Positions 1-64,000 of a stretch of DNA of 64,000 nucleotides are shown here, one piece after another. The translations under genes were made by a program, and so were the position numbers. This stretch comes from Lentibacillus sp. CBA3610 (GTDB lineage: Bacteria; Bacillota; Bacilli; Bacillales; Amphibacillaceae). The notes below the pieces were generated by a model that saw only the letters and a program-made list of their open reading frames with translations, was not told where the DNA came from and did not search any database. The stretch's first letter is position 1. Each line of letters starts with the position of its first letter. The DNA lies in the NCBI RefSeq assembly GCF_013373365.1, contig NZ_CP035925.1, positions 372,001 to 436,000 of the forward strand. Reading direction: 5' to 3'.

Positions 1-45
1 CAAATATGGCAAAATTGTTACAGAATACAGCGTGGCACTTTATCG

Positions 46-84
46 GCCAAACCCTTTTATATCAAGGGGTTTGGCATTTTTTTA
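46..84 (+). terminator. Rho-independent terminator of an upstream gene
   Basis: The stem GCCAAACCC pairs with GGGTTTGGC and is followed by a run of seven T. It ends a transcription unit that lies mostly outside the window. Confidence 0.8.
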
Positions 85-134
85 TGCTGAAAAAATGTGG
101 CTTGATAAAAAATGTAATAAAAATCACATTTACC

Positions 135-150
135 TGTGATACAGTTCACT
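135..150 (+). promoter_or_regulatory. Crp/Fnr-type site before the oxidase operon
   Basis: TGTGATACAGTTCACT matches TGTGA-N6-TCACA in 9 of 10 specified positions. A TAGGAT hexamer at 172-177 could be the -10 box; that start point would place the site centre near -41.5, as in class II Crp/Fnr promoters. The same geometry recurs before the DUF2249 operon (57972-57987) and the radical SAM gene (59658-59673). The regulator encoded at 58297-58989 is the obvious candidate, but binding is inferred. Confidence 0.6.
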
Positions 151-210
151 TTGGTGAGAGCCTTTCTCAAATAGGATATAAGTAAGAAATCCAAAGGGAG
201 GTTGATTTTC

Positions 211-381
211 ATGAAAATGGATAACGTTAATCCTGAAGAAAAGGAAGATAACCTTGAAGTTGAAGAGCGGGAGCATTCTGAAAAAGGTGCATTTGCTTCT
301 TCGATGATCTTTGTTGGCGGATTTATTTTTGCGCTGTATATAGCGATCTACTGGTTATATATGTTCCGGGTTGACATTTAA
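211..381 (+). CDS. Cytochrome c oxidase subunit IIa (small subunit)
   Basis: A 56-residue protein with an acidic N-terminal half (about residues 1-25) and one hydrophobic helix (about 28-50), ending at FRVDI. This is the size and layout of the single-helix subunit IIa found with ba3-type oxidases. The ATG follows AAAGGGAGG. The gene lies 17 bases before subunit II and 29 bases after the predicted -10 region, so it is the first gene of the oxidase operon. In the family the helix replaces a missing helix of subunit II. The assignment rests on size, topology and position rather than on a catalytic motif. Confidence 0.8.
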   Translation: MKMDNVNPEEKEDNLEVEEREHSEKGAFASSMIFVGGFIFALYIAIYWLYMFRVDI

Positions 382-398
382 TAAGGGAGGTAAATGTG

Positions 399-860
399 AT
401 GCATAAACATGAAAAAATATGGCTGACAATAAGCAGTATTATGATTATTGGTTTTATGTTATTCACAGGTTATCAGACGTTTGCATTAGAGATGGGACCA
501 CCAAGTAATACGGAAACCCTCGATCCGCAAAAAGTGGATGAAACCGAGCCATTTGACGAACCTGGTGTTTATGAAGTGGGTGAAAATCAATATGAAGTGG
601 TCATGACACTTGAAGCGTTCATGTTCACACCGGCTGATATTGAAATTCCGGCAGGTTCTGAAGTGACTTTCATTATGACGTCAAAAGATGTGACACACGG
701 GTTTCAAATTGCTGGAACGAATGTGAACGCCATGGTCATGCCAGGATATGTTCAAACGATCACGCAAGCATTTGATGAACCGGGCGAGTATTTGATTTTA
801 TGTAATGAATATTGTGGTGCCGGTCACCAAATGATGTCCACTACAATCACTGTTAAATAA
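399..860 (+). CDS. cbaB: Cytochrome c oxidase subunit II (ba3 type, CuA protein)
   Basis: About 153 residues: one N-terminal membrane helix (about 8-30) and an outward-facing cupredoxin domain. CuA ligands are visible: a histidine in VTHGFQI, then CNEYCGAGH with a methionine just after it. The domain receives electrons from cytochrome c and passes them to subunit I. It is much shorter than a caa3 subunit II and has no cytochrome c domain, which fits the ba3 class. The ATG at 399 sits 8 bases after AAGGGAGG; a GTG directly upstream at 396 is possible but too close. The gene lies between subunit IIa and subunit I and is almost certainly cotranscribed with them. Confidence 0.92.
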   Translation: MHKHEKIWLTISSIMIIGFMLFTGYQTFALEMGPPSNTETLDPQKVDETEPFDEPGVYEVGENQYEVVMTLEAFMFTPADIEIPAGSEVTFIMTSKDVTHGFQIAGTNVNAMVMPGYVQTITQAFDEPGEYLILCNEYCGAGHQMMSTTITVK

Positions 861-874
861 AGGAGGGAAGGTCA

Positions 875-2548
875 ATGGCATTAGCTGAAAAGATTAAAGA
901 TAAAGCGAATCAGGCGATGGGATTAAACGAAGAAGATGCTCGAATATCAAAGTCATATTTTACCGTTTCGTTTATTGCCTTGTTATTTGGAGGAGTCTTT
1001 GGCTTGCTGCAGGGTTTAAATCGTGCAGGACTTCTGGAACTTCCATCATGGTATGATTATTATCAAGTATTGACATCACACGGCCTATTATTAGTTCTTG
1101 TATTTACATCATTTTTTGCCATTGGTTACTTTTATGCGGGTATGTCCCACACATTAGGGGGCTTGATTCCAAAAGTCAGGAAGATGGTATGGATCGGCTT
1201 TGGCATGAAGCTGGTAGGTTTTGTGTTTTCTGCAGTTCCAATTGTGATGGGTGAAGCAAGCGTCATGTACACATTTTACCCGCCACTGCAGGCATCACCA
1301 TGGTTTTATATCGGATTGGTATTAATTGTGTTAGGTGTATGGATGGCTGCATTTGGCGCATTTATCCAAGTGGCAAATTGGCGTAAAAATCACAAAGGCC
1401 AACATTTGCCAATTCTATCATTCTTTGCAACAGGTGTTTTTGTTCTATTATTCTTTGGCAGTATTCCAGTAGCCATTGAGGTGTTCATGATTATCCCGTG
1501 GGCATTCGGCTGGGTGGAAACGATTAATGTCATGCTGAGCCGGACCTTATTCTGGGCATTCGGCCACACATTAGTCAACATTTGGTATTTAACAGCCCTA
1601 TCAGCATGGTATGTCATTGTACCAAAAGTCATTGGCGGCCGTCGTTTCAGTGATACGTTAACACGCGTTGTCATTATTCTGCTGGTTATCCTGAATATCC
1701 CCGGCGGATTCCACCACCAAATCGTTGACCCGGGTATTACCGAATCGGTTAAATATCTGCATGTATTCATGAGTTTGGCCATCGGATTCCCATCATTAAT
1801 GACAGCATATGCCATGTTCAGTGTATTTGAACGTACAGGCAGGGCAAAAGGTGCGAAAGGGTTATTCGGTTTCTTTAAAAAGCTGCCATGGGGAGATGCA
1901 CGTTTCCTGGCACCAATGATTGCCATGATTGCATTTATACCAGCCGGTGCTGGCGGAATTGTACAAACAACAAACCAGTTAAACCAGGTTGTCCATAACT
2001 CACTGTGGGTCGTCGGACACTTCCACTTAACATTAGGAATGACTGTAGCCTTAACCTTCTTTGGAGTCAGCTACTGGTTGGTGCCATATATTTCAAAACG
2101 TGTGTTAACGCCGGCCATGAACAAATTTGGCGTCATTACTACAATTCTTTGGACAATTGGTATGTCGTTGATGTCGATTTCGATGCACCTGGTCGGATTA
2201 CTGGGATCACCAAGAAGAACATCCTACTCAACATATGGCGACAACGCTACCGCATTAGGCTGGGACCCATATTTAATCTTCCTGGGAATTGGGGGAACCA
2301 TCCTGATTATTGCAGTCATCATGCAAGTGTATGCGGTATTCCATCTGATGTTCCGTGCTCCTAAGGGTGAGGAAGAATTCCCGATTGGCGAAGTAGAAGA
2401 CAAAGCAAGTAAAACACCATTCTGGACCGAACGCTGGAGCCGCACTATTCTTATCATGCTGGTGGTTGTGGCGATGGGATATGTTATTCCACTGGTTGAC
2501 TTTATCGGCTATGCACCACCGGGATCACCACCATTCCAATTGTGGTAA
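875..2548 (+). CDS. cbaA: Cytochrome c oxidase subunit I (ba3-type heme-copper oxidase)
   Basis: 557 residues with about 13 membrane helices. The heme and CuB ligands are visible: a helix-II histidine in TSHGLLLV, the CuB histidine and nearby tyrosine in GHTLVNIWYL, the HH pair in GGFHHQIVDPG, and the heme-binding histidines in VVGHFHLTLG. It reduces oxygen to water at the heme/CuB centre and pumps protons across the cytoplasmic membrane. It follows subunit II by 14 bases with GGAGGG before the ATG. The divergent helix II and lack of subunits III and IV fit the B-type (ba3-like) oxidases, which usually have high oxygen affinity. A hairpin terminator follows. Confidence 0.95.
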   Translation: MALAEKIKDKANQAMGLNEEDARISKSYFTVSFIALLFGGVFGLLQGLNRAGLLELPSWYDYYQVLTSHGLLLVLVFTSFFAIGYFYAGMSHTLGGLIPKVRKMVWIGFGMKLVGFVFSAVPIVMGEASVMYTFYPPLQASPWFYIGLVLIVLGVWMAAFGAFIQVANWRKNHKGQHLPILSFFATGVFVLLFFGSIPVAIEVFMIIPWAFGWVETINVMLSRTLFWAFGHTLVNIWYLTALSAWYVIVPKVIGGRRFSDTLTRVVIILLVILNIPGGFHHQIVDPGITESVKYLHVFMSLAIGFPSLMTAYAMFSVFERTGRAKGAKGLFGFFKKLPWGDARFLAPMIAMIAFIPAGAGGIVQTTNQLNQVVHNSLWVVGHFHLTLGMTVALTFFGVSYWLVPYISKRVLTPAMNKFGVITTILWTIGMSLMSISMHLVGLLGSPRRTSYSTYGDNATALGWDPYLIFLGIGGTILIIAVIMQVYAVFHLMFRAPKGEEEFPIGEVEDKASKTPFWTERWSRTILIMLVVVAMGYVIPLVDFIGYAPPGSPPFQLW

Positions 2549-2561
2549 GAGTGGGTTAAAT

Positions 2562-2597
2562 AGGGATAGCTTTTCTGATTGGCTATCCCTTTCCAAT
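2562..2597 (+). terminator. Terminator of the oxidase operon
   Basis: AGGGATAGC and GGCTATCCCT form a stem around a short loop, followed by a T-rich tract. It separates the oxidase operon from the SCO gene. Confidence 0.8.
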
Positions 2598-2686
2598 TAT
2601 AAAAAGGCTGATTGACCCGGAAATATTCTTAAATGATAAAGATTTGACGTCGATATCAGGTGATAAAATTTAGGATGATGTATAAT

Positions 2687-2763
2687 GAAGTCGGCTAATT
2701 CGCTGATTTACACAAATCTGACCTCTTACCTCTGGAAAGACGAGACAGAGGCCGAGTCTTTCA
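2687..2763 (+). repeat. Two-hairpin dispersed element, copy 1
   Basis: One of three related 75-80 bp elements (others at 26061-26140 and 47973-48050). The first arm pair resembles AAGTCGGC/GCTGATTT, then comes a CTGACCTCTTACCTCTGG segment, then a second hairpin AAAGAC...GTCTTT. Here the second hairpin ends about 15 bases before the SCO start codon, so it lies against the ribosome site. See findings. Confidence 0.7.
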
Positions 2764-2778
2764 TAAGGCGTGATTGTG

Positions 2779-3405
2779 ATGAGGAAAAATAACACAATAG
2801 CGACAACTGTTGTTATCCTGTTTGGCATTCTACTATTTGCTGTTGGCACAGATGGTTTCACTGCTTTCACAGCTGAAACAGCAAGAACAAACGATTTACT
2901 TGAAGCTCAGCCACAGTTTCCCGAAGTAACATTAGAGGATAGCAAAGAACGTGTATATCCTATTTCTGATTTTGAAGGAAACTACTTGTTTATTACGTTC
3001 ATGTATACGTCCTGTGAGGATGTCTGTCCTGAACTGGAGATGAATATGCTGCAAGTTTATAAGCAACTTCCTGAAGAATATATAGGAGAGGATATAACAT
3101 TTTTAAGTATTAGTTTTGACCCAGAACGGGATGATCCGGAGACCCTGACAAAATATAGGGGTTATTTTGAAAGTGATGGTGAAACATGGCGCATGGCACG
3201 GATTCCGGACCAGGCTGAATTGGATGCATTGCTGGAGGAATTTGGCGTCATTGTTATTCCGGATGATCATGGAAACTTCACTCATAACTCTGCATTCTAT
3301 TTAGTCGACCCGGACGGCTATTTAATTGATGTGATGGATTATACTCAGCCGGATGCAGCTGCTGATCGGGTCAATTCGATTTTAGATCAGGAAGTGGGGG
3401 GCTAA
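2779..3405 (+). CDS. SCO1/SenC-type copper chaperone
   Basis: About 208 residues: an N-terminal membrane anchor (about 6-27) and an extracellular thioredoxin-fold domain. The copper-binding set is visible: TSCEDVCPEL gives the CxxxC pair and FTHNSAFYLVDP gives the distal histidine. Family members deliver copper to the CuA site of oxidase subunit II, which matches the operon just upstream. I chose ATG 2779 over in-frame GTG codons at 2770 and 2776; the ribosome site is weak, with only AAGG nearby. A terminator and a two-hairpin repeat separate it from the oxidase genes, so it may be transcribed on its own. Confidence 0.88.
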   Translation: MRKNNTIATTVVILFGILLFAVGTDGFTAFTAETARTNDLLEAQPQFPEVTLEDSKERVYPISDFEGNYLFITFMYTSCEDVCPELEMNMLQVYKQLPEEYIGEDITFLSISFDPERDDPETLTKYRGYFESDGETWRMARIPDQAELDALLEEFGVIVIPDDHGNFTHNSAFYLVDPDGYLIDVMDYTQPDAAADRVNSILDQEVGG

Positions 3406-3408
3406 CGA

Positions 3409-3966
3409 ATGACTCAGGTAATCGCTGGACTTGTTTTCTATCTATTTCTCATGCTCCCTCCCGTCGTTGAACTGTTAGAATCAATCATGATTATTCATAT
3501 GCATATGCAAATGCCATTGCTTGTTGTTGCTGGATTTTTAATGGCGCCTCTTTTCCAAAAAAAATTCCCATCGTTTTTTGCGAAATATAACATGAACGGG
3601 ATTCCCGGAATTTTGCTGTTTATGATCATTATGTTTTTTTGGAATATCCCGCGAGCGATGGATGAGGCACTGACAATACCACTTGTTGAAATCTTCAAGT
3701 TTATCAGTCTGCCATTTTTGGCTGGTGTGCCACTACGGGATAGCTGGAACAAACTGACGACAAAATGGAAAAACGGAACATTGCTCATGTTCTTGATTGT
3801 TTATACGGGAACGGGTATATTATATATTGCATCCCCGGTTCAATTATGCAATAACTATCTGGTCAAAGAACAAATAACCCTTGGATGGGGTTTTATTACG
3901 GTCGCTGCAGCCATTTTAATTTATTTAATTCAATTATTTTTCGTTAACCCGTCTGATTATGAATAG
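3409..3966 (+). CDS. Integral membrane protein linked to oxidase/SCO genes (CtaG-like role possible)
   Basis: 185 residues with about five hydrophobic segments (roughly 4-22, 35-52, 65-85, 120-140, 155-175). It starts three bases after the SCO stop codon, so the two are cotranscribed. A short HMHMQMP segment sits near residues 28-36 between helices and could bind metal. Position suggests a role in assembling the ba3 oxidase, perhaps like CtaG-type proteins, but I do not recognise the family with certainty. A hydrophobic length of 185 residues is shorter than typical caa3 CtaG. Confidence 0.75.
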   Translation: MTQVIAGLVFYLFLMLPPVVELLESIMIIHMHMQMPLLVVAGFLMAPLFQKKFPSFFAKYNMNGIPGILLFMIIMFFWNIPRAMDEALTIPLVEIFKFISLPFLAGVPLRDSWNKLTTKWKNGTLLMFLIVYTGTGILYIASPVQLCNNYLVKEQITLGWGFITVAAAILIYLIQLFFVNPSDYE

Positions 3967-3983
3967 CAAGGTATATACCCAAT

Positions 3984-4030
3984 GGGAAGTATCACTGCCG
4001 CAGTGCCCGACGCTGTGGTATTTTTTTGTT
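3984..4030 (+). terminator. Probable terminator after the SCO gene pair
   Basis: An imperfect stem (GTATCACTGC with GCTGTGGTAT) is followed by seven T. The stem has mismatches, so the call is moderate. Confidence 0.5.
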
Positions 4031-4072
4031 TTACGCTTATATGAACTGGAAAGGCGTATCAAGAATTTGCGT

Positions 4073-4678
4073 GAACTGGTCAAGAGAGGATCTGTCACGA
4101 TCGTAATGTGCTATAAAAAAGGATGAACCAATCGAGAAAGGGTCTGTCACGATCGTAATGTGCTATAAAAAAGAATGAACCAATCGAGAGAGGATCTGTC
4201 ACGTTCATAATGTGCTATAAAAAAGGGTGAACCAATCGAGAGAGGGTCTGTCACGATCGTAATGTGCTATAAAAAAGAATGAACCAATCGAGAGAGGATC
4301 TGTCACGTTCATAATGTGCTATAAAAAAGGGTGAACCAATCGAGAGAGGATCTGTCACGATCGTAATGCGCTATAAAAAAGGTTGAACCAATCGAGAGAG
4401 GGTCTGTCACGATCGTAATGCGCTATAAAAAAGGGTGAACCAATCGAGAGAGGGTCTGTCACGATCGTAATGCGCTATAAAAAAGGGTGAACTGATCGAG
4501 AGAGGATCTATCACGTTCGTAATAAGCTATAAAAAAGGATGAACCGATCAAGAGCAGATCTGTCACGATCGTAATGCGCTACAAAAAAGGATGAACCGAT
4601 CAAGAGCAGATCTGTCACGATCGTAATGCGCTACAAAAAAGAATCAACCGATCGAGAGGAGATCTATTACGATTAAAA
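4073..4678. repeat. 52-bp tandem repeat (minisatellite), about 11.5 units
   Basis: The string TCTGTCACG (or a one-base variant such as TCTATCACG) recurs at exact 52-base steps from 4091 to 4663. Each unit reads roughly TCTGTCACGATCGTAATG, then YGCTATAAAAAAGG, then TGAACCAATCGAGAGAGG. Many units hold the 8-base palindrome ACGATCGT; some vary it to ACGTTCAT. Alternating variants (GGAT and GGGT junctions) suggest two-unit duplications. No open reading frame runs through it. It fills the gap between the convergent oxidase/SCO genes and the gerP operon. Confidence 0.95.
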
Positions 4679-4720
4679 AAAAATCCGGCCGTCTTACCAT
4701 GATGACGGCTGGATTTTTGT
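4675..4720 (-). terminator. Terminator of the gerP operon (possibly bidirectional)
   Basis: AAAATCCGGCCGTC pairs with GACGGCTGGATTTT around a short loop. Read on the minus strand it ends in a long T run, as expected just beyond gerPF. Confidence 0.85.
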
Positions 4721-4809
4721 AAGAGAGGGAGTATTGTATGAGAGATCTTTATTTGTTGTCCTGGATAAATCCTTTTACAGGACTGGTTCACACCGTCTGT
4801 AGAAAATTT

Positions 4810-5028
4810 CTAAGCGTTTGCGGAGAGATTTTGGTCGTTTATATCAGGGTCGACCGGATTGGTTGAATTGACACCGCTATTGGTGTTCAGGAAGTCACCG
4901 GTATTAAATGAACCCGAACCGGAACTTGTTTTTGACGTGCTTTTAGGTGATAGGTAAAAGGAGTCACCAAAGTTTATGACGCCTCCATCCACACTATTTA
5001 TTTTAATGGGTCCTACAATTGATGGCAT
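4810..5028 (-). CDS. gerPF: Spore germination protein GerPF
   Basis: About 72 residues starting MPSIVGPIKI, which is the typical GerPF/GerPA start, followed by a segment on FGDSFYLSPKS and SGSGSFNTGD. An upstream in-frame ATG exists at 5076, but GAAGGTG lies directly before 5028 and family alignment favours that start. GerP proteins are needed for the spore coat to let germinants reach receptors. It is the last gene of a six-gene minus-strand operon and is followed by a strong terminator. The C-terminal tail (NSTNPVDPDINDQN) is longer and more polar than usual. Confidence 0.9.
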   Translation of the reverse strand: MPSIVGPIKINSVDGGVINFGDSFYLSPKSTSKTSSGSGSFNTGDFLNTNSGVNSTNPVDPDINDQNLSANA

Positions 5029-5092
5029 GAAAACACCTTCTTCGGATAGTTGGTTATGATAGTTTATGAACATCATGTGTTTTTGTGTGAAA

Positions 5093-5464
5093 TCAAGCGT
5101 TTAAATATCTGCGAAGATGCTTAATTCTCGCTTCACTATCGACTTTGTCAATACTGCCAACCTGAAAAATGGCCGTTTGGCTGACACCAATCATTCTCAC
5201 GCTGTCCACTTGAATGGTATCACGGTGATGAACCGTATTTTTTTCTACAGTCGGAGCGATTGGCGGCCAATTTGCTTCCCGATGAAACAGCGAATAATCC
5301 TTAAAATAAATCCCATCATCCTCATGAAAAGCTGCACCTTCCTTTTGTACAGCAATCCCTTTTGATTGTGGTCCGGCATATGTCGTATCGCCTATATTGA
5401 AAACAGCAGAGTATGTTAAGCCGTTAAGGTTGATTTTACTGACAGCAGCTGTTCGTTTTTGCAT
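5093..5464 (-). CDS. gerPE: Spore germination protein GerPE
   Basis: 123 residues, the usual length for GerPE. Two copies of a family motif are visible: AVFNIGDTTYAGPQSKGIAVQKE near the start and TAIFQVGSIDKVDSEARIKH near the end. It lies between gerPD (2 bases upstream) and gerPF in the standard gerPA-PF order. The protein acts in the spore coat in germinant permeability; the molecular function is unknown for the family. Confidence 0.9.
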   Translation of the reverse strand: MQKRTAAVSKINLNGLTYSAVFNIGDTTYAGPQSKGIAVQKEGAAFHEDDGIYFKDYSLFHREANWPPIAPTVEKNTVHHRDTIQVDSVRMIGVSQTAIFQVGSIDKVDSEARIKHLRRYLNA

Positions 5465-5466
5465 GA

Positions 5467-5655
5467 TTAACCACCTGCTAATGGTACAATCGATCCTAAA
5501 GCAGCGGCTTCAGGTGGGGTATCAAAAAAAGATGACAAGACAAATGCATCATTATCACCGATTAAAAAGACAGATGATGCTGTGACCGTCGTGACTTCAA
5601 TGTTGCTGACATGCAAACCCCAATTATGAACTTCCATATTCATTGGATTGATCAT
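5467..5655 (-). CDS. gerPD: Spore germination protein GerPD
   Basis: 62 residues or slightly fewer. The core SSVFLIGDNDAFVLSSFFDTPPEA matches the GerPD pattern (SVFxIGD ... SSxFDTPPE). The coding region overlaps the end of gerPC by about 30 bases if the first ATG is used; ATG codons at 5643 and 5637 are alternatives, and GGAGGGG lies just upstream of all three. It is in the normal gerP order. Confidence 0.88.
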   Translation of the reverse strand: MINPMNMEVHNWGLHVSNIEVTTVTASSVFLIGDNDAFVLSSFFDTPPEAAALGSIVPLAGG

Positions 5656-6196
5656 TCCCCTCCATGTATTTAGTTAATGAGTGATAAATTTCATGTTTAA
5701 TTTGCTCACCTATATGAAATGTTAACTGTTCCTGGCTAAATTCCTGCCTATTTTGTCCGGCCTCCGCTTCGTAATGTGCAATTCGTTCAGGCAGCTGTTT
5801 TGCCATATCTTCTATCAGCAAATTCGAATCGATATGATCCATTGGGACATGATGCTGAACGGCAAGATCACGAATAAGCTGTTCGCCATTTTCCCGTAAA
5901 TATGTGTCCAGTTCAGGCAGTAATTGTTGTTTGACCATTGAATTATTGGCCTCCGGGACAGAAAAATCGTCTATGTTGTTCAAATCTTCCGGTGTTAAAC
6001 CGATGTGCAGGGTTCCGTTAAGGTTTTCGATTTTCAGTTGATCGAAGTGATATTCAACTTTTTCCAAACCTTGGTGACTTTGCTGATTTGTATGGTTTTC
6101 GAGCTGCTGTATTCGCGTTTCCAGTGACCGGATGGTTCGATCCTGTTCATCGATACGCTGATAGAGGTTGTAAACATATTGATTCCAGCCATTCAT
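5624..6196 (-). CDS. gerPC: Spore germination protein GerPC
   Basis: 190 residues. The N-terminal 45 residues form a predicted coiled coil (DEQDRTIRSLETRIQQLENH), then a segment KVEYHFDQLKIENLNGTLHIG typical of GerPC, and a long helical C-terminal domain. It is the largest GerP protein and the only one that is not a short Gerpa-like strand protein. GGAGGG lies before the ATG. There is a 114-base gap to gerPB, with no terminator seen in it. Confidence 0.9.
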   Translation of the reverse strand: MNGWNQYVYNLYQRIDEQDRTIRSLETRIQQLENHTNQQSHQGLEKVEYHFDQLKIENLNGTLHIGLTPEDLNNIDDFSVPEANNSMVKQQLLPELDTYLRENGEQLIRDLAVQHHVPMDHIDSNLLIEDMAKQLPERIAHYEAEAGQNRQEFSQEQLTFHIGEQIKHEIYHSLTKYMEGNDQSNEYGSS

Positions 6197-6310
6197 ATAA
6201 GTGTGCCCTCCTTACGATTCGTAAGTTGTCATTTTCACCGCATTTTTTGAACACCATTATTAGGCAAAGACCTATACATAATATATGCACATCGTGTTCA
6301 GGTTGTGATA

Positions 6311-6514
6311 CTAACCGGGCTGCCGGAGTCTGATTACCGTATGTTCACCCACAGGTTCAGCAGGTTCAGCGGGTTCAGTAAAGCCACCCGTATTATGAAT
6401 ATCTGATTGCGCCTGAATGCTTCCGGTGCTGCCTATCTGAAAAACAGATGAGTTGGATATCGCTTCTACTCTGATTGAATGGATGGCTATTGACTGATGA
6501 ACGATCAAATTCAT
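6311..6514 (-). CDS. gerPB: Spore germination protein GerPB
   Basis: About 67 residues starting MNLIVHQSIAIHSIRVEAIS, with the family core SSVFQIGSTGSIQAQSDIHNTGGF. A methionine three codons earlier is also possible. A PAEPAEPVG stretch is a lineage-specific linker. It sits 15 bases after gerPA on the same strand. Confidence 0.9.
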   Translation of the reverse strand: MNLIVHQSIAIHSIRVEAISNSSVFQIGSTGSIQAQSDIHNTGGFTEPAEPAEPVGEHTVIRLRQPG

Positions 6515-6529
6515 ACGAAACACTCCATA

Positions 6530-6742
6530 TTACGTTATAGTTTGGTCAAATTTGTCTTTGTCCGACACGTATGTCATCGACTGACCCAGTCTGATGCGGG
6601 TTCTGTCTCCAGTGTTGAAAGAACCGCCGCCAGCATAGGTTTTTGCAGTGCTTTCCGGGCACATGGAATAGACATCCCCGATATTGAAGATGCTTGAATT
6701 ATCGATTGTATTCACTTTTACTGCACCCACTTTTGCTGGCAT
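6530..6742 (-). CDS. gerPA: Spore germination protein GerPA
   Basis: 70 residues starting MPAKVGAVKVNTIDNSSIFNI, then GDVYSMCPESTAKTYAGGGSFNTGD, the standard GerPA/GerPF plan. It is the first gene of the gerP operon, with AAGGAGG eight bases before the ATG and a candidate sigma-K promoter upstream. GerPA and GerPF are paralogues of one another. Confidence 0.92.
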   Translation of the reverse strand: MPAKVGAVKVNTIDNSSIFNIGDVYSMCPESTAKTYAGGGSFNTGDRTRIRLGQSMTYVSDKDKFDQTIT

Positions 6743-6762
6743 TGTAACGTCCTCCTTCTCTA

Positions 6763-6790
6763 TAATTTATGTATGAATACGGATTTGTGA
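6763..6790 (-). promoter_or_regulatory. Candidate sigma-K promoter of gerP
   Basis: On the minus strand CATAAATTA fits the sigma-K -10 pattern CATAnnnTA exactly, and an AC in TTTCAC lies 15 bases upstream, slightly short of the usual 16-17. gerP operons are known to be sigma-K controlled in Bacillus. The call is from pattern and position only. Confidence 0.5.
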
Positions 6791-6866
6791 AACCAGTGAA
6801 CAGGAGTGGTCGTATGTATAGAACAGTATGGTGGGAAGCTGGTCTAACGGAAAGGTTGTTATATTC

Positions 6867-8039
6867 ATGAACACTACTGTACCTTTACAAAAATCTGAAC
6901 GCATGATGTGGATTGACGCAGCCAGAGGGTTTGCGATTCTGGGAATTTTCGTTGTCAATATCGGGGCATTCTCTGCACCGTATTTTTTATATGGCGGGGA
7001 AATGGATGCATGGCCATCAGAACTTGATCAATTTATACAAATAGTGATTGATATTTTCTTTCAGGCAAGTTTCTACACATTGTTTTCGATTCTGTTCGGT
7101 TTTGGTTTGCAAATTTTAAAAGAACGACTTGAGGAAAAAGATATTGCAGTTATTCCATTTTTATTTCGAAGACTTGTTATATTAATCGGATTTGGCTTGG
7201 TCCATGCATTTTTAATATGGCATGGTGATATTTTATTATCATATGGAATGATCGGTTTATTTCTATTGGCGTTTATCAATAGCAGTGATCGCGTGATTTT
7301 AACTTGGGGATCGCTCATGCTCGGTATCAGTGTCTTTTTGTATACTGCAATGTTATACAATGTTAGAGATTTCCTCGGGACTTCTGATGCGGCGGGAATT
7401 TCGCTTGCAAAAGAGAATTATAACAGTGATGATTTGTCTGTTATTTTAGGACAGAATTTGAATGACTGGCTCTATTCCAATGGTCTGTTTTCTTATGTAC
7501 TCCTGGGAACTACTTTATTGCCCTTATTTCTGTTTGGAGCGTATCTTGGACGGAAACGCTGGCTGCATAAACCGACGGAGCACAGACAAAAGTTAGTGGC
7601 AGGGTGGATCATTAGTTTGATTTTTTTCATTGTGCTGAAAGCGGGGCCATATTTATACGGTAATCCGGAATGGTTTTCGTACGCGCAGGATAATGTCGGC
7701 GGAGCTGCCTCGGCATTGTTTTACCTATTTTCAATTACATTACTTGGGCAAAGCCGGTTTGGCAAAAAGGTTCTGAAGCCGTTCAGCTATGTTGGGCGCA
7801 TGTCGCTGAGCAACTATATACTGCAATCGGTCATCTGCTTTGTGTTATTTTATGGTATCGGATTCGGCCTGTATGGTTCAGTGAGGCCGATTGAAGCAAT
7901 GGGGATCGTTCTGATTGTTTACAGTCTGCAGATTGTCTTGAGTAAATGGTGGACGGCCCGGTTCCGTTATGGTCCGCTTGAATGGGCCTGGCGCAGTCTG
8001 ACATATAAGAAAAGGCAGCCGTTGCGAGAAAAAGGATGA
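6867..8039 (+). CDS. DUF418 (YeiB-like) multi-pass membrane protein
   Basis: About 390 residues with roughly ten membrane helices. The N-terminal RMMWIDAARGFAILGIFVVN, the SILFGFGLQI segment and the C-terminal block (SYVGRMSLSNYILQS, then FRYGPLEWAWRSLTYKK) are DUF418 hallmarks. The function of the family is not established; it is related to acyltransferase-3-like membrane proteins and often accompanies transporters. I prefer ATG 6867 to an upstream ATG at 6828 because the conserved region starts just after it; the ribosome site is weak either way. A second, frameshifted member lies at 36467-37677. Confidence 0.85.
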   Translation: MNTTVPLQKSERMMWIDAARGFAILGIFVVNIGAFSAPYFLYGGEMDAWPSELDQFIQIVIDIFFQASFYTLFSILFGFGLQILKERLEEKDIAVIPFLFRRLVILIGFGLVHAFLIWHGDILLSYGMIGLFLLAFINSSDRVILTWGSLMLGISVFLYTAMLYNVRDFLGTSDAAGISLAKENYNSDDLSVILGQNLNDWLYSNGLFSYVLLGTTLLPLFLFGAYLGRKRWLHKPTEHRQKLVAGWIISLIFFIVLKAGPYLYGNPEWFSYAQDNVGGAASALFYLFSITLLGQSRFGKKVLKPFSYVGRMSLSNYILQSVICFVLFYGIGFGLYGSVRPIEAMGIVLIVYSLQIVLSKWWTARFRYGPLEWAWRSLTYKKRQPLREKG

Positions 8040-8203
8040 CTCGGTATAAGGTTATGATTGTAAATACTTTTTAATTTAAATGCAATTTTAGTGTGTAGCA
8101 GTAGGTATTGGATATATATTACCCTTTATATTTGGGTCAACACTAAAATCTATGGTTGATATTAGTGGATAACTATGGTAAAAAGACTGACTAGCGGAGG
8201 AAT

Positions 8204-8617
8204 ATGAACGAAACTGTCAAGGACCTCCGCACAATTTTTTTGAATGTGATTTTTGGACAACTTTAAGCGAAGGGTCTGAATTGGGCCCTTTGTTCAGATA
8301 TAGGAGATACTCATACAAAGCTAAGAAGAATGGAAGTTCCTCCTCTTCATAGGTTGTGAAGAAGAGAAATACACGGCATGAAGGCAAAAATCTCTGCTCC
8401 GGTTAAGAGACTGATATCCGTGGGTTCTCACATTATATCTTTCCGTATAAGGATCTGTCACGAACTCCTGGCGTGCGTTCACCAATGGCTGGCTAGCACA
8501 AGTCTCCGTCGTGCGTTATTCCTTTTACGGTTTATCTTTGCCTCCAAGCCCTATATTCCTTTCCTTTTCCCATTATCCTGCAGTTCAGTTTCCGAATAAT
8601 ATGCCTTTATACGTAAC
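8204..8617 (-). ncRNA. Candidate bridge-RNA region of the IS1111-type element
   Basis: About 414 non-coding bases downstream of the transposase are conserved in both copies of the element and carry several inverted repeats, such as CTCTTCACAACCTATGAAGAG. IS110-family elements are known to encode a structured bridge RNA in a non-coding end; in the IS1111 group it lies downstream of the transposase. I infer its presence from conservation and position. I have not folded it. Confidence 0.5.
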
Positions 8618-9739
8618 TTAATGCGCTTGAGTTTCAGTATCCGATTCATTGGCTATGGCCCAAATGAATCCTGCCAGTTCTCTTGCAACGGCCGTGATGG
8701 CTTTTCCGCTTTCCTTCCCACGTCCTAATAGGCGGAAGTAATTTTTGTGCAGGCGGTTTTGTGCTTTCCATGAAATATTCAGGATATTCGTTGGCTGTCC
8801 TTGTTGCCTCTTTTTTAGCTCACCTTTCACGGCAGGCTGGTAACGATAGCTCCACGCCGCCTCTATTAATAATTTCCGTACATGACGATTTCCTGCCTTG
8901 GTGATATTTCCTAATCTGCGTAAGTCACCACTGGAACTTTCACTGGGGACCAGTCCATTGTAGGCCATAAATTGGTTAGGCGTTTGAAACCGTTCAAATG
9001 ACATGATTTCCGCAACCAAACTGGTAGCTGTAATGACTGCCACACCTCGTAAAGTCATGAGTTTTTGAATCATTGGCGCATGGACGCCTTCGTTGGCTTG
9101 TTCCTTAATCTCCTGTTCTAACACTTTCAATCGTTGCTGACATTCCTTCACCTGCTGCAAATATTCTTGGAATGCCACGCGAGAGGCAGAGCGGTTCCAA
9201 TTTTTTAAACTATCCAGCCAATCCCAATACTTTACTGTCCACCTTTTCGTACCTTGAGGCGTTTTAATCTCTTTTCTGAGAAGAAATTTGATCAATCGCT
9301 GTTTAGCTCTTAATTCATCTTCCTTCACATCCTCACGTGCCCGAACCAGGTCGCGCAAAGCTTCATCATCTTCTGTTGGTACATAGATAGGTGTTAACTC
9401 TCCCGAACGATAAAGCGTCGCTAAGTTCAAGGCATCCCGCTTGTCTGTCTTAACACGATCACCGGGCTTCTGAGGAATTAACGATGGTGCAACCACGTCA
9501 CATTCAATATCCATACTCTTCAGGAGACGATAAAGTCCATACCCGGTTGGGCCAGCTTCATAACAAAATTGAAGTTGTTCCGGCATCCCTAATTTGCTTA
9601 TTAATTTCCTGATTGCCTCTACTGTATAAGGAATCATTCCAATATACCTTGCCTTTGAGCGCCCTTCTTCCGCAACACCGACTGCAATTTTTTCCTTTGA
9701 CACGTCTAATCCCACATATTTTGTGATATACTCCATCAT
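8618..9739 (-). CDS. IS110-family transposase (DEDD recombinase)
   Basis: 373 residues. The N-terminal RuvC-like DEDD domain shows GLDVSKEK, the glutamate in CYEAGPTGYGLYRLL, and the pair of aspartates in KTDKRDALNLATL. A coiled-coil linker spans about 155-235. The C-terminal Tnp_20 domain shows LRGVAVITATSLVAEI and then ESSSGDLRRLGNITKAGN, which includes the expected serine nucleophile region. The reading frame is intact, so this copy may be active, and it could act on the frameshifted copy at 61 kb. GGAGC lies just before the paired ATG codons. Confidence 0.95.
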   Translation of the reverse strand: MMEYITKYVGLDVSKEKIAVGVAEEGRSKARYIGMIPYTVEAIRKLISKLGMPEQLQFCYEAGPTGYGLYRLLKSMDIECDVVAPSLIPQKPGDRVKTDKRDALNLATLYRSGELTPIYVPTEDDEALRDLVRAREDVKEDELRAKQRLIKFLLRKEIKTPQGTKRWTVKYWDWLDSLKNWNRSASRVAFQEYLQQVKECQQRLKVLEQEIKEQANEGVHAPMIQKLMTLRGVAVITATSLVAEIMSFERFQTPNQFMAYNGLVPSESSSGDLRRLGNITKAGNRHVRKLLIEAAWSYRYQPAVKGELKKRQQGQPTNILNISWKAQNRLHKNYFRLLGRGKESGKAITAVARELAGFIWAIANESDTETQAH

Positions 9740-9845
9740 ACTAGCTCCTTTCGTATTATAGCTCTGATTTGGTTTGGCTTTACTAGTAATACAGTATGAC
9801 CAAATTAATCTACGTTCTTACGATTAAGGGGCTAGTTTCGTTCAT

Positions 9846-9900
9846 GATAACTCCTGCGGGAAAGCGTAGTGTTTTTCCGCAGCGGTCACTTAAATTCATA
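9846..9900. repeat. REP-like palindromic sequence flanking IS copy 1
   Basis: CTCCTGCGGGAAAGCG, then GTGTTTTTCCGCAGCGG forms a GC-rich hairpin (GCGGAAA/TTTCCGC arms). Similar sequences occur at 31478-31512, 61065-61160 and 62995-63040. The stretch CCCGCAGGAGTTATC directly outside the IS end is shared with IS copy 2, which suggests a common target. Confidence 0.6.
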
Positions 9901-10036
9901 ATTACAACTAGTTTGTCAACCATAGGTTTTGGTGAAGAGCCTTATATTTATATTACTTTTTTTATGGGTTTGCCCCATAATAAGACGCTTTCTTAACTGA
10001 TTCAATCATATAGGTAGTAATTAATAAACTTTGCCA
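9901..10036. other. Non-coding stretch between the IS and the cassette-like region
   Basis: AT-rich sequence with stop codons in all frames that I followed. I see no gene, terminator or clear repeat in it. Confidence 0.5.
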
Positions 10037-10066
10037 TTAACGAGGCGCAGTTACGGAATAAAGGGG
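10037..10066 (+). repeat. Array repeat 1
   Basis: TTAACGAGGCGCAGTTACGG followed by AATAAAGG. It directly precedes the zinc-ribbon remnant and lacks the right-hand GCGCC arm. Confidence 0.6.
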
Positions 10067-10077
10067 GAAATGATTAG

Positions 10078-10213
10078 ATGCCAACCTTGCCAAATTGCGG
10101 GTGAAAAGTGGACTTGGAAACAGAGACTATCAAAAACAACTACATGGATCAGGCAAATGACTTGTCCTATTGCGGAGAAAACCCAATATCAAACACAAAA
10201 AAATCAAGAATGA
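10078..10213 (+). pseudogene. Frameshifted zinc-ribbon protein (CxxC-20-CxxC type)
   Basis: The start reads MPTLPNCG and then stops. After a frame change the sequence continues EKWTWKQRLSKTTTW and QMTCP, and after another change YCGEKTQYQ. Together these rebuild the small protein family with a first CxxC, a W-x-WK motif, about 20 residues, then CPYCG and QY, which would bind one zinc. The function of that family is not known to me. At least two frameshifts make it a remnant, unless the sequence has errors. It follows array repeat 1 by about 12 bases. Confidence 0.6.
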
Positions 10214-10250
10214 AAACGGTGCTTTGACATTGTCATCTTACTGGCCACTT
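10212..10250 (+). repeat. Array repeat 2 (degenerate)
   Basis: AAACGGTGCTTTGACATTG, then ACTGGCCACTTTA. It keeps the left AACGG-GC arm and the terminal GGCCA box but the centre is lost. Confidence 0.35.
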
Positions 10251-10435
10251 TATCTTTGATATCCAGGGTATCTCTTGCTTAGCTTATTCTCTATTTTATT
10301 TGTTTTCATTATGTCACTTTTCCATTTGTAGTGGAGGTAAAGCAGGGAAGATTATATAAACTTTTTAAATCTTAAACAGTGTTTATTTATACAGCTATAA
10401 ATAATAGTGTTTAGCAAATCTAAGGTAAGCAACAA

Positions 10436-10460
10436 TCGGCGCCTATCCGGAACAATGCAG
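10436..10460 (+). repeat. Array repeat 3 (short)
   Basis: ATCGGCGCCTATCCGGAACA, a left arm plus centre. It stands about 15 bases before the ribosome site of the DUF2332 remnant. Confidence 0.45.
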
Positions 10461-10469
10461 TAGAGGGAG

Positions 10470-11519
10470 GGTTTGTGTGGATCAACAAGTCTGTCTCAAA
10501 GTTTTAAAAAATTTGCTGAGAAGAGAATGCAAAGTACAAGGTATGTATGAAATTTCTATCCTTAACAAGTAGCTTCCTTGATTGAGCAACTACTTGAAGT
10601 TATCCACTTATGTAAGAGAAGGACAGCCAGACCAAACATGTTATTTGGGGCTGTTCCATACTTTAACTATTACAAGGATTAAAATCATGAGTTGAAATAT
10701 TATTATCCAAGTATAACTAATCCGCCAAAAAATAAGAAAGACGCTTTTCCTTTATTCAAAAGATTTTGCCTTAAAATAGGGACAAATTATAGACATTCTA
10801 AAAGTTAAATTAAGTGCAGACAATGAAGTGGAGACGGTGCGCTTACCTTTGCCCCAAATTTTGTTATGCTATAAGCAAGTGAACAAACCCCCTGGCTAAT
10901 GATCGAAAATCGGCACAAGTGCAGGTTTACAATTTGATGTGGGATCAATATAGCTATTCATATGGGACTGACAAGGTATTCGGAGATGTTAATTCAAAAG
11001 TACATATCACTTCAGAAGTTAAAGGTGAACTACCGGAAATCCCAAGTTCAGCCCCTCCTGTCACTCACAAAGCAGGTTTAGACTTAAATATCCCTAATCT
11101 TAATGATAATGAAGAATATAGATGGCTGAAATCACTCATTTGGCCAGAACATAAGGAAAGATTAAGGCTTTTTGATGATGCGGTTGAACTTTTTAAAAAA
11201 CAACCACCAAATCTTATAGAAGGTGATGGCGTTTCATTGATTGAGGGAATCGCAAAGGAAATACCTTCTGATCAAGCAATATGTATTTTCCATAACGCAT
11301 GTAGCGAACACATAAGATGTGAAATTAGATTTATTAAATAAAATCGAGGTCATAGGTAAAGAAAGAGACGTTATTCACGTCTACAATAATATCTGGGATA
11401 AAGCATTACACCTTGATTATTGGATTGATGGTAAAGAAACCAAGTTAATAATTGGCGATACGGATGGTCATGGACGGTGGTTCCAATGGAATCTAGTCGA
11501 TCCCCTCATGTCTTACTAA
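10470..11519 (+). pseudogene. Decayed DUF2332 gene
   Basis: Pieces in three frames rebuild one protein of about 340 residues. The N-terminal pieces include SLSQSFKKFAEK, SLIEQLLEL, STYVREGQPDQ and NPPKNKKDAFPLFKRFC (about 10490-10780). The long central open frame from 10919 has WDQYSYSYGTDK, VHITSEVKGELP, HKAGLDLNIPNLN and NLIEGDGVSLIEGIAKEI. The last piece from 11319 has KIEVIGKERDVIHVYNNIWD and GDTDGHGRWFQWNL. DUF2332 proteins have no assigned activity. At least five frame changes are needed, so this is a remnant. It lies between array repeats 3 and 4. Confidence 0.75.
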
Positions 11520-11551
11520 AGTTTTCTGTACAAACTTTGATTTGACTATGC

Positions 11552-11600
11552 CGTTAACGGGCGGGCGCAGTAGTTGCTGTATTAACACGTGTAAAGTGGT
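11552..11600 (+). repeat. Array repeat 4
   Basis: CGTTAACGGGCGGGCGCAGT then AGTTGCTGTATTAA. The GGGCG unit is duplicated in the left arm. Confidence 0.6.
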
Positions 11601-11619
11601 GGTATTAAAAAGAAATGAG

Positions 11620-11884
11620 GGATTTCAAGAAGTGGCTCAAATTAAAGAAATAGGATCTTTATGCTCTGTAGACAAAACAAGAGATTTATACCCGGCATGT
11701 AAACTTTTTTTAAAGGATTATCCCGAAAAACAATGAAGAACTGCGCTTTGGTAAGCAATCAATCCTATCGGATCCAGAAAGAATATTGGACTTCCTGGAC
11801 TACTTTGGGAGTTGGATGAAGGAAGAAGCAGAGAATTGGCTTAAGGTTTATAATCCCAAAAAAGAAGTACATCTACCACTATAA
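11620..11884 (+). pseudogene. 3' remnant of a nucleotidyltransferase-like gene
   Basis: In two frames the sequence gives VDKTRDLYPACKLFLKDYPE and, after a frameshift, LDYFGSWMKEEAENWLKVYN with a final LPL. This matches the C-terminal part of the intact gene at 19927-20772 (TRDLYPAYKLFSRHYP, LDTFGGWMVRKADDWLNVHN, LPVV). The nucleotidyltransferase N-terminal domain is missing. Array repeat 5 follows about 10 bases after the stop, as in intact units. Confidence 0.65.
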
Positions 11885-11893
11885 AGACAGTTC

Positions 11894-11958
11894 CGCAAAC
11901 GGGTGCACTTCTGGAATAAGATTCGCGCTACATTTACTTTAATATGATGGGCCATTTT
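11894..11958 (+). repeat. Array repeat 5 (full length)
   Basis: CGCAAACGGGTGCACTTCTG, then GAATAAGATTCGCGCTACAT, then GATGGGCCATTTTG. It has the left arm, the GGAATAAG centre, the right arm and the GGGCCA box. Confidence 0.7.
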
Positions 11959-12047
11959 GTCGAAAAAATTCTCCAAAAACAATTGGATATTTATGATAAA
12001 GTAGATATAAATGATAGTGAGAATGTTTTATATTGGAGGTAAAATGG

Positions 12048-12096
12048 AACGGGTATATTAGGAATATTTGTTTTTTTTCTATCGGCGCGCCCGTTA
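12048..12096 (+). repeat. Array repeat 6 (atypical, long inverted repeat)
   Basis: AACGGGTATATTAGGAATAT at the left and CGGCGCGCCCGTTA at the right. The ends AACGGG/CCCGTT pair with each other, unlike the other repeats. Confidence 0.4.
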
Positions 12097-12191
12097 CATA
12101 ACATATCAAAAGAAAAACTGAAACACTTATTTTTGGAGAAGAGCAAAATTGTTTTATAAATGTAATACATTACCCAACTAGGAGGATTTTT

Positions 12192-12884
12192 ATGCCAAAA
12201 CGTATTTTTCTTTTGTGTTTAACGTTCATTTTCACAGTATCTGTCGCTGTTGCTTGCAGCAGTCAAAGTAATGAAAATGATGCACAAAATAATGGAGAGG
12301 AATCAGCTCAATCCAATGAAGATGAAAATGAGATGCGTAATCAAGATAACGAGGGAACTGAGGGAAATTCAGGTGACACACAGAATGATGATGAAACGGG
12401 TCCTGGTGACGATCAAAGTGCAAATGAAACAAATGACGCTAGCGAACAACAATCAAGCTCTTCTGATGATAATGCGTCCGCAAATAGCAATGAGCTGCCG
12501 AAAACTATTGAAATAGGTGAACAAATTCAGCACGAAGATGGTGTTACTCTGACGCTTGAGCAAATCTCTTTTGAAGAAGATCATATTACAGTAGATTTTA
12601 ATGCCGAGAATCATTCTGGTTTCAGCGAGTATCTGGCGAGTGGAGGCAGAGCAAAAGGTTCAAATTTAGGTGGTATCACGTTACAGGATGATACGGGTTA
12701 TGATTATCGATATGTTGCTGATGACGACTCTGATAGAATAAAGCTTGAGGATCAGGAAAAAGTTACTGGGACGGTTAGTTTTGCGGGAAGAATTCAAGAT
12801 GACGCCCAATCACTGACGTTAATATTTAATCCTGATAATGTAGAACCTCAATTTAATTTTGAAGATATTGAGATAGAATGGTAG
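12192..12884 (+). CDS. Acidic lipoprotein with a DUF4352-like C-terminal domain
   Basis: 230 residues. A lipoprotein signal peptide ends at VAVAC (cysteine about residue 22). Residues 23-100 are a low-complexity linker rich in Asn, Glu, Asp, Ser. Residues 105-230 form a beta-rich domain (IEIGEQIQHEDGVTLTLEQI to FNFEDIEIEW) like the Ig-fold stress domains of Bacillus lipoproteins. It is predicted to be anchored on the outer face of the membrane. AGGAGG precedes the ATG. It pairs with an OmpA-like lipoprotein 33 bases downstream. The high acidity suits a halophile. Function unknown. Confidence 0.8.
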   Translation: MPKRIFLLCLTFIFTVSVAVACSSQSNENDAQNNGEESAQSNEDENEMRNQDNEGTEGNSGDTQNDDETGPGDDQSANETNDASEQQSSSSDDNASANSNELPKTIEIGEQIQHEDGVTLTLEQISFEEDHITVDFNAENHSGFSEYLASGGRAKGSNLGGITLQDDTGYDYRYVADDDSDRIKLEDQEKVTGTVSFAGRIQDDAQSLTLIFNPDNVEPQFNFEDIEIEW

Positions 12885-12917
12885 TAATTAATTCATATGT
12901 GGAGAGGAGTATCCTCA

Positions 12918-13619
12918 TTGCATTCCATTTATAAAAAGATTAATTTAAGTTTTATTCTTATTGTATGTGTGATATTTTTTTCCGCTTGTATGAACGCTGA
13001 AGAAAATAATCATGAATCAGCGAATGAGAAGGCTGCAACAAACGATGAAAATGATACGGCAATGGTTGACAATGCAGAGATTGACAAAAACGATTCTGAT
13101 CAGGAAGAGAATGTACCGAAGTCGGAATTTAATATAACGCAAATGTCATTTGGATCCATTTTTTTCAAAAGCAGCATGGATATTGACTCCAGTTTTGAAA
13201 AAGAAGTGATGGAAACGTTAACGGAATTTAATGCTGTGGGAACGGAGGATGGCGCAAAGTTAACGTTGCCTGAAGATATTTTGTTTGCTTTTGATTCGAG
13301 TGAATTACGTTCTGAAGCTGATGAAGCGATTGGTCAACTCGTGCAGGTGATAGACACAACCGATGATGAAGTAATAATCGTTGGACATACAGACAGTAAA
13401 GGCGAGGATAGCTATAACCAGGAACTGTCCGAGGATCGGGCGAATGCTGTTCTTGACGCATTAGCCGACAAAGGCGTTGAAGAGGGACGTATGACCGCTG
13501 AAGGAAAAGGTGCATCAGAACCAATTGCCCAAAATACAAATAATGATGGTTCGGATAACCCTGAAGGCAGACAGAAAAATCGCCGGGTAGAAGTGACCGT
13601 CCATGGCTTTAATCAATGA
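12918..13619 (+). CDS. OmpA/MotB-type peptidoglycan-binding lipoprotein
   Basis: About 233 residues. A signal peptide ends at a lipobox FSAC (about residue 24), followed by an acidic linker (about 25-75). The C-terminal OmpA-like domain (about 115-230) has EDILFAFDSSELRSEADEAI, GHTDSKG, NQELSEDRANAV and RQKNRRVEV. The domain binds peptidoglycan, so the protein likely links membrane to wall. I chose TTG 12918 because GGAGAGGAG lies eight bases before it; the in-frame ATG at 12897 has that ribosome site inside its coding region. The next gene upstream encodes another lipoprotein and the pair probably works together. Confidence 0.85.
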   Translation: MHSIYKKINLSFILIVCVIFFSACMNAEENNHESANEKAATNDENDTAMVDNAEIDKNDSDQEENVPKSEFNITQMSFGSIFFKSSMDIDSSFEKEVMETLTEFNAVGTEDGAKLTLPEDILFAFDSSELRSEADEAIGQLVQVIDTTDDEVIIVGHTDSKGEDSYNQELSEDRANAVLDALADKGVEEGRMTAEGKGASEPIAQNTNNDGSDNPEGRQKNRRVEVTVHGFNQ

Positions 13620-13754
13620 TATTTCAAAGTTTAAAGTGATATTTATTATGAGGTGAATGCCAAAAAGTCACGGAGTTTATTTGACAAGTAAAAAATATGT
13701 GTAATGACAATTAAAATTTAAATAAGTACAATGATAATCAGAAGGTTTTATAAT
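13620..13754. other. Non-coding stretch after the lipoprotein pair
   Basis: AT-rich. I see no gene or convincing terminator. Confidence 0.4.
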
Positions 13755-13800
13755 CCGATAGGGTGCCATTCTTGAGCAATTTTGGCGCCCATTCCATACA
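13755..13800 (+). repeat. Array repeat 7
   Basis: GATAGGGTGCCATTCTTGAG then CAATTTTGGCGCCCATTCC. The arms GGTGCCA and TGGCGCC pair around a TTGAGCAA centre, which marks a second centre type in this family. Confidence 0.65.
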
Positions 13801-13856
13801 TAAGTGCAATTCTGTTTAGCAAAATTGATTTAATTGGAGTTGGGTATAAAGAATAG

Positions 13857-14211
13857 GTAATATACTGTTTTTTTGCGGGGCTATTATTGCTTATAGTAGG
13901 TAAATATTTGTTTACGCATTGGATAGTTACTGGAACTTTTATGGCAGCAATATTTGGCATTCCGAGTTCATTTCTTATCAATAGGATATATTAGCGACTT
14001 TAGAAAAGCTGCCAGAAGAAGAAAAAAGCCGATTAAGATTGAAGATTTCTGCATTCGGGCGCAGTTCCTGAATAAGTATTATACTTCTCCCGTTTTCGTA
14101 CGAGTGGTTTTTATTTTATTTCAGCCAGTATTTCTTTGGATCTATATTATTCTGGCTTGGCTATTAAAAAGCATTCCTGTAATGAAAAAATTTGAGGAAA
14201 AATGGACGTAG
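13857..14211 (+). pseudogene. Remnant(s) of a membrane protein
   Basis: A reading frame without a start gives AGLLLIVGKYLFTHWIVTGT and FMAAIFGIPSSFL, then a stop at about 13992. An overlapping frame (13954-14211) ends with FVRVVFILFQPVFLWIYIIL and KKFEEKWT. These are hydrophobic pieces, perhaps from two different genes. Neither has a ribosome site. I do not recognise a family. Confidence 0.35.
14050..14082 (+). repeat. Array repeat 8 (partial)
   Basis: GCATTCGGGCGCAGTTCCTG then AATAAGTATTATAC. It overlaps an open frame, but its match to repeats at 16104 and 22973 is clear. Confidence 0.5.
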
Positions 14212-14218
14212 AATCGAT

Positions 14219-15830
14219 TGTACAAAAAAAGAGCCCTCTTGGTACGATAGAGAGTGTCATCGATGACCTCGAATTAAGTACCTAAGGAGGACTCCTACAA
14301 TGGATTTTACACAAAATGGAACGCTTAGCAACAAATCAACAGAAAAACACTTATTATCGTATCGATGTGGCTAAAAAGAAACATGTAGCTCGTGCCATTG
14401 ACGACCGCGGTCGTGATTTAGCGAAACGTTTGGTGTTTGAGAATACCTTTACAGGATTTAAACAATTGCTTAAATGGGCTCAGAACCTTGCTGATGAAAC
14501 GAATAAATCCAACTTTATTTTTGGAATGGAGCCAACAGGCCATTATTGGCTGAATCTAGCTTATTATTTAAGGGCTCAGGAGCTACATGCCGTCGTCGTT
14601 AATCCCATGAAGGTGAAACGCACGAAGGAATTGGATGATGATTCACCAACCAAAAATGATACAAAAGAATGCGAAAGTTATCGCTCAGGTAATGAGAGCT
14701 GTCGATATCATGAACCAATCTTACTTGAAGGCATCTAATGCTGAACTTGCGGGAAGGCATGAAGCTTCATGACATGATGCAGGAGGATTTTGTCCTCTAT
14801 CAAAGCACCAAATGCATAATGCGTTAGACCGCTATTTTCCAGAGTTTCTAACCGTATTTAAAGATTGGACCGGAAAAGCTGCTCTTCACTTTCTCAAAGA
14901 GGGCTATCTTCCAGAGGACATCCAATCAAGTTCGGAAGAGGAACTGATGGGTGAAGTAAAACAGGCAACTAAGCGTGGCGTTGGAAATCAAGCGCATCCA
15001 AGAGCTTAAACACGCAGCTGAAACAAGTGTAGGGCTAACAGTTGGTTTGACGATGGCACGTCAGGAGATTCGTTATTTATCGATCAATATCAGCTATACA
15101 GGAGCGCATCCAGGCCTCACGAAGCACGACTCGAAGAACTTGTTCTTCAGGTTCCTGGAGCCAGTCAAATGATAGCGATCAAGGGCGTTAGTACGATTAC
15201 AGTCGCTGGTCTTTTCGCGGAAGTCGGGGATTTATCCAACTATCGAGATCCACGCCAAATTATTAAGTTAGCGGGACTCAACCTTCAGATGAACCAATCC
15301 GGATATTTCAAAGGACAGACGACGATCACGAAGCGTGGCCGCCGTCGGTTAAGATCCCTGTTATACCAAGTTGCGCGCCCTTTATCGATTCATAATGAAG
15401 GATTTAAAGAACTGCATCATTATTATAAAAACCGAGCAAACAATCCACTTACAGGGAAGCAATCCTACGTGGCTCTTAGTCGGAAGTTGATCAAGATATT
15501 TTTTGTGATAGGTACACGCAATTGCTCATTTGATGAAACACGTATGTTGAGGGACATCCCTCAATTGAAACCTTTACAGGAAGTCGCTTAATAAACACAC
15601 AGAAATATAATACGTTGTCAATTACCCAGATTTATGTCTATTACAATCGAAGCACGGATTAGCCGGTCGATATTACCTCCATTAGGGCATAGACCCACTT
15701 AAAAAGCATTTCCGGCATCCACACATGGTAAGGTCGAACGAAGGAATGTACGCGCACATGACGCCGAGATAAATGGGAGGGTCCACCACCATGTTCAATG
15801 TGGAGATCCAAAGTGCGATTATATTATTTC
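14219..15830 (+). mobile_element. Decayed IS110-family element inside the array
   Basis: A transposase remnant (14300-15591) with about 80 bases of leader and about 240 bases of trailing non-coding sequence. The left side reads GGTACGATAGAGAGTG and CTCGAATTAAGTACC. Exact ends are not certain. Its transposase is clearly different from the copies at 8.2 and 61.2 kb. Confidence 0.6.
14300..15591 (+). pseudogene. IS110-family transposase, multiply frameshifted
   Basis: The DEDD domain appears as YYRIDVAKKKHVARAIDDRG, FGMEPTGHYWLNLAYYL and VVVNPMKVKRTKELDDDS (14316-14700). Later pieces in other frames give the linker, and the C-terminal domain appears in 15169-15591 as IKGVSTITVAGLFAEVGDL, KLAGLNLQMNQSGYFKGQ and TITKRGRRRLRSLLYQV. 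The original start was probably ATG 14300 (MDFTQN), with GGAGG before it. At least four frameshifts. A fully decayed copy. Confidence 0.85.
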
Positions 15831-15869
15831 CTATTTTTGGAAAATAAGGTACCAAGCTTATTAGGCTAA

Positions 15870-16082
15870 ATGGTATACTTCCATATTAATCCAATATTGG
15901 CGGTATTTTCCTTGACTTTACCGAATAGCTTCGATATCAGTAAGAGGAAATCGGAGAAAAACAACGATATTTTAAGATAATCGAAATATATTGAGGGAGT
16001 CAGGAGACTAAAAATTTCAGTAATGTTACTTGATAGGTCGAACTTCATTACCACAGTGATTACTGATTTATATGATGAATAA
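15870..16082 (+). pseudogene. Possible small gene with one in-frame stop
   Basis: One frame reads MVYFHINPILAVFSLTLPN and, after a single TAA, YIEGVRRLKISVMLLDRSN to a second stop. It lies between the decayed IS and array repeat 9. No ribosome site and no family recognised. It may be chance. Coordinates may be off by two bases. Confidence 0.25.
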
Positions 16083-16103
16083 CGGCTGAATTTATTCTTT
16101 CCG

Positions 16104-16145
16104 CAATACGAACGGGCGCAGGAACTGAATAATGAATGCGGCTTT
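16104..16145 (+). repeat. Array repeat 9
   Basis: AATACGAACGGGCGCAGGAA then CTGAATAATGAATGCGGC. The first 15 bases are nearly the same as in array repeat 22 at 22973. Confidence 0.65.
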
Positions 16146-16191
16146 TCTTGGTTAAGAGATCCATATTATCGCGTAAGATAGAGGTGTTAAT

Positions 16192-16674
16192 GTGTTTAAG
16201 TTTTTATTACAGGCAGGTATTGCATCTATATTGCTGCTGTTTTCTACTGTTGCGGCTTGGTACGAAGGGAGCGCGATTTTAACTGACCCTTGGGAATGGA
16301 AACATTCAACACCATTTTCCCAATTGCTCTATGATGAAATCCAAAGCAGTAACCAAATTTTACAACTTGACCATTTTATATACGCTGCGAAATTTCAGCC
16401 AACTTTTCCAGTCATTATGATAATAAGTAGTTTATATTTGTTAATTCTTACTGGGTATCGCTTCTTAAGGAGACAGCATAAATTGTTTACGTATTATCTT
16501 TCATTTCTAGGTGGAGGATTATTTCTGCTAAGCTATTTCAGCTTTAATTCCCCTGCGCCAGGAGGCCAAATCTTATTTTACATTTGGTTATTAAGTGGTG
16601 GGTTTTGCACTATAACTGCCATACTTTTTTACTTTCAAATTTTAAACCGGCATTCTAATGAAGTTGTAAGCTAA
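16192..16674 (+). CDS. DUF4306 (YjdJ)-like membrane protein
   Basis: 160 residues with four hydrophobic segments (about 4-22, 68-88, 100-120, 128-150). The WYEGSAILTDPWEWKHSTPF block after the first helix resembles Bacillus YjdJ / DUF4306. The GTG start has GAGGT six bases before it and lies about 47 bases after array repeat 9. Function unknown. Array repeat 10 begins 12 bases after the stop, so it forms a clean repeat-gene-repeat unit. Confidence 0.65.
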   Translation: MFKFLLQAGIASILLLFSTVAAWYEGSAILTDPWEWKHSTPFSQLLYDEIQSSNQILQLDHFIYAAKFQPTFPVIMIISSLYLLILTGYRFLRRQHKLFTYYLSFLGGGLFLLSYFSFNSPAPGGQILFYIWLLSGGFCTITAILFYFQILNRHSNEVVS

Positions 16675-16685
16675 TTTTCAAACAA

Positions 16686-16722
16686 TCAGGCGTAACTCCA
16701 GAATAGAGGTTGCGTCCTTAAT
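16686..16722 (+). repeat. Array repeat 10
   Basis: TCAGGCGTAACTCCAGAATA then GAGGTTGCGTCC. The left arm is reduced but the centre (CAGAATAGAGG) and right arm remain. Confidence 0.5.
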
Positions 16723-16754
16723 TAAGGGGTATAGTAATATCCTCTGAGGGGAGT

Positions 16755-17303
16755 ATGTTCGAGAAATGGTTAGGTAATCAATTAAGAAGACCAAGTGGAT
16801 TTTTATCACGATGGGTAAGTAGGTCTATGGAAAAAGGAAATTATGAAATAAATGACTGGACTATAAATTTATTGAAAATTAAGGGTGGTGAAGAAATATT
16901 AGAAATTGGAATTGGAAATGGCTCTATCTTAAACAAAATATCACGAAGAAATATGAATGGAAGAAATATTGGAATTGATATTTCAAAAGATATGATTAAG
17001 GAAGCAAAAAAGTATAATGAGAAACTCATTAATAACGGTGTTGTTGATATACAAGAGGCAGGGATCGAGTCATTGCCATTTGATGGTGAATACGTTGATA
17101 AATTATTCACAGTTCACACAATATATTTCTGGAAAAGTATGGATCAAGGCTTTCACAAATCATATAGGGTCTTAAAACCAGGTGGAATGTTATATGTCTC
17201 CATTATGAATAAATCGACTATGCAAAAGATGAAACGAAGGATTTACTCAACTTTATCCGACATTTTCATCAATATCCATGAAAAGAGCATGGATATTAAA
17301 TGA
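16755..17303 (+). CDS. Class I SAM-dependent methyltransferase, C-terminus replaced
   Basis: 182 residues. SAM-binding motif I is EILEIGIGNGSILNKI (about 50-65), motif II has the acidic residue in NIGIDISKDMI, and the post-motif region has VDKLFTVHTIYFWKSMD and RVLKPGGMLYVSIMNK. These are UbiE-like small-molecule methyltransferase features. After about residue 158 (KMKRR) the sequence is out of family: the DNA there encodes a GNAT fragment in another frame (17236-17505). The last part of the enzyme is therefore lost and the protein may be inactive. GAGGGGAG precedes the ATG. Confidence 0.75.
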   Translation: MFEKWLGNQLRRPSGFLSRWVSRSMEKGNYEINDWTINLLKIKGGEEILEIGIGNGSILNKISRRNMNGRNIGIDISKDMIKEAKKYNEKLINNGVVDIQEAGIESLPFDGEYVDKLFTVHTIYFWKSMDQGFHKSYRVLKPGGMLYVSIMNKSTMQKMKRRIYSTLSDIFINIHEKSMDIK

Positions 17304-17505
17304 CTTGTATATAGATGTATAAGCAAGAAAACAAGGAATAGGAGCAATGCTCTTAAATAAAGCAAAGGATTTTGCTATTGAAACAGGTGCTAAAAGTATT
17401 AGTTTGGAAACAGCACCCGATAATTATGCTTCTCAAAGATTATATGAAAAAGATGGATATATCCGAGACTCGCAATTTTATCATTATGAATTAAATTTGA
17501 CTTAA
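17236..17505 (+). pseudogene. 3' half of a GNAT acetyltransferase gene
   Basis: Read in the frame different from the methyltransferase, the DNA gives TQLYPTFSSISMKRAWILND and LYIDV, then after a one-step frame change ARKQGIGAMLLNKAKDFAIE, ISLETAPDNYASQRLYEKDG and YHYELNLT. The RKQGIGAMLL motif is the acetyl-CoA pyrophosphate loop of GNAT enzymes. The 5' half is missing because the gene is joined to the methyltransferase. Confidence 0.8.
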
Positions 17506-17526
17506 TAATGTTTGATTCAGTATTCA

Positions 17527-17556
17527 ATTATAGGGCGCCTTTCTGGAATAAGTGTT
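17527..17556 (+). repeat. Array repeat 11
   Basis: ATTATAGGGCGCCTTTCTGG then AATAAGTGTT. A strong ribosome site (AAGGAGGG) follows 6 bases later. Confidence 0.6.
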
Positions 17557-17578
17557 GACACAAGGAGGGATAAATTAA

Positions 17579-17785
17579 TTGAAGATATCGTGGATTTTCT
17601 GGTGGATAATAAATATTTTTTGGATGATTCTTTTTGTTGTGGGTACAGTTTTTGTTTGGACGAGAGAAGTAGATGGTTCGGGTGCTGTTCAAACGCCCGA
17701 GACTAAACTACTATCATTTATTGTTTTATTGTTTGCATTTACATTCCCAGCAATAATTCAAGGTATATGGCTAATCAATCATTAA
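17579..17785 (+). CDS. Small membrane protein, DUF3923-like
   Basis: 68 residues with two membrane helices (about 6-25 and 45-65). The motif VFVWTREVDGSGAVQTPETK between them fits DUF3923. TTG start with AAGGAGGG nine bases upstream, and array repeat 11 directly before that. Function unknown. No terminator follows. Confidence 0.65.
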   Translation: MKISWIFWWIINIFWMILFVVGTVFVWTREVDGSGAVQTPETKLLSFIVLLFAFTFPAIIQGIWLINH

Positions 17786-17862
17786 TTTGGTAATCAACCA
17801 TAACAAAAAAACTAGTATTCAACAGTAAGCAAAAAGTATTTACAAAGTATAAATTTTAAGTT

Positions 17863-17912
17863 GCCGCAATCTGGCGCTATTCCCTAATAAGGATTAGCGC
17901 CAATATTGCATC
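17863..17912 (+). repeat. Array repeat 12 (reference copy)
   Basis: TGGCGCTATTCCCTAATAAG, GATTAGCGCCAATATTGCAT, CA. The arms TGGCGCTA and TAGCGCCA pair perfectly. The right 30 bases are identical or nearly identical to array repeat 15. Confidence 0.8.
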
Positions 17913-17959
17913 AATACGAAGGGCATAATTTCTTATTCAATTGAAGAAGGAGTAATACT

Positions 17960-18292
17960 GTGAAAAACAAAGAAAATGTAATGAAATATTTATATTTCTT
18001 AGCTTATGTCATCCTAATTGGTATAGTTATACTACTGATAATGGATATTACCCTTAACCGTTTTTTCGTATTGGTTTTATTAATATTTTCAATAACAATT
18101 ATATATATGTCACTTATTAGAGAACACTTAAAGTTTAACTTGAAAATTATAATAGAGTTATTATTCTTTATTACTATATTTCTGTTGTTTTTAAATGTGC
18201 ATTTTGAATACAGTAGATTAGTTTTCATTTTTGCCGCGGTTGTAAATTACTTCATTTTTAGAAAAATCAATTCATATCTGAGACTAAGCTAA
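17960..18292 (+). CDS. Small hypothetical membrane protein
   Basis: 110 residues, almost all hydrophobic, with four predicted helices (about 10-27, 30-48, 57-75, 78-95). GTG start with GAAGGAG eight bases before. Array repeat 12 ends about 48 bases upstream and array repeat 13 begins at the stop codon. I do not recognise the family. Confidence 0.65.
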   Translation: MKNKENVMKYLYFLAYVILIGIVILLIMDITLNRFFVLVLLIFSITIIYMSLIREHLKFNLKIIIELLFFITIFLLFLNVHFEYSRLVFIFAAVVNYFIFRKINSYLRLS

Positions 18293-18332
18293 ATGGTACT
18301 ATTCCTCAATAAGATTAACATTGGTGTCATAT
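18292..18332 (+). repeat. Array repeat 13 (diverged)
   Basis: AAATGGTACTATTCCTCAAT then AAGATTAACATTGGTGTC. The TATTCC...AATAAG core is kept, the GC arms have decayed to GGTACT/TTGGTGTC. Confidence 0.5.
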
Positions 18333-18419
18333 ATAAAGGACAAATTATGGGATAATTGGGGACAAGGGCGTCAGGGTTTGGAGGTAGTCCTACTTTTCTT
18401 TTAATGAGCAGATTCTAGA

Positions 18420-18525
18420 AAAGAGGATGAACAACAAAGAAAGATAGATAGTAAAATTCAAAAATACATTTTTAAAGAACACGGAGAAGATCTTCTTTTG
18501 TATTTACGTCAATTAGACTATTAAG
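18420..18525 (+). pseudogene. Short gene remnant
   Basis: A frame with no start reads RKEDEQQRKIDSKIQKYIFK then EHGEDLLLYLRQLDY and stop, directly before array repeat 14. The amphipathic charged pattern looks coding. A possible ribosome site (GGAGGTAG) at about 18380 is in a different frame. Confidence 0.4.
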
Positions 18526-18576
18526 CAACGGGCGCAGTTGTTGAAGAAGCATTGCGCCTGAATCGGGCCATTTAAT
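18524..18576 (+). repeat. Array repeat 14 (full length)
   Basis: GCAACGGGCGCAGTTGTTGA, AGAAGCATTGCGCCTGAATC, GGGCCATTT. GGCGCA and TGCGCC pair. It has the GGGCCA box and a GTTGAAGAA centre. Confidence 0.75.
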
Positions 18577-18605
18577 TGAGTAAATTCACACTTTAGGGGG
18601 GATCA

Positions 18606-19028
18606 AAATTAAAGGAATTGGAATGTTAAAACAAAGCAGAGCATTTTTATATTAACTTTATTAGTTCTGAATATAGGTTATGTATCAATAGAAATTAATC
18701 AATCCTTTTTGAGCCTTTAATAGGACAATCCAATATAACTCAATCAGAGTTTTCCAGTATAAAGACATTATCTAATTATGTGTATTTTTTTGAAGTTGCC
18801 TTTCTAATTGCATCCATTATTTGGACTTTATTGTTGTTCTCAAGAAAATACAGACCTCAATTTAAAAAATCAATCACCATTCAGTTATCATTGCTAATAT
18901 TTGTATTTATTCTTAACGGCACTTTAAGTTGGGTTTTTGATGCTACTATTGGGAATTTAACACAGTTGTTGTTAGGTCCTTTAGTAATTTGTGATTGGAG
19001 CAATTATTTATTTTTTAATGCAAAATAA
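18606..19028 (+). pseudogene. Frameshifted membrane protein gene
   Basis: The first part gives KQSIFILTLLVLNIGYVSI in one frame and the second EPLIGQSNITQSEFSSIKTL, YFFEVAFLIASIIWTLLLFS and LLIFVFILNGTLSWVFDAT in another. Rebuilt, it is a protein of about 135 residues with three or four helices. GGGGGG lies upstream at about 18596-18602. No family recognised. Confidence 0.5.
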
Positions 19029-19066
19029 AAATAGGGATAACAAAACAAATTATTAAAATTGTTCCT

Positions 19067-19113
19067 TTAACGGGCGCTTTTCCCTAATAAGGAATGGCGC
19101 CAATATTGCATCA
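19067..19113 (+). repeat. Array repeat 15 (reference copy)
   Basis: TTTAACGGGCGCTTTTCCCT, AATAAGGAATGGCGCCAATA, TTGCATCA. GGCGC-TTTTCC pairs with GGAAT-GGCGCC. It closely matches array repeat 12. Confidence 0.85.
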
Positions 19114-19186
19114 TAGATTCATTATCCGGAATTATCATAGCATTAATTGTAAAATTTAACTTATTATAGTGGCGAGGAGGAGTTTG

Positions 19187-19765
19187 ATGGAAAATTCATT
19201 GTTAATGAAAACAGAGGCATCCTCTGCTTTGAACTTTTTGGTTTATATCCAAAATATATTTCTTAATCAAAATAGAAGTGAAGAAGAGTACAGATTTCCT
19301 TATATCCCTTCAAAGTACATAGTGAAGGAAGAATTTGAATTACGGTTTAAAGAATTATGGGATGAAGTTATACAAAGAGTATCTGAACATCCTAAGAATG
19401 ATATGAAAATTTTCTATGAAGAAAAAGATTTATTTCACCAACGATTGTTCGTGGATGGTAACGACAGCTTAAAGGAATATAGTGAAATTCATCAAACATT
19501 TAAGGTGTGGTGGGACAGCTTTGCGGGGCGATTCTCAGTAGAAAGAGCTATCGATGAGAAAGGTCAAAAATTATATGAGGAATTGGCAAACTTTCTTACA
19601 CAAAGGGAAATTGCACCTCAAAAAGAGTTAAATATAGGTTTAGTTTATGATGAATTTCCATTAGGTAATTTCGAGGTGTCTTCTTATTTTGCTGTCGTAT
19701 CCATAAAAGAGGTTTTTGTTAAATACAAAGAATTAATGGCCAAATTACAAAAAAGTATTTATTAA
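19187..19765 (+). CDS. Hypothetical soluble protein
   Basis: 192 residues, no signal peptide or membrane helix, mostly helical with many aromatic and charged residues (for example FRFPYIPSKYIVKEEFELRF-like segments and TFKVWWDSFAGRFSVERAID). I do not recognise the family. I chose ATG 19187 because GAGGAGGAG lies five to ten bases before it; the longer frame from GTG 19169 has that site inside. It is flanked by array repeats 15 and 16 and keeps a full reading frame, unlike many neighbours. Confidence 0.7.
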   Translation: MENSLLMKTEASSALNFLVYIQNIFLNQNRSEEEYRFPYIPSKYIVKEEFELRFKELWDEVIQRVSEHPKNDMKIFYEEKDLFHQRLFVDGNDSLKEYSEIHQTFKVWWDSFAGRFSVERAIDEKGQKLYEELANFLTQREIAPQKELNIGLVYDEFPLGNFEVSSYFAVVSIKEVFVKYKELMAKLQKSIY

Positions 19766-19767
19766 AT

Positions 19768-19820
19768 AATCGGTCGCTTTATCAGGAACAAAAATCCTCC
19801 TATTACTGGCTCAAGGGCCA
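19768..19820 (+). repeat. Array repeat 16
   Basis: AATCGGTCGCTTTATCAGGA, ACAAAAATCCTCC, then TGGCTCAAGGGCCATA. Left arm, GGAACAA centre and GGGCCA box present; right arm decayed. Confidence 0.55.
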
Positions 19821-19926
19821 TACCACGGATAACGGAAGGTATTTTCATTTGTATTTTATTAAATAATGGGTGTTATTAATTGTCATGAGATAATTAACAA
19901 ATTGGTAATCAGTTATGAGGTGTTTA

Positions 19927-20772
19927 ATGAATCAAATAAAAGAAATGGGCTATTTATGTCATATTGATGACAATGGATATATTACGAATGAATCTGATTT
20001 GAAGAATGTAGGTACTGAATTTAGAAGAGCGCTCCACTCCATTCAAGACTACCTCTTGTCTTTTTTGCCAAAGGAGATTCACAGCATCTATATCAGAGGA
20101 TCAGTTCCCAGAGGATTAGGAATTGAAGGTGTATCCGATATTGATGTATTGGTTATTACTCATTTCAAGCCTGAGAATTTAACTTTGGATTGGGTGGAGA
20201 AAGCAGAAAAAGAAATCAATAAGGAAAACAGTTCTCTAAATGGGGTTGAGCTAGGTTTTTATCATTTAAATGAGGTCATGGAATCAAAATACTTTTTCAT
20301 CATTTCTTTTATGCTGAAAACCCACAGTATTTGTATTTACGGCAAAGATCTGAGACCCAGTCTTCCTAACTATAAAGCTGGTCATGCATTAGCTAATGAT
20401 CACATTATCAAAATAAGAAGCCAAATCGACAGTGCAAAAAGTGATTTGGAAGGAAATGAAGACGTTGAAGACATTAAGGACTGTTGTATCTGGATTATGA
20501 AACTCATAGTCCGATGCGGATTGGCATTGGTCATTATTGATGAAGGGACATATACAAGGGATCTTTATCCAGCTTACAAATTATTTTCAAGGCATTATCC
20601 TCAAAAGAAGAAGGAGATGCGACAAGCGCTTGAATTTGCGATTAACCCGTCTTTAAATCCAAGGGAACTATTGCCGTTTCTAGATACTTTCGGAGGGTGG
20701 ATGGTTCGGAAAGCTGATGATTGGCTAAATGTTCATAATCCAACTGAAATTAAAAACCTACCAGTTGTATGA
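19927..20772 (+). CDS. Nucleotidyltransferase-domain protein
   Basis: 281 residues. The N-terminal part holds the nucleotidyltransferase motif: IYIRGSVPRGLGIEGVSDID with GS, G and the paired aspartates (about residues 60-80) and a third acidic residue in VELGFYHL. The C-terminal half is helical, ending TRDLYPAYKLFSRHYP and DTFGGWMVRKADDWLNVHN. This is the layout of aminoglycoside-type nucleotidyltransferases, but the substrate cannot be read from sequence. ATG 19927 has GAGGTG before it. A 3' remnant of a related gene lies at 11620-11884. Confidence 0.82.
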   Translation: MNQIKEMGYLCHIDDNGYITNESDLKNVGTEFRRALHSIQDYLLSFLPKEIHSIYIRGSVPRGLGIEGVSDIDVLVITHFKPENLTLDWVEKAEKEINKENSSLNGVELGFYHLNEVMESKYFFIISFMLKTHSICIYGKDLRPSLPNYKAGHALANDHIIKIRSQIDSAKSDLEGNEDVEDIKDCCIWIMKLIVRCGLALVIIDEGTYTRDLYPAYKLFSRHYPQKKKEMRQALEFAINPSLNPRELLPFLDTFGGWMVRKADDWLNVHNPTEIKNLPVV

Positions 20773-20781
20773 CTCTTAAGT

Positions 20782-20837
20782 AAACGGGCACTTTAACGGA
20801 ATAAAAAGCGTCCAAATCTGCATTATCGGGCCAGTTT
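20782..20837 (+). repeat. Array repeat 17 (full length)
   Basis: TAAACGGGCACTTTAACGGA, ATAAAAAGCGTCCAAATCTG, CATTATCGGGCCAGTTT. Complete order: arm, GGAATAA centre, arm, GCAT, GGGCCA box. GGAGGG and an ATG follow. Confidence 0.75.
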
Positions 20838-20850
20838 GTGGAGGGATAAA

Positions 20851-21068
20851 ATGGGCAGTGTAACGAAACTCCTGAAGAAAGAAGAGAAAGACTAAGGCAA
20901 GAAGAATGGAAAAACAATAACCCAGGTGGTGTTTTGAATGATGCAACAAATAGGGCAAGTAATGGAAGTCTTGTTGATTTAGTTGGAGGACTTGGTTGGA
21001 AAGGGACTTGAATACTAATCCTTATACTCATTGTAGGTTTAATAATATATGCTGTTTTCTTTTGCTAA
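20851..21068 (+). pseudogene. DUF6366-like small membrane protein, frameshifted
   Basis: ATG 20851 (after GGAGGG) opens MGSVTK and fails. The next frame gives ETPEERRERLRQEEWKNNN, GGVLNDATNRASNGSLVDLV, GGLGWKGT, a TGA stop, then ILILILIVGLIIYAVFF. The ETPEERRERLRQEE and NGSLVDLVGG-GWKG pattern followed by one helix resembles DUF6366. One frameshift plus one stop. Confidence 0.6.
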
Positions 21069-21112
21069 CGGGCGCAAATCAGGAATAAGGATTCGGTCTT
21101 TATTGGCGTATC
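21067..21112 (+). repeat. Array repeat 18
   Basis: AACGGGCGCAAATCAGGAAT, AAGGATTCGGTCTTTATTGG. It begins within the stop codon of the DUF6366 remnant. Confidence 0.65.
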
Positions 21113-21136
21113 AGCTCGGATAATTAGGGGGTCATA

Positions 21137-21229
21137 AATGAATGGTTTTTGGAAATTAAATGTTATAAGTATCTTGTATGCTATTATGATTTTTATACCT
21201 ATTGAGCTTTACTTAAATGTTTCAGATTA
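21137..21229 (+). CDS. Very small membrane peptide or truncated gene
   Basis: 30 residues with one helix (NVISILYAIMIFIPIELYL). ATG preceded by AGGGGG seven bases upstream and by array repeat 18. It may be a genuine small protein or the start of a truncated gene. Confidence 0.4.
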
Positions 21230-21233
21230 ATTA

Positions 21234-21262
21234 GGTTTAACGGGATGGAATTGTGGTCATTG
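21234..21262 (+). repeat. Array repeat 19 (degenerate)
   Basis: GTTTAACGGGATGGAATTGT then GGTCATTGG. Left arm and GGAAT centre only. Confidence 0.35.
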
Positions 21263-21273
21263 GCATGTAATAG

Positions 21274-21675
21274 GTGTTTATCACAATCATTTCCGTTATT
21301 CTTCTTTCTGCGGCCATTATCTATCTAACAAATAAATGGTTGAAGAATCGTAAATCATCTTTTTGGACTGTTCTTCTTTGGCTACCATATGTGATTCTTT
21401 TCAGTTTTATATTTGTTTCTTTATTTCCTATTATCCACCCAGCAGATGAAGGCGGGCCTGGGGACGGCCTGATAATTTTGGGATTTTTATTTTTTTATCC
21501 TTTATTTGTTTTATTACTAAACTCATTTAGCATATTATACAACAAGAATAAATCATATAAGTCAATGATTATTCAATGTTTTTTGACGATACTCAGGGAT
21601 TGTCACATTGCCTGTTTAGGTTTATTCATAATAGGACGGCCTTTTATATGCCAAACAGTTAAAAATCTCAAATGA
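21274..21675 (+). CDS. Small hypothetical membrane protein
   Basis: 133 residues with three or four helices (about 3-20, 32-52, 68-90). A charged loop HPADEGGPGDG separates helices two and three. The last 30 residues (LRDCHIACLGLFIIGRPF) look out of place, so the end may follow a frameshift. GTG start with only a weak ribosome site. No family recognised. Confidence 0.5.
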   Translation: MFITIISVILLSAAIIYLTNKWLKNRKSSFWTVLLWLPYVILFSFIFVSLFPIIHPADEGGPGDGLIILGFLFFYPLFVLLLNSFSILYNKNKSYKSMIIQCFLTILRDCHIACLGLFIIGRPFICQTVKNLK

Positions 21676-21689
21676 AGAAGAATCTTGAA

Positions 21690-21732
21690 TTAACGGGCAC
21701 AGTATCTAATAGATGACGTCATTCTGAAAGGG
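21690..21732 (+). repeat. Array repeat 20
   Basis: TTAACGGGCACAGTATCTAA then TAGATGACGTCATTCTG. The left arm is good and the centre reads CTAATAG. Confidence 0.55.
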
Positions 21733-21791
21733 ATAGGTTAGTTGAATAGAATGAATCAGACATAGTTTCTGGGAGAGTTGGAGGTGGAGAG

Positions 21792-22067
21792 TTGAGTTTT
21801 TGGTTTTATATAACAATTATTATAGGCTTTTCTCTTATTTATTATGGATATGATAAAAAGAAAAGCTACGAATTAAAGGGAAAAGAGATAGAGTTGGAAC
21901 AAAAAAAGCTAGATTTAGAAATAAAAAAATTTGATTGTGGTATAACTGAAGATAAAAATGAATAGCTGAAACAGTAAAGGGATAAATCTTCTTTGGATTT
22001 TAAAGAACATATGGTTAATGGGAATGTTCAAGAACGAATTGATTATATCAAAAGACAGAAACATTAA
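21792..22067 (+). pseudogene. Small membrane protein with coiled coil, interrupted
   Basis: TTG start after GGAGGTGGAG. The first 57 codons give one helix (FWFYITIIIGFSLIYYG) and a charged coiled coil (ELKGKEIELEQKKLDLEIKK), then TAG. After a frame change the text continues DKSSLDFKEHMVNGNVQERI and DYIKRQKH before array repeat 21. The short form (21792-21965) could still be made. Confidence 0.5.
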
Positions 22068-22093
22068 GACGACGATATACAGCAGACCTTTCA

Positions 22094-22140
22094 GCGATCG
22101 GGCGCGTTAGTTGAGCATCTTAAGCAGGGAGCCAATATAA
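22094..22140 (+). repeat. Array repeat 21
   Basis: CGATCGGGCGCGTTAGTTGA, GCATCTTAAGCAGGGAGCC, AATA. Centre type TTGAGCA. Confidence 0.6.
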
Positions 22141-22224
22141 TTGAATGAAGTTTATTTATACTTAGTCATTTGTATTTGATAATGCTTTATTCTTATTTAT
22201 AATGTAGATAAGGAGGGATACAAA

Positions 22225-22470
22225 ATGAAATGGAAAGAAGCTCGTGAACTATTTCCTAATCAATTTCTTTTGGTTTCCATTTTGGATTATCATTACGAAG
22301 GTGACAAGAAGATAGTTGATGAAGTAGCCCCAATACGCCCAATCAAAGATGAAGATGCAAATAAAGCGTTTTTTAGTGCAGAAGAGGGAACAATGGTTTA
22401 TCATACGGGAAATAAAAATTTTGTTATCCATATACGTAAAGATCCCTTAATGAAAGTGAGAAGGATCTAA
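22225..22470 (+). CDS. Hypothetical protein coupled to a retropepsin-like protease
   Basis: 81 residues, soluble. It starts MKWKEARELFPNQFLLVSIL and has a TMVYHTGNKNFVIHIRKDP strand-rich end. AGGAGGG precedes the ATG. Its stop overlaps the start of the next gene (TAATG), so the two are translationally coupled. I know no function; small partners of this type often accompany the same retropepsin-like protein in Firmicutes. Together they form a two-gene unit in the array. Confidence 0.7.
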   Translation: MKWKEARELFPNQFLLVSILDYHYEGDKKIVDEVAPIRPIKDEDANKAFFSAEEGTMVYHTGNKNFVIHIRKDPLMKVRRI

Positions 22471-22862
22471 TGAATCTGTTTTATGATGGACAACTTATTA
22501 CGACCAGTTTAACCGTCATATTCCGTGGAAAAGCAATAAATATAGACGATGTCGTTGTGGATACTGGGTCATCCCATACTGTTATTTCACCAGATATTTT
22601 AGAATCAATTGGAGTTAGATATGAAAATGGCGACGCAATTTACGAAGCGTATGGGATTGGTGGTAGTGTTCCATTTTACACAAAAAATATGGATCAAATA
22701 CAGATAAACTCATTTACCATAAAAGACTTCCAAGTAGATGTAGGAATGTTACCCCAAGAACATAGTGCATTGCTAGGATTAGATATTTTAAAACAATATA
22801 ATTTCATCATTGATTTGGATAAGTTAGAATTGTATCCATCAATGCGAAAAAAGGGGGACTAG
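22470..22862 (+). CDS. Retropepsin-like aspartic protease
   Basis: 130 residues. The aspartyl-protease signature is VVVDTGSSHTVISPDIL (about 27-43), and the second conserved strand is HSALLGLDILKQYNFIIDL (about 97-115), the usual LLGxDxL pattern. One such domain must dimerise to make an active site. The start overlaps the stop of the upstream small gene. A strong terminator follows. No signal peptide is seen, so the protein is cytoplasmic. Substrate unknown. Confidence 0.8.
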   Translation: MNLFYDGQLITTSLTVIFRGKAINIDDVVVDTGSSHTVISPDILESIGVRYENGDAIYEAYGIGGSVPFYTKNMDQIQINSFTIKDFQVDVGMLPQEHSALLGLDILKQYNFIIDLDKLELYPSMRKKGD

Positions 22863-22895
22863 CACATCATATTTTACTAGTCCTCTTTTTGTATT
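22850..22895 (+). terminator. Terminator after the retropepsin gene
   Basis: GGGGGACTAG pairs with CTAGTCCTC, followed by TTTTTG. It is one of the few clear terminators inside the array. Confidence 0.8.
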
Positions 22896-22972
22896 AGTTA
22901 AAGTCACTAAATAGTGTTTCGTTTAAAAGGGAGGATTAGTTCAATTAGCTATTGCAGTAGTATACTCCAGAA

Positions 22973-23027
22973 TACGAACGGGCGCTGTAACTGAATAAGG
23001 TGAACTCCTTTTGAACTGGTCCTTTGA
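22973..23027 (+). repeat. Array repeat 22 (full length)
   Basis: TACGAACGGGCGCTGTAACT, GAATAAGGTGAACTCCTTTT, GAACTGGTCC. Right box is TGGTCC instead of GGGCCA. Confidence 0.65.
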
Positions 23028-23099
23028 GGAATGAAGGAATCCAACAATGGAATGTCGAATAGGACAATGAGTTGTAATAATTAAAAAAGGAGTTTGGCA

Positions 23100-23540
23100 A
23101 TGAATACTTTAACTATCAAAGAACTTCGATCCCGGGAGGAATTCCTTGAAGCATTTCCAATAATGAATCAATTACGAACTCATCTTGATGAAGCTACTTA
23201 TCTTGATTTAGTGACAGAAGCTAAAGAAAAGGATATGTACAGGTTATTTGCTTTGTATGATCAAGAAGAAATTGTTGCAGTTACTGGGTTTAAGCCTATG
23301 ATAACTCTTTATTATGGGCATTTTGTTTGGGTGTGTGATTTAGTTACTGATAGCAGTCAACGTTCAAACGGATATGGTGAACGACTCCTTTCTTATGTAC
23401 ATAAATGGGCAAAAGAAAGTGGCTATGAAAGTGTCGCTTTATCATCAGGATTAAAACGTATAGATGCTCATCGTTTTTATGAAGAAAGAATGGATTATGA
23501 CAAGGTGAGTTATGTGTTTAAGAAACCATTGGATTCATAA
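23100..23540 (+). CDS. GNAT-family N-acetyltransferase
   Basis: 146 residues. The acetyl-CoA site is [20 protein letters not shown] (the R-x-x-G-x-G/A loop, about 85-100), followed by the typical C-terminal [18 protein letters not shown] and YVFKKPL. ATG 23100 has AAAGGAG seven bases before it; an in-frame TTG at 23094 is less likely. The substrate cannot be inferred. It lies between array repeats 22 and 23 and is intact. Confidence 0.88.
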
Positions 23541-23546
23541 TAAATT

Positions 23547-23608
23547 CCGCAATAGGGCGCTTTCGCGGAATAAGAAATGCGTCCACTATTGCTGTCTTTG
23601 GCCAGTTA
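23547..23608 (+). repeat. Array repeat 23 (full length)
   Basis: CCGCAATAGGGCGCTTTCGC, GGAATAAGAAATGCGTCCAC, TATTGCTGTCTTTGGCCAGT. All elements are present in the standard order. Confidence 0.75.
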
Positions 23609-23645
23609 ACGTAAAAAAACAAAGAATTTAAAAACAGGTGGGGTT

Positions 23646-23960
23646 ATGGAAAAACAAAATCAAAATTATGAAAAGCTAATCAAAAAAGTGACCGCATGGT
23701 GTAAAAATCAAGATGATATCCGCATCGTAATAATCGTAGGGTCGAGGGCTAATGATTGAAAGACCCGGATGAATGGTCAGATTTGGACATAGAGTACTTG
23801 ATGAATTAAGCAATATACTTGCATATCCTCCAGAAGTTAAGGACGCATATATTTGGATGCTTATAAACGATTGTCATATATGTCTGTTTTGACTGCAAAA
23901 CAAATACCCTATGGGAAATGATATTCTTTTAATAAAGGCAGTTAGCAAAAATTAAAGAAC
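23646..23960 (+). pseudogene. AadS/ANT(6)-like nucleotidyltransferase remnant
   Basis: ATG 23646 after AGGTGGGG opens MEKQNQNYEKLIKKVTAWCK and reaches IVIIVGSRAND before a stop. In the next frame DPDEWSDLDIE follows, completing the GSR...DEWSDLD nucleotidyltransferase motif of streptomycin-adenylyltransferase-like proteins. Later pieces (LDELSNILAYPPEVKDAYIW) are in yet another frame. Too broken to be active. Confidence 0.6.
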
Positions 23961-23994
23961 GGTGATGACCTTTTCGTGTTATTCAATCTTCTGT

Positions 23995-24022
23995 AATCGG
24001 GGCGCGATTATTGAATAATTTT
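23995..24022 (+). repeat. Array repeat 24 (last in the array)
   Basis: AATCGGGGCGCGATTATTGA then ATAATTTT. It runs into the terminator that closes the region. Confidence 0.5.
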
Positions 24023-24026
24023 AAAA

Positions 24027-24070
24027 AAAGAAACAGCTCAGTAACTTATTCACAGAGCTGTTTCTTCTTT
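24027..24070. terminator. Bidirectional terminator between the array and rocD
   Basis: AAGAAACAGCTC pairs with GAGCTGTTTCTT, with A-rich and T-rich flanks on either side. Confidence 0.8.
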
Positions 24071-24242
24071 CATACCAAAAGCCTTTAAAAAGCAATGTTT
24101 TTTTTGCATAATTGTCCTGTTAATTAACCTGTTAATAACAGTCTAAAAGCGTTGCTATTTCATAAGAAAATCATTCTGATACTTTAAATTTTTTCCATGG
24201 TAAGTGAACTACTTACCCACACTGGTGCAGCCTGCAATTCAA

Positions 24243-25439
24243 CTATGCTTTCAATACGTCTTTAAGATGGTCTATAGCCCAGTCAAGATCTTCTTTCTCG
24301 ATAATCAGCGGCGGGGCGAAGCGGATGACATTGTCATGGGTTTCTTTGCAAAGCAGGCCTTTTTCTTTAAGCTCTTCACAATAAGGGCGTGCTGCTTCAG
24401 TCAGTTCAACTCCAATGAACAAGCCTTTGCCGCGCACTTCTTTAATTTTTGCGTTGCTGATTTTTTTCAATTCATCCATCATGTAATTGCCGAGTTCAAG
24501 TGAGCGATCAGCCAGCTTTTCTTCTTCAAGGACTTCCAGTGCTGCTGTAGAGACCGCGCATGCGAGCGGATTTCCGCCAAACGTTGACCCGTGTGAGCCC
24601 GGATTGAACACACCGAGAATATCTTTATTAGCTACAACACAGGAAATTGGCATGACACCACCGCCTAGTGCCTTACCTAGAATCAGTACATCCGGGGTGA
24701 CATCTTCCCAATCGCAGGCAAACATTTTGCCGGTACGTCCAAGTCCGGCTTGGATTTCATCAGCCATATAGAGGACATTATTTTCAGAACAAACATCGTA
24801 TGCCTCTCTCAAAAATCCTTCAGGCGGTATGTTGATGCCAGCCTCACCCTGGATTGGCTCAAATAGAAAGGCGGCTGTGTTTTCGTTAATGGCTTCTTTT
24901 AGCGCATCAATATCGCCGTATGGCACTATTTTGATGCCAGGGAGAAGTGGGCCATATCCGCGTTGATATTCCGCTTCTGATGACAGGGATACAGCTGTCA
25001 TGGTACGGCCGTGGAAGTTGCCTTCAGCTACAATGATTTCAGCTTTGTCTTCCTGAACACCCTTGACATCATATGCCCAGCGACGGGCGGCTTTGATTGC
25101 TGTTTCGACAGCTTCTGCACCGCTATTCATCGGAAGTGCCATTTCTTTGTTGGTCAGTTTGCATACTTTTTCATACCAAGGACCGAGCTGATCATTGTGA
25201 AACGCTCGAGACGTTAATGTGACAGCATCAGCCTGCTGTTTCAATGCGTCAATGATTTTGGGGTGGCGGTGTCCCTGGTTGAGGGCAGAATATGAACTAA
25301 GCATATCCATGTACCGATTGCCCTCGGGATCCTCGACCCACACACCCTCTGCCTGGGATATCACGACAGGAAGCGGATGATAGTTTTTGGCACCATATTC
25401 CTGTGTCTGATCAATAATTTGCTGGCTTGATTTAGTCAT
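24243..25439 (-). CDS. rocD: Ornithine aminotransferase
   Basis: 398 residues, a class III PLP aminotransferase. Visible features are [49 protein letters not shown] with the PLP-ring aspartate, and [10 protein letters not shown] with the Schiff-base lysine, then [16 protein letters not shown]. It converts ornithine and 2-oxoglutarate to glutamate semialdehyde and glutamate in arginine catabolism or proline synthesis. ATG 25439 has GGAGGG before it; an upstream ATG at 25466 lacks one. It is monocistronic here and not next to other roc genes. Confidence 0.93.
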
Positions 25440-25610
25440 ACAATCCCTCCGAATTAAAAAATGCAACTCATCATCAGTATAACAGTTTTTATTTTAGTTT
25501 TCTTCCTTAAACCTGTTCAATAAATTATCAAATGATTTTCCTTGCAGGACATGTTAAGATAGGTACTATGAAAATAGGTAAAAGATGTTTCAAGGAGGAA
25601 CGATAGAAAA

Positions 25611-25976
25611 ATGAATACACATTTGCACGTAACCTCATGGGTTCTGGCATTCATCCTTTTTGTTGTTGTTGTCGCCCTCAATAAATCAGGTAAAGCAAAA
25701 GCCGCTAAAATCGTTCAAATGATTCTCAGGCTGGATTATTTATTGATATTATATTCCGGCGGTGACTTGCTAGTGGCCTATTTTAATGGTCCACAAATGG
25801 GCGAAGCTATCTTTAAAGGGCTCGCAGGTATTTGGGCTATATTCGCCATGGAAATGATCAGTTTGAAATCAGGCAGAGAAGAGCCGACGAAAAGCTGGTG
25901 GATCCAGCTTGTCATTGCTGTACTGCTGACACTGATTTTAGGCTTTGGCCGGTTAGGTTTAGGGTTTTTGCCATAA
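25611..25976 (+). CDS. yisL: YisL family (UPF0344) membrane protein
   Basis: 121 residues with four helices. The start MNTHLHVTSWVLAFILFVVV, the RLDYLLILYSGGDLL segment and the ISLKSGREEPTKSWW loop are characteristic of YisL. AAGGAGG lies 14 bases upstream of the ATG, a rather long spacing. Function unknown. A terminator follows. Confidence 0.88.
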   Translation: MNTHLHVTSWVLAFILFVVVVALNKSGKAKAAKIVQMILRLDYLLILYSGGDLLVAYFNGPQMGEAIFKGLAGIWAIFAMEMISLKSGREEPTKSWWIQLVIAVLLTLILGFGRLGLGFLP

Positions 25977-25990
25977 GCTATGTGATACAG

Positions 25991-26018
25991 AGACTTCTCC
26001 GCGGGGGAGTCTTTTTTA
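25991..26018 (+). terminator. Terminator of yisL
   Basis: AGACTTCTCC and GGGGGAGTCT form the stem, followed by six T. Confidence 0.85.
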
Positions 26019-26060
26019 TAAGATCAGAAATATAACATTTCAGATGATGACTTCAATCTT

Positions 26061-26140
26061 GAAATCGGGTAACTCACCGATTTCTTCCAATCCGACCTCT
26101 GACCTCTGGAAAAACGAGGCTGGGCCTGAGTTTTTCTGAG
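26061..26140 (+). repeat. Two-hairpin dispersed element, copy 2
   Basis: GAAATCGGG...CCGATTTC first hairpin, CCAATCCGACCTCTGACCTC spacer, then AAAAACGAGGC...CTGAGTTTTT as a terminator-like second hairpin. Confidence 0.75.
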
Positions 26141-26191
26141 CTCAAATTGTCACAAATGCTGAAAAGAAAACCTTCTCAATTATATTAAGAC

Positions 26192-26234
26192 AAAAAGCGC
26201 CATGAAATTTCAAATAAATACATGGCACTTTTTA
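26192..26234 (-). terminator. Terminator of the siderophore-binding protein gene
   Basis: AAAAAGCGCCATG pairs with CATGGCACTTTTT. It lies just beyond the minus-strand stop codon. Confidence 0.8.
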
Positions 26235-26254
26235 CGCGACTTATAATACCACCA

Positions 26255-27220
26255 CTATTCAGTCAGTGTTTCAAGTACGTCATCAATTGTTTTTTCAAAT
26301 GCAATCAAGCCCTTGTTTGTCCAGTGACTTGGATCATTCATTGTATAGACATTGCCGTTTTGAGCCGCGGGTGTGTTTTGCCAGACCGAACTGTCCTCCA
26401 GTGTCTCGAGTCCCTGTTCATTCTCCTGGGCCAGCAGGAATACATGGTCCGCTTTTAATTCGGAAAGCTTTTCAAGCGAAATCGGATTCCACTGCGGCTT
26501 GGCTTCACCAAGTTCGCTGACTAATTCAGGCTGATTGATTCCCAGTTGAGAATAGAGTACTTTTGCACTGTGCCGATTGTTTTCAAACAGATAGAATTGA
26601 TCGCCCTGTGCCCAAATCAGTGCAACTGTTTCTTCTCCGATTGCATTGTTCAGTGTTTCTTTTGCATTTGCTGTCTTTTCGTCAAACTGATTGAGCACTT
26701 CTTCAGCTTTGGCTTCCTTGCCAAGCATTTCACCGAATGTTTCGATCTGCTTACGCCAATTATTTGTCGTTTCCTCAGTCATGACATAGGTTGTGGCGAT
26801 TTTTTGATAGTCTTCGTACGAGCCTTCATAACTGTCAATGGCATTTTCCAGAATGATTAAATCCGGCTCATGATTCAGGACCTGTTCCAGTGGAAGGTTC
26901 CATTCAATTTTTGGGACATCCTGCAGGTCATCAGCAAGGTAATCCTGTACTGTTTCACCGATTGCCCATTTTGCTGTTGGTGTAACGCCTAAAGCTAGCA
27001 ATGCATCCTCATGGTATGGTGCGATGATACGCTCGGTGTCAGCGGGAATGGTCACCTCGCCCATTTCACTGTCCAGTGTCACGTCGGAATCCTGACTGCC
27101 AGCCTGTTCACCGGAAGACGATTCTTCATCCGAATCACTGCCGCCGCATGCGGTCATTAAAAGTATTAAAGCGATTAAGAGAGTAATGACCAGGCTGTAT
27201 GGTCTGTTCAGCTTACGCAT
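26255..27220 (-). CDS. Iron-siderophore ABC transporter substrate-binding lipoprotein
   Basis: 321 residues. Signal peptide with lipobox LMTACGGS (cysteine about 25), then an acidic Ser/Asp/Glu linker, then a periplasmic-binding-protein type III fold: ADTERIIAPYHEDALLALGV, NHEPDLIILENAIDSY, GEMLGKEAKAEEVLNQFDEK. It binds ferric siderophore outside the membrane and delivers it to the two permeases encoded divergently. YfiY-like by gene partners. A Fur box lies about 40 bases before the ATG. The ligand cannot be read from sequence. Confidence 0.9.
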   Translation of the reverse strand: MRKLNRPYSLVITLLIALILLMTACGGSDSDEESSSGEQAGSQDSDVTLDSEMGEVTIPADTERIIAPYHEDALLALGVTPTAKWAIGETVQDYLADDLQDVPKIEWNLPLEQVLNHEPDLIILENAIDSYEGSYEDYQKIATTYVMTEETTNNWRKQIETFGEMLGKEAKAEEVLNQFDEKTANAKETLNNAIGEETVALIWAQGDQFYLFENNRHSAKVLYSQLGINQPELVSELGEAKPQWNPISLEKLSELKADHVFLLAQENEQGLETLEDSSVWQNTPAAQNGNVYTMNDPSHWTNKGLIAFEKTIDDVLETLTE

Positions 27221-27258
27221 ATGTAAAACTCCTCTATCTGTAAAATGAACTTCCTGCC

Positions 27259-27277
27259 GATAATGATAATCATTTTC
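27259..27277. promoter_or_regulatory. Fur box in the divergent siderophore-transport promoter region
   Basis: GATAATGATAATCATTTTC matches the 19-base Fur box GATAATGATAATCATTATC in 17 positions. It lies between the divergent binding-protein and permease genes, so iron should repress both. Confidence 0.85.
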
Positions 27278-27372
27278 AATTAAAATGTCAATTTATTTCT
27301 AAAAATATTGCAGTGTACGTTATAAGCTATTATACTTTTTTATGGATTAATTTGTTTTGACAGGAGTAATAT

Positions 27373-28386
27373 ATGCTATCCACTATTCAGCATTCCAAGC
27401 TATGGAGAATAGCAATCATTATGTTAACGGTAGTCGCACTGGCTGTTTCGATGGGGTTTTCGGTTGCCTTTGGGGCAGTTGATATTAATCTGTCAACTGT
27501 TTGGCAGGCAATTGTTCATTTTAATGAAAATCTTACATCCCATCAGGTCATTCAGGAGTTGCGGCTGCCGAGAGCTACGGCTGCGGCGATGGTTGGCGCC
27601 TCTTTGGCAGTATCCGGTGCTATTATGCAGGGAATGACGCGCAACCCGCTGGCATCACCGTCCATTATGGGGGTTACACAAGGTGCGGCATTTGCCCTTG
27701 TTATCACAATGGCTTTTTTCCCAGCGGCATCCAGCCTTGCTATGACGTTCGCTTCATTTGCGGGTGCCGGTATGGCCGTTGTACTTGTTTTTATGGTTGG
27801 TTCATTTTCGAAAAGTGGATTGACACCAGTTAAACTTGCGCTCGCCGGTGTTGCAATTGGTACATTATTAACGTCGCTTTCATCGGTTATTGCCCTCTAT
27901 TTTCAGCTGGAAAAGCAGCTGGGTTTCTGGCAGGCCGGTGGATTAGCAGGAGCAGATTGGACGTCAAATAAAGTTCTGCTCATTTCCGGCGCTGTCGGGA
28001 TAATCATCGCATTAATGATTTCCAAATCCATAACCGTCATTAATTTAGGTGAAGATGTGGCAGCAGGGCTTGGACAAAATAACGTCCTGGTAAAAGCCCT
28101 CGGTATTCTGGCAGTCCTCATATTGACCGGAGCGGCCGTATCAGTAGCGGGTGCTATTGGTTTCCTTGGTCTCATTATTCCACATATCACACGATTTATA
28201 ATGGGAACGGATTACCGTTGGATCATTCCTGTATCGGCCTTGTTCGGTGCATTATTGCTTGTTTTGTCCGATATTGTTTCAAGGCTGGTCAATGCACCGT
28301 TTGAAACCCCTGTGGGCGCTATCACATCATTGATTGGCGTCCCGTTCTTTCTTTATCTTGCACGTGGCGGGGGTGGCCAAACATGA
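27373..28386 (+). CDS. FecCD-type iron-siderophore permease, subunit 1
   Basis: 337 residues with about nine or ten helices. FecCD motifs are LRLPRATAAAMVGASLAVSG, NPLASPSIMGVTQGAAF and GAIGFLGLIIPHITRFIMG (the EAA-like loop that contacts the ATPase). AGGAG precedes the ATG. Its stop overlaps the start of the second permease by four bases. No ATPase gene follows, so the pair must share one encoded elsewhere (in Bacillus, YusV serves several such systems). Confidence 0.92.
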   Translation: MLSTIQHSKLWRIAIIMLTVVALAVSMGFSVAFGAVDINLSTVWQAIVHFNENLTSHQVIQELRLPRATAAAMVGASLAVSGAIMQGMTRNPLASPSIMGVTQGAAFALVITMAFFPAASSLAMTFASFAGAGMAVVLVFMVGSFSKSGLTPVKLALAGVAIGTLLTSLSSVIALYFQLEKQLGFWQAGGLAGADWTSNKVLLISGAVGIIIALMISKSITVINLGEDVAAGLGQNNVLVKALGILAVLILTGAAVSVAGAIGFLGLIIPHITRFIMGTDYRWIIPVSALFGALLLVLSDIVSRLVNAPFETPVGAITSLIGVPFFLYLARGGGGQT

Positions 28387-29399
28387 ATCAGACTGAAAAC
28401 CATCGGACAGGACGATTTGTGTCTGTCTCGGTATTGCTGATCGTGCTGATTGTGGTCATGTTCTTTATAGCCTTGGCCACAGGTGTTGTTTCCATATCGC
28501 CTTTGGGAGTGATCCAAACGATCTTTGGACAGGGAACCGACAGACAGGAACTGGTACTTTTAGATTTCCGGCTGCCGCGTATCGTACTGGCATTGCTTGT
28601 AGGTGCCGGGCTTGCGGTTTCCGGCGCTATCCTGCAGGGCGTGACCCAAAATGAGCTGGCTGAACCGGGTATTTTGGGTATTAATACCGGAGCCGGCTTT
28701 GCTGTTGTATTGTTTATATTCTTTATTCAGGATTCACTCAATGGCACGTTTTCCATTTTTATGATGCCCTTATTTGCGTTACTCGGAGCGTTATTGGCAG
28801 CATTTCTTGTCTATACCCTGGCATGGAAAAACGGGGTGAATCCGATACGGCTCGTTCTTGTGGGAATCGGTATCAACGCAGGCTTCAGTGCGGCATTGAT
28901 TATCCTCCAGCTGAAAATGAACCCACAGGACTTCCGGCAGGTGACAGTATGGCTGTCCGGTGATATTTGGAGCGCCAGCTGGCCATTTGTTTTGTCGCTA
29001 TTGCCATGGATACTAATACTGATCCCTTTGGCACTTGTGAAGGCGAATGCTTTAAATGTATTAAATCTCGGTGACGATATAGCAGGAGGACTGGGTTCAA
29101 AAGTTGAAGGCAGTCGTCTTGTGCTATTACTAATCGCTGTTGCACTGGCAGGTGCAAGTGTTGCTGCCGGTGGTGCGATTGCCTTTCTTGGACTTGTTGT
29201 ACCACATCTGGCACGAAAGATTATTGGCCCAATGCATCAATATACCATACCAATATCAGCGCTGATTGGTGCATTGCTTTTGATGGTTGCTGATATGATT
29301 GGAAAAAATGTATTGGCACCAATGGAAATACCAGTTGGGGTGGTTGTTTCCATTCTCAGTGCACCTTATTTTATCTATTTGCTGATCAAAGCCAATTAA
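28383..29399 (+). CDS. FecCD-type iron-siderophore permease, subunit 2
   Basis: 338 residues, same family as the preceding gene: LDFRLPRIVLALLVGAGLAV, TQNELAEPGILGINTGAGFA and GGAIAFLGLVVPHLARKIIG. It overlaps the first permease (ATGA) and forms a heterodimeric channel with it. A strong terminator follows at 29516. Confidence 0.92.
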   Translation: MNQTENHRTGRFVSVSVLLIVLIVVMFFIALATGVVSISPLGVIQTIFGQGTDRQELVLLDFRLPRIVLALLVGAGLAVSGAILQGVTQNELAEPGILGINTGAGFAVVLFIFFIQDSLNGTFSIFMMPLFALLGALLAAFLVYTLAWKNGVNPIRLVLVGIGINAGFSAALIILQLKMNPQDFRQVTVWLSGDIWSASWPFVLSLLPWILILIPLALVKANALNVLNLGDDIAGGLGSKVEGSRLVLLLIAVALAGASVAAGGAIAFLGLVVPHLARKIIGPMHQYTIPISALIGALLLMVADMIGKNVLAPMEIPVGVVVSILSAPYFIYLLIKAN

Positions 29400-29515
29400 T
29401 CGGAAGGCAAGTTTCCCAAGACTTCAGGACTTTCCCGTCATGGAGGAGTCCAACTGGCACTGGCAGTTCGTAACGTATAAACCTTCTTTCATATCTATAA
29501 TCGAAAGAAATCACA

Positions 29516-29560
29516 AAAAGGGGGCGTGATTTTTTAAAAAAATTCATGCCCCCTTTTGCC
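29516..29560 (+). terminator. Terminator of the permease operon
   Basis: AAAAGGGGGCGTGA pairs with TTCATGCCCCCTTTT. Confidence 0.9.
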
Positions 29561-29738
29561 TGTTGGTTTCGATTATAGGAGTAAGAAGGGGAGATTTTGA
29601 AGTATTTTCGACAAATTAACGTTTTGTATTGACTGCAGGTGTGTAGTGTTAATAATAGAGAGAGATGATTTTATCCCGCATGTAACGGTCAGTAACCTGC
29701 CAAGGAACGGCGGCTAACTGACCCTAAATGTCCGATAA
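29561..29738. other. Intergenic stretch before the amylase homologue
   Basis: No gene is seen. It includes a GGTCAGT...ACTGACC inverted pair at about 29688-29722 and presumably the promoter of the next gene. Confidence 0.4.
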
Positions 29739-29795
29739 GTTTCACTACCATTCAGTGAAGAAAGGCACTTCACTGAATGAAGTTTCACTTTATAA
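29739..29795 (+). repeat. 45-bp palindromic element, copy 1
   Basis: ATTCAGTGAAG pairs perfectly with CTTCACTGAAT, followed by GAAGTTTCACTTTA. A related copy lies at 56161-56205. Here it is directly before the ribosome site of the amylase homologue. Confidence 0.75.
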
Positions 29796-29811
29796 TTGGA
29801 GGAGCGCACAT

Positions 29812-31314
29812 ATGAAACGCTTATTATTATCGATCATATTCGTTATGATACTATTCGTGAGTTTTTCACAAACGGCTTTTGCAGCTGAACAGGAAACGGC
29901 AATCAATAGTGAAATTGGTTATCATATATTAGTTGACCGCTTCAACAATGGTGATTCGTCACGAGATGAGCAGGTAGACCTTGAGGATCCATTTGCTTAT
30001 CATGGCGGTGATTTACAAGGTGTTACCGACCAGCTGGATCATTTACAGGATTTTGGTTACACGACCCTTGTTTTATCACCAATTATGGAAAACGCCCCTA
30101 ATGGCTATCACGGCTATTGGATTGAGGATTTTTATCAAGTGGACGACCAATTTGGAACGATGGAAGATTTGCAGGAACTTGTGGACGAAGCGCACAGCCG
30201 TGATATGAAAGTTGTACTGGAGTTTGTAACGAATTATGTTTCAGAGACGCATCCGATAACAAAGGATCCGGATAGAAATGACTGGCTGAAGGAAAATGAT
30301 GGACCGGAGTCTTTGCAGTGGATGAATAGCACGGTTATGCTGGATCAAACAAATTCGGATGTCCAAAACTTTATCAAAGATGTGGCTGATTATTGGATCG
30401 ATGAAACCAATATAGATGGCTTTAAACTTCACGCAGCCGATCAGGCCAATCAGGAATTTTTAGATGAATTAACAGCTGATATACACGAAAATAACCCGGA
30501 TTTTTACTTACTGGGCGATATTTTAGATGGTGAATCGTACACGGGTGATCTCACAGAAGATACTGCTATACAGGCAGCGGACAGTAATGAACTATACACC
30601 CCGATGACCGAAGTATTCGCGGAGGCAGGTACACCGCTCACACAAATTCATGAAACGCTGCAAAATAATGATATGCAAGGCGGATTAAATTATCTGGATA
30701 ATCCGTATACAGAGCGATTTACCAATAAGCTTCTGGAAAATGGACGAAAACCATTAACGGGGTGGCAATTGGCATTAACCTATTTATATACCGCACCTGG
30801 TGCACCAATGATTTATCAGGGATCCGAAATTCCAATGGGTGGTGGAAGCTTTCCGGAAAATCAGCAGTTAGTTAATTGGAATAGTGGAGACGAGGAACTT
30901 GAAGAATTCACGAATCGGATGGCAGCACTCCGAGCGGAATTTCCGGTATTACAGCATGGCGATTATGCATTGGTGGATTCAAGTGGTGCCATGAGCTTAT
31001 TTAAGCGTTCTTATGATGGTAACGCCATGTATATTGCAATTAACAATGACACACAATCACAAGTTACACAGGTTGATGACATCAGTGCTGACAAACAAAT
31101 GAGAGGGTTGCTGGAGGATGATATTGTAAGAGATAATGGCAATGGGCAATTTACTATTGGCTTGCCACGTGAATCAGCTGAGGTTTATATTGTTGAAGAC
31201 AATACCGGGCTGAACTGGTTCGTAATTGCTCCGATCGCCGCAATATTCATCGTGTTTGTGGCAGGGATTATTTATTTGACGAGAAAGCAGAAAAAACGGG
31301 AAGCTAATGCGTAG
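29812..31314 (+). CDS. GH13 alpha-amylase homologue, predicted catalytically inactive
   Basis: 500 residues: signal peptide (about 1-24, ending SQTAFA), a GH13 barrel (about 35-450), and a C-terminal membrane helix (NWFVIAPIAAIFIVFVAGII) with a basic tail. The scaffold is clear: YHILVDRFNNGDSSRDEQ, AYHGGDLQGVTDQLDHL, NGYHGYWIEDFYQVDDQFG, LTYLYTAPGAPMIYQGSEI. The four catalytic regions are changed: FVTNYV instead of TNH, DGFKLHAAD with His where the nucleophile Asp should be, LLGDILDGE with Asp for the acid Glu, and YLDNPYTERF instead of DNHD. It is membrane-anchored outside the cell and probably binds sugar or has a structural role. Confidence 0.85.
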   Translation: MKRLLLSIIFVMILFVSFSQTAFAAEQETAINSEIGYHILVDRFNNGDSSRDEQVDLEDPFAYHGGDLQGVTDQLDHLQDFGYTTLVLSPIMENAPNGYHGYWIEDFYQVDDQFGTMEDLQELVDEAHSRDMKVVLEFVTNYVSETHPITKDPDRNDWLKENDGPESLQWMNSTVMLDQTNSDVQNFIKDVADYWIDETNIDGFKLHAADQANQEFLDELTADIHENNPDFYLLGDILDGESYTGDLTEDTAIQAADSNELYTPMTEVFAEAGTPLTQIHETLQNNDMQGGLNYLDNPYTERFTNKLLENGRKPLTGWQLALTYLYTAPGAPMIYQGSEIPMGGGSFPENQQLVNWNSGDEELEEFTNRMAALRAEFPVLQHGDYALVDSSGAMSLFKRSYDGNAMYIAINNDTQSQVTQVDDISADKQMRGLLEDDIVRDNGNGQFTIGLPRESAEVYIVEDNTGLNWFVIAPIAAIFIVFVAGIIYLTRKQKKREANA

Positions 31315-31332
31315 TGCACAGCTTCCGTTTTC
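31294..31332 (+). terminator. Terminator of the amylase homologue
   Basis: AAACGGGAAGCT pairs with AGCTTCCGTTTT across the stop codon. Confidence 0.75.
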
Positions 31333-31477
31333 ATATGAATATAATGGCTCGAGACCAATATCAAAAATTGAAATATATAAATAAATATGTATCAACTAGC
31401 TGGCGGAAAAAAGCACAGAATAGACCTGAGCAGAAAAACGAGTTTCTTTTTTTCGAGGCGGCTCGAGCTCGGGGCAC

Positions 31478-31512
31478 ACGGAAAGCGTTGTGTTTTTCCG
31501 CAGCGGTTGCCA
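31478..31512. repeat. REP-like palindromic sequence
   Basis: CACGGAAAGCGTTGTGTTTT then TCCGCAGCGG. It resembles the sequences next to the IS copies at 9846 and 62995. The rest of the 31333-31645 gap shows no gene. Confidence 0.55.
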
Positions 31513-31645
31513 AGATTAATTTACTGATCTTGGCTACAGCATTTTTCAATATTTGTGATGTTTTTTTGAAACAGAAGTGGACTAATCAGGGATTGTATTA
31601 GCGCTTAAACTGAATATGATGAGTATTTCTAAGATCAATAAAGAA

Positions 31646-31668
31646 GCTGATCCATTTTAAGATCAGCC
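31646..31668 (-). terminator. Terminator of the DUF3231 gene
   Basis: On the minus strand GCTGATC and GATCAGC pair, followed by TTCTTTATT. Confidence 0.65.
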
Positions 31669-32679
31669 TTTCTGTTTGTTCTTAGCTAATTTTTTAGGAT
31701 CTTTTACTCCAGGTGGTTGTTCCAGCCAATTATGCTTAATCATGATGTCAGCTCCGCTTTTGGCGAGCCGGGAAATTTCAAATGATAATCGTTCATAATT
31801 AATCATCAAATCACTGCGTTGACTTGCAGATGCTGCAGTAGAATAATTGCCCATTCCTGAAGATATAAGCAAATTCATGTGAAACATCATTAATTTATCT
31901 GAAAACGTTTGAGTTATGGAGCCACTTACACTTACGTTGGACTGTGCAGTTTCAACATCATCTTTCAAAAGTGCATCTGTGAAAATTTTTAAATGCTTTT
32001 TCGAAATGTCCCTTCCACGAAGCATGTAATTCTGTACATCTTTAGATGGTGACGTTTGGGCAAATGCAATGCATAAGTGCATCCCCGTTGAATTTGTTAG
32101 TACGTTCTGATACAAATGGGAAATCTCAACAGCATTTAATGGCCGTTTGTTACTGAAAGGATTTAAGCCGCTAAGATACTTTTTGCTGTCCACATAATCT
32201 GTTTCTTTGGGAACTTCAATATACGGATGTCTGGCAATTATTCCCTTGGAAAGGCCAATTTTGAGTGATTGTTGATAAAGGTTACTGGTTTCATTTAGCG
32301 CCTGCACAAAATAGTTACATACATCTTCCCGGTAACTCATAGAAACAAAACCGCCGTATATTAACATTCCCGCCTTTGCCATATGATTCACATACATTAA
32401 ACAAAATGTGTCTGAAAAGAGCCATGGTGCATTCATGTTGACATCTTGTTCAGTGAAGCCCCTTGGAATGGCGTATTGTTCATTTTCAAACATATATGTT
32501 AGTTGCTCAATATGATTAGCTGAAATATCATAGGCATGTTGCACAACAGGTTTTATATCCGCATCTTGAATGTGCTTCAGCATAAAACCCAAAATACATG
32601 TCGACATACTATCATTCATATACCCGGTCCAAAGCGAACCAATTTCTGAAGATGTCAGTCGAATGTTCTCTTCATTCAT
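31663..32679 (-). CDS. DUF3231 family protein (ferritin-like helical repeats)
   Basis: 338 residues made of two similar helical halves, each starting like LTSSEIGSLWTGYMNDSMST and LNAVEISHLYQNVLTNSTGM. Both halves contain HIxQL/HLKIF-type histidines and CxxxH or MFHMNL segments. DUF3231 proteins have a ferritin-like fold; the function is unknown. GGAGG precedes the ATG. It is transcribed alone. Confidence 0.85.
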   Translation of the reverse strand: MNEENIRLTSSEIGSLWTGYMNDSMSTCILGFMLKHIQDADIKPVVQHAYDISANHIEQLTYMFENEQYAIPRGFTEQDVNMNAPWLFSDTFCLMYVNHMAKAGMLIYGGFVSMSYREDVCNYFVQALNETSNLYQQSLKIGLSKGIIARHPYIEVPKETDYVDSKKYLSGLNPFSNKRPLNAVEISHLYQNVLTNSTGMHLCIAFAQTSPSKDVQNYMLRGRDISKKHLKIFTDALLKDDVETAQSNVSVSGSITQTFSDKLMMFHMNLLISSGMGNYSTAASASQRSDLMINYERLSFEISRLAKSGADIMIKHNWLEQPPGVKDPKKLAKNKQKG

Positions 32680-32817
32680 CGTGTAACCTCCTTAAGAGCA
32701 TGTTTAAGGTAGGTTTATTGTTTACATTAATGCGGATTTTATTAACAAATTGGATAAACAGGGTTCACTATTGCGACTAAAAAATAACAGGAGCCAGTGT
32801 TATTCATTAAATTGTTA

Positions 32818-32866
32818 TGCAGTCGGGAGCAAGAATTGAATAACACTTGTGCCAATTTTGCTTTCA
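32818..32866 (+). repeat. Array repeat outside the array (solo copy)
   Basis: GCAGTCGGGAGCAAGAATTG, AATAACACTTGTGCCAATTT, TGC. It has the family centre (TTGAATAA) and right arm (GTGCCAATTTTGC). A ribosome site and a small membrane-protein gene follow, as in the array 9 kb away. Confidence 0.6.
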
Positions 32867-32880
32867 AAGGGGGCTATGTT

Positions 32881-33156
32881 GTGCTAAAAAGGTTTGTCAT
32901 ACTTGCTTACTTGTTATTCCTTGCACCTCTTATATTCATTGTAAACTTTATGTTTGATATTATTACGCTTGAAAATATACAAGGGTTGCCTGTATTTTCT
33001 CCTTTAGTTTTTTGTTCTTTTGGTTTATTCTTTGCATCAAAAGCGTACCAAATCCAAAAGAATGCATTGACAATTGGTGCAGTAACTGCAAATTTAGTCT
33101 TATTCTTATTTCCATTTATTTATATGATTGGTGGTACAGCGATATTTGGTGTGTAG
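32881..33156 (+). CDS. Small membrane protein downstream of a solo array repeat
   Basis: 91 residues with three helices (about 5-23, 38-55, 63-85), starting MLKRFVILAYLLFLAPLIFI. GTG start with AAAGGGGG seven bases upstream. The solo array repeat lies 15 bases before it, so this gene looks like a single cassette placed away from the main array. No family recognised. Confidence 0.6.
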   Translation: MLKRFVILAYLLFLAPLIFIVNFMFDIITLENIQGLPVFSPLVFCSFGLFFASKAYQIQKNALTIGAVTANLVLFLFPFIYMIGGTAIFGV

Positions 33157-33162
33157 TAAATC

Positions 33163-33357
33163 ATGTTATATGAATTGGTGACATTGTTGTCTGAACCGTG
33201 GGGATACGTTCATCACGGATGGTGGAGTGTTTGGTGTGCACACATCATCAACCCTTTATTACTTAGCATTGTTTTATTTTACGATAAATGGATACGTAGA
33301 ATTGAGGCGTCAGTTCATAAGTTATATGACCTTCCGGAAACGGCCGCACTAGCGTAA
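33163..33357 (+). CDS. Short hypothetical reading frame
   Basis: 64 residues with an aromatic-rich start (SEPWGYVHHGWWSVWCAHII) and one helix, then KWIRRIEASVHKLYDLPETA. There is no good ribosome site. It may be a gene fragment. Confidence 0.3.
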   Translation: MLYELVTLLSEPWGYVHHGWWSVWCAHIINPLLLSIVLFYDKWIRRIEASVHKLYDLPETAALA

Positions 33358-33418
33358 TTAAGGGAAGTATCGTTTGAGCGGCTTAACCAAGTAATCATTG
33401 GAATCTAAGAACCGAGCC

Positions 33419-34618
33419 TTAAGATGGCCCGGTATTCCCTGTTCCTTGAAATAATGCTTTATCTTCAATGTTATGCATGACAATCGTGAGAAGCACTCCA
33501 AACATCATCATACCAGCGGCTACAAAGGTGATCATGGTATATGTCAAGCCGGTGTTCAGTAAAACAGTTCCCAATGTTGCACCGATGGAATTGGCCAAAT
33601 TAAAGACGGATGCTGCAATGGTTCCTGATAAGGATGGTGCCTCGGGTGCACCGATAATAATCTTGGAATTCAAGATTGGTACGACTCCAAACGCTCCTGC
33701 ACCAAACAAGAAGCACATCACAAAGGTTAAGGGAGCGTAAGGGAGTAAGAAAGTGAACAGCGCAAGTATAACGGCAAATATGCCTAAGGCTGCCATAAGT
33801 CGCTCTGTTAGACGAGGTGGTTGAACTTTGCCGGAAATAAGGTTTCCAATGACACCGCCAAGTCCGAAGAAAAATAACCCGGTCGTAACACCAATCACGC
33901 CAAAATCAGCAAATTCCTGCATCATGGGTTCTATGAACGTATATGCGGTAAAATTCCCGGAAAAACCAAACACAATAATGGCAATCACCATGAGTGCATT
34001 TTTATTTTTAAAAATCCCAAGTTCCTTTTTCAATTTTGGAGTTTCCGTTGGTTTGACATTCGGTGTAACGAACGAAAGACCAATAAACGTCAAAACCCCA
34101 AGGATAGCTATAAACCAAAAAACGAGTCTCCAGTCAAGCGCTCCACCGAGAAAAGAACCAAAAGGGACACCAAGCATGACGGCGACTGTGAGCCCACCTT
34201 GAACGGCGACGACTGCTGTTGTCCGTTTTTCCGGTTCAGATATATTAACAGCCAAATTCATACATAAGCCGAAGAATGGCGCGTGCATGGCTGCCGATAA
34301 TAACCGGGATAGTAATAAGATCTCGAAGTTTGGCGCGGTGGCAGCAATGATGTTGCTAATGATAAATACACCCATCAGCCCCAGGAGAAGCGGCTTAGGT
34401 GAAAACTTGATCGTTGCTATGCGAAGGAGTGGCCCAAAGATGGCTACGCTAATGGCGTAGACACTCAGCAGCAATCCTGTTGTTGACACATCTACGTTTA
34501 AATCTGCAGCAAACTGTGTCAGTAAACCTGTAACGACATACTCGGTCATGCCAATGGCGAATGTTCCAAGCATAAATACGGTTAGAATCATGTTTCTTGA
34601 GAAGTTTAAGTGCTTCAT
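33419..34618 (-). CDS. MFS transporter (DHA1 drug/arabinose-efflux type)
   Basis: 399 residues with 12 helices. GMTEYVVTGLLTQFAADLNV in helix 1 is typical of the AraJ/YdhP group, and the RLLSAAMHAPFFGLCMNLAV region matches motif C territory. It exports unknown small molecules. GGGGTGTGAG precedes the ATG. It is single, with no regulator next to it. Confidence 0.88.
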   Translation of the reverse strand: MKHLNFSRNMILTVFMLGTFAIGMTEYVVTGLLTQFAADLNVDVSTTGLLLSVYAISVAIFGPLLRIATIKFSPKPLLLGLMGVFIISNIIAATAPNFEILLLSRLLSAAMHAPFFGLCMNLAVNISEPEKRTTAVVAVQGGLTVAVMLGVPFGSFLGGALDWRLVFWFIAILGVLTFIGLSFVTPNVKPTETPKLKKELGIFKNKNALMVIAIIVFGFSGNFTAYTFIEPMMQEFADFGVIGVTTGLFFFGLGGVIGNLISGKVQPPRLTERLMAALGIFAVILALFTFLLPYAPLTFVMCFLFGAGAFGVVPILNSKIIIGAPEAPSLSGTIAASVFNLANSIGATLGTVLLNTGLTYTMITFVAAGMMMFGVLLTIVMHNIEDKALFQGTGNTGPS

Positions 34619-34984
34619 GGCTCACACCCCTTTACTTTTTTTCAATCACGAGTGAACATATTACAACATTCATAAAGGGTTGTCCAGGTGATTTTCAGAA
34701 AAAATTAAAGTACTATTTTTGGCAACAATCGCTGGTGGGAGATAGTATTGAGACTGAAGATGAATTCCTTGGCGTGTGTTGAGTGAAAAAAATCAGCGGG
34801 ACTCCTATATTGGACAAATGGTCACGTTTATGTAACACGATAAGGTGGAAAAGAACAAGTACCCGTCCTTAGAGCAATTTGTTATTTGGTTCGTGCATAA
34901 TCCGTATCATGAGCATAATGCTTAATAAGGATATGGGCAGTTTGTTAGAATAAATTCGAGAATGATAAAAGGAGGAAACGTTAT
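34619..34984. other. Intergenic stretch without a recognised gene
   Basis: 366 bases, stops in all frames. I see only the presumed promoters of the flanking genes and no strong hairpin. Confidence 0.4.
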
Positions 34985-35497
34985 ATGAGTCAACACATTG
35001 CAGTTCTCGTTACAGACATGGTAGAAGAAATTGAATTAACTGATCCTGTGAAAGCTTACAAGGAAGCTGGGCATACGGTGGATATCATCAGTAATGAAGG
35101 AAATAAAACCATCAATGGCAAAAATGGGGACGAAATAAAAGCAGATCGGGGCATCGATGAAGTAAATGCGAGCGATTATGATGCATTACTCGTACCTGGC
35201 GGGTTTTCTCCTGACTTACTACGTATCAACCAGAAGAATAGTGAGTTTGCAAAAACATTTTTCCAGGACAATAAACCCATATTTGCAATTTGTCATGGTC
35301 CTCAGTTTCTCATTAATACAGACCAACTAAAAGGAAGAGAGTTAACAAGCTTTGTTTCCGTAAGAAAAGACTTGGAAAATGCAGGAGCAACTGTAAAAGA
35401 TGAAGAAGTGATTGTAGATGGAAACCTTGTAACAAGCAGAACACCTGATGATCTTCCTGCATTCAACCGTGAATCCCTGAAGCTTTTAGAAAAATAA
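34985..35497 (+). CDS. DJ-1/PfpI family protein (YfkM-like)
   Basis: 170 residues. The nucleophile elbow is FAICHGPQFLI with the family cysteine (about 103), preceded by the acidic residue in VTDMVEEIELTDP. The length and the KGRELTSFVSVRKDLENAGA segment fit the PfpI/YfkM general-stress group, which acts on glyoxal-type damage or as a small chaperone-like hydrolase. AAAGGAGG precedes the ATG. A terminator follows. Confidence 0.88.
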   Translation: MSQHIAVLVTDMVEEIELTDPVKAYKEAGHTVDIISNEGNKTINGKNGDEIKADRGIDEVNASDYDALLVPGGFSPDLLRINQKNSEFAKTFFQDNKPIFAICHGPQFLINTDQLKGRELTSFVSVRKDLENAGATVKDEEVIVDGNLVTSRTPDDLPAFNRESLKLLEK

Positions 35498-35511
35498 TTT
35501 GTCAAATCCGT

Positions 35512-35555
35512 TTAGGGGAGGCTGTTCATCATGCAGCCTCTCCTTATTTTTTGTT
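35512..35555 (+). terminator. Terminator of the PfpI-like gene
   Basis: AGGGGAGGCTG pairs with CAGCCTCTCCTT, then a T run. Confidence 0.85.
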
Positions 35556-35635
35556 TGATAATAGACAAAGCGCTCATGCTCATCTGCCATGATCTTCCTC
35601 AAATGGGCGATGATCAGGATTAGCATGAGCGCTAA

Positions 35636-35840
35636 AACTGAAATATCTGCAGAAGAGAGGGAGAATCGAGAATCATCGGAAGCGCGGGAATATCTGCAGA
35701 AGAGCGGAAGAATCTGCAGAAGAAAATAAGAATCAGCAGAAGCGCGGGAATATCTGCAGAAGAGCGGAAGAATCTGCAGAAGAAAATAAGAATCAGCAGA
35801 AGCGCGGGAATATCTGCAGAAGAGAGGGAGAATCATCAGA
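35636..35840. repeat. 20-bp purine-rich tandem repeats, locus 1
   Basis: Units such as AATATCTGCAGAAGAGCGGA, AGAATCTGCAGAAGAAAATA and AGAATCAGCAGAAGCGCGGG follow each other at 20-base steps and form a 60-base higher-order unit repeated about twice and a half. Related tracts lie at 45125-45255 and 58047-58165. Confidence 0.85.
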
Positions 35841-35919
35841 ATCCACCAGGATATAAGGGCCAGGTTGTGGAATAAGTGGTTGTTCGTCTATAATTGAATT
35901 TGAAATTATTTTAATAGAG

Positions 35920-36465
35920 GGAATTTGGGTCGAACACTTGAACTGGGACATCCATCCAGCGTACTGTATAGAGATGTTGTGTATGACCAGAACCGCAGTA
36001 AAGCTGTGGAACTTTTATTTCGCGTGAAAAGGGGATCATACCAACAGCGGTTATGTCAAAGGGTTTCCCATGCTCATGTTGGGGTTATCGGACGCTGCCA
36101 CATTTCTACCGCTTGCCTTTTCAATGTTGAGCTTGAAAAAAGCAAAAACTGCTTTCGGACACAATCAACCCGGCTATCGATAAGCGGACAATCGGCTACC
36201 CTCGCCGAAAGGGAGCATTAAGAAAAAGGAGCTGAAACCACGTTTTCGCTGTTGGATGTGATTAACTCTGAGAAGCTTGGAGCCAAAACGCTTTTCTTTG
36301 ACAGCTGGTTCGCGGTATCTCAGTATGGATTATTGTTGCAGTGGTGTGCATGATCAAGCATTCACTAAAGATCCACTACACCTGCGAGGGAAAGTCCTAT
36401 ACGCTCAACCAGGTACCATAAAAGTAGCAAGATCGTTATTTATGTTTATGATAAGGGGGAAGTAA
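35920..36465 (+). pseudogene. IS4-like transposase remnant
   Basis: Scattered frames give SDAATFLPLAFSML, KKAKTAFGHNQPGYR, EKLGAKTLFFDSWFA and IKHSLKIHYTCEGKSYTLNQ. These match IS4-family DDE transposases (the FDSWFA block holds the second aspartate). No intact frame or terminal repeat is visible. A dead fragment. Confidence 0.65.
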
Positions 36466-36466
36466 A

Positions 36467-37677
36467 TTGAAATATCGAGGAATTGCGCCGAACGAACGGA
36501 TCCATACGCTGGATATTATCCGCGGGATTGCGGTTCTGGGGATGTACTTGCGAATATGATGCATTTCAAATCATTGTCACAGATGGATCCTTTTATTCTT
36601 GTAGATGGCTATCAACTGCCGGATGGGCTCTTTAATCAAATCAGTACATTATTTATTACGTTTTTTGTTGAAGGTAAGTTTTATCCAATGTTCTCGCTCC
36701 TTTTCGGGTTAGGCTTTTATATTTTTTATGATCGCTTGCTGCAAAAGGACTTGCGTGCTGGGCGGGTGTTCTCGCGCAGATTGACCTTTTTAATCATTCT
36801 GGGGTTGATTCACCTTATTTTCTTTTGGCAAGGGGATATTTTATTTACATACGGCATAACGGGCTTTCTTCTCTTGTTTTTTATTTCAAGACAACCGAAA
36901 ACAATTATGATTTGGTCCGTGGTTTTGCTTGCGGTATCCAGTTTGGTTGTAAGCCTTTTATATGCGATTATTGGATGGTTCATGCAATTTGGCATGCAAA
37001 CAGGGGCAATACCCCTTTCTGAATTTCAAGCGATGAATGAAACGACGCTTACAGTGATGGCTGACGGAGGTTATTGGGAAATTGTCGGGTTTAGACTTGC
37101 CGATTCAATCTTTGCGGTTTTTGGAAATATCCTTTTGATACCGACAATTTTACCGCTGTTTCTTATCGGTTTATATATGGGTAAAACCGGCATGTTCCAT
37201 GATATTGGTGCACATATCAGCCGTTGGAAGAAACTATGTGCACATAGTTTGTGGATCGGGATACTATTTTCGGTATTGACGACAGCTATGATGCATGACC
37301 TTACCCCAATTCCGGCTTATATTGCATATGGATTAGGTTATGGTATACGCATATTCACCGGACCGATTCTTATGCTGTTTTATATATCCGCACTGTTGCT
37401 GGTGCTGCGTAAGGAAACAAGACAGAGCATCATGAAACCATTTGCATCTGTCGGACGAATGGCGTTAACGAATTATCTTATGCAGACGCTCATTTTGGTC
37501 TTCATTTTCCACGGCTATGGTTTAGGACTTTACGGTCAAGTCACGAGCGGAGCCGGAATCCTCATATCCGTCGGGGTGTACGTGTTCCAAGTCATTATAA
37601 GTACATTGTATTTGAAGAAATTCAAACAGGGGCCGATGGAGTCACTATGGCGGAAGTGGACATATAAAAATGTATAA
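36467..37677 (+). pseudogene. DUF418 membrane protein, frameshifted near the start
   Basis: TTG 36467, after AAGGGGGAAG, opens YRGIAPNERIHTLDIIRGIA and VLGM, then stops at about 36557. In the other frame LANMMHFKSLSQMDPF continues to the end, with the DUF418 C-terminal blocks SVGRMALTNYLMQTLILVF and KKFKQGPMESLWRKWTY. A one-base change around 36543-36550 would restore a protein of about 402 residues, the same size as the intact paralogue at 6867-8039. Either recent loss or a sequencing error. Confidence 0.75.
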
Positions 37678-37705
37678 CTGTGATGATGTAAAACGATTCT
37701 CTTCA

Positions 37706-37748
37706 AGAGAACGGTTCTCCTGCTTCTTTGTGAAGCAAGAGAACCTAT
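37706..37748 (+). terminator. Hairpin after the DUF418 gene
   Basis: GGTTCTCCTGCTTC pairs with GAAGCAAGAGAACC (one bulge). There is no clean T run, so it may be a weak terminator. Confidence 0.55.
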
Positions 37749-37957
37749 GTTACGCAATGTGTTGGTTAACAAGTTAATGAACCTGTTAATATCGGCGAAA
37801 ACGTTGTTATTTAACAAGATATCATATCAATCATTTAAAGCTCTCCATGGTAGTGCTCTTACGGCAGCAATGGCACCTTCGTAAGAAAAATGTTTTCCCT
37901 TTTCCATCTTATACCATGTTTGCGAGCTTTTCTCACTTTGGTGACCTGCCTTTTTTC

Positions 37958-38143
37958 TTATGCAGATTCATGGGATGAAATAGCACCCTGGCGATCCAGG
38001 TAGTGATAAATTTTCCGATAGTAGGTTATGTCAATTTCACCAGTGATGTATTTTTGCTGATAAAAATCCAACAAAGCGTTAATAGATTCCGGTGGCTGAT
38101 TTCGATCCATTTCAAAAATGGTAATTAGTTCAAAAATACTCAC
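37958..38143 (-). CDS. YppF-like small protein
   Basis: 61 residues if it starts at GTG 38143, which has AAGGAGGGG four bases upstream. The sequence FELITIFEMDRNQPPESINA then LLDFYQQKYITGEIDITYYR and IYHYLDRQGA matches the helical YppF pattern. Function unknown. A longer frame with an upstream start exists but lacks a ribosome site. Confidence 0.65.
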   Translation of the reverse strand: MSIFELITIFEMDRNQPPESINALLDFYQQKYITGEIDITYYRKIYHYLDRQGAISSHESA

Positions 38144-38314
38144 GTGACCCCTCCTTATCATTCCCGGTTTAGGTTGTCTTACAGAAAATATATGCAAGAC
38201 CCGTTCCAATCATGATTGTTAATCCTGCATAAACAGATTATGGAAAAAAGATCCTCATTTTCGGTATAGGAAAATTTATGACAGGTAATATTAGGTAAAA
38301 AGGAGGGTGATGAC

Positions 38315-38731
38315 ATGGCAGGTCCAGCACTTAGAAAGGTCGAAAGTCATGCTTCCATCCACGAAGCAGCATTGCAGGAGGCCAGGGAGCTGACAAATAT
38401 ATTAGGGAATCTGTTAAAAGAACATGAAACAGATAGCGCTTTAGAAACCGCTTATATTTTGGTGGAACATTGGGAAACGCGGACGCTTGCACACGCAGAT
38501 GCGGAGGAAAGAGGCTTATATAAGGAAATGGCTGAAACAACGCCTGAATTAAAAGATAATATCGTTGCTTTAACAAGGGATCATAATTTGATGCGGCATA
38601 TCGTTTCTAACATTAAAAATAGCCTTGAAGACAGTGGTGTCGGGTACAATGTTCTTGAGCGTTTTCAGGCGATGATTCTGGTGGATGAGCTGCACAATGA
38701 AGAAGAAGAAAGAATCTTACCGGAGCACTGA
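38315..38731 (+). CDS. Hemerythrin-like (HHE-domain) protein ahead of narG
   Basis: 138 residues, all helical. Metal-type residues are spread as expected for an HHE domain: HASIHEAAL, LLKEHETD, LVEHWETRTLAHADAEER, TRDHNLMRHIV and VDELHNEEEERILPEH. Hemerythrin-like proteins carry a di-iron site and are linked to oxygen, NO or iron-centre repair. GGAGGGTGATG precedes the ATG. It begins the run leading into narGHJI with small gaps, so it is likely cotranscribed and tied to nitrate respiration. Confidence 0.8.
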   Translation: MAGPALRKVESHASIHEAALQEARELTNILGNLLKEHETDSALETAYILVEHWETRTLAHADAEERGLYKEMAETTPELKDNIVALTRDHNLMRHIVSNIKNSLEDSGVGYNVLERFQAMILVDELHNEEEERILPEH

Positions 38732-38749
38732 TAACTGGAGGTGATTGGA

Positions 38750-39064
38750 TTGAAAACGACAGCATCACAAAAAAGCAAAAAGTTATTACGTACCATCTAC
38801 CCTGACGCTTACGGTTATTTAATGGATAAGCTGAAGGAAAACAATATTCATTCGTTTGATGTCCAGATAACCGGCAAAAAGGTCGGTTCCTCAGTTGAGG
38901 TTAACGTACGTTTTGGCGAAACATTTTCACAGGAATTGACCCGCACATTTTCAGAAGACGTATTGCATAACCCTGACGACTCATTTGAGGATTTTTCAGA
39001 GGAAATAAAGAATAAGTGTCAAGAAAGACTGATAGCAGATTATTTCAAAATGCTCAGACCATAA
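38750..39064 (+). CDS. Uncharacterised protein in the nar operon (1)
   Basis: 104 residues, soluble. Start TTG 38750 has GGAGGTGA just before it. The sequence KKLLRTIYPDAYGYLMDKL, FDVQITGKKVGSSVEVNVRF and LIADYFKMLRP suggests an alpha/beta fold. I know no family. It lies 18 bases after the hemerythrin-like gene and 20 before the next, so it should be expressed with nitrate reductase. Confidence 0.7.
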   Translation: MKTTASQKSKKLLRTIYPDAYGYLMDKLKENNIHSFDVQITGKKVGSSVEVNVRFGETFSQELTRTFSEDVLHNPDDSFEDFSEEIKNKCQERLIADYFKMLRP

Positions 39065-39084
39065 TCGGAAGGTGAGGGAATGGG

Positions 39085-39369
39085 ATGTTTCAATATGAAC
39101 AAGAAGCTGCAATGCAACAAGACCGTGAAGATTTAATCGGGCTTTTGAAGATGCGGTTTGGCTCGCTTGAACCTGATGTGGTTGAGGCGATTTACCAATT
39201 GGATGACTTTGATACGATTGAACGGTTAATTTTAGTCGGGGCGAATGCGCCGGATTTTAAGACATTTTTGGAAGAGCTGGAAGAAGGGGAAGGGACGTTT
39301 AGAATCGTTGGTGAACGATTTAACCCGCTGGAGTATATGTCCCACCATGGTGATGCTGATGAAAGGTAA
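39085..39369 (+). CDS. Uncharacterised protein in the nar operon (2), overlapping narG
   Basis: 94 residues, acidic and mostly helical (QDREDLIGLLKMRFGSLEPD, AIYQLDDFDTIERLILVGAN). The C-terminus GERFNPLEYMSHHGDADER lies over the narG ribosome site and start codon, with 11 bases of overlap. That arrangement suggests translational coupling to narG. AAGGTGAGGG precedes the ATG. Family not recognised; a role in nitrate reductase assembly or regulation is only a guess. Confidence 0.7.
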   Translation: MFQYEQEAAMQQDREDLIGLLKMRFGSLEPDVVEAIYQLDDFDTIERLILVGANAPDFKTFLEELEEGEGTFRIVGERFNPLEYMSHHGDADER

Positions 39370-42300
39370 TAAAAACAAATTATTCAAACATCTAAAATTT
39401 TTGAAACCCGGCAAGCGTATTGATGACGGGTGGGCCGAAGAGAGTCCCAGACAGCGTGATTGGGAATCCGTGTACCGAAACAGGTGGGCACATGACAAAG
39501 TTGTCCGGTCAACGCACGGTGTAAACTGTACCGGTTCATGCAGTTGGAAAATTTACGTAAAAGACGGGATTATTACATCGGAAACCCAGCATACGGATTA
39601 TCCGTCAACCGGTGATGACTTCCCGGAATACGAACCAAGAGGCTGTCCAAGAGGTGCCAGTTTTTCCTGGTACACATACAGTCCTGTTCGTGTGAAATAT
39701 CCGTATGTACGCAGTGATCTTTACCGGCTTTGGAAAGAAGAACGCGATGCAGGACACGACCCTGTCACATCGTGGAAGAATATTACCAGTGATCCCGACA
39801 AACGGCAGCAATATGTACGTTCGCGGGGTAAAGGCGGTTTTGTCCGGGCAGACTGGCGGGATGTCTGTGTCATGATTGCCAGTTCTTTGATACATACGAT
39901 AAAAAAATATGGTCCGGACCGTATCACCGGGTTCAGTCCGATTCCGGCCATGTCGATGGTCAGCTATTCCGGCGGGACACGATTTTTATCACTGATCGGC
40001 GGCAATATTCTCAGTTTCTACGACTGGTATGCTGATTTACCGCCAGCTTCTCCGCAAGTATGGGGAGAACAGACGGATGTACCGGAAAGTGCTGACTGGT
40101 ATAATTCGAAATACTTTATCATTTGGGGTACGAATTTACCGCAGACCAGAACTCCGGATGCCCACTTTATGGTTGAATCACGCTATAACGGAACAAAAGT
40201 GGTTGGTGTGAGTCCGGACTACTCCGATTATGAAAAGTTTGCCGATATTTGGCTGCCGGCCAGAGCAGGCACGGACGGTGCACTGGCGATGGGGATGACA
40301 CATGTCATATTGAAAGAGTTTTACGTGGATGACCCAACGCCTTATTTTATAAATTACGCCAAAAAATTTACTGACTTGCCGTTTTTGATTACGATCGATC
40401 AACAAGATAACGCGTATCGCTCAGGCCGGTTTTTGCATGCTGATGATATGACATCTGATGAAGAGCTTGGCGAGTGGAAAACGGTTGTCTGGGATCTTAA
40501 TACAAACAGCACAGCGGTACCCAATGGGACGCAGGGACACCGCTGGGACGGCGATAACAAATGGAACCTGAACCTGGAAAAAGAAGATGGCACCACGATC
40601 AATCCTGAACTCAGTTTCCTGAACATGGCTGATGAGACGATACAGGTCGAGTTTCCATATTTCGCAAAAGAACATGGTGATATTGTGAAACGCGGTGTAC
40701 CTGTGAAACATATGCAGGACAGAAATGGAAACCACCTCCGTGTGACAACGGTCTATGATTTAATGATGGCCCATACAGGGGTCAGTCGTGGGCTGCCAGG
40801 GAATTATCCAAGCGATTATCAGGATCCGAAACCATATACGCCGGCTTGGCAGGAAAGTATCACAGGTGTCAATCAGCAGCACGTGATTCAAGTAGCACGG
40901 GAATTCGCCGATAATGCTAAACGCACAGAAGGCAAATCCATGATTGCAATGGGTGGCGGAACAAATCACTGGTACCACAGTGATCAAATCTACCGGTCGA
41001 TTTTGAACCTGGTATTGCTGACAGGTTCGCAAGGTGTCAACGGCGGTGGCTGGGCGCATTATGTCGGACAGGAAAAGGTTCGTCCCGTTGAAGGCTGGCA
41101 GACGCTCGCTTTCGCAAAGGACTGGGGCAGTGCTCCAAGACAGCAAAATGGAACGTCTTTCTTCTACTTTGCCACCGATCAATACCGGTACGAAGAACAA
41201 GATGTCATGAAAGATACAGCATGGGACGGCAAATACAATGACATGCATCCTGCTGATATCAATGCGCTGGCGGCACGGCTCGGATGGCTCCCGTCCTATC
41301 CGCAGTTCTCCCAAAACGCGATCGATCTGGTTAAAAAAGCAAGAGAAAACGGGGCGGAAACCGAGCAGGACGTTATTGATACAATCGTCAATCAGCTGAA
41401 AAACGGTGATATTGACTGGTCCATCGAAAACCCGGATGACCCCCGTAACTTTCCGCGCGTTTTCTTCAATTGGCGCTCGAATTTGCTTGGTGACAGCGGA
41501 AAAGGACATGAATTTTTTGTAAAGCATTTAATCGGCGGGGATGACCAGGTCATGGCGGCTCCTGAATCATCATGGCGGCCTGAAACAATCAATGTTAAGG
41601 ATAAAGGAGCAGAAGGCAAGACAGATTTATTTGTCAGCATCGACTTTCGGATGACAAGCTCCGGGCTGTTTTCGGATATTGTGCTGCCGGCTGCAACCTG
41701 GTATGAAAAGTACGATATCAGTACGACGGATCTGCATCCATTCATCCATCCATTTAACGCAGCCATATCACCACCATGGGAATCCAAAAGTGACTGGGTG
41801 ACATTCCGTGAAATCAGTAAAGTATTCTCAGAACTTGCGGAAGAACATTTACCGGAGGAAATAGAGGAGATTCAATCGTCGCCATTAGGCCATGATACTC
41901 GTGACGAAATTGCCCAGCCAAGCGGCAAAATTCTGGACTGGCGAAAAGGCGAAGTTGAAGCCATTCCGGGCAAAACGATGCCAAATCTCTCTGTTATTAA
42001 ACGGGATTATCCGAACGTTTATCAGAAAATGACGACAATCGGTCCTGCTTTGAAAAAAGGTTACGGCATGAAAGGTGTTAAATTGCCGGGCGATAAAGTA
42101 TTTGAGGAGTTAAAGCAACGCCTGGGTGTCTCGAAACGGGAAGGACTTGGCAATGGTAATCCGGACCTTTACACAGATATTCAAGCAGCGGAAACGATTC
42201 TTTTGATGTCCGGCGCTACAAATGGAAGACGTGCCGTGGAAGGCTGGCAGTCAATGGAAGAAAAGACCGGACAAAATCTGACTGAAATTGCCAAAGGACA

Positions 42301-43042
42301 CGAAGAGACATCTTATACATTAGCTGATATTACCGCCCAGCCGCGTCATACGATTTCCACACCGGTCTGGAGTGGCCTTGAGAAAGGTGGGCGACGCTAT
42401 TCACCGTTCACAGTGAATACGGAGTACAGTATTCCATGGAGGACACTGACAGGCAGACAAAGCTTTTATCTTGACCACGAAATGATACGCGATTTCGGTG
42501 AAGGATTGCCGACTTATCTTCCGCCGGTTAATAAAGGTCCTTATGTCAAAGGAGAAGATGAGCCGGATCATGATGATAAGTCGATTACCGTCCGCTATTT
42601 GACCCCGCACCAAAAGTGGGGCATTCACACGATGTTTACTGAAAGCTCCCCGATGGTCCAGCTGTTCCGCGGCTGGCAAGTGGTCTGGATGCACGAGGAA
42701 GACGGGGCGTCAATTGGCGTGAAGGATAATGACTGGATTGAGGTCTATAACCGGAATGGCGCTATTTCCGCAAGGGTCGTGCTAACCTATCGGTTGCCAA
42801 GAGGGACGGCATATATGTATCATGCCCAGGACCGGACAATGGGTGTACCGGGAACCACTGTCACGAAAAAACGGGGCGGGACCCATAACAGTGTGACCCG
42901 GATTACGACGAAACCAACCCACATGATCGGTGGTTATTCACAACTGAGCTATGGGTTCAACTATTACGGTCCGACCGGAAGTCAGCGTGATACCATCGCA
43001 ATTATTAAACCATTGAAGGAGGTCAATTGGCTTGAGAGTTAA
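39359..43042 (+). CDS. narG: Respiratory nitrate reductase, alpha subunit
   Basis: About 1227 residues, the usual NarG length. The FS0 iron-sulfur ligands are seen at the start: STHGVNCTGSCSW (His 53, Cys 57, Cys 61) and a later cysteine in PRGCPRGAS. The Mo-ligating aspartate lies in SFYDWYADLPPASPQ (NarG has Asp here). Mo-bisPGD-binding blocks follow, such as GVSPDYSDYEKFADIWLP and NWRSNLLGDSGKGHEFF. No Tat signal is present, so it is a cytoplasmic-facing enzyme. ATG 39353 is an alternative start; a longer frame from 39245 overlaps another gene. It reduces nitrate to nitrite with NarHI. Confidence 0.96.
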   Translation: MKGNKNKLFKHLKFLKPGKRIDDGWAEESPRQRDWESVYRNRWAHDKVVRSTHGVNCTGSCSWKIYVKDGIITSETQHTDYPSTGDDFPEYEPRGCPRGASFSWYTYSPVRVKYPYVRSDLYRLWKEERDAGHDPVTSWKNITSDPDKRQQYVRSRGKGGFVRADWRDVCVMIASSLIHTIKKYGPDRITGFSPIPAMSMVSYSGGTRFLSLIGGNILSFYDWYADLPPASPQVWGEQTDVPESADWYNSKYFIIWGTNLPQTRTPDAHFMVESRYNGTKVVGVSPDYSDYEKFADIWLPARAGTDGALAMGMTHVILKEFYVDDPTPYFINYAKKFTDLPFLITIDQQDNAYRSGRFLHADDMTSDEELGEWKTVVWDLNTNSTAVPNGTQGHRWDGDNKWNLNLEKEDGTTINPELSFLNMADETIQVEFPYFAKEHGDIVKRGVPVKHMQDRNGNHLRVTTVYDLMMAHTGVSRGLPGNYPSDYQDPKPYTPAWQESITGVNQQHVIQVAREFADNAKRTEGKSMIAMGGGTNHWYHSDQIYRSILNLVLLTGSQGVNGGGWAHYVGQEKVRPVEGWQTLAFAKDWGSAPRQQNGTSFFYFATDQYRYEEQDVMKDTAWDGKYNDMHPADINALAARLGWLPSYPQFSQNAIDLVKKARENGAETEQDVIDTIVNQLKNGDIDWSIENPDDPRNFPRVFFNWRSNLLGDSGKGHEFFVKHLIGGDDQVMAAPESSWRPETINVKDKGAEGKTDLFVSIDFRMTSSGLFSDIVLPAATWYEKYDISTTDLHPFIHPFNAAISPPWESKSDWVTFREISKVFSELAEEHLPEEIEEIQSSPLGHDTRDEIAQPSGKILDWRKGEVEAIPGKTMPNLSVIKRDYPNVYQKMTTIGPALKKGYGMKGVKLPGDKVFEELKQRLGVSKREGLGNGNPDLYTDIQAAETILLMSGATNGRRAVEGWQSMEEKTGQNLTEIAKGHEETSYTLADITAQPRHTISTPVWSGLEKGGRRYSPFTVNTEYSIPWRTLTGRQSFYLDHEMIRDFGEGLPTYLPPVNKGPYVKGEDEPDHDDKSITVRYLTPHQKWGIHTMFTESSPMVQLFRGWQVVWMHEEDGASIGVKDNDWIEVYNRNGAISARVVLTYRLPRGTAYMYHAQDRTMGVPGTTVTKKRGGTHNSVTRITTKPTHMIGGYSQLSYGFNYYGPTGSQRDTIAIIKPLKEVNWLES

Positions 43043-44528
43043 GGCACAGGTAGCAATGGTTATGCATCTGGATAAATGTATTGGCTGTCACACCTGTTCT
43101 GTCACATGCAAAACGACGTGGACAAATCGTCCGGGAACAGAATATATGTGGTTTAACAACGTGGAAACAAGACCAGGTGTCGGTTACCCGCAGGAATGGG
43201 AAAATCAGGAGTATTATAAAGGCGGATGGGAGTTAAAAAAAGGGAAGCTTCGGTTACGGGCAGGTGGTCCGGTAACCAAGCTGATGAATATTTTTTATAA
43301 CCCCAACATGGGAACAATGGATGATTATTATGAGCCATGGACATATGATTATGAACATTTGATTGACAGTCCAAAATCGGAAAATCTTCCGGTTGCAAGG
43401 CCAAAATCATTAATTACCGGCAACTATATGGATAAACCGGAATGGGGATCCAACTGGGATGACGATCTCGCTGGCGGAAGTGAAGTCGTCAAACGTGATC
43501 CGACTGTCAAAAAGCTGCAAGATCATATTGCCACTGAATATGAAAAAACATTCATGATGTATTTGCCGAGAATTTGCGAACATTGTCTGAATCCGTCGTG
43601 TGTGGCATCTTGTCCATCCGGTGCGCTGTACAAACGGGATGAAGATGGCATTGTACTGGTTGATCAGGAAGAATGCCGCGGCTGGCGGTTCTGCATGAAT
43701 GGCTGCCCGTATAACAAAGTTTACTATAATTGGAATACACACAAGGCGGAAAAGTGTAACTTCTGCTATCCAAGAACTGAGGCGGGACTTCCAACCATTT
43801 GCTCCGAGACATGTGTCGGTAAGATCCGTTACATCGGTGTTGTTTTGTATGATGCCGACAAGGTAAAGGAAGCGGCATCGGTTGAAGACCCGCAGGATTT
43901 ATATGAAGCACAGCTTGATTGCTTTCTTGACCCATTTGATCAAGAAGTGATGAAGGCGGCAAAAGAGGCCGGGGTCAATGATGAATGGATCAAGGGGGCA
44001 CAGGAATCACCCATTTACAAAATGGCGATGAAGTGGAAAATTGCCCTTCCGCTGCACCCGGAATATCGCACATTGCCAATGGTCTGGTATGTGCCGCCGC
44101 TCAGCCCGATTATGAATCATATTACAAATGAACAGGAATTGAACACGGACGGCTATATTCCGGCAGTTGACCAGATGCGGATACCAATCGAATATCTGGC
44201 ATCCATCCTCTCAGCAGGTGACACGCGTGTTATCCGTAAAGTTTTGCTGAAAATGACAGCTATGCGTGTCCATATGCGTTCTGTTAATGTTGGCGGAATT
44301 GATGATCTGTCAAAAAGTGAATTACTTAAAGAAGCCGGAGTAGACGTTGAGACGATTGAAGAAATGGTCCGGCTATTGGGTGTGGCCAAATATGATGAGC
44401 GATTTGTTATTCCAACCGGACGCAGGGAGATGGACGATGACCTGCATTACAGACAAGGGGCGTGCAGTCTTGAAGACCTTGCGCCACCTGAAGGCATGGT
44501 AACGTATCCGTTTGAAAGGGGGAGCTGA
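43032..44528 (+). CDS. narH: Respiratory nitrate reductase, beta subunit
   Basis: 498 residues. Four cysteine groups hold the iron-sulfur clusters: CIGCHTCSVTCKTTW, CEHCLNPSCVASCPSGAL, CRGWRFCMNGCPYNK (Trp in the place of a Cys marks the 3Fe-4S site) and CNFCYPRTEAGLPTICSETC. It passes electrons from NarI haems to NarG. The TTG start lies within the last codons of narG, preceded by GAAGGAGG, which suggests coupling. Confidence 0.96.
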   Translation: MRVKAQVAMVMHLDKCIGCHTCSVTCKTTWTNRPGTEYMWFNNVETRPGVGYPQEWENQEYYKGGWELKKGKLRLRAGGPVTKLMNIFYNPNMGTMDDYYEPWTYDYEHLIDSPKSENLPVARPKSLITGNYMDKPEWGSNWDDDLAGGSEVVKRDPTVKKLQDHIATEYEKTFMMYLPRICEHCLNPSCVASCPSGALYKRDEDGIVLVDQEECRGWRFCMNGCPYNKVYYNWNTHKAEKCNFCYPRTEAGLPTICSETCVGKIRYIGVVLYDADKVKEAASVEDPQDLYEAQLDCFLDPFDQEVMKAAKEAGVNDEWIKGAQESPIYKMAMKWKIALPLHPEYRTLPMVWYVPPLSPIMNHITNEQELNTDGYIPAVDQMRIPIEYLASILSAGDTRVIRKVLLKMTAMRVHMRSVNVGGIDDLSKSELLKEAGVDVETIEEMVRLLGVAKYDERFVIPTGRREMDDDLHYRQGACSLEDLAPPEGMVTYPFERGS

Positions 44529-44529
44529 A

Positions 44530-45123
44530 ATGAAGACCTATCAATCTGAATTGTTAATGGTTGCATCGCGTCTGCTCAGTTATCCATCCGGCAATGATGA
44601 AAATGATGTCATGAATTGTGTGGAAGAGATGAACGTGTCAGAAACCCTTAAACAAGAAGTGTGGAATGCGGCAAATGCAGTTTACCGCATTCCACTGCAT
44701 GACTTACAGGAAATATATGTTTCGACGTTTGATTTAAAGGAAAAATTGGGGCTCTACCTTTCAGCACATGAATTCGGTGATAGTCCGAAACGCGGTGCAG
44801 CTTTAATTAAACTTCAAAAAGCAGTGAATCAAGCAGGCTATGAGCGTGTTGACGATGAATTGGCTGATTATATCCCGATGTTGTATGAACTGGTCGCGAT
44901 CACAAGTGACAAGGTGAATCATGAACGTCTTATCAAAAGACTGTCTGCCGTTACACAGCGAATTATGGACCATTTGCCTGAGACAAGCCCCTATTATCCA
45001 ATAATGCAGGCTTTAATGGAAAATGTCTTTGAAGCACCGTCCAAAGAGGATTTGGAAAAAATGGAACAGCAGCGGGAAAAAGCCGATCTGGAAGAATTGC
45101 CATACCCGATTATGTATACGTGA
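44530..45123 (+). CDS. narJ: Nitrate reductase assembly chaperone
   Basis: 197 residues, all helical, of the TorD/NarJ family. It has LLSYPSGNDENDVMNCVEEM, the YVSTFDLKEKLGLYLSAHEF signature and DYIPMLYELVAI. It assists Mo-cofactor loading into NarG. ATG 44530 has AGGGGGAG before it and is one base after the narH stop. The last 30 residues are charged (EKMEQQREKADLEELPYP). Confidence 0.93.
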   Translation: MKTYQSELLMVASRLLSYPSGNDENDVMNCVEEMNVSETLKQEVWNAANAVYRIPLHDLQEIYVSTFDLKEKLGLYLSAHEFGDSPKRGAALIKLQKAVNQAGYERVDDELADYIPMLYELVAITSDKVNHERLIKRLSAVTQRIMDHLPETSPYYPIMQALMENVFEAPSKEDLEKMEQQREKADLEELPYPIMYT

Positions 45124-45124
45124 C

Positions 45125-45255
45125 ACGGATATCGGCAAAAGAACGGGGTAATCAACAGAAGAGCGAGAATATCGACAGAAGAACAGGATAATCAATGAAA
45201 GCGCAAGAATATTGATAAAAAATCGGAAATATCAGCAGCAGAAGAGGAATTAGCA
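45125..45255. repeat. 20-bp purine-rich tandem repeats, locus 2 (between narJ and narI)
   Basis: Degenerate units such as ATATCGGCAAAAGAACGGGG, TAATCAACAGAAGAGCGAGA and ATATCGACAGAAGAACAGGA at about 20-base steps. They separate narJ and narI by 150 bases, where these genes normally touch. Confidence 0.75.
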
Positions 45256-45273
45256 GCAAGAGGGGGTGTAATA

Positions 45274-45969
45274 GTGGCAGAGATATTTTGGTGGGTTATT
45301 TTTCCATATGTAACGCTGGCTATCATGATCTTCGGAAGTATTTACCGCTTCGCCTATCGTCAGATGACCTGGGTTGCGCCATCAACTGAGTTTTTTGAGA
45401 AAAAAAGGTGGCTGCGGATTGGATCGCCATTGTTCCACTATGGGCTTCTGTTTGCGTTTATCGGTCATTTAATGATGTTGATCCCTATGAAATTTTATTA
45501 TTGGGTTGGTATACCAGACCATTTGTATCATTTATTCGCAATTGTTGCGGGAGGTATGGCGGGATTGATGGTTGTGGCAGGTGCTGTCATTTTGCTGATC
45601 CGCAAAATGGTCATTGACCGTGTACGGGTGCATGCAACGTTTGCGGACTTCTTTAGTGTCATCAGTCTGATTATCGTTGCTGGTATTGGTGTGTATATCA
45701 CGCTGATCTACAATACAACAGTTGAAGCTTATGAATACCGGGGAACGATTGGACCATGGTTTCGGAGTTTATTTGCTTTCCGTCCGCAATATGAACTGAT
45801 GACCGGTGTCCCGTTTATATTCCAATTACACGTGATTACGGCTTTTGCTTTATTTGCATCCATTCCGTTCACACGATTAGTTCACCTTTACAGTGCACCA
45901 ATCCATTATCTGAATCGGCCGTACCAGCAATACCGGTCACGGTCAGCTTATAAACGAAAAGGGATTTAA
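45274..45969 (+). CDS. narI: Respiratory nitrate reductase, gamma subunit (cytochrome b)
   Basis: 231 residues with five helices. Haem b histidines fit NarI: SPLFHYGLLFAFIGHLMML in helix 2 and FQLHVITAFALFASIPFTRL then VHLYSAP in helix 5. It oxidises menaquinol in the membrane and feeds NarH. GTG start after GAGGGGG. Operon position after narGHJ, though a repeat tract separates it from narJ. Confidence 0.95.
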   Translation: MAEIFWWVIFPYVTLAIMIFGSIYRFAYRQMTWVAPSTEFFEKKRWLRIGSPLFHYGLLFAFIGHLMMLIPMKFYYWVGIPDHLYHLFAIVAGGMAGLMVVAGAVILLIRKMVIDRVRVHATFADFFSVISLIIVAGIGVYITLIYNTTVEAYEYRGTIGPWFRSLFAFRPQYELMTGVPFIFQLHVITAFALFASIPFTRLVHLYSAPIHYLNRPYQQYRSRSAYKRKGI

Positions 45970-45973
45970 CATC

Positions 45974-46014
45974 TGCAGAAAAGGGTATCCAATAACGCTG
46001 GGTACCCTTTTCTG
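45974..46014 (+). terminator. Terminator of the nar operon
   Basis: AGAAAAGGGTATCC pairs with GGGTACCCTTTTCT. It also lies before the convergent DegV gene. Confidence 0.85.
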
Positions 46015-46029
46015 TATATCAAACGATGA

Positions 46030-46890
46030 TTACTTATAATCATTGCCTAAAAAGAAAATAGCAAGTGTGCCCGGACCGGCATGGGCGCCGATTGTTGACC
46101 CGACCATTTCAATCAGGATATCTCCGGGATTGAATTTTTCTTTGATGGCCTCTGCCATTTTTTGAGCGGATTCATAATCATCGCCATGACTGATGCCAAT
46201 CGTTTGGTTGGAAAAATCGGCTCCACGTTCTTCTATAATTTCGAGCATTCGGTTCTGCAGTTTTTTTGACCCGCGGATTTTTTCGAGTGGTATAAGTTTT
46301 CCATCATCCACATGCAGAATTGGCTTGATTTTAAGAAACGATCCGACAAAGGCAGCCGTTTTACTGACACGACCGCCGCGATACAGGTATTCAAGGTCAT
46401 CGACGGTGAATATATGTTCCATGTTTTTGGCGTGGTATGTGGCTGTTTCAATGATTTCATCGCTTCCTGCTCCTTCTTTGGCCAGCTGGGCAGCACGAAG
46501 GATCACAAGACCGTATCCGATTGAAGCACATTTTGTATCGATTACATGAAGTTCAGCTTCCGGGTAGGTTTCCTTGACTTCCTGTTCCATCATTTTGGCT
46601 GTCTGGTATGTACCTGACAGTTCAGAAGAGAAGGCTGGATACACTAATGGTTGATTTGCTTCGGCATAGGATGTAAAAATAGTTTTAAAGGTTTGTGGTG
46701 AAACTTGGGATGTTTTGGGGCTTTTGCCTTCCCGCATGGCATCATAAACAGATTTTGGCTTTATTTCGATGCTGTCTTTATATTCTTTATCGTCCAAATG
46801 AACCGTTAATGGTACCATTTCAATGTCATATGTTTTATAATGATTCTCGGACAAATCACATGCAGAATCTGCGAGGATTTTAATATTCAT
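46030..46890 (-). CDS. yitS: DegV family fatty-acid-binding protein
   Basis: 286 residues. DegV motifs are ILADSACDLSENHYKTYDIE, SQVSPQTFKTIFTSY, PAFSSELSGTYQTAKMM and LEYLYRGGRVSKTAAFVGSF. DegV/FakB proteins bind a fatty acid for phosphorylation by a FakA kinase. ATG 46890 has GAAGGTG before it. Its position next to yitT, yitU, yitV and yitW matches the Bacillus yit region, hence the symbol; the gene pair orientation is not the same as in every Bacillus. Confidence 0.85.
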   Translation of the reverse strand: MNIKILADSACDLSENHYKTYDIEMVPLTVHLDDKEYKDSIEIKPKSVYDAMREGKSPKTSQVSPQTFKTIFTSYAEANQPLVYPAFSSELSGTYQTAKMMEQEVKETYPEAELHVIDTKCASIGYGLVILRAAQLAKEGAGSDEIIETATYHAKNMEHIFTVDDLEYLYRGGRVSKTAAFVGSFLKIKPILHVDDGKLIPLEKIRGSKKLQNRMLEIIEERGADFSNQTIGISHGDDYESAQKMAEAIKEKFNPGDILIEMVGSTIGAHAGPGTLAIFFLGNDYK

Positions 46891-46997
46891 TTTTTCACCT
46901 TCATTCATTGGAATTATTATCTACTTTAGTTTAAAACTATATAGAAGAATAGTCAAAAAATAGTGATAATCGTGTCGGTATTAAAGGAGGGAATTCA

Positions 46998-47840
46998 GTG
47001 TTTTTAGTTGAAGCTAAGCGGATAATTATTGTGATCTTTGGTGCTATATTAAATGCTTTGTCGCTAAACTTTTTCCTGATTTCAGCAAATGTCTATGCCA
47101 GCGGATTTACTGGTGCGGCACAGCTTGTTTCCAGTATTTTTAGAGACTTTCTGGGAATTGGCTTAACAACCGGTATTATTTTATTTGTATTGAATATTCC
47201 AGTTGTGATATTAGGCTGGTATAAGGTTGGAAAAGGCTTTACCATTTACAGTGTCGTTTCGGTTATTTTTATGACATTCTTCCTGGAGATCCTGCCAGTT
47301 GTACAGCTCTCTGAAGATATTATTTTAAATGCTGTATTTGGCGGTGTTCTCGGCGGTGCAGGTGTTGGTATCACTCTAAAACATGGTGCATCTACAGGTG
47401 GAATGGATATTATAGCTATGGTGTTGTCCCGAATGAGAGACAGACCGATTGGGACGTATTTTCTTATTTTGAATGCAGTTATTATTGCAATGGCCGGTAT
47501 TCTCTATGAACCGGAAAACGCATTGTATACACTGCTGACATTGTATGTGACAACGCGTGTGATTGATGCCCTTCATACCCGTCATGAAAAAGTGACCGCC
47601 ATGATTATTACCCACAAAGCAGAAGAACTGCAAAAAGCCATTCATGAAACAATGGTTCGCGGAATCACGATCCTTCCGGCAAAAGGGGCATATACACGGG
47701 ATGATAAAAGTATGATGTATCTTGTTGTGACCCGGTATGAGCTTTATGACCTGGAGAGGATCATCGGTGAAGTGGACCCGAATGCATTCACCAATATTGT
47801 TCAGACAACCGGCATATTCGGATTCTTTAGAAAGGATTAA
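46998..47840 (+). CDS. yitT: YitT family membrane protein (DUF161/DUF2179)
   Basis: 280 residues: five or six helices (about 1-190) with the family block FLISANVYASGFTGAAQLVS and GIGITLKHGASTGGMDI-like segment GVGITLKHGASTGGMDIIAM, then a cytosolic DUF2179 domain (MIITHKAEELQKAIHETMVR, GITILPAKGAYTRDDKSMMY). Function unknown. Start is GTG with AAGGAGGG before it. Divergent from yitS. Confidence 0.9.
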   Translation: MFLVEAKRIIIVIFGAILNALSLNFFLISANVYASGFTGAAQLVSSIFRDFLGIGLTTGIILFVLNIPVVILGWYKVGKGFTIYSVVSVIFMTFFLEILPVVQLSEDIILNAVFGGVLGGAGVGITLKHGASTGGMDIIAMVLSRMRDRPIGTYFLILNAVIIAMAGILYEPENALYTLLTLYVTTRVIDALHTRHEKVTAMIITHKAEELQKAIHETMVRGITILPAKGAYTRDDKSMMYLVVTRYELYDLERIIGEVDPNAFTNIVQTTGIFGFFRKD

Positions 47841-47878
47841 ACCAGTTGCTGCGGTTAAAGGAAACTCTGCCGCCGACA

Positions 47879-47916
47879 TAAAAAAGACAGCAACTGATAA
47901 TTGCTGTCTTTTTTCA
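47879..47916 (+). terminator. Terminator of yitT
   Basis: AAAAAGACAGCAA pairs with TTGCTGTCTTTTTT. Confidence 0.9.
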
Positions 47917-47972
47917 ACTATGTATTTTTTATAAGGTAGGACAGTGTATAATTCAGGGTGATGTTTTAAACG

Positions 47973-48050
47973 CTGAAATCGGCTGTCTCGCCGATTTCAC
48001 TCAATCTGACTCCGACCTCTGGCATCTGAAAAGACGCGTCAGCGTTTTTT
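47973..48050 (+). repeat. Two-hairpin dispersed element, copy 3
   Basis: GAAATCGGC...GCCGATTTC forms a perfect first stem, then TCAATCTGACTCCGACCTCT, then a terminator-like ACGCGTCAGCGTTTTTT end. It abuts the stop codon of the Nfu-like gene. Confidence 0.8.
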
Positions 48051-48051
48051 C

Positions 48052-48315
48052 TTAGTATCCATATTTTTCAATGACTTCAATGACTTTTGGTTGCAGCTCG
48101 TCCCATTCAACATCAAATGCTTTGTTAACGGTAATGAAGTTTTGATAACCAAACACATTATCAACACCGTTTACTTGCATCAGGTCATTTAAAATATCAT
48201 GTTCACTGGTGTCACCGGGCATTACGGAGATACTGCTGTCACCTTCAAAAATCAGGCTGTCGGTTGTGAATTTCAATGCATTAGGGTTAGGTGTCGCTTC
48301 AGCTCTTACTCCCAT
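48052..48315 (-). CDS. NifU/Nfu N-terminal-domain protein
   Basis: 87 residues: EATPNPNALKFTTDSLIFEG at the start and DILNDLMQVNGVDNVFGYQN, with FITVNKAFDVEWDELQPKV, fit the Nfu_N domain. It has no cysteine, so it lacks the iron-sulfur scaffold part of full Nfu proteins and is the small stand-alone form seen in Bacillaceae. GGGAGG lies upstream of the ATG. A role in iron-sulfur delivery is only inferred. Confidence 0.82.
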   Translation of the reverse strand: MGVRAEATPNPNALKFTTDSLIFEGDSSISVMPGDTSEHDILNDLMQVNGVDNVFGYQNFITVNKAFDVEWDELQPKVIEVIEKYGY

Positions 48316-48379
48316 TTTAATATCCTCCCATCACTATTCATACTTGTCCCCATTCTAACAGAAAAACGGATAAAAGGGA

Positions 48380-48414
48380 AACACCCTTATCCGTCTGTCG
48401 GATAAGGGTGTTCA
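48380..48414 (-). terminator. Hairpin between Nfu-like and DUF3813 genes
   Basis: AACACCCTTATCCG pairs with CGGATAAGGGTGTT around TCTGT. On the minus strand a T-rich tract follows. Confidence 0.7.
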
Positions 48415-48523
48415 TGCATGTTAGAATCCCGAGCTTCATCCGAGATCAATGAATGGTGGATCGTTAACATACAATGATTGTTATTTGCTGAAAAACGTGT
48501 GATACGTCAGCTTCAGGCGGAGG

Positions 48524-48730
48524 TTACTGCAACTGGTTGTTTTGTCTTAACTGCTGCTCAAGCTGTTGAAGCTGCTGCTGCTCTTCAGGTGATGCCTGGT
48601 TTTTCGCATTCTGTATCGCGTTTTGTGCAGCTTGTTTCTCCTGCTGATTAGCATTGGCAGGATTGTTTGCTAATTGGTTGACGGCTTCTCTGGCGCGTTG
48701 CATGAAATTGTTATTCTGCTGCTGTGCCAT
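48524..48730 (-). CDS. DUF3813-like small protein
   Basis: 68 residues, Gln/Asn-rich and helical: FMQRAREAVNQLANNPANAN, AAQNAIQNAKNQASPEEQQQ. The pattern R-x-A-V-x-x-A then AKN-x-x-S-x-x-E-x-x-L-Q-Q-L fits DUF3813 of Bacillaceae, which often lies beside yitU. GGAGGGG precedes the ATG. Function unknown. Confidence 0.65.
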   Translation of the reverse strand: MAQQQNNNFMQRAREAVNQLANNPANANQQEKQAAQNAIQNAKNQASPEEQQQLQQLEQQLRQNNQLQ

Positions 48731-48732
48731 TT

Positions 48733-48882
48733 TTAAACCCCTCCTATTGTGTTCGGGTCAGTTTGTTCCTCTTTGCGTTTTGCCTCAGAAAAACGCAATC
48801 TGTACGGAAATACGTCGTCATGTTTTTTGACAGAGTCAGCACTGTGCTGGCTGAAACGTCTTGACTTGCTTTGTTTTCCCAT
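48733..48882 (-). CDS. Small basic hypothetical protein
   Basis: 49 residues beginning MGKQSKSRRFSQHSADSVKK, very basic and polar. ATG 48882 has GGGAGGA seven bases before it, a better site than the longer frame from 48951. It precedes the DUF3813 gene by two bases, so they share a transcript. No family recognised; its size and charge would suit a spore or nucleic-acid-binding protein, but that is a guess. Confidence 0.6.
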   Translation of the reverse strand: MGKQSKSRRFSQHSADSVKKHDDVFPYRLRFSEAKRKEEQTDPNTIGGV

Positions 48883-49038
48883 CGGCAATTCCTCCCTTGG
48901 AATACACCTTGTTCCAACTGCAATATTCCCGTCGTGCCGGAAACACATCAAAACAAAATAAGAAGTGAACGCTTCAAGCGCTCACTCCTAGTTTGGTCTG
49001 ATATTAGCCGGATATGAAAGGAAATTTTTAGAGGTTGT

Positions 49039-49890
49039 TCAAAGATGCTTAACGTTTGGCTGGATGACTTTGGATTTAAGTTTTAAATAATCTTCCAGGA
49101 AAGTTCCGATTCCATCATTTTCGTTCGTTTCGGTTATATGTTTGGCAACTGATTTCAGTTCGTCGATGGCATTGTCCATTGCAACCCCGACACCGGCATA
49201 ATCAATCATTTCCAAATCATTATCTTCGTCACCAAATGCAATAATTCGCTCATCCGGGATATGATAGTAATGAGCAATTTTTTGCAGGCCGACAGCTTTG
49301 TTCAGTCCTTTTTTGACAATCTCGATAATGTTCCATGGTGCTCCCCAATTACGGTGTTCGATCAGTTCAGCATGGTAATCATCGAGATGGTTCCGTAATT
49401 GGTCGATATTGTCTTTTTTCGGGTGAATCATTAATGAAGTCGGGTCTTCCTTCAGCTTATTTTTAAGGCTTCCAATGGTAAAAGGGGATTCCTGACGGGT
49501 TGCCTTGAAAATTTCAATGATCTTTTCATCATATTGATCCAGATAAACATTGTCCATCACTTCAGCCACGATGTTATTGACATTCAGGTCATAGCACGCA
49601 CCAGCGATTTGGTGGGCCGTTCTGACCGGCAATGGGTTATGCAGTACATCCCATTTATCATCGGTTGGGTGATGGATTAATGCGCCATTGAAATTTACCA
49701 TAGGCGTATCAAGTTCGAGCAAGTGATAATAATCGATGCTGGCGCGATGTGGTCTTCCGGTTGCGATTACAACGATATGCCCTTCATTGATAGCCTTTTT
49801 TAATACCTGTCTGTTACGCAGACTGATTTCCTTATCATCCGTCAGTAATGTTCCATCCAAATCCAAAGCAATCAAATGTTTTGCTTCCAT
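49039..49890 (-). CDS. yitU: HAD-superfamily Cof-type phosphatase
   Basis: 283 residues. HAD motif I is LIALDLDGTLLTDDK, motif II is VVIATGRPHRAS, motif III has the lysine of KGLNKAVGLQ and motif IV is IAFGDEDNDLEMIDYAG. These define a type IIB (Cof) sugar-phosphate or nucleotide phosphatase of the cytoplasm. The substrate is not known. GAGGTG precedes the ATG. Its neighbours support the YitU name. Confidence 0.88.
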   Translation of the reverse strand: MEAKHLIALDLDGTLLTDDKEISLRNRQVLKKAINEGHIVVIATGRPHRASIDYYHLLELDTPMVNFNGALIHHPTDDKWDVLHNPLPVRTAHQIAGACYDLNVNNIVAEVMDNVYLDQYDEKIIEIFKATRQESPFTIGSLKNKLKEDPTSLMIHPKKDNIDQLRNHLDDYHAELIEHRNWGAPWNIIEIVKKGLNKAVGLQKIAHYYHIPDERIIAFGDEDNDLEMIDYAGVGVAMDNAIDELKSVAKHITETNENDGIGTFLEDYLKLKSKVIQPNVKHL

Positions 49891-50063
49891 ATATTTTCAC
49901 CTCGTCTGCTACTTAGTTTATAAGTGATGATGTTATATGTAAAGTGAAATTTCTGGCGGGTTACAGTCCGTTACATGCGGGGTAAAGGATTCGTTTGCAA
50001 TTTGCAAAAACTTCATATTATGATATTCAGTACAACCAGATTACAGGAAAGGGATTGCTATAT

Positions 50064-50825
50064 ATGATAGGAGTATTTCACAAAACGATTGCAAGCGTTC
50101 CATGTTTAGTTATTGCCGATCATGCAAAAGAAAATGATACCTTGCCAACGATTACATATTTTCACGGGTTTACGAGTGCAAAAGAGCATAATTTGCCGCT
50201 CGCTTATTTGCTGGCTGAGGAAGGTTACCGGGTTATTCTGCCGGATAGTATGCTGCATGGCGAACGTGAACAGGAAATATCCAGCAAAAAAAGGCAAATC
50301 TCATTCTGGGATATTGTGATACAAAATGTAAGGGAATTGAAAGATATCAGGGAGGAATTGGATTCGGAAAAACTTGTGCTAAACGACCGGTTTGGAATTG
50401 CCGGAACAAGTATGGGCGGGATTACAACGGCAGCAGCCCTGACACAGTATCCATGGATTAAAACGGCAGGTATTTTGATGGGATCACCGAAAATTACGAC
50501 ATATGCCAAAACGCTAGTGGATAGTTTTAAAAAAATGGGCGATTTGCCTGTTGCGGACGATGAAATCGAGTACTTATACGTTCGACTTGAACAATATGAT
50601 TTATCAAAGCAGGGCGATAAGTTAAATGAACGCCCGGTTCTGTTCTGGCACGGTGAAGATGACCCGGTGGTACCGTTCGATCATTCCTATACATTTTATG
50701 AAGATGTGAAACAGCATTATACGGATCAGGGAAATATACGCTTCATCAAAGAAGCACATCGGGACCATAAAGTAAGCCGATATGCTATACTGGAAACAGT
50801 GAAATGGTTTAAACAGCATTTATAG
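50064..50825 (+). CDS. yitV: Alpha/beta-hydrolase esterase (YitV-like)
   Basis: About 253 residues, the length of Bacillus YitV. The oxyanion region is TYFHGFTSAKEHNLPLAYLL, the nucleophile elbow GIAGTSMGGITTAAAL, the acid residue in HGEDDPVVPFDHSY and the catalytic histidine in AHRDHKVS. It is a cytoplasmic esterase of unknown substrate. I chose ATG 50064, after GGAAAGGG, over an upstream TTG frame at 49995. Divergent from yitU, upstream of yitW. Confidence 0.85.
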   Translation: MIGVFHKTIASVPCLVIADHAKENDTLPTITYFHGFTSAKEHNLPLAYLLAEEGYRVILPDSMLHGEREQEISSKKRQISFWDIVIQNVRELKDIREELDSEKLVLNDRFGIAGTSMGGITTAAALTQYPWIKTAGILMGSPKITTYAKTLVDSFKKMGDLPVADDEIEYLYVRLEQYDLSKQGDKLNERPVLFWHGEDDPVVPFDHSYTFYEDVKQHYTDQGNIRFIKEAHRDHKVSRYAILETVKWFKQHL

Positions 50826-50936
50826 GGCGAAATAATTGTCCTAGAATTGACAAAACACTTTAGTGTGATGGAAATCATTTAAAAATGGGTCTGAATATGT
50901 TTAAATAAGATTATGAACAGTGAAGGAGGGATTGTC

Positions 50937-51248
50937 ATGGAAGCAGCTCTCGAAGAAAATATCATGGGTGCACTTGAGAATGTTATCGACCCGGAGCTGG
51001 GTATTGACATTGTCAACCTTGGCCTTGTCTATGGCGCTGATCTCGATGATGAGGGCGTTTGTACAGTTACCATGACGCTGACAGCAATGGGTTGTCCTCT
51101 GGCAGGCCATATTGAACAAGACGTCAAGCGTGCACTTTCAGATATTCCTGAAGTTGAACAAGCAGATGTGAATATCGTCTGGGATCCACCATGGGATAAA
51201 GATAAAATGTCACGTTATGCCAAAATCGCACTTGGTATTCCTGATTAA
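50937..51248 (+). CDS. yitW: PaaD-like (DUF59/MIP18) iron-sulfur assembly protein
   Basis: 103 residues. DUF59 signatures are NVIDPELGIDIVNLGLVYGA, TMTLTAMGCPLAGHIEQDV with its single cysteine, and VWDPPWDKDKMSRYAKIAL. Such proteins (SufT/PaaD-like) help mature iron-sulfur proteins. ATG 50937 follows AAGGAGGG. A paralogue lies at 55816-56118. A terminator ends the unit. Confidence 0.9.
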   Translation: MEAALEENIMGALENVIDPELGIDIVNLGLVYGADLDDEGVCTVTMTLTAMGCPLAGHIEQDVKRALSDIPEVEQADVNIVWDPPWDKDKMSRYAKIALGIPD

Positions 51249-51258
51249 GTTTTGAGAT

Positions 51259-51294
51259 AAGGTTGATTCATCACAATGGATCGGCCTTTTTTTA
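51259..51294 (+). terminator. Terminator of yitW
   Basis: AAGGTTGATTCAT pairs with ATGGATCGGCCTT (with G-U pairs), followed by a T run. It argues against any start for mobB before 51294. Confidence 0.75.
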
Positions 51295-51359
51295 TAACGG
51301 CAGTGAATCAGAACGCAACAACTTCAGCGAAATCAGCCAATTGTAAAGATGGGGTTATC

Positions 51360-51866
51360 ATGCATATTTGTCAAATTACCGGTTATAAATCTTCAGGAAA
51401 AACAACGATCATGAATCAGCTGATCCGGTATTTTTCCGGCATAGGACTGAGAGTTGGCTCATTAAAACATCATGGTCACGGTGGTGAGCCGGATATGGCA
51501 GAAGGAACAGACAGCAGGCAGCACTTTGAATCCGGTTCAATGATCAGTGGTGTTGAGGGAGCCGGCGTGACACAGCTGATGCTGCAAATGCCTTTTGAGC
51601 TGGATGATTTAATTCAGATGTACAGTAAGTTCCCGCTTGATTTATTACTGATTGAAGGTTATAAAAAAGCGGATTATCGTAAAGTCGTCCTGATTAAAAA
51701 TGAAGCTGACCTGTCGCTTTTGCAGGAACTTTCCAATATAATAGCAATAGGCACTTGGGATATGAATTTGCTTGAAGACCGGGGATGCCCCGTATTTGAC
51801 ATGAGCAATCTGCAGGAAGACATATCAGCACTGGCTGAATATATAAGAAGGGGTTTTAATGGATAA
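51360..51866 (+). CDS. mobB: Molybdopterin-guanine dinucleotide biosynthesis protein B
   Basis: 168 residues. The P-loop is ICQITGYKSSGKTTIMNQLI. Later blocks are RVGSLKHHGHGGEPDMAEGT with DS-x-x-H, and LLLIEGYKKADYRKVVLI. MobB is a GTP-binding partner in making Mo-bisPGD, the cofactor of NarG. Its stop overlaps moaE. Local clustering with narGHJI genes 6 kb upstream fits the need for cofactor. Confidence 0.9.
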   Translation: MHICQITGYKSSGKTTIMNQLIRYFSGIGLRVGSLKHHGHGGEPDMAEGTDSRQHFESGSMISGVEGAGVTQLMLQMPFELDDLIQMYSKFPLDLLLIEGYKKADYRKVVLIKNEADLSLLQELSNIIAIGTWDMNLLEDRGCPVFDMSNLQEDISALAEYIRRGFNG

Positions 51867-52329
51867 AACATTTTGGATTACACAAGAGGCGATTAATCCG
51901 AACGAATGTATTGAAAAAGTCGTTCGCAATGAGGCAGGCGCTGTGAACACATTTATTGGAATTGTCCGTGAATTTACAAAAGGCAAACGAACATTGTTTC
52001 TCGAATATCAGGCTTATGTGCCAATGGCCGAAAAAAAACTGGCCCAAATCGGTGATGAGATTCAGGACAAGTGGGGCAATGCCGATGTCGCTATCGTACA
52101 CCGAATCGGGCGGCTCGATATTACGGATATAGCGGTTGTTATTGCTGTATCGACACCGCACCGGGCTGATGCGTTTGACGCAAGCCGCTACGCAATTGAA
52201 CGGATTAAAGAAATTGTACCGATTTGGAAAAAAGAACATTGGGAAGACGGAACGAAATGGATTGGGGATCAGAAAGAAAATACCTCTTATGATAAGAAAA
52301 TTCCTTCCGAGGAGGAGATGCGCAGGTGA
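51859..52329 (+). CDS. moaE: Molybdopterin synthase large subunit
   Basis: 156 residues. Family motifs are GAVNTFIGIVREFTKGKRTL, LEYQAYVPMAEKKL, VHRIGRLDITDIAVVIAVST and then IKEIVPIWKKEHWEDGTKWI with the catalytic lysines. It forms molybdopterin from precursor Z with MoaD. It overlaps mobB by eight bases and moaD by four. Confidence 0.94.
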   Translation: MDKTFWITQEAINPNECIEKVVRNEAGAVNTFIGIVREFTKGKRTLFLEYQAYVPMAEKKLAQIGDEIQDKWGNADVAIVHRIGRLDITDIAVVIAVSTPHRADAFDASRYAIERIKEIVPIWKKEHWEDGTKWIGDQKENTSYDKKIPSEEEMRR

Positions 52330-52559
52330 TTAACGTTTTGTTTTTTGCTGAACTGCAGGAAGCTGCCGGGAGCGAAACAATAAATGTGGAAGCAGATGGG
52401 TTATCATTGGGCGAACTCAAAACAAAACTGGTGTCGTCGTATGATCTGAACAGTCTGGACCACGCCATGATCGCAGTAAATGAAGAATATTCCAGGGAGG
52501 ATACGGTGTTAAATAATGGAGATACCGTAGCATTTATTCCGCCGGTCAGCGGTGGATGA
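52326..52559 (+). CDS. moaD: Molybdopterin synthase sulfur-carrier subunit
   Basis: 77 residues, ubiquitin-like, ending VAFIPPVSGG. The terminal GG is the site of thiocarboxylation. GTG start within the end of moaE. With moaE it forms molybdopterin synthase. Confidence 0.93.
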   Translation: MINVLFFAELQEAAGSETINVEADGLSLGELKTKLVSSYDLNSLDHAMIAVNEEYSREDTVLNNGDTVAFIPPVSGG

Positions 52560-52603
52560 GATACACCAGTTGTACCATCCCATAATGGATTTTAAAAAAA
52601 CAT

Positions 52604-52645
52604 TGAGCCGGAAGAAGAAATATTTTCTCTTCCGGCTCATTTAAC
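52604..52645 (+). terminator. Terminator of the mobB-moaE-moaD operon
   Basis: GAGCCGGAAGA pairs with TCTTCCGGCTC, followed by ATTTA. Confidence 0.8.
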
Positions 52646-52868
52646 TATTGACGCTTTGCCCTGAATTGGTGTAATATATTCATAATATTTTCATAAGGCC
52701 TTTATCACAGGTGAACGACAGCTGAATATCGTATGATTGTGGTCGGCAAACAATCAGGCAAGTCACTTGTATATATTTATGCTTTAGGTATTTAAAGCAT
52801 AAAAGATTTAAAGTGAAAAAGTAATACATAAGTTATTTTTAAATAATTAATAACGAGGGGGAAATGAG
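52646..52868. other. Leader region of the ABC transporter operon
   Basis: No gene. I looked for a T-box or riboswitch and saw no T-box AGGGTGGNACC-type element. It presumably holds the promoter. Confidence 0.4.
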
Positions 52869-53867
52869 ATGAAAAAATGGCTTCAATTCATTATAGGTGC
52901 AGCAGTTATAAGTTTATTGGCTGCTTGCGGGTCTGATGATGCCTCGTCGGAGGAAAACGGATCATCTGAAGGATCGGATTCATATCAGATAGGTGCTACA
53001 CAAATTGTGGAACACCCGTCATTGGATCAGGCATATGAAGGATTCCAGGCTGCATTGGAAGATCAGGGATTGGATGTGGAATACGATTTCCAAAGCGCAC
53101 AAAACGATCAAAATAATGTCAAACCGATTTCCGATAATTTTGTTGCTGATGGTGTTGACCTGATATTTGCCAACTCGACACCAAGCGCACTTGGGGCATT
53201 GCAGGCAACGAATGAAATTCCCATCCTTTTTACATCGGTAACCGATGCCTCAGGAGCGGGATTAGTAGAATCTATGGATGAGCCGGGTGAGAATATTACA
53301 GGTGTACTTGACCTGCATCCCGATGCCATTACCAAAATGGTGGAATTTATAGCTGATAACTTCCCGGGTGCTGTTGTAGGTACGGTCTACAATGCGGGTG
53401 AGCAAAACTCGGTTGCCCAAGTCGACTCCGTCAAGGAAGCTATGGAGGGTACAGACTTAAGTTTAGCAGAGCGGACGGTTGCTAATTCATCAGAAGTAAA
53501 TGATGCAGCCACGACATTAGTAGAGGAAGTGGATGTATTCTATATTATTACTGATAACACAGTTGTTTCCGCTTTAGATAGTGTTGTGGGTGTTGCAAAT
53601 GAACAGGATATTCCGTTAATGGTCGGTGAGCCTGATTCTTTGGAAGGTGGAGGCTTTGCCACTTACGGAATTGATTATCACACCATTGGTTATCGTACGG
53701 GTGAAATGGCTGCAGAAATATTAACAGGAGAGAAAACAACAAACGATATCCCGGTGGAGTATCCGCCAGAGATTCAATTGTTTATTAATAAGCAGGCTGG
53801 TGAAGAACAAGGGATTGAATGGAATGATACCTGGGATGAGGAAGCGGAATTGGTTGAAACGGAATAG
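52869..53867 (+). CDS. ABC transporter substrate-binding lipoprotein (TrpX-like)
   Basis: 332 residues. Signal peptide with lipobox LLAACGS (cysteine about 20) and an acidic linker. The body is a peptide/aromatic-type binding fold of the DUF534/ABC_sub_bind family: IVEHPSLDQAYEGFQAALED, LIFANSTPSALGALQATNEI, PILFTSVTDASGAGLV, DHTIGYRTG-like GIDYHTIGYRTGEMAAEIL. Gram-positive members transport tryptophan or related compounds. The first gene of a three-gene operon. GAGGGGG precedes the ATG. Confidence 0.88.
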   Translation: MKKWLQFIIGAAVISLLAACGSDDASSEENGSSEGSDSYQIGATQIVEHPSLDQAYEGFQAALEDQGLDVEYDFQSAQNDQNNVKPISDNFVADGVDLIFANSTPSALGALQATNEIPILFTSVTDASGAGLVESMDEPGENITGVLDLHPDAITKMVEFIADNFPGAVVGTVYNAGEQNSVAQVDSVKEAMEGTDLSLAERTVANSSEVNDAATTLVEEVDVFYIITDNTVVSALDSVVGVANEQDIPLMVGEPDSLEGGGFATYGIDYHTIGYRTGEMAAEILTGEKTTNDIPVEYPPEIQLFINKQAGEEQGIEWNDTWDEEAELVETE

Positions 53868-53932
53868 AAAAGTGACAATTCATAAGCCGAGCGGAGCGGC
53901 ATTTCCAGCCGTCTTGTCATAAGGAGGCAACC

Positions 53933-54919
53933 ATGGTTATATCATTATTTGGAGCTATTGAATCAGGACTAATCTATGCCATTATGGCCCTTGGTGTTTA
54001 TTTGTCTTTTCGTATCCTGGATTTTCCGGATTTAACAGTTGATGGGAGCTTCGTTACCGGGGCCGCAGTAGCAGCGTTGTTAATTGTAAATGGGGTGTCT
54101 CCTGTCATAGCATCGATTATGGCTGCAGTTGCTGGTTTCATAGCGGGATGTTTAACAGGCATCCTGCATACGAAAGGAAAAATTAATGCCTTATTATCAG
54201 GGATTATTATGATGACAGCTCTTTATTCAATTAATTTGCGGATATTGGGGCAGCCCACTTTATCCATGCTAAACGAAACAACGTTGTTTCAACAGTTGGA
54301 ATCCTTATGGGCAGCAACAGGTATCGACGCCTTTTTCAATGACATATTAACAGCAATGGGTTTGGACCAGACGCCCTCAACATGGGTTATTGTTCTCGCT
54401 ATGATAGTTGTTACCCTCATAATCAAAATTTTGACCGACTATTACTTGAAAACAGAAGTTGGTCTGGCACTGAGAGCGACCGGTAATAACAAAAAAATGA
54501 TCCGCAGTCTTTCAGCAAATACGGATTACCTGATTATCAGCGGTATTGGCATATCAAATGCCTTTGTGGCTTTTTCAGGCGGATTGGTTGCTCAGCATGG
54601 CGGATTCGCCGATGTGAACATGGGTATCGGAATGATTATTATCGGCCTGGCCTCTGTTATTATCGGGGAATCAATATTTGGCGTCAAAACAATTGCGAGA
54701 GCAACGTTGGCTGTTATTGGCGGTGCCATTGTTTACCGAATTTTTGTAACGATGGCGCTACGTGCTGATTTTTTGGAGACAGGCGATATGAAACTGATTA
54801 CAGCATTGCTTGTCGTAGCAGCACTGATCACGCCAAAAATAGTTCAAGCGCGTCATGAGAAGAAAAGGCGCATGAAAAAACAGACTGAATTACTGCAGCA
54901 GAAAGCGAGCGAGGTGTAA
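53933..54919 (+). CDS. ABC transporter permease (TrpY-like)
   Basis: 328 residues, eight or nine helices, of the branched-chain amino-acid/ribose permease superfamily. GLIYAIMALGVYLSFRILDF, PDLTVDGSFVTGAAVAA and EVGLALRATGNNKKMIRSL (the ATPase contact loop) are characteristic of the TrpY-like group. It lies 65 bases after the binding protein and 3 bases before the ATPase gene. AAGGAGG precedes the ATG. Substrate inferred only from the family. Confidence 0.88.
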   Translation: MVISLFGAIESGLIYAIMALGVYLSFRILDFPDLTVDGSFVTGAAVAALLIVNGVSPVIASIMAAVAGFIAGCLTGILHTKGKINALLSGIIMMTALYSINLRILGQPTLSMLNETTLFQQLESLWAATGIDAFFNDILTAMGLDQTPSTWVIVLAMIVVTLIIKILTDYYLKTEVGLALRATGNNKKMIRSLSANTDYLIISGIGISNAFVAFSGGLVAQHGGFADVNMGIGMIIIGLASVIIGESIFGVKTIARATLAVIGGAIVYRIFVTMALRADFLETGDMKLITALLVVAALITPKIVQARHEKKRRMKKQTELLQQKASEV

Positions 54920-54922
54920 GAA

Positions 54923-55717
54923 ATGCTTCAGTTACAGGACATATCCATTACCTTTAATGAAAATACACCGGATGAAAAACGGGCATTGCGCTCGATTGAT
55001 CTTGAGTTGCATAAGGGTGAGTTTGTGACGGTTATCGGAAGTAATGGTGCGGGCAAATCCACGCTGATGAATGCTGTATCCGGAAATCTCATTCCGGATG
55101 TCGGTAGTATCGCTGTGAATGACAGAGAAGTCGTCAATCTTCCGGAATATAAACGATCGCATTTTATCGGTCGTGTATTTCAGGACCCTATGGCTGGAAC
55201 GGCGCCGGCCATGACGATAGAAGAAAATTTAGCAATGGCTTATGCGAGGAATAAAAAAAGGAAGCTCAAACCGGGTGTAACGAAGAAACGGAAAAAATTA
55301 TTTAAAGCGTACTTAGCCACACTTAATTTAGGGCTGGAAAATCGTTTGACGGCAAAGGTTGGTCTACTTTCCGGTGGTGAACGTCAGGCCCTTTCCTTGC
55401 TTATGGCGACTTTCACAGAACCGGATATTTTGCTTCTGGACGAACATACAGCTGCACTGGATCCATCAAGAGCTGAGTTGATTATTGATATTACACATGA
55501 TGTCATGGGTAAATTTGGACTGACAACACTTATGGTGACACACAATATGCAGCAGGCACTGGACCTGGGTGACAGGTTGCTTATGATGGATAAAGGGGAA
55601 ATTATTTTAGATTTAGCCCAAGATGAAAAACAGAAGCTCACGATTGAGGATTTAATGCAGGAATTCCAGAAGAAACGAGGAAGTGATTTTGAAAGTGACC
55701 GGGCGATATTGGGCTGA
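54923..55717 (+). CDS. ABC transporter ATP-binding protein (TrpZ-like)
   Basis: 264 residues. Walker A is GSNGAGKSTLMN, the signature motif is LLSGGERQALSL, Walker B is DILLLDEHTAALDP, and the switch histidine is in MVTHNMQQA. It powers the preceding permease. AGGTG lies before the ATG. A terminator follows at 55769. Confidence 0.93.
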   Translation: MLQLQDISITFNENTPDEKRALRSIDLELHKGEFVTVIGSNGAGKSTLMNAVSGNLIPDVGSIAVNDREVVNLPEYKRSHFIGRVFQDPMAGTAPAMTIEENLAMAYARNKKRKLKPGVTKKRKKLFKAYLATLNLGLENRLTAKVGLLSGGERQALSLLMATFTEPDILLLDEHTAALDPSRAELIIDITHDVMGKFGLTTLMVTHNMQQALDLGDRLLMMDKGEIILDLAQDEKQKLTIEDLMQEFQKKRGSDFESDRAILG

Positions 55718-55768
55718 ATTGCAGGGATGTCCTTGTTAGGTCTCTATAGCACGCGACCAAAATAAAAG

Positions 55769-55804
55769 GGTGATACAAATCAATTTCGTATCACTCTATT
55801 TATT
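55769..55804. terminator. Terminator between convergent genes
   Basis: AGGGTGATAC pairs with GTATCACTCT. It can serve both the ABC operon and the minus-strand PaaD-like gene. Confidence 0.75.
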
Positions 55805-55815
55805 GATTGCCAGGA

Positions 55816-56118
55816 TCAGCCAAATCCAAGTCGCTCCTTGGCACGGTCACTAATTTTGTCCGGCGTCCATGCCGGCTCCCATACCAAATCGATTTCAATA
55901 TGACCGACACCTTCTATCTGATTGACGCGATGTCTTACACCGTTCATAATACTGTCGTGCATTGGACACCCGGGAGTTGTGAGGGTCATGACAATTTTTA
56001 CGTTATCTTCAGCATCAACGGCGATACCGTAAACGAGCCCCAAATCCATAATATTAATTCCGAGTTCAGGGTCGATAACTTCAAATAAGGCCGCACCGAT
56101 TTTTTTCTCAAGTAACAT
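55816..56118 (-). CDS. PaaD-like (DUF59/MIP18) protein, second copy
   Basis: 100 residues: EVIDPELGINIMDLGLVYGI, MTLTTPGCPMHDSIMNGV with the single conserved cysteine, and DLVWEPAWTPDKISDRAKER. It is a paralogue of the yitW product at 50937. It is the last gene after the heme-copper-like protein and DUF2249 pair on the same strand, so it probably helps iron-sulfur or nitrogen-oxide-related maturation there. GGAG lies before the ATG. Confidence 0.88.
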   Translation of the reverse strand: MLLEKKIGAALFEVIDPELGINIMDLGLVYGIAVDAEDNVKIVMTLTTPGCPMHDSIMNGVRHRVNQIEGVGHIEIDLVWEPAWTPDKISDRAKERLGFG

Positions 56119-56160
56119 AGCTGCCAGCTCCTTTCTGTGAAATATTCTTCGCCCTCATAT

Positions 56161-56205
56161 CATTCAGTGAAGAAAAGCACTCCACTGAATGAAGTTTCAC
56201 TTTAC
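56161..56205 (+). repeat. 45-bp palindromic element, copy 2
   Basis: CATTCAGTGAAG...CTCCACTGAATG stem, then AAGTTTCACTTTA. It overlaps the stop codon of the minus-strand gene at 56197. See copy 1 at 29739. Confidence 0.75.
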
Positions 56206-57453
56206 CAAAACCCGAATAATTGACAATGTGTATAATAATGATGTGAATGCAAGCAGGCCCTGGAAAATAAATACCATCACGTTGATATAGAGCAGTCCGC
56301 TTATCGTCAGGCCGGCTACACTGATCATAAAGAGTGTGAATAAGATGACACTATTTTTTTCATTGATCATGTCTTTTAGTGTTGGCACGTTTTCTTTACC
56401 GATTTTATTTGAGTATTTATGTGTCCACCACAGAAATGGGACAATTTTATAAAGGTAGCCAAGGATACTGAATATAATCCAGGCCATTGTATATAAAAAG
56501 ATGAGCCAGCCCCAGACAGACATTTCTTGAATGCCAAAAATACTAAACACGAAAGCAAGCACATGTACACCAAGGCCGTTCAGGATGGCAACAAGTGAGA
56601 AAGAAAAAGGTTTATCGAGCTTTTTTTTCAATCGCTTGGCAAGAATTTCCCGTATATCAAGTACAAAAAAGAAGAATCCGGCCATCAGCACAAACCAGCC
56701 GATGGTTTCGAGCAATGCAATATCTGTCCAAAATGAACCAATCAACATGATCAAACCTGCCATATAAGTTATGAACGAAGGCTTTGCCCATTTCATTGAA
56801 TACCCGTGGGATAGGCTGAACATGGGTACAAGCTTATAGGAAAAGCCAAAAATCAAAAGTGTGAACCAGCCGGAAACACCAAGTGCAATATGGGATGAAA
56901 GAATTGTTCCATGGCTGCTGATTCCGCCTTCAGCGAGGTTCCATGCGAGCAAAAAACCGGCCGCAATTGTCAGAAAGAGACATGTTATCGCTCCAAGGAT
57001 AAAGCTTGTCATCATATTTTTGTTTTCCTGTTTGGAAATCGTGATGACCATTTGAATAATGAACATGATGATTCCAATAATGGCTATAATGCCGCCATAT
57101 AATGCCTCGTTAGGTGCGATTCCCAGCATTATGGAAAAAAGCGTGACGCCAATAGCAGTGATAATAAACTGGATATAGCCGAATGTCTGGTTCCAGATCG
57201 GTGTCAATAAGGCAACTGGTACAAGCTGATACATCGCACCCATTGCAATCATGGCTGCGTAGCCCAGGACCAGAAAGTGGGCGCCCATCCAAATATCCGG
57301 GATCCGGAACTGCCCCGTAGCCAGAATATCATTGTGTATAAAAAGGACAATTTGAGATATGACAAAGGCTGCAAGGGCATACAGAATAAACGCCAGTGGC
57401 AGCTTAATGTTTGTGTTTGATTGCATGCTTCCGCCAGAGGCCATATTAATCAC
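56197..57453 (-). CDS. Heme-copper-oxidase-like / NnrS-type 12-helix membrane protein
   Basis: About 415 residues with roughly 12 helices. Histidines appear at helix ends in the pattern of heme-copper oxidase subunit I relatives: WMGAHFLVLGYAAMIAMGA, ILSSHIALGVSGWF, SLSHGYSMKWAK and WWTHKYSNK. It is shorter than a true oxidase, and I see no CuB HH pair, so oxygen or NO reduction is not shown. The start is ambiguous: GTG 57453, ATG 57444 or ATG 57426. It overlaps the upstream DUF2249 gene by eight bases. Neighbours suggest a nitrogen-oxide role. Confidence 0.72.
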   Translation of the reverse strand: MINMASGGSMQSNTNIKLPLAFILYALAAFVISQIVLFIHNDILATGQFRIPDIWMGAHFLVLGYAAMIAMGAMYQLVPVALLTPIWNQTFGYIQFIITAIGVTLFSIMLGIAPNEALYGGIIAIIGIIMFIIQMVITISKQENKNMMTSFILGAITCLFLTIAAGFLLAWNLAEGGISSHGTILSSHIALGVSGWFTLLIFGFSYKLVPMFSLSHGYSMKWAKPSFITYMAGLIMLIGSFWTDIALLETIGWFVLMAGFFFFVLDIREILAKRLKKKLDKPFSFSLVAILNGLGVHVLAFVFSIFGIQEMSVWGWLIFLYTMAWIIFSILGYLYKIVPFLWWTHKYSNKIGKENVPTLKDMINEKNSVILFTLFMISVAGLTISGLLYINVMVFIFQGLLAFTSLLYTLSIIRVLVK

Positions 57454-57661
57454 CAGATTTCGTTATCGTTATTTTGAAGCTGCCATCCTCCTGAGCTTCT
57501 GTTTCATGAGCATACCCGCGATCATCGAGTTCTTCATATAAAAACAGCGGACGGCGGTCATTAATGATGGCCAGTGATTCACCATTTTTCAGTTTATCCA
57601 GTGCTTTCAGAGTGCGCATCATCGGCTGTGGCGGTTCAAGCCCGCGATTATCAATCGTCAT
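57446..57661 (-). CDS. DUF2249 protein (SirA/TusA-like), gene 2 of the operon
   Basis: 71 residues: RGLEPPQPMMRTLKALDKLK, NGESLAIINDRRPLFLYEEL and YAHETEAQEDGSFKITI match DUF2249, a small TusA-like fold without the cysteine. The start overlaps the preceding DUF2249 gene by four bases. DUF2249 proteins often occur with hemerythrin and nitrogen-oxide genes, but have no settled function. Confidence 0.82.
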   Translation of the reverse strand: MTIDNRGLEPPQPMMRTLKALDKLKNGESLAIINDRRPLFLYEELDDRGYAHETEAQEDGSFKITITKSGD

Positions 57662-57909
57662 TCTTCATCACCTTCTTTCTTGGTGTACGTTACTTTCCAA
57701 TGCTTTTTCGCAATCTTTTCGGTTTCATATACAAAGCCGCGTCGTTTCAGTATTTTATGCAATGGAAGGGGGTTAAACGGCGCATGCAGGATAAAAGCTT
57801 CTCCGTCATTTAAGCTTTTAACTGTCCCCATGATTTTGTCAAACGGTTCTTTTTTCATGGCCAAATCCTCACGAACGTCAAGCTCCACAATATTCTCTTG
57901 CTTCTGCAT
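57658..57909 (-). CDS. DUF2249 protein, first gene of the operon
   Basis: 83 residues: ELDVREDLAMKKEPFDKIMG, SLNDGEAFILHAPFNPLPLH, RRGFVYETEKIAKKHWKV. The NPLPLHKIL motif is typical of DUF2249. GAGGTG precedes the ATG. A Crp/Fnr-type site lies 63 bases upstream with a TATCAT -10 box. It starts a four-gene minus-strand operon: DUF2249, DUF2249, heme-copper-like protein, PaaD-like protein. Confidence 0.82.
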   Translation of the reverse strand: MQKQENIVELDVREDLAMKKEPFDKIMGTVKSLNDGEAFILHAPFNPLPLHKILKRRGFVYETEKIAKKHWKVTYTKKEGDEE

Positions 57910-57944
57910 AACATCACCTCGTCTATATTCTGAAGTCTACCTAT

Positions 57945-57987
57945 ATGATAATGATTTTCAATTAGGAAAGAAGTGATGTGTGTCACA
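57945..57987 (-). promoter_or_regulatory. Crp/Fnr-type promoter of the DUF2249 operon
   Basis: The site AGTGATGTGTGTCACA (57972-57987) fits TGTGA-N6-TCACA with one mismatch. On the minus strand TATCAT lies at 57950-57945. The predicted start near 57938 puts the site centre at about -41.5, the class II position. Confidence 0.7.
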
Positions 57988-58046
57988 TTTTTAATGTCTT
58001 AACACTTTTGTCATGGTGGAGATGAAGGATTGCTTTAGCTTAGTGA

Positions 58047-58165
58047 AAATCAGAAGAAGCGCAGGAATATCGTCAGAAGAGCAAGAGTATCAGCAGAAGA
58101 ATGGAGATATCGTCAGAAGAGCAGGAGTATCAACAGAAGTGAAGAAATATCAGCAGAAGAAGCCA
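58047..58165. repeat. 20-bp purine-rich tandem repeats, locus 3
   Basis: Units such as AATATCGTCAGAAGAGCAAG, AGTATCAGCAGAAGAATGGA and GATATCGTCAGAAGAGCAGG in about six degenerate copies. Same family as at 35636 and 45125. Confidence 0.8.
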
Positions 58166-58296
58166 GATAATATAGGAAAAGCGAAATTCGGGAAACCTTT
58201 CAGGAACGTTTTTCCCTATTGGGGTTTTACGCCAGTTGCATGCGGATAACGAAAGGGCCGTTAATCAAAAAAGACCACCCAGGCGGATGATCTTTC

Positions 58297-58989
58297 TTAA
58301 AACAGTTCGTCCTCCAATGCATCGATATCTAAAATAATAGCACCGGAATTGTCGGTTGCAATAAGGCTTTGTTTTTTCAGCTGGGTCAGTGTGCGGCTGA
58401 CGGTTTCCCGGCTGGATCCGATCATGTTGGCAAGCTCACGGTTGGTGAATTGGGTTGTGAGTTTGATCATGCCGCTGCTTGTTTCTTTTCCATATCCTTT
58501 GGAAAGGCGTAATAACAACATAATAATTTGTTCATATGTGTTATGCAGAATTTTTTCTTCCAGACGTGCTTGTAAATCAACAATAATATCACCGAGCACA
58601 CGAAACAATTTTATACTAATTTCCGGGTGGTTAATCAGGTAATTTTCAAATGATTCAATTGGAATATAAATTAAAATCGCATCTTCCAGGATTTCAGCAT
58701 GTGCGGGGTAATTGTCCTGCCTGAAAAAGCCCTGATGCGGAAACATGTCTCCCGGCTGAAGGACATTTACAATCTGTTCTTTTCCATGGAAGTCGGTTTT
58801 ATAGATTTTAACTTTTCCCTGGTGAATAAAGTAGACATTAGTCAGTGGATCAGCTTGCATGAATATATGTGTGCCGTGCCGATACATACGGTGCTTAGCC
58901 AGGTCGATTATCGGCTCAATCTCATGGTCGGTCAGATCTTTAAACAATGGAACTCTTTGAAGCAGTTCCTGTATAGTACCTGTATTCAT
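58297..58989 (-). CDS. Crp/Fnr-family regulator without cysteines
   Basis: 230 residues: an N-terminal cNMP-like sensor barrel (about 15-130, with VYFIHQGKVKIYKTDFHGKE), a dimer helix (about 130-155) and a C-terminal winged helix: FTNRELANMIGSSRETVSRT with the recognition helix SSRETVSRTL. The R-E-x-x-x-R arrangement suits TGTGA-type half-sites. The protein has no cysteine at all, so it cannot hold an FNR-type iron-sulfur cluster by cysteine ligands. Sensing by haem, NO or an unknown ligand is possible. It is the likely regulator of the nearby Crp/Fnr sites. Confidence 0.9.
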   Translation of the reverse strand: MNTGTIQELLQRVPLFKDLTDHEIEPIIDLAKHRMYRHGTHIFMQADPLTNVYFIHQGKVKIYKTDFHGKEQIVNVLQPGDMFPHQGFFRQDNYPAHAEILEDAILIYIPIESFENYLINHPEISIKLFRVLGDIIVDLQARLEEKILHNTYEQIIMLLLRLSKGYGKETSSGMIKLTTQFTNRELANMIGSSRETVSRTLTQLKKQSLIATDNSGAIILDIDALEDELF

Positions 58990-59105
58990 TGCGGTTACTC
59001 CTTTCGCAGGGAATTAGCGGATAATCATCATATTACCCCATTCTATTTAACCTTATCATATAATAAACGTCCTGATGACTGCAATTTGGTGAACTTTTGT
59101 GAGTG

Positions 59106-59121
59106 TGTGATGAATATCATA
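59106..59121 (+). promoter_or_regulatory. Possible Crp/Fnr-type site before the third DUF2249 gene
   Basis: TGTGATGAATATCATA keeps TGTGA and four of five bases of TCACA. A weak CATCAT at 59143-59148 has the same spacing as at the other sites. Less convincing than the others. Confidence 0.4.
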
Positions 59122-59219
59122 TGCAGAGGGTGCCCCTTGTCACATCATCATGGCTGATCACTGCTTATGATAAAGGTGCGAGAAGAAAGAATAATGATTC
59201 CATTTGGAGGGATTTAGGA

Positions 59220-59459
59220 ATGAATGATACACAATTTGCTGCCAAAATACATGCACCTGAAATCGATCCGCGCAACAGGCATCCGAAAATCTTTGAAGTG
59301 TTCGATGGCTTGAATTCAGGAGAGTTTATGGAACTTTCCAATGATCATGATCCAAAACCGCTGCATTATCAATTTATGATTGAACGTGAAGACACGTTTT
59401 CATGGGAATATTTAGAGCAAGGACCATCCATGTGGCGTGTAGCAATTGGGAAAAAATAA
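59220..59459 (+). CDS. DUF2249 protein, third copy
   Basis: 79 residues: IHAPEIDPRNRHPKIFEVFD, GLNSGEFMELSNDHDPKPLH and SWEYLEQGPSMWRVAIGKK. PKPLHYQF replaces the PLPLHKIL of the copy at 57658. ATG 59220 has GGAGGG before it; the longer frame from 59103 has no ribosome site. It stands alone between the regulator and the radical SAM gene. Confidence 0.82.
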   Translation: MNDTQFAAKIHAPEIDPRNRHPKIFEVFDGLNSGEFMELSNDHDPKPLHYQFMIEREDTFSWEYLEQGPSMWRVAIGKK

Positions 59460-59506
59460 ATATTGGAGCAGCTTTTTGGAGCAATTTCGATGACTTTATG
59501 TACTGA

Positions 59507-59540
59507 ACAATTACCCCTCATAAAACGGGGCATAATTGTC
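59507..59540. other. Hairpin after the third DUF2249 gene
   Basis: ACAATTACCCC pairs with GGGGCATAATTGT (one bulge). No T run follows directly; it may be a weak terminator. Confidence 0.5.
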
Positions 59541-59657
59541 CGTGTTTGCCGGTCATTAAGCGTTGTGACACGTTAAGCCTTTGAATTTTATTATCAGCGG
59601 AAAAGCCCTTTTCGCTGATTGAATCTATTATGTCTATTTTATGACAGATGCCACATA

Positions 59658-59701
59658 AGTGAAAGAAATCACATCCTCTATCTATCCAAAAGGCGTATAG
59701 T
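59658..59701 (+). promoter_or_regulatory. Crp/Fnr-type promoter of the radical SAM gene
   Basis: AGTGAAAGAAATCACA (59658-59673) fits TGTGA-N6-TCACA with one mismatch. TATAGT at 59696-59701 is a good -10 box. The predicted start near 59708 puts the site centre at about -42. Confidence 0.72.
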
Positions 59702-59732
59702 GAATCCAGCAATCATTTTCAGGAGGGGTATC

Positions 59733-60875
59733 ATGTTTCCAAGAGACTACAATGAAAATCCATTTATCGTCATTTGGGAGTTAACACGTGCCTGTGAATT
59801 AAAGTGTCTGCACTGCAGAGCTGAAGCACAGTACCACCGGCATCCATTGGAACTGTCATTTGAAGAAGGCAAAAAATTAATTGACGATATTTATGAAATG
59901 GATAATCCGATGCTTGTGTTTACCGGTGGCGATCCGCTGATGCGTCCGGATGTATTCGATATTGTGGAATATGCCGTCAAAAAAGGTGTGCGTGTTTCCA
60001 TGACACCGTCTGCTACACCAAACGTAACAAAAGAAGCCATGCAAAAAGCAAAGGACGTTGGGTTGTCCAGATGGGCTTTTTCCATTGATGGCCATTGTGC
60101 TGAGGTTCATGACCATTTTCGTGGTACGTCGGGTTCGTTTGATTTAACGATGAATGCGATTAAGTATCTGCATGAGCTGGAAATGCCTCTTCAGATTAAT
60201 ACGGTTATCTCCAGGTATAACGTGGACTACCTGGAAGAAATGGCTCAAATGGTTGAGGATTTGAATTGCGTTCTCTGGAGTGTCTTTTTTCTCGTACCAA
60301 CGGGAAGAGGTAAAGAAAGCGATATGATTTCACCTGCTGAACATGAAAAGGTATTACGCTGGCTTTATAAACTATCCAAACGTGTGCCATTTGACATTAA
60401 AACAACAGCAGCCCAGCATTACCGGCGTGTTGTTATCCAGGGTAAAATACGTGAAAATAAGAACAGCGCTGATACGATTCGCTATGAAGATGCCTTGATG
60501 AAAGGAAAAACCGGTCAAATCGATGGGTTGGGACGTGCACCAAAAGGCGTCAACGATGGAAATGGGTTTGTGTTCATTTCCCATACGGGTGATGTTTACC
60601 CAAGCGGACTCCTGCCGATAAAAGCCGGCAATGTACGTCAGAATCCACTTCCAACGATTTACCGCGAATCTGAAGTGTTCCAGAATCTCAGGAATCCGGA
60701 TAAATATAAAGGCAAATGTGGTGTGTGTGAATTCCGGCATGTGTGCGGAGGCTCAAGATCCCGCGCGTATAATGTGACAGGCGACTACATGGAAAGCGAA
60801 CCGTATTGTGTTTACGTTCCAAAAGCATGGCGTGAACAGCATAGACGCGAAAAAAGACAAAAAACTTCTAACTGA
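59733..60875 (+). CDS. Radical SAM/SPASM protein (NirJ/AhbD-like, TIGR04053 type)
   Basis: 380 residues. The radical SAM cluster motif is TRACELKCLHCRAEAQ (CxxxCxxC, about 19-26) with the GGDP motif in LVFTGGDPLMRPD. A C-terminal SPASM segment has CGVCEFRHVCGGSRSRA and a later cysteine in SEPYCVYVPK. Relatives act in haem or haem d1 synthesis or peptide modification. The nitrate context would suit a haem-related role, but it is not proven. ATG 59733 has AGGAGGGG before it. A Crp/Fnr promoter precedes and a terminator follows. Confidence 0.85.
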   Translation: MFPRDYNENPFIVIWELTRACELKCLHCRAEAQYHRHPLELSFEEGKKLIDDIYEMDNPMLVFTGGDPLMRPDVFDIVEYAVKKGVRVSMTPSATPNVTKEAMQKAKDVGLSRWAFSIDGHCAEVHDHFRGTSGSFDLTMNAIKYLHELEMPLQINTVISRYNVDYLEEMAQMVEDLNCVLWSVFFLVPTGRGKESDMISPAEHEKVLRWLYKLSKRVPFDIKTTAAQHYRRVVIQGKIRENKNSADTIRYEDALMKGKTGQIDGLGRAPKGVNDGNGFVFISHTGDVYPSGLLPIKAGNVRQNPLPTIYRESEVFQNLRNPDKYKGKCGVCEFRHVCGGSRSRAYNVTGDYMESEPYCVYVPKAWREQHRREKRQKTSN

Positions 60876-60898
60876 TCTGCGGTTAGAAGTTTTTTCAG
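60857..60898 (+). terminator. Terminator of the radical SAM gene
   Basis: AAAAAACTTCTAAC pairs with GTTAGAAGTTTTTT across the stop codon. Confidence 0.9.
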
Positions 60899-61064
60899 TA
60901 TCCTTCGAAAACCAATAAAAGGTGTTTTCTGATAAAAAATACATCAAATGTACCAACTTGGATATCCAAAAAATTTTAGTCATAAATTCTAAAACATTGT
61001 TGTTTATGACATTAAATCTTTACATTACGACGTAGAATATATTTCGAGTGCAATGACACCGCTC

Positions 61065-61160
61065 CGGAAATACGCTCCGCTTTCCGCGGGTGACCCGTGA
61101 GCCTCCTCAGGCATTCGCCTTGCGGGGTCTCACTTTGGCCACTTTTCCCGCAGGAGTTAT
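61065..61160. repeat. REP-like palindromic sequence flanking IS copy 2 (left)
   Basis: CCGGAAATACGCTCCGCTTT, CCGCGGGTGACCCGTGAGCC, then GCCTTGCGGGGTCTCACTTT and TTTTCCCGCAGGAGTTATC. GC-rich with nested arms. The end of it joins directly to the IS. Confidence 0.65.
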
Positions 61161-61267
61161 CATGAACGAAACTAGCCCCTTAATCGTAAGAACGTAGATT
61201 AATTTGGTCATACTGTATTACTAGTAAAGCCAAACCAAATCAGAGCTATAATACGAAAGGAGCTAGT

Positions 61268-62397
61268 ATGATGGAGTATATCACAAATATGGATTAGACG
61301 TGTCAAAGGAAAAAAATTGCAGTCGGTGTTGCGGAAGAAGGGCGCTCAAAGGCAAGGTATATTGGAATGATTCCTTATACAGTAGAGGCAATCAGGAAAT
61401 TAATAAGCAAATTAGGGATGCCGGAACAACTTCAATTTTGTTATGAAGCTGGCCCAACCGGGTATGGACTTTATCGTCTCCTGAAGAGTATGGATATTGA
61501 ATGTGACGTGGTTGCACCATCGTTAATTCCTCAGAAGCCCGGTGATCGTGTTAAGACAGACAAGCGGGATGCCTTGAACTTAGCGACGCTTTATCGTTCG
61601 GGAGAGTTAACACCTATCTATGTACCAACAGAAGATGATGAAGCTTTGCGCGACCTGGTTCGGGCACGTGAGGATGTGAAGGAAGATGAATTAAGAGCTA
61701 AACAGCGATTGATCAAATTTCTTCTCAGAAAAGAGATTAAAACGCCTCAAGGTACGAAAAGGTGGACAGTAAAGTATTGGGATTGGCTGGATAGTTTAAA
61801 AATTGAACGCTCTGCCTCTCGCGTGGCATTCCAAGAATATTTGCAGCAGGTGAAGGAATGTCAGCAACGATTGAAAGTGTTAGAACAGGAGATTAAGGAA
61901 CAAGCCAACGAAGGCGTCCATGCGCCAATGATTCAAAAACTCATGACTTTACGAGGTGTGGCAGTCATTACAGCTACCAGTTTGGTTGCGAAATCATGTC
62001 ATTTGAACGGTTTCAAACGCCTAACCAATTTATGGCCTACAATGGACTGGTCCCCAGTGAAAGTTCCAGTGGTGACTTACGCAGATTAGGAAATATCACC
62101 AAGGCAGGAAATCGTCATGTACGGAAATTATTAATAGAGGCGGCGTGGAGCTATCGTTACCAGCCTGCCGTGAAAGGTGAGCTAAAAAAGAGGCAACAAG
62201 GACAGCCAACGAATATCCTGAATATTTCATGGAAAGCACAAAACCGCCTGCACAAAAATTACTTCCGCCTATTAGGACGTGGAAGGAAAGCGGAAAAAGC
62301 CATCACGGCCGTTGCAAGAGAAACTGGCAGGATTTCATTTTGGGCCATAGCCAATGAATCGGATACTGAAACTCAAGCGGCATTAAGTTACGTATAA
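61268..62397 (+). pseudogene. IS110-family transposase, frameshifted
   Basis: It is the same protein as at 8618-9739, but broken. Near the start, ITNMD is followed by TAG because of missing bases in the KYVGLDV codons. A two-base difference at about 61800 swaps KNWNRSAS for KIERSAS and keeps the frame. At about 61990 two bases are lost and the frame changes before SFERFQTPNQ, and at about 62280 there are further indels near GRGRKAEKAITA. All differences are small indels, with almost no substitutions, so either very recent decay or sequencing error is possible. Confidence 0.88.
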
Positions 62398-62676
62398 AAG
62401 GCATATATTCGGGAAACTGAACTGCAGGATAATGGGAAAAGGAAAGGAATATAGGGCTTGGAGGCAAAGATAAAAACCGTAAAGGATAACGCACGACGGA
62501 GACTTGTGCTAGCCAGCCATTGGTGAACGCACGCCAGGAGTTCGTGACAGATCCTTATACGGAAAGATATAATGTGAGAACCCACGGATATCAGTCTCTT
62601 AACCGGAGCAGAGATTTTTGCCTTCATGCCGTGTATTTCTCTTCTTCACAACCTATGAAGAGGAGGAACTTCCATT

Positions 62677-62777
62677 CTTCTTAGCTTTGTATGAGTATCT
62701 CCTATATCTGAAGGATCGTCAAGGAGAGCACTTGACAATCCTTCAGATATAGGAGGAGGGTTTGGCAAGCTAAGAAG
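62677..62777 (+). other. Long hairpin in the downstream tail of IS copy 2
   Basis: CTCCTATATCTGAAGGAT (62699-62716) pairs with ATCCTTCAGATATAGGAG (62738-62755), extended inward by GTCAAG/CTTGAC and outward by CTTCTTAGCTT/AAGCTAAGAAG. IS copy 1 keeps only one arm. Confidence 0.8.
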
Positions 62778-62919
62778 AAGGCATTAGTTTGCACATTTCT
62801 GCTTATGGCATATTACTTATTGAACAAAGGGCCCAATTCAGACCCTTCGCTTAAAGTTGTCCAAAAATCACATTCAAAAAATTGTGCGGAGGTCCTTGAC
62901 AGTTTCGTTCATATCAGTC

Positions 62920-63060
62920 TCCGCGTATTTCCTCCGCTGGAAGTGATGTTCTGCATATTGGGTGTTGAAGCCCATGACATTAGTATTAGGCTGAAGCGTT
63001 CCCCGCGGAAAGGGAGTATTTTTCCGCAGCGACGAACGAGCACCCAACCTCGATAGAATT
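62920..63060. repeat. REP-like sequence flanking IS copy 2 (right)
   Basis: GCGTTCCCCGCGGAAAGGGA then GTATTTTTCCGCAGCGACG forms a GC-rich palindrome (CCGCGGAAA/TTTCCGCAG). Nearby TCTCCGCGTATTTCCTCCGC is another GC-rich repeat directly outside the IS end. Confidence 0.6.
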
Positions 63061-63115
63061 GTGTCGCAGTCTATAGATTTTATGTCAAAATCAGCAAACA
63101 TGTGCTATCGGAATT

Positions 63116-63940
63116 CTACAGAAACAGGATGACAAGAATGCCGACAGCGAAGCAATAATAGGCGAAATATTTCAAATTACCCCGTGCCATAACATTCATG
63201 AACCACCGCAAGGAATAGTAGGTAGCAATGATTGATGCTGCAAATGCCAGAATTGCAGGAATGGCAACAACACTGAAATCACTATCACTGCCAATTAAAT
63301 CACCCACTGATAATACTGTTATACCGAGGCTGACCGGTATATACAATAAAAATGAGAAGCGCAGTGCTGTCTCTGTTTTCATTCCAACAAGCATGGCGGC
63401 AACGATTGTGGCACCGGAGCGGCTGATGCCGGGTACCAGTGCGACCGACTGGGCCAGTCCAACGATAATAGCGTCACGGACAGTAATTCCACCATCATTT
63501 TTACGGCCTCTAAGATTTCGAATAATCCATAAAGCTGCTCCGGTTATCAAGAGTGTAATCCCGACAACAGCAACCCCGCTTAACTGACTCTCAATATAAT
63601 CTTCAAATAGCAGTCCAATTATCCCGGTTGGAATTGTTGCGATCACCAGAAACAGGATAAATTGAAAATCACTTTTCGCGTCCTCGGCCCGTGTCGTTAT
63701 GTAGCGCATGCCATTTTCCACAAGCCGATAAATGTCTTTCCGGTAAATTACCAGAACAGCCAGAAGGGATCCGAAATTCACCATAATTTCAAACGAAAGA
63801 CCATCAATCCCTACATCAAAAAGATCCCTTATAATAACGAGATGCCCACTTGAGGATATTGGTATCGGCTCTGTGAAGCCCTGAATCAGACCAAGCACAA
63901 TATATTTAACGAGCAGCCAAAATGCTTCAATTGTTTCCAT
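63116..63940 (-). CDS. uppP: Undecaprenyl-diphosphatase
   Basis: 274 residues with about eight helices. Both catalytic motifs are present: [20 protein letters not shown] (the E-P-ISSSGH block) and [19 protein letters not shown]. It removes the terminal phosphate of undecaprenyl diphosphate to recycle the peptidoglycan lipid carrier, and can give bacitracin tolerance. GGAGGA precedes the ATG. It is single-gene and lies just right of IS copy 2. Confidence 0.95.
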
Positions 63941-64000
63941 AATACTTCCTCCGATTCGTTAATTTTAACGCTCCTTACGTGTCACTAACCTATAGGCTTA

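Follow-up and report, generated by a model that had tools for sequence, protein, structure and literature searches.

What links three genes for DUF2249 proteins to genes for a membrane protein of haem-copper-oxidase fold, a PaaD-like protein, a Crp/Fnr-family regulator and a radical SAM enzyme in Lentibacillus sp. CBA3610? These genes lie on contig NZ_CP035925.1, within the 64,000-nucleotide stretch analysed here (the window). On the minus strand, positions 55816-57909 form a tight operon, D1-D2-HCO-PaaD-like, which is adjoined by the regulator gene, D3 and a TIGR04053 radical SAM gene (Table 1). The original prediction had placed a nitrogen-oxide response module at 55816-60875, and gene calls, Pfam and curated-family scores agree with its coordinates and gene content, including the third DUF2249 gene, the regulator and the radical SAM/SPASM gene beside the operon. 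Within the operon, the two DUF2249 genes, the haem-copper fold and the PaaD-like gene are as predicted; the label "NnrS-like" is not retained, as HCO has no Pfam NnrS match. D1 and D2 overlap by 4 bases and D2 and HCO by 8, with 78 bases between HCO and the PaaD-like gene. The region has 2 hairpin sites against 4.5 expected, so they show no enrichment.

Table 1. Features of the window, with positions counted from its first nucleotide
Feature	Position	Strand	Score
D1, DUF2249 protein, first operon gene	57658..57909	-	PF10006 58.8 bits
D2, DUF2249/TusA-like protein	57446..57661	-	PF10006 77.1, PF01206 48.8 bits
HCO, 418-aa 12-helix membrane protein, haem-copper-oxidase fold, catalytic ligand set absent	56197..57453	-	
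PaaD/MIP18-like Fe-S assembly family protein, last operon gene	55816..56118	-	PF01883 65.6 bits
Fnr/Crp-type box upstream of D1 (1 mismatch)	57972..57987	-	
Fur-type box upstream of D1 (1 mismatch to 7-1-7 consensus)	57946..57960	-	
Terminator-like hairpin 3' of PaaD-like gene	55770..55794	-	
Crp/Fnr-family regulator, without any Cys	58297..58989	-	
Fnr/Crp-type box upstream of D3 (1 mismatch)	59106..59121	+	
D3, DUF2249 protein	59220..59459	+	PF10006 85.6 bits
Fnr/Crp-type box upstream of radical SAM gene (1 mismatch)	59658..59673	+	
TIGR04053 radical SAM/SPASM protein, AhbD-like	59733..60875	+	TIGR04053 537 bits
bNOR (CuA NO reductase)-like subunits II and I	396..2548	+	
Fnr/Crp-type box upstream of bNOR genes (1 mismatch)	135..150	+	
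Nitrate reductase genes narG, narI; narH, narJ by eye and position	39245..45969	+	

DUF2249 proteins and their Thermus relatives

D1, D2 and D3 all exceed the DUF2249 cut-off (PF10006, 29.5 bits) and are the only DUF2249 genes found in the genome. D2 also exceeds the TusA cut-off (PF01206, 28.6 bits). TusA sulfurtransferases carry their catalytic Cys in a CPxP motif; this Cys is absent from D2, which has Pro-Pro instead, P10 and P11 being present in 84 of 84 aligned sequences. D1 and D2 are fused in rhizobia and in Thermus DrpB, and D1 matches the first DUF2249 domain of both fused proteins.

The view in the original prediction that none of these DUF2249 proteins has a known activity needs tempering: the family is not wholly unstudied, because deletion of drpA/drpB alters nitrate respiration in Thermus (PMC6282519). 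In Thermus thermophilus, DUF2249 proteins are encoded beside nar. The protein at the DrpA position, which we take to be DrpA, shares 56% identity with D3; the 273-aa protein at the DrpB position has two DUF2249 domains, matched by D1 and D2. Homology and synteny suggest that D3 is the counterpart of DrpA, the proposed nitrate sensor of Thermus. Homologues of HCO and PaaD lie a few genes beyond drp. The Thermus arrangement differs in that D1 and D2 are fused behind a DUF1858 domain and in that a transposase gene and a protoglobin gene intervene; HCO and PaaD are not mentioned in the passages of PMC6282519 consulted. The paper reports nitrate reductase activity at about one tenth in the drpAB double mutant (90 versus 900 U) although NarG is present, altered nar and dnr promoter activity with loss of nitrate dependence in Drp mutants, and a periplasmic DrpA alongside a membrane-associated DrpB. 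Its authors favour nitrate sensing and describe their strain as reducing nitrate only to nitrite.

Published fusion partners of DUF2249 include hemerythrin domains, mentioned both in PMC6282519 and in the haloarchaeal DUF2249 paper, and an Fe-S carrier NTPase, and all four DUF2249 genes of H. mediterranei are reported to be up under denitrification.

HCO and the PaaD-like protein

The modelled HCO has a NorB/CcoN fold: the 12-helix model (pLDDT 91.6) matches cbb3 3mk7_D best (Z 36.7, rmsd 2.8 over 385 residues) and cNOR with Z 36.0. A PDB sequence search with the 418-aa HCO query returned no matches. Subunit I of catalytic haem-copper oxidases and NO reductases has six His ligands for metal and haem. 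HCO keeps the His of helices 2 and 6, on which any haem binding would depend, and lacks both the HH of NorB helix 7 and the HxH of helix 10; we rejected it as a catalytic NO reductase on the grounds of these missing ligands.

NnrS is related to the haem-copper oxidases, and HCO resembles it in being a membrane protein linked to denitrification. HCO is nevertheless not NnrS: none of 19 HCO members matches Pfam NnrS (PF05940) at E values up to 10 with HMMER filters on, and R. etli and Shinella have a distinct NnrS gene adjoining the equivalent operon, identified by 372 bits to Pfam NnrS in the former and by annotation in the latter. HCO also resembles the proteins of Pei et al. 2014, which are reportedly three-unit haem-copper-oxidase homology proteins with 12 helices and two conserved His in a denitrification context. 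The haloarchaeal DUF2249 paper cites Pei et al. 2014 for a link to DUF2249.

The PaaD-like protein exceeds the cut-off of the PaaD/MIP18 Fe-S assembly family (PF01883, 23.5 bits) and falls below that of the SUF-associated protein TIGR02945 (107.4 versus 143.4 bits). The Ric/ScdA/YtfE Fe-S repair proteins are themselves linked to NO. They are likened to the present proteins through the DUF2249-hemerythrin fusions mentioned in both DUF2249 papers; unlike them, the D1-PaaD operon has no hemerythrin domain. An ScdA_N-hemerythrin gene family occurs at 5 of the 80 loci surveyed below.

Conservation and association with NO reductases

A gene-neighbourhood survey had been set beforehand as a refuting test, and the neighbourhood proved conserved. 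Of 80 named loci, almost all from Bacillales, 75 keep D1-D2-HCO-PaaD contiguous and in intact order; D3 is nearby at 61/80, the Crp gene at 58/80 and the radical SAM gene at 36/80. Equivalent gene types occur on plasmids of Thermus, rhizobia, haloarchaea and Aliarcobacter; those of Ensifer and pSymA were read by ORF search from records that lack annotation there. In H. larsenii, confirmation of a multicopper oxidase as NirK was not obtained, and NCBIfam gave nothing at E values up to 1e-20 for a 762-aa homologue of the oxidase. A literature search for S. meliloti gene tags found nothing.

In B-family oxidases, subunit I has an active-site Tyr, whose replacement we used as the bNOR criterion. 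Subunit I at 875-2548 of the window has a ba3 oxidase as its best PDB match and reads GHTLVN, versus GHPLVY in ba3-type neighbours, which identifies it as a bNOR, a putative NO reductase. Treating all 43 oxidase-neighbour loci as bNOR was wrong: among the 41 long enough for a motif check (2 of at most 450 aa were left out), the oxidase Tyr motif is seen in 26, the bNOR-like GHTLVN in 8 and GHIFAN in 7, which are at 25-27% identity and, judging by this motif, presumably sNOR-like. Within 10 kb of the module, qNOR is found at 16/80 loci, bNOR at 8/80 and sNOR-like genes at 7/80.

Among 120 genomes of the family, 27 carry HCO, and bNOR is present in all 27 of these versus 19 of the 93 without HCO, counting as bNOR only hits of at least 62% identity (46 of 68 matching genomes) and taking hits of 45-51% as ba3-type oxidases. 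These genome counts treat related genomes as independent, for which the count by genus (16/16 with HCO versus 5/30 others) is a partial remedy only. In 18 of the 27 genomes, HCO and bNOR share a contig and are no more than 60 kb apart. Across 299 genomes of the order, with bNOR counted only at E values up to 1e-200, bNOR, qNOR or sNOR-like genes occur in 46 of 54 genomes with HCO versus 18 of 245 without, leaving 8 of the 54 with none of the three. NirK follows a similar pattern (19/27 versus 6/93), with figures that are weaker because the curated NirK cut-off is reached in none of the 120 genomes; out of 31 genomes with a match, 2 with fragments and 4 with multicopper-oxidase-like genes were dropped, which left 25.

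Regulatory boxes and the Crp/Fnr regulator

The shared promoter architecture claimed in the original prediction emerges from comparison across the 80 relatives, in the conserved boxes at D1, D3 and the radical SAM gene, and not from the window alone, where TGTGA-N6-TCACA, with 2 mismatches or fewer, shows no enrichment (40 sites versus 34.3 expected, with 21 of 100 shuffles reaching 40). With at most 1 mismatch, the Fnr-type box lies upstream of D1 in 39/79 entries, D3 in 33/61, the radical SAM gene in 32/37 and Crp in 40/66, where shuffles would give 0.35, 0.35, 0.1 and 0.6 entries, respectively; the loci are related to one another, and the shuffles (20 runs, for Fnr- and Fur-type boxes) keep base composition only. 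The D3 and Crp boxes are not independent, because the two genes are usually divergent. For D2, HCO, PaaD and four other named genes, no more than 2 entries each have the box upstream. Among the 18 additional gene families present at the loci, qNOR alone is comparable (15/16 entries), one has the box in 1/13 and 16 in none; 13 of 46 bNOR/ba3 subunit II entries carry it.

A Fur-type box, scored against what we take to be the 7-1-7 consensus, lies upstream of D1 in 49 of 79 entries and is absent in 30. Elsewhere, at up to 2 mismatches, it occurs at Crp (9/66), HCO (5/81), D3 (3/61), moaE (1/20) and qNOR (8/16). The C-terminal CxxC-x3-5-C motif of Bacillus-type Fe-S Fnr is absent from the Cys-free window regulator and from all 66 close homologues, which, as in the box count, have at least 50% identity; 23 of 31 distant paralogues have it. 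Cys does occur among the close homologues, 39 of 67 having one at a position that is Ser in the window protein.

The radical SAM gene and haem synthesis

The radical SAM protein exceeds the TIGR04053 cut-off of 395 bits and falls short of that for AhbD (TIGR04545, 384.7 versus 500 bits). CX3CX2C and CX2CX5CX2SX17C (AuxII) occur in 35 of 37 radical SAM entries, the window protein being read by eye; the AuxII cysteine pattern is that of AhbD-type enzymes in PMC10452713. Membership of the radical SAM/SPASM group, AuxII cysteine spacing and a denitrification context liken the protein to the AhbD haem synthase and to H. volcanii HVO_2144, the latter by description; a difference from AhbD is that Bacillaceae reach coproheme via another route. 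The gene is present in 42 of 120 family genomes, 40 of which have bNOR and all 42 of which also have a ChdC-family gene. A literature search for TIGR04053 by name found nothing. In 2024, the oxygen-independent last step of haem synthesis in these bacteria was called yet unknown (PMC10965808). We judge it rather probable that the radical SAM gene, a good candidate on these comparisons, encodes the oxygen-independent coproheme decarboxylase of Bacillaceae, and it offers a concrete candidate for the enzyme in question.

A possible accessory module and its alternatives

The handling of NO or haem under anaerobic conditions, as originally predicted, is supported by these comparisons, with "haem" appearing to fit the radical SAM gene best. 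The genes recur beside those for nitrate, nitrite and NO reduction and may therefore well help to keep iron-containing enzymes working during NO handling. Our preferred reading, plausible but tentative, is that D1-D2-HCO-PaaD and D3 form an accessory module maintaining iron-containing enzymes in NO-producing or NO-respiring cells. We infer an accessory island for nitrate and NO respiration with two jobs. HCO, a non-catalytic NorB/CcoN relative, would probably bind one haem via the His conserved in each of helices 2 and 6, and the TusA-fold DUF2249 and PaaD-like proteins would be small carriers delivering or repairing Fe-S or iron cofactors, for example those of nitrate reductase. A Crp/Fnr-type activator would turn the operon on and Fur would repress it, so that low iron, or NO acting on Fur, would release it. 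The radical SAM gene, with an Fnr-type box and no Fur box, would provide haem from coproheme without oxygen. Counting against the maintenance role are the 8 order genomes that have HCO and none of the three NORs, the 19 family bNOR genomes without HCO, the D1 entries that lack a Fur-type box, the bNOR/ba3 subunit II entries (over half) that lack the Fnr-type one, the missing TusA Cys of D2, the preference of the Thermus authors for nitrate sensing and the periplasmic location of Thermus DrpA (PMC6282519), which fits a cytoplasmic carrier badly.

The locus could instead be a nitrate/NO sensory system, in which the Crp/Fnr-type regulator receives its signal from DUF2249 proteins, along the lines proposed for DrpA/DrpB, with HCO as a haem-based membrane sensor. 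We consider this unlikely, though it draws on the promoter phenotypes and protein locations described for Drp and on a regulator gene within the flanks of 58/80 loci; 22/80 have no Crp gene there, some being cut by contig ends, the PaaD-like protein and Fur-type box are left unexplained, and nitrate reductase activity in the drpAB double mutant is also about 10-fold lower with NarG present (PMC6282519). That same effect on nitrate reductase speaks against a role in assembling NO reductases and related haem-copper enzymes or inserting their cofactors, which we regard as quite unlikely. HCO genes do nest in NOR genomes, with a NOR often within 10 kb, but the NORs accompanied are chemically different (bNOR, qNOR, sNOR-like and rhizobial cNOR), 8/54 HCO genomes lack the three searched NORs, and 18/245 have a NOR without HCO.

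More doubtful still is an enzymatic role of HCO itself in consuming or transporting NO, with the small proteins serving it: NorB/CcoN is its nearest fold and its neighbourhood is NO-linked, yet the NOR-essential His of helices 7 and 10 are missing. Adjacency without common function would accommodate the outlying genes, as D3, Crp and the radical SAM gene are not always nearby, but is highly improbable given the contiguous quartet, the recurrence of its parts together on plasmids of other phyla and the fusion of D1 and D2 in rhizobia and DrpB.

Taken furthest, the accessory-module reading would make three DUF2249 proteins, a degenerate NorB-like protein and a PaaD-like protein an ancient membrane-linked machine, common to bacteria and haloarchaea, for rebuilding iron cofactors damaged by NO, with DrpA/DrpB as its parts and not mainly a nitrate sensor, and TIGR04053 as the missing oxygen-independent coproheme decarboxylase; this full version we hold to be speculative and rather unlikely. 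Parts of the accessory-module reading are older ideas (reportedly Pei 2014; DrpAB 2018), and the literature consulted held no earlier description of the cross-phylum module, the DrpAB link or the Fur box. The module joins three small proteins in one conserved unit, with a defined set of partners and conserved control boxes, and ties that unit to DrpA/DrpB, the only DUF2249 proteins with mutants found described in the literature examined. If the proposal is true, the TIGR04053 enzyme would let Bacillaceae make haem while denitrifying.

Gene content and conservation of the locus

The DUF2249 genes D1, D2 and D3 are the only members of their family that a search of the whole genome recovers. Two of them share an operon with the genes for a membrane protein of the haem-copper oxidase fold (HCO) and a PaaD-like protein. 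The third lies close by, as do genes for a Crp/Fnr-family regulator (Crp) and a TIGR04053 radical SAM protein.

Features of the locus and its surroundings in the window
Feature	Position	Strand	Remarks
D1	57658-57909	minus	above the DUF2249 cut-off; overlaps D2 by 4 bases
D2	57446-57661	minus	above the DUF2249 cut-off; overlaps HCO by 8 bases
HCO, 418-residue membrane protein	56197-57453	minus	78-base gap to the PaaD-like gene
PaaD-like protein	55816-56118	minus	final gene of the D1-D2-HCO-PaaD series
Crp/Fnr-like regulator	58297-58989	minus	
D3	59220-59459	plus	above the DUF2249 cut-off
TIGR04053 radical SAM/SPASM protein	59733-60875		537 bits against a cut-off of 395
Nitrate reductase genes	39245-45969		narG and narI by search; narH and narJ by eye
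bNOR (CuA NO reductase-like), two genes	396-2548		54 kb from the operon
Second PaaD-like gene, adjoining mobB-, moaE- and moaD-like genes	50913-52559		many of the 80 loci have a PaaD2/moaE/mobB group close to the operon
Transposase-like gene, presumably IS110-like, two copies	8618-9739; 61367-62397		second copy directly after the radical SAM gene, broken into two reading frames
Intergenic tandem repeats (about 20, 40 and 60 bases), related to one another	58055-58169; 35668-35841; 45129-45220		one lies between D1 and the Crp gene
Tandem repeat of a 52-base unit	4083-4673		11.4 copies, 91% matches

Conservation was assessed in the best 80 of 280 HCO relatives from a scan of named genomes, with flanks of up to 10 kb, some loci ending at contig ends. 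Judged from record titles, nearly all are from Bacillales. Homologues of D1, D2 and PaaD each occur in 79 of the 80 loci, and in 75 the four operon genes stand side by side in the same order. The radical SAM gene is found at 36 loci, D3 at 61 and a Crp of 50% identity or more at 58. Neighbouring NO reductases comprise qNOR (16 loci), bNOR (8) and an sNOR-like oxidase homologue (7); ba3-type oxidases, which are not NO-specific, occur at at least 26 loci.

A predicted haem-copper oxidase fold

The predicted HCO structure has 12 long helices (71 sequences; mean pLDDT 91.6, pTM 0.90). Its best structural matches fall within 1 Z unit of one another and include cNOR 4xyd (Z 36.0; 381 residues at rmsd 3.0) and a cbb3 oxidase (Z 36.7; 385 residues at rmsd 2.8). 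Pfam COX1 matches 14 of 19 HCO family members (best E 1.2e-9) and gives no match in the window HCO itself. Alignment to rhizobial NorB places H59 (helix 2) at the low-spin haem His and H188 (helix 6) at one of the CuB/FeB histidines; the helix 7 His pair and the helix 10 HxH of NorB are gone. H59, H188, H216 and H297 are invariant across the 71 HCO sequences. The first two are also histidines in the Thermus and rhizobial proteins and, read by eye, in the archaeal and Aliarcobacter ones, and H216 and H297 are not retained in the rhizobial HCO. Judging from these sequences, H59 and H188 may together hold a single haem. Pei et al. (2014) reportedly proposed one haem for two-His relatives.

Equivalents on plasmids of other phyla

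Eight plasmid records were picked through matches to HCO or the radical SAM protein, so the choice is not random. In Thermus thermophilus isolate TTHNAR1, two plasmid-borne DUF2249 genes that follow nar fit drpA and drpB in place and length; next come a transposase gene and a small gene, then genes for a protoglobin, for an unnamed protein and for a metal-sulfur cluster factor. Profiles built from the 80 loci identify TTHNAR1 genes as D3 (drpA), D1 plus D2 (drpB), HCO and PaaD. R. etli and Shinella share the order nor, hemN, D3, HCO, fused D1-D2, PaaD, NnrS, nirK, another gene and a Crp/Fnr gene, and an ORF search of S. meliloti pSymA and an Ensifer plasmid recovers the same module. Haloprofundus carries D3-, D1- and D2-like genes with HCO, adjoining nirK. 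In Haloferax larsenii, HCO clusters with a D2-like gene, the radical SAM gene and genes for a halocyanin, a multicopper oxidase and an oxidase homologue. D2-like, HCO and PaaD genes are found on an Aliarcobacter plasmid, where no nitrogen-oxide gene was recognised within 8 kb.

Four of the eight records (Thermus, R. etli, Shinella and Haloprofundus) show nar, nir or nor genes by name, and such genes are likely also present in pSymA and H. larsenii; the Ensifer region is unannotated, and in Aliarcobacter none is in view. This recurrence in other phyla indicates that the DUF2249 set is no local accident. A 2.9-kb record labelled Campylobacter jejuni (NZ_CP029056.1), with a TIGR04053 gene 82% identical to that of the window, is more probably a contaminant than a true plasmid.

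Co-occurrence with NO and nitrate reductases

Of 120 genomes sampled from the family, 27 have HCO and 46 have bNOR. All 27 genomes with HCO encode bNOR, against 19 of the 93 without; counted by genus, the figures are 16 of 16 and 5 of 30. Both lie within 60 kb on one contig in 18 of the 27, and NarG is encoded by 23 of these HCO genomes, compared with 27 of the 93 others. In the order sample (299 genomes, 54 with HCO), a bNOR, qNOR or sNOR-like gene accompanies HCO in 46 of 54 genomes against 18 of 245 without it; none of the three was found in the remaining 8. All 15 carriers of an sNOR-like gene in this sample have HCO. Relatedness among the genomes and overlap between the two samples make the Fisher values for the family and order comparisons overstate significance; the genus-level count is fairer. 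Outside the window, the genome from which it comes has a NirK-like gene (194 bits, under the curated cut-off) adjoining an sNOR-like gene (G000:C1:2037313-2040746).

Predicted regulation

Across the 80 loci, conserved Fnr-type boxes (TGTGA-N6-TCACA) are found upstream of D1, D3 and qNOR and of the Crp and radical SAM genes. A Fur-type box (7-1-7 consensus, at most two mismatches) lies upstream of D1 in 49 of 79 entries, against 0.45 expected. Of 18 other gene families, 17 have no such box upstream; only qNOR (16 of the 80 loci, e.g. L068:6195-8558) does, with a Fur-type box in 8 of 16 and an Fnr-type box in 15 of 16. At no more than one mismatch, the window contains two Fur-type sites, one before D1 and another at 27264, between two genes resembling, by eye, an iron uptake system. 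A TATCAT at 57945-57950 would set the D1 transcript start near 57938, and in this promoter model the Fur box would cover the -10 element and the Fnr box would lie near -41.5. The window regulator contains no Cys, and none of 66 close Crp homologues has the C-terminal cluster that 23 of 31 distant paralogues from these loci possess; an Fe-S Fnr of the C-terminal-cluster type is therefore ruled out.

The radical SAM gene and its possible role in haem synthesis

The radical SAM gene occurs in 42 of the 120 family genomes, of which 40 encode bNOR, 24 a NirK-like protein and 36 NarG, and in 19 of the 26 that also carry HCO the two genes are no more than 10 kb apart. Against the model of AhbD, the oxygen-independent haem synthase, the window protein scores 384.7 bits, under the cut-off of 500. 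CX3CX2C and CX2CX5CX2SX17C are found in 35 of 37 orthologue entries. Like AhbD, the orthologues keep all four AuxII cysteines given in PMC10452713, and they have Ser in place of M. barkeri C324. That residue is described there as one of three positions at which AhbD proteins from non-methanogens, of which no member had been assayed, conserve Glu or Ser.

According to PMC5746218, deletion of ahbD (HVO_2144), located near nirK and norB in H. volcanii, impairs anaerobic growth only; haem rescued DMSO-respiring growth, and haem with DMSO partly rescued denitrifying growth. HVO_2144 is given as 42% identical to the characterised M. barkeri enzyme (PMC8305020). The H. larsenii gene (501.6 bits for TIGR04053; 48% identical to the window protein) has a setting like that of HVO_2144 as published. 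A gene of the ChdC decarboxylase family is also present in all 42 family genomes with the radical SAM gene. The coproporphyrin pathway can end with AhbD or ChdC, as stated in a JBC review (PMC7242693), so the general idea of AhbD ending this pathway is not new; our search of partly accessible literature found no assignment of an AhbD-type role to the TIGR04053 gene in Bacillaceae.

A putative iron-cofactor maintenance module

In the DUF2249 papers, DrpAB features as a system of Thermus, and the haloarchaeal genes appear as hits in expression data. A literature search that took in only a minority of subscription papers found no account of the module as a whole, of its nesting within genomes that have a NOR, or of the Fur-type box, and Pei et al. 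(2014) may anticipate part of the module idea.

The reading that we favour for D1-D2-HCO-PaaD and D3, with moderate confidence short of even odds, is an iron-cofactor maintenance module. The two main rivals are sensing and NOR assembly. Sensing draws on the altered promoter activity also reported for Thermus drpAB mutants; however, nitrate reductase activity in the double mutant falls to about one tenth (90 versus 900 U) with NarG apparently above wild type (PMC6282519), which favours metalloenzyme maturation or maintenance over sensing alone. The PaaD-like Fe-S factor points to iron-cofactor maintenance, as do the Fur-type box, a ScdA_N-hemerythrin gene family at 5 of the 80 loci, the DUF2249-hemerythrin fusions mentioned in both the Thermus and the haloarchaeal paper and, in H. 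mediterranei, a fusion of DUF2249 with an Fe-S carrier NTPase. Against it stand two reports in the same Thermus paper (PMC6282519): DrpA is periplasmic, and the strain reduces nitrate only to nitrite.
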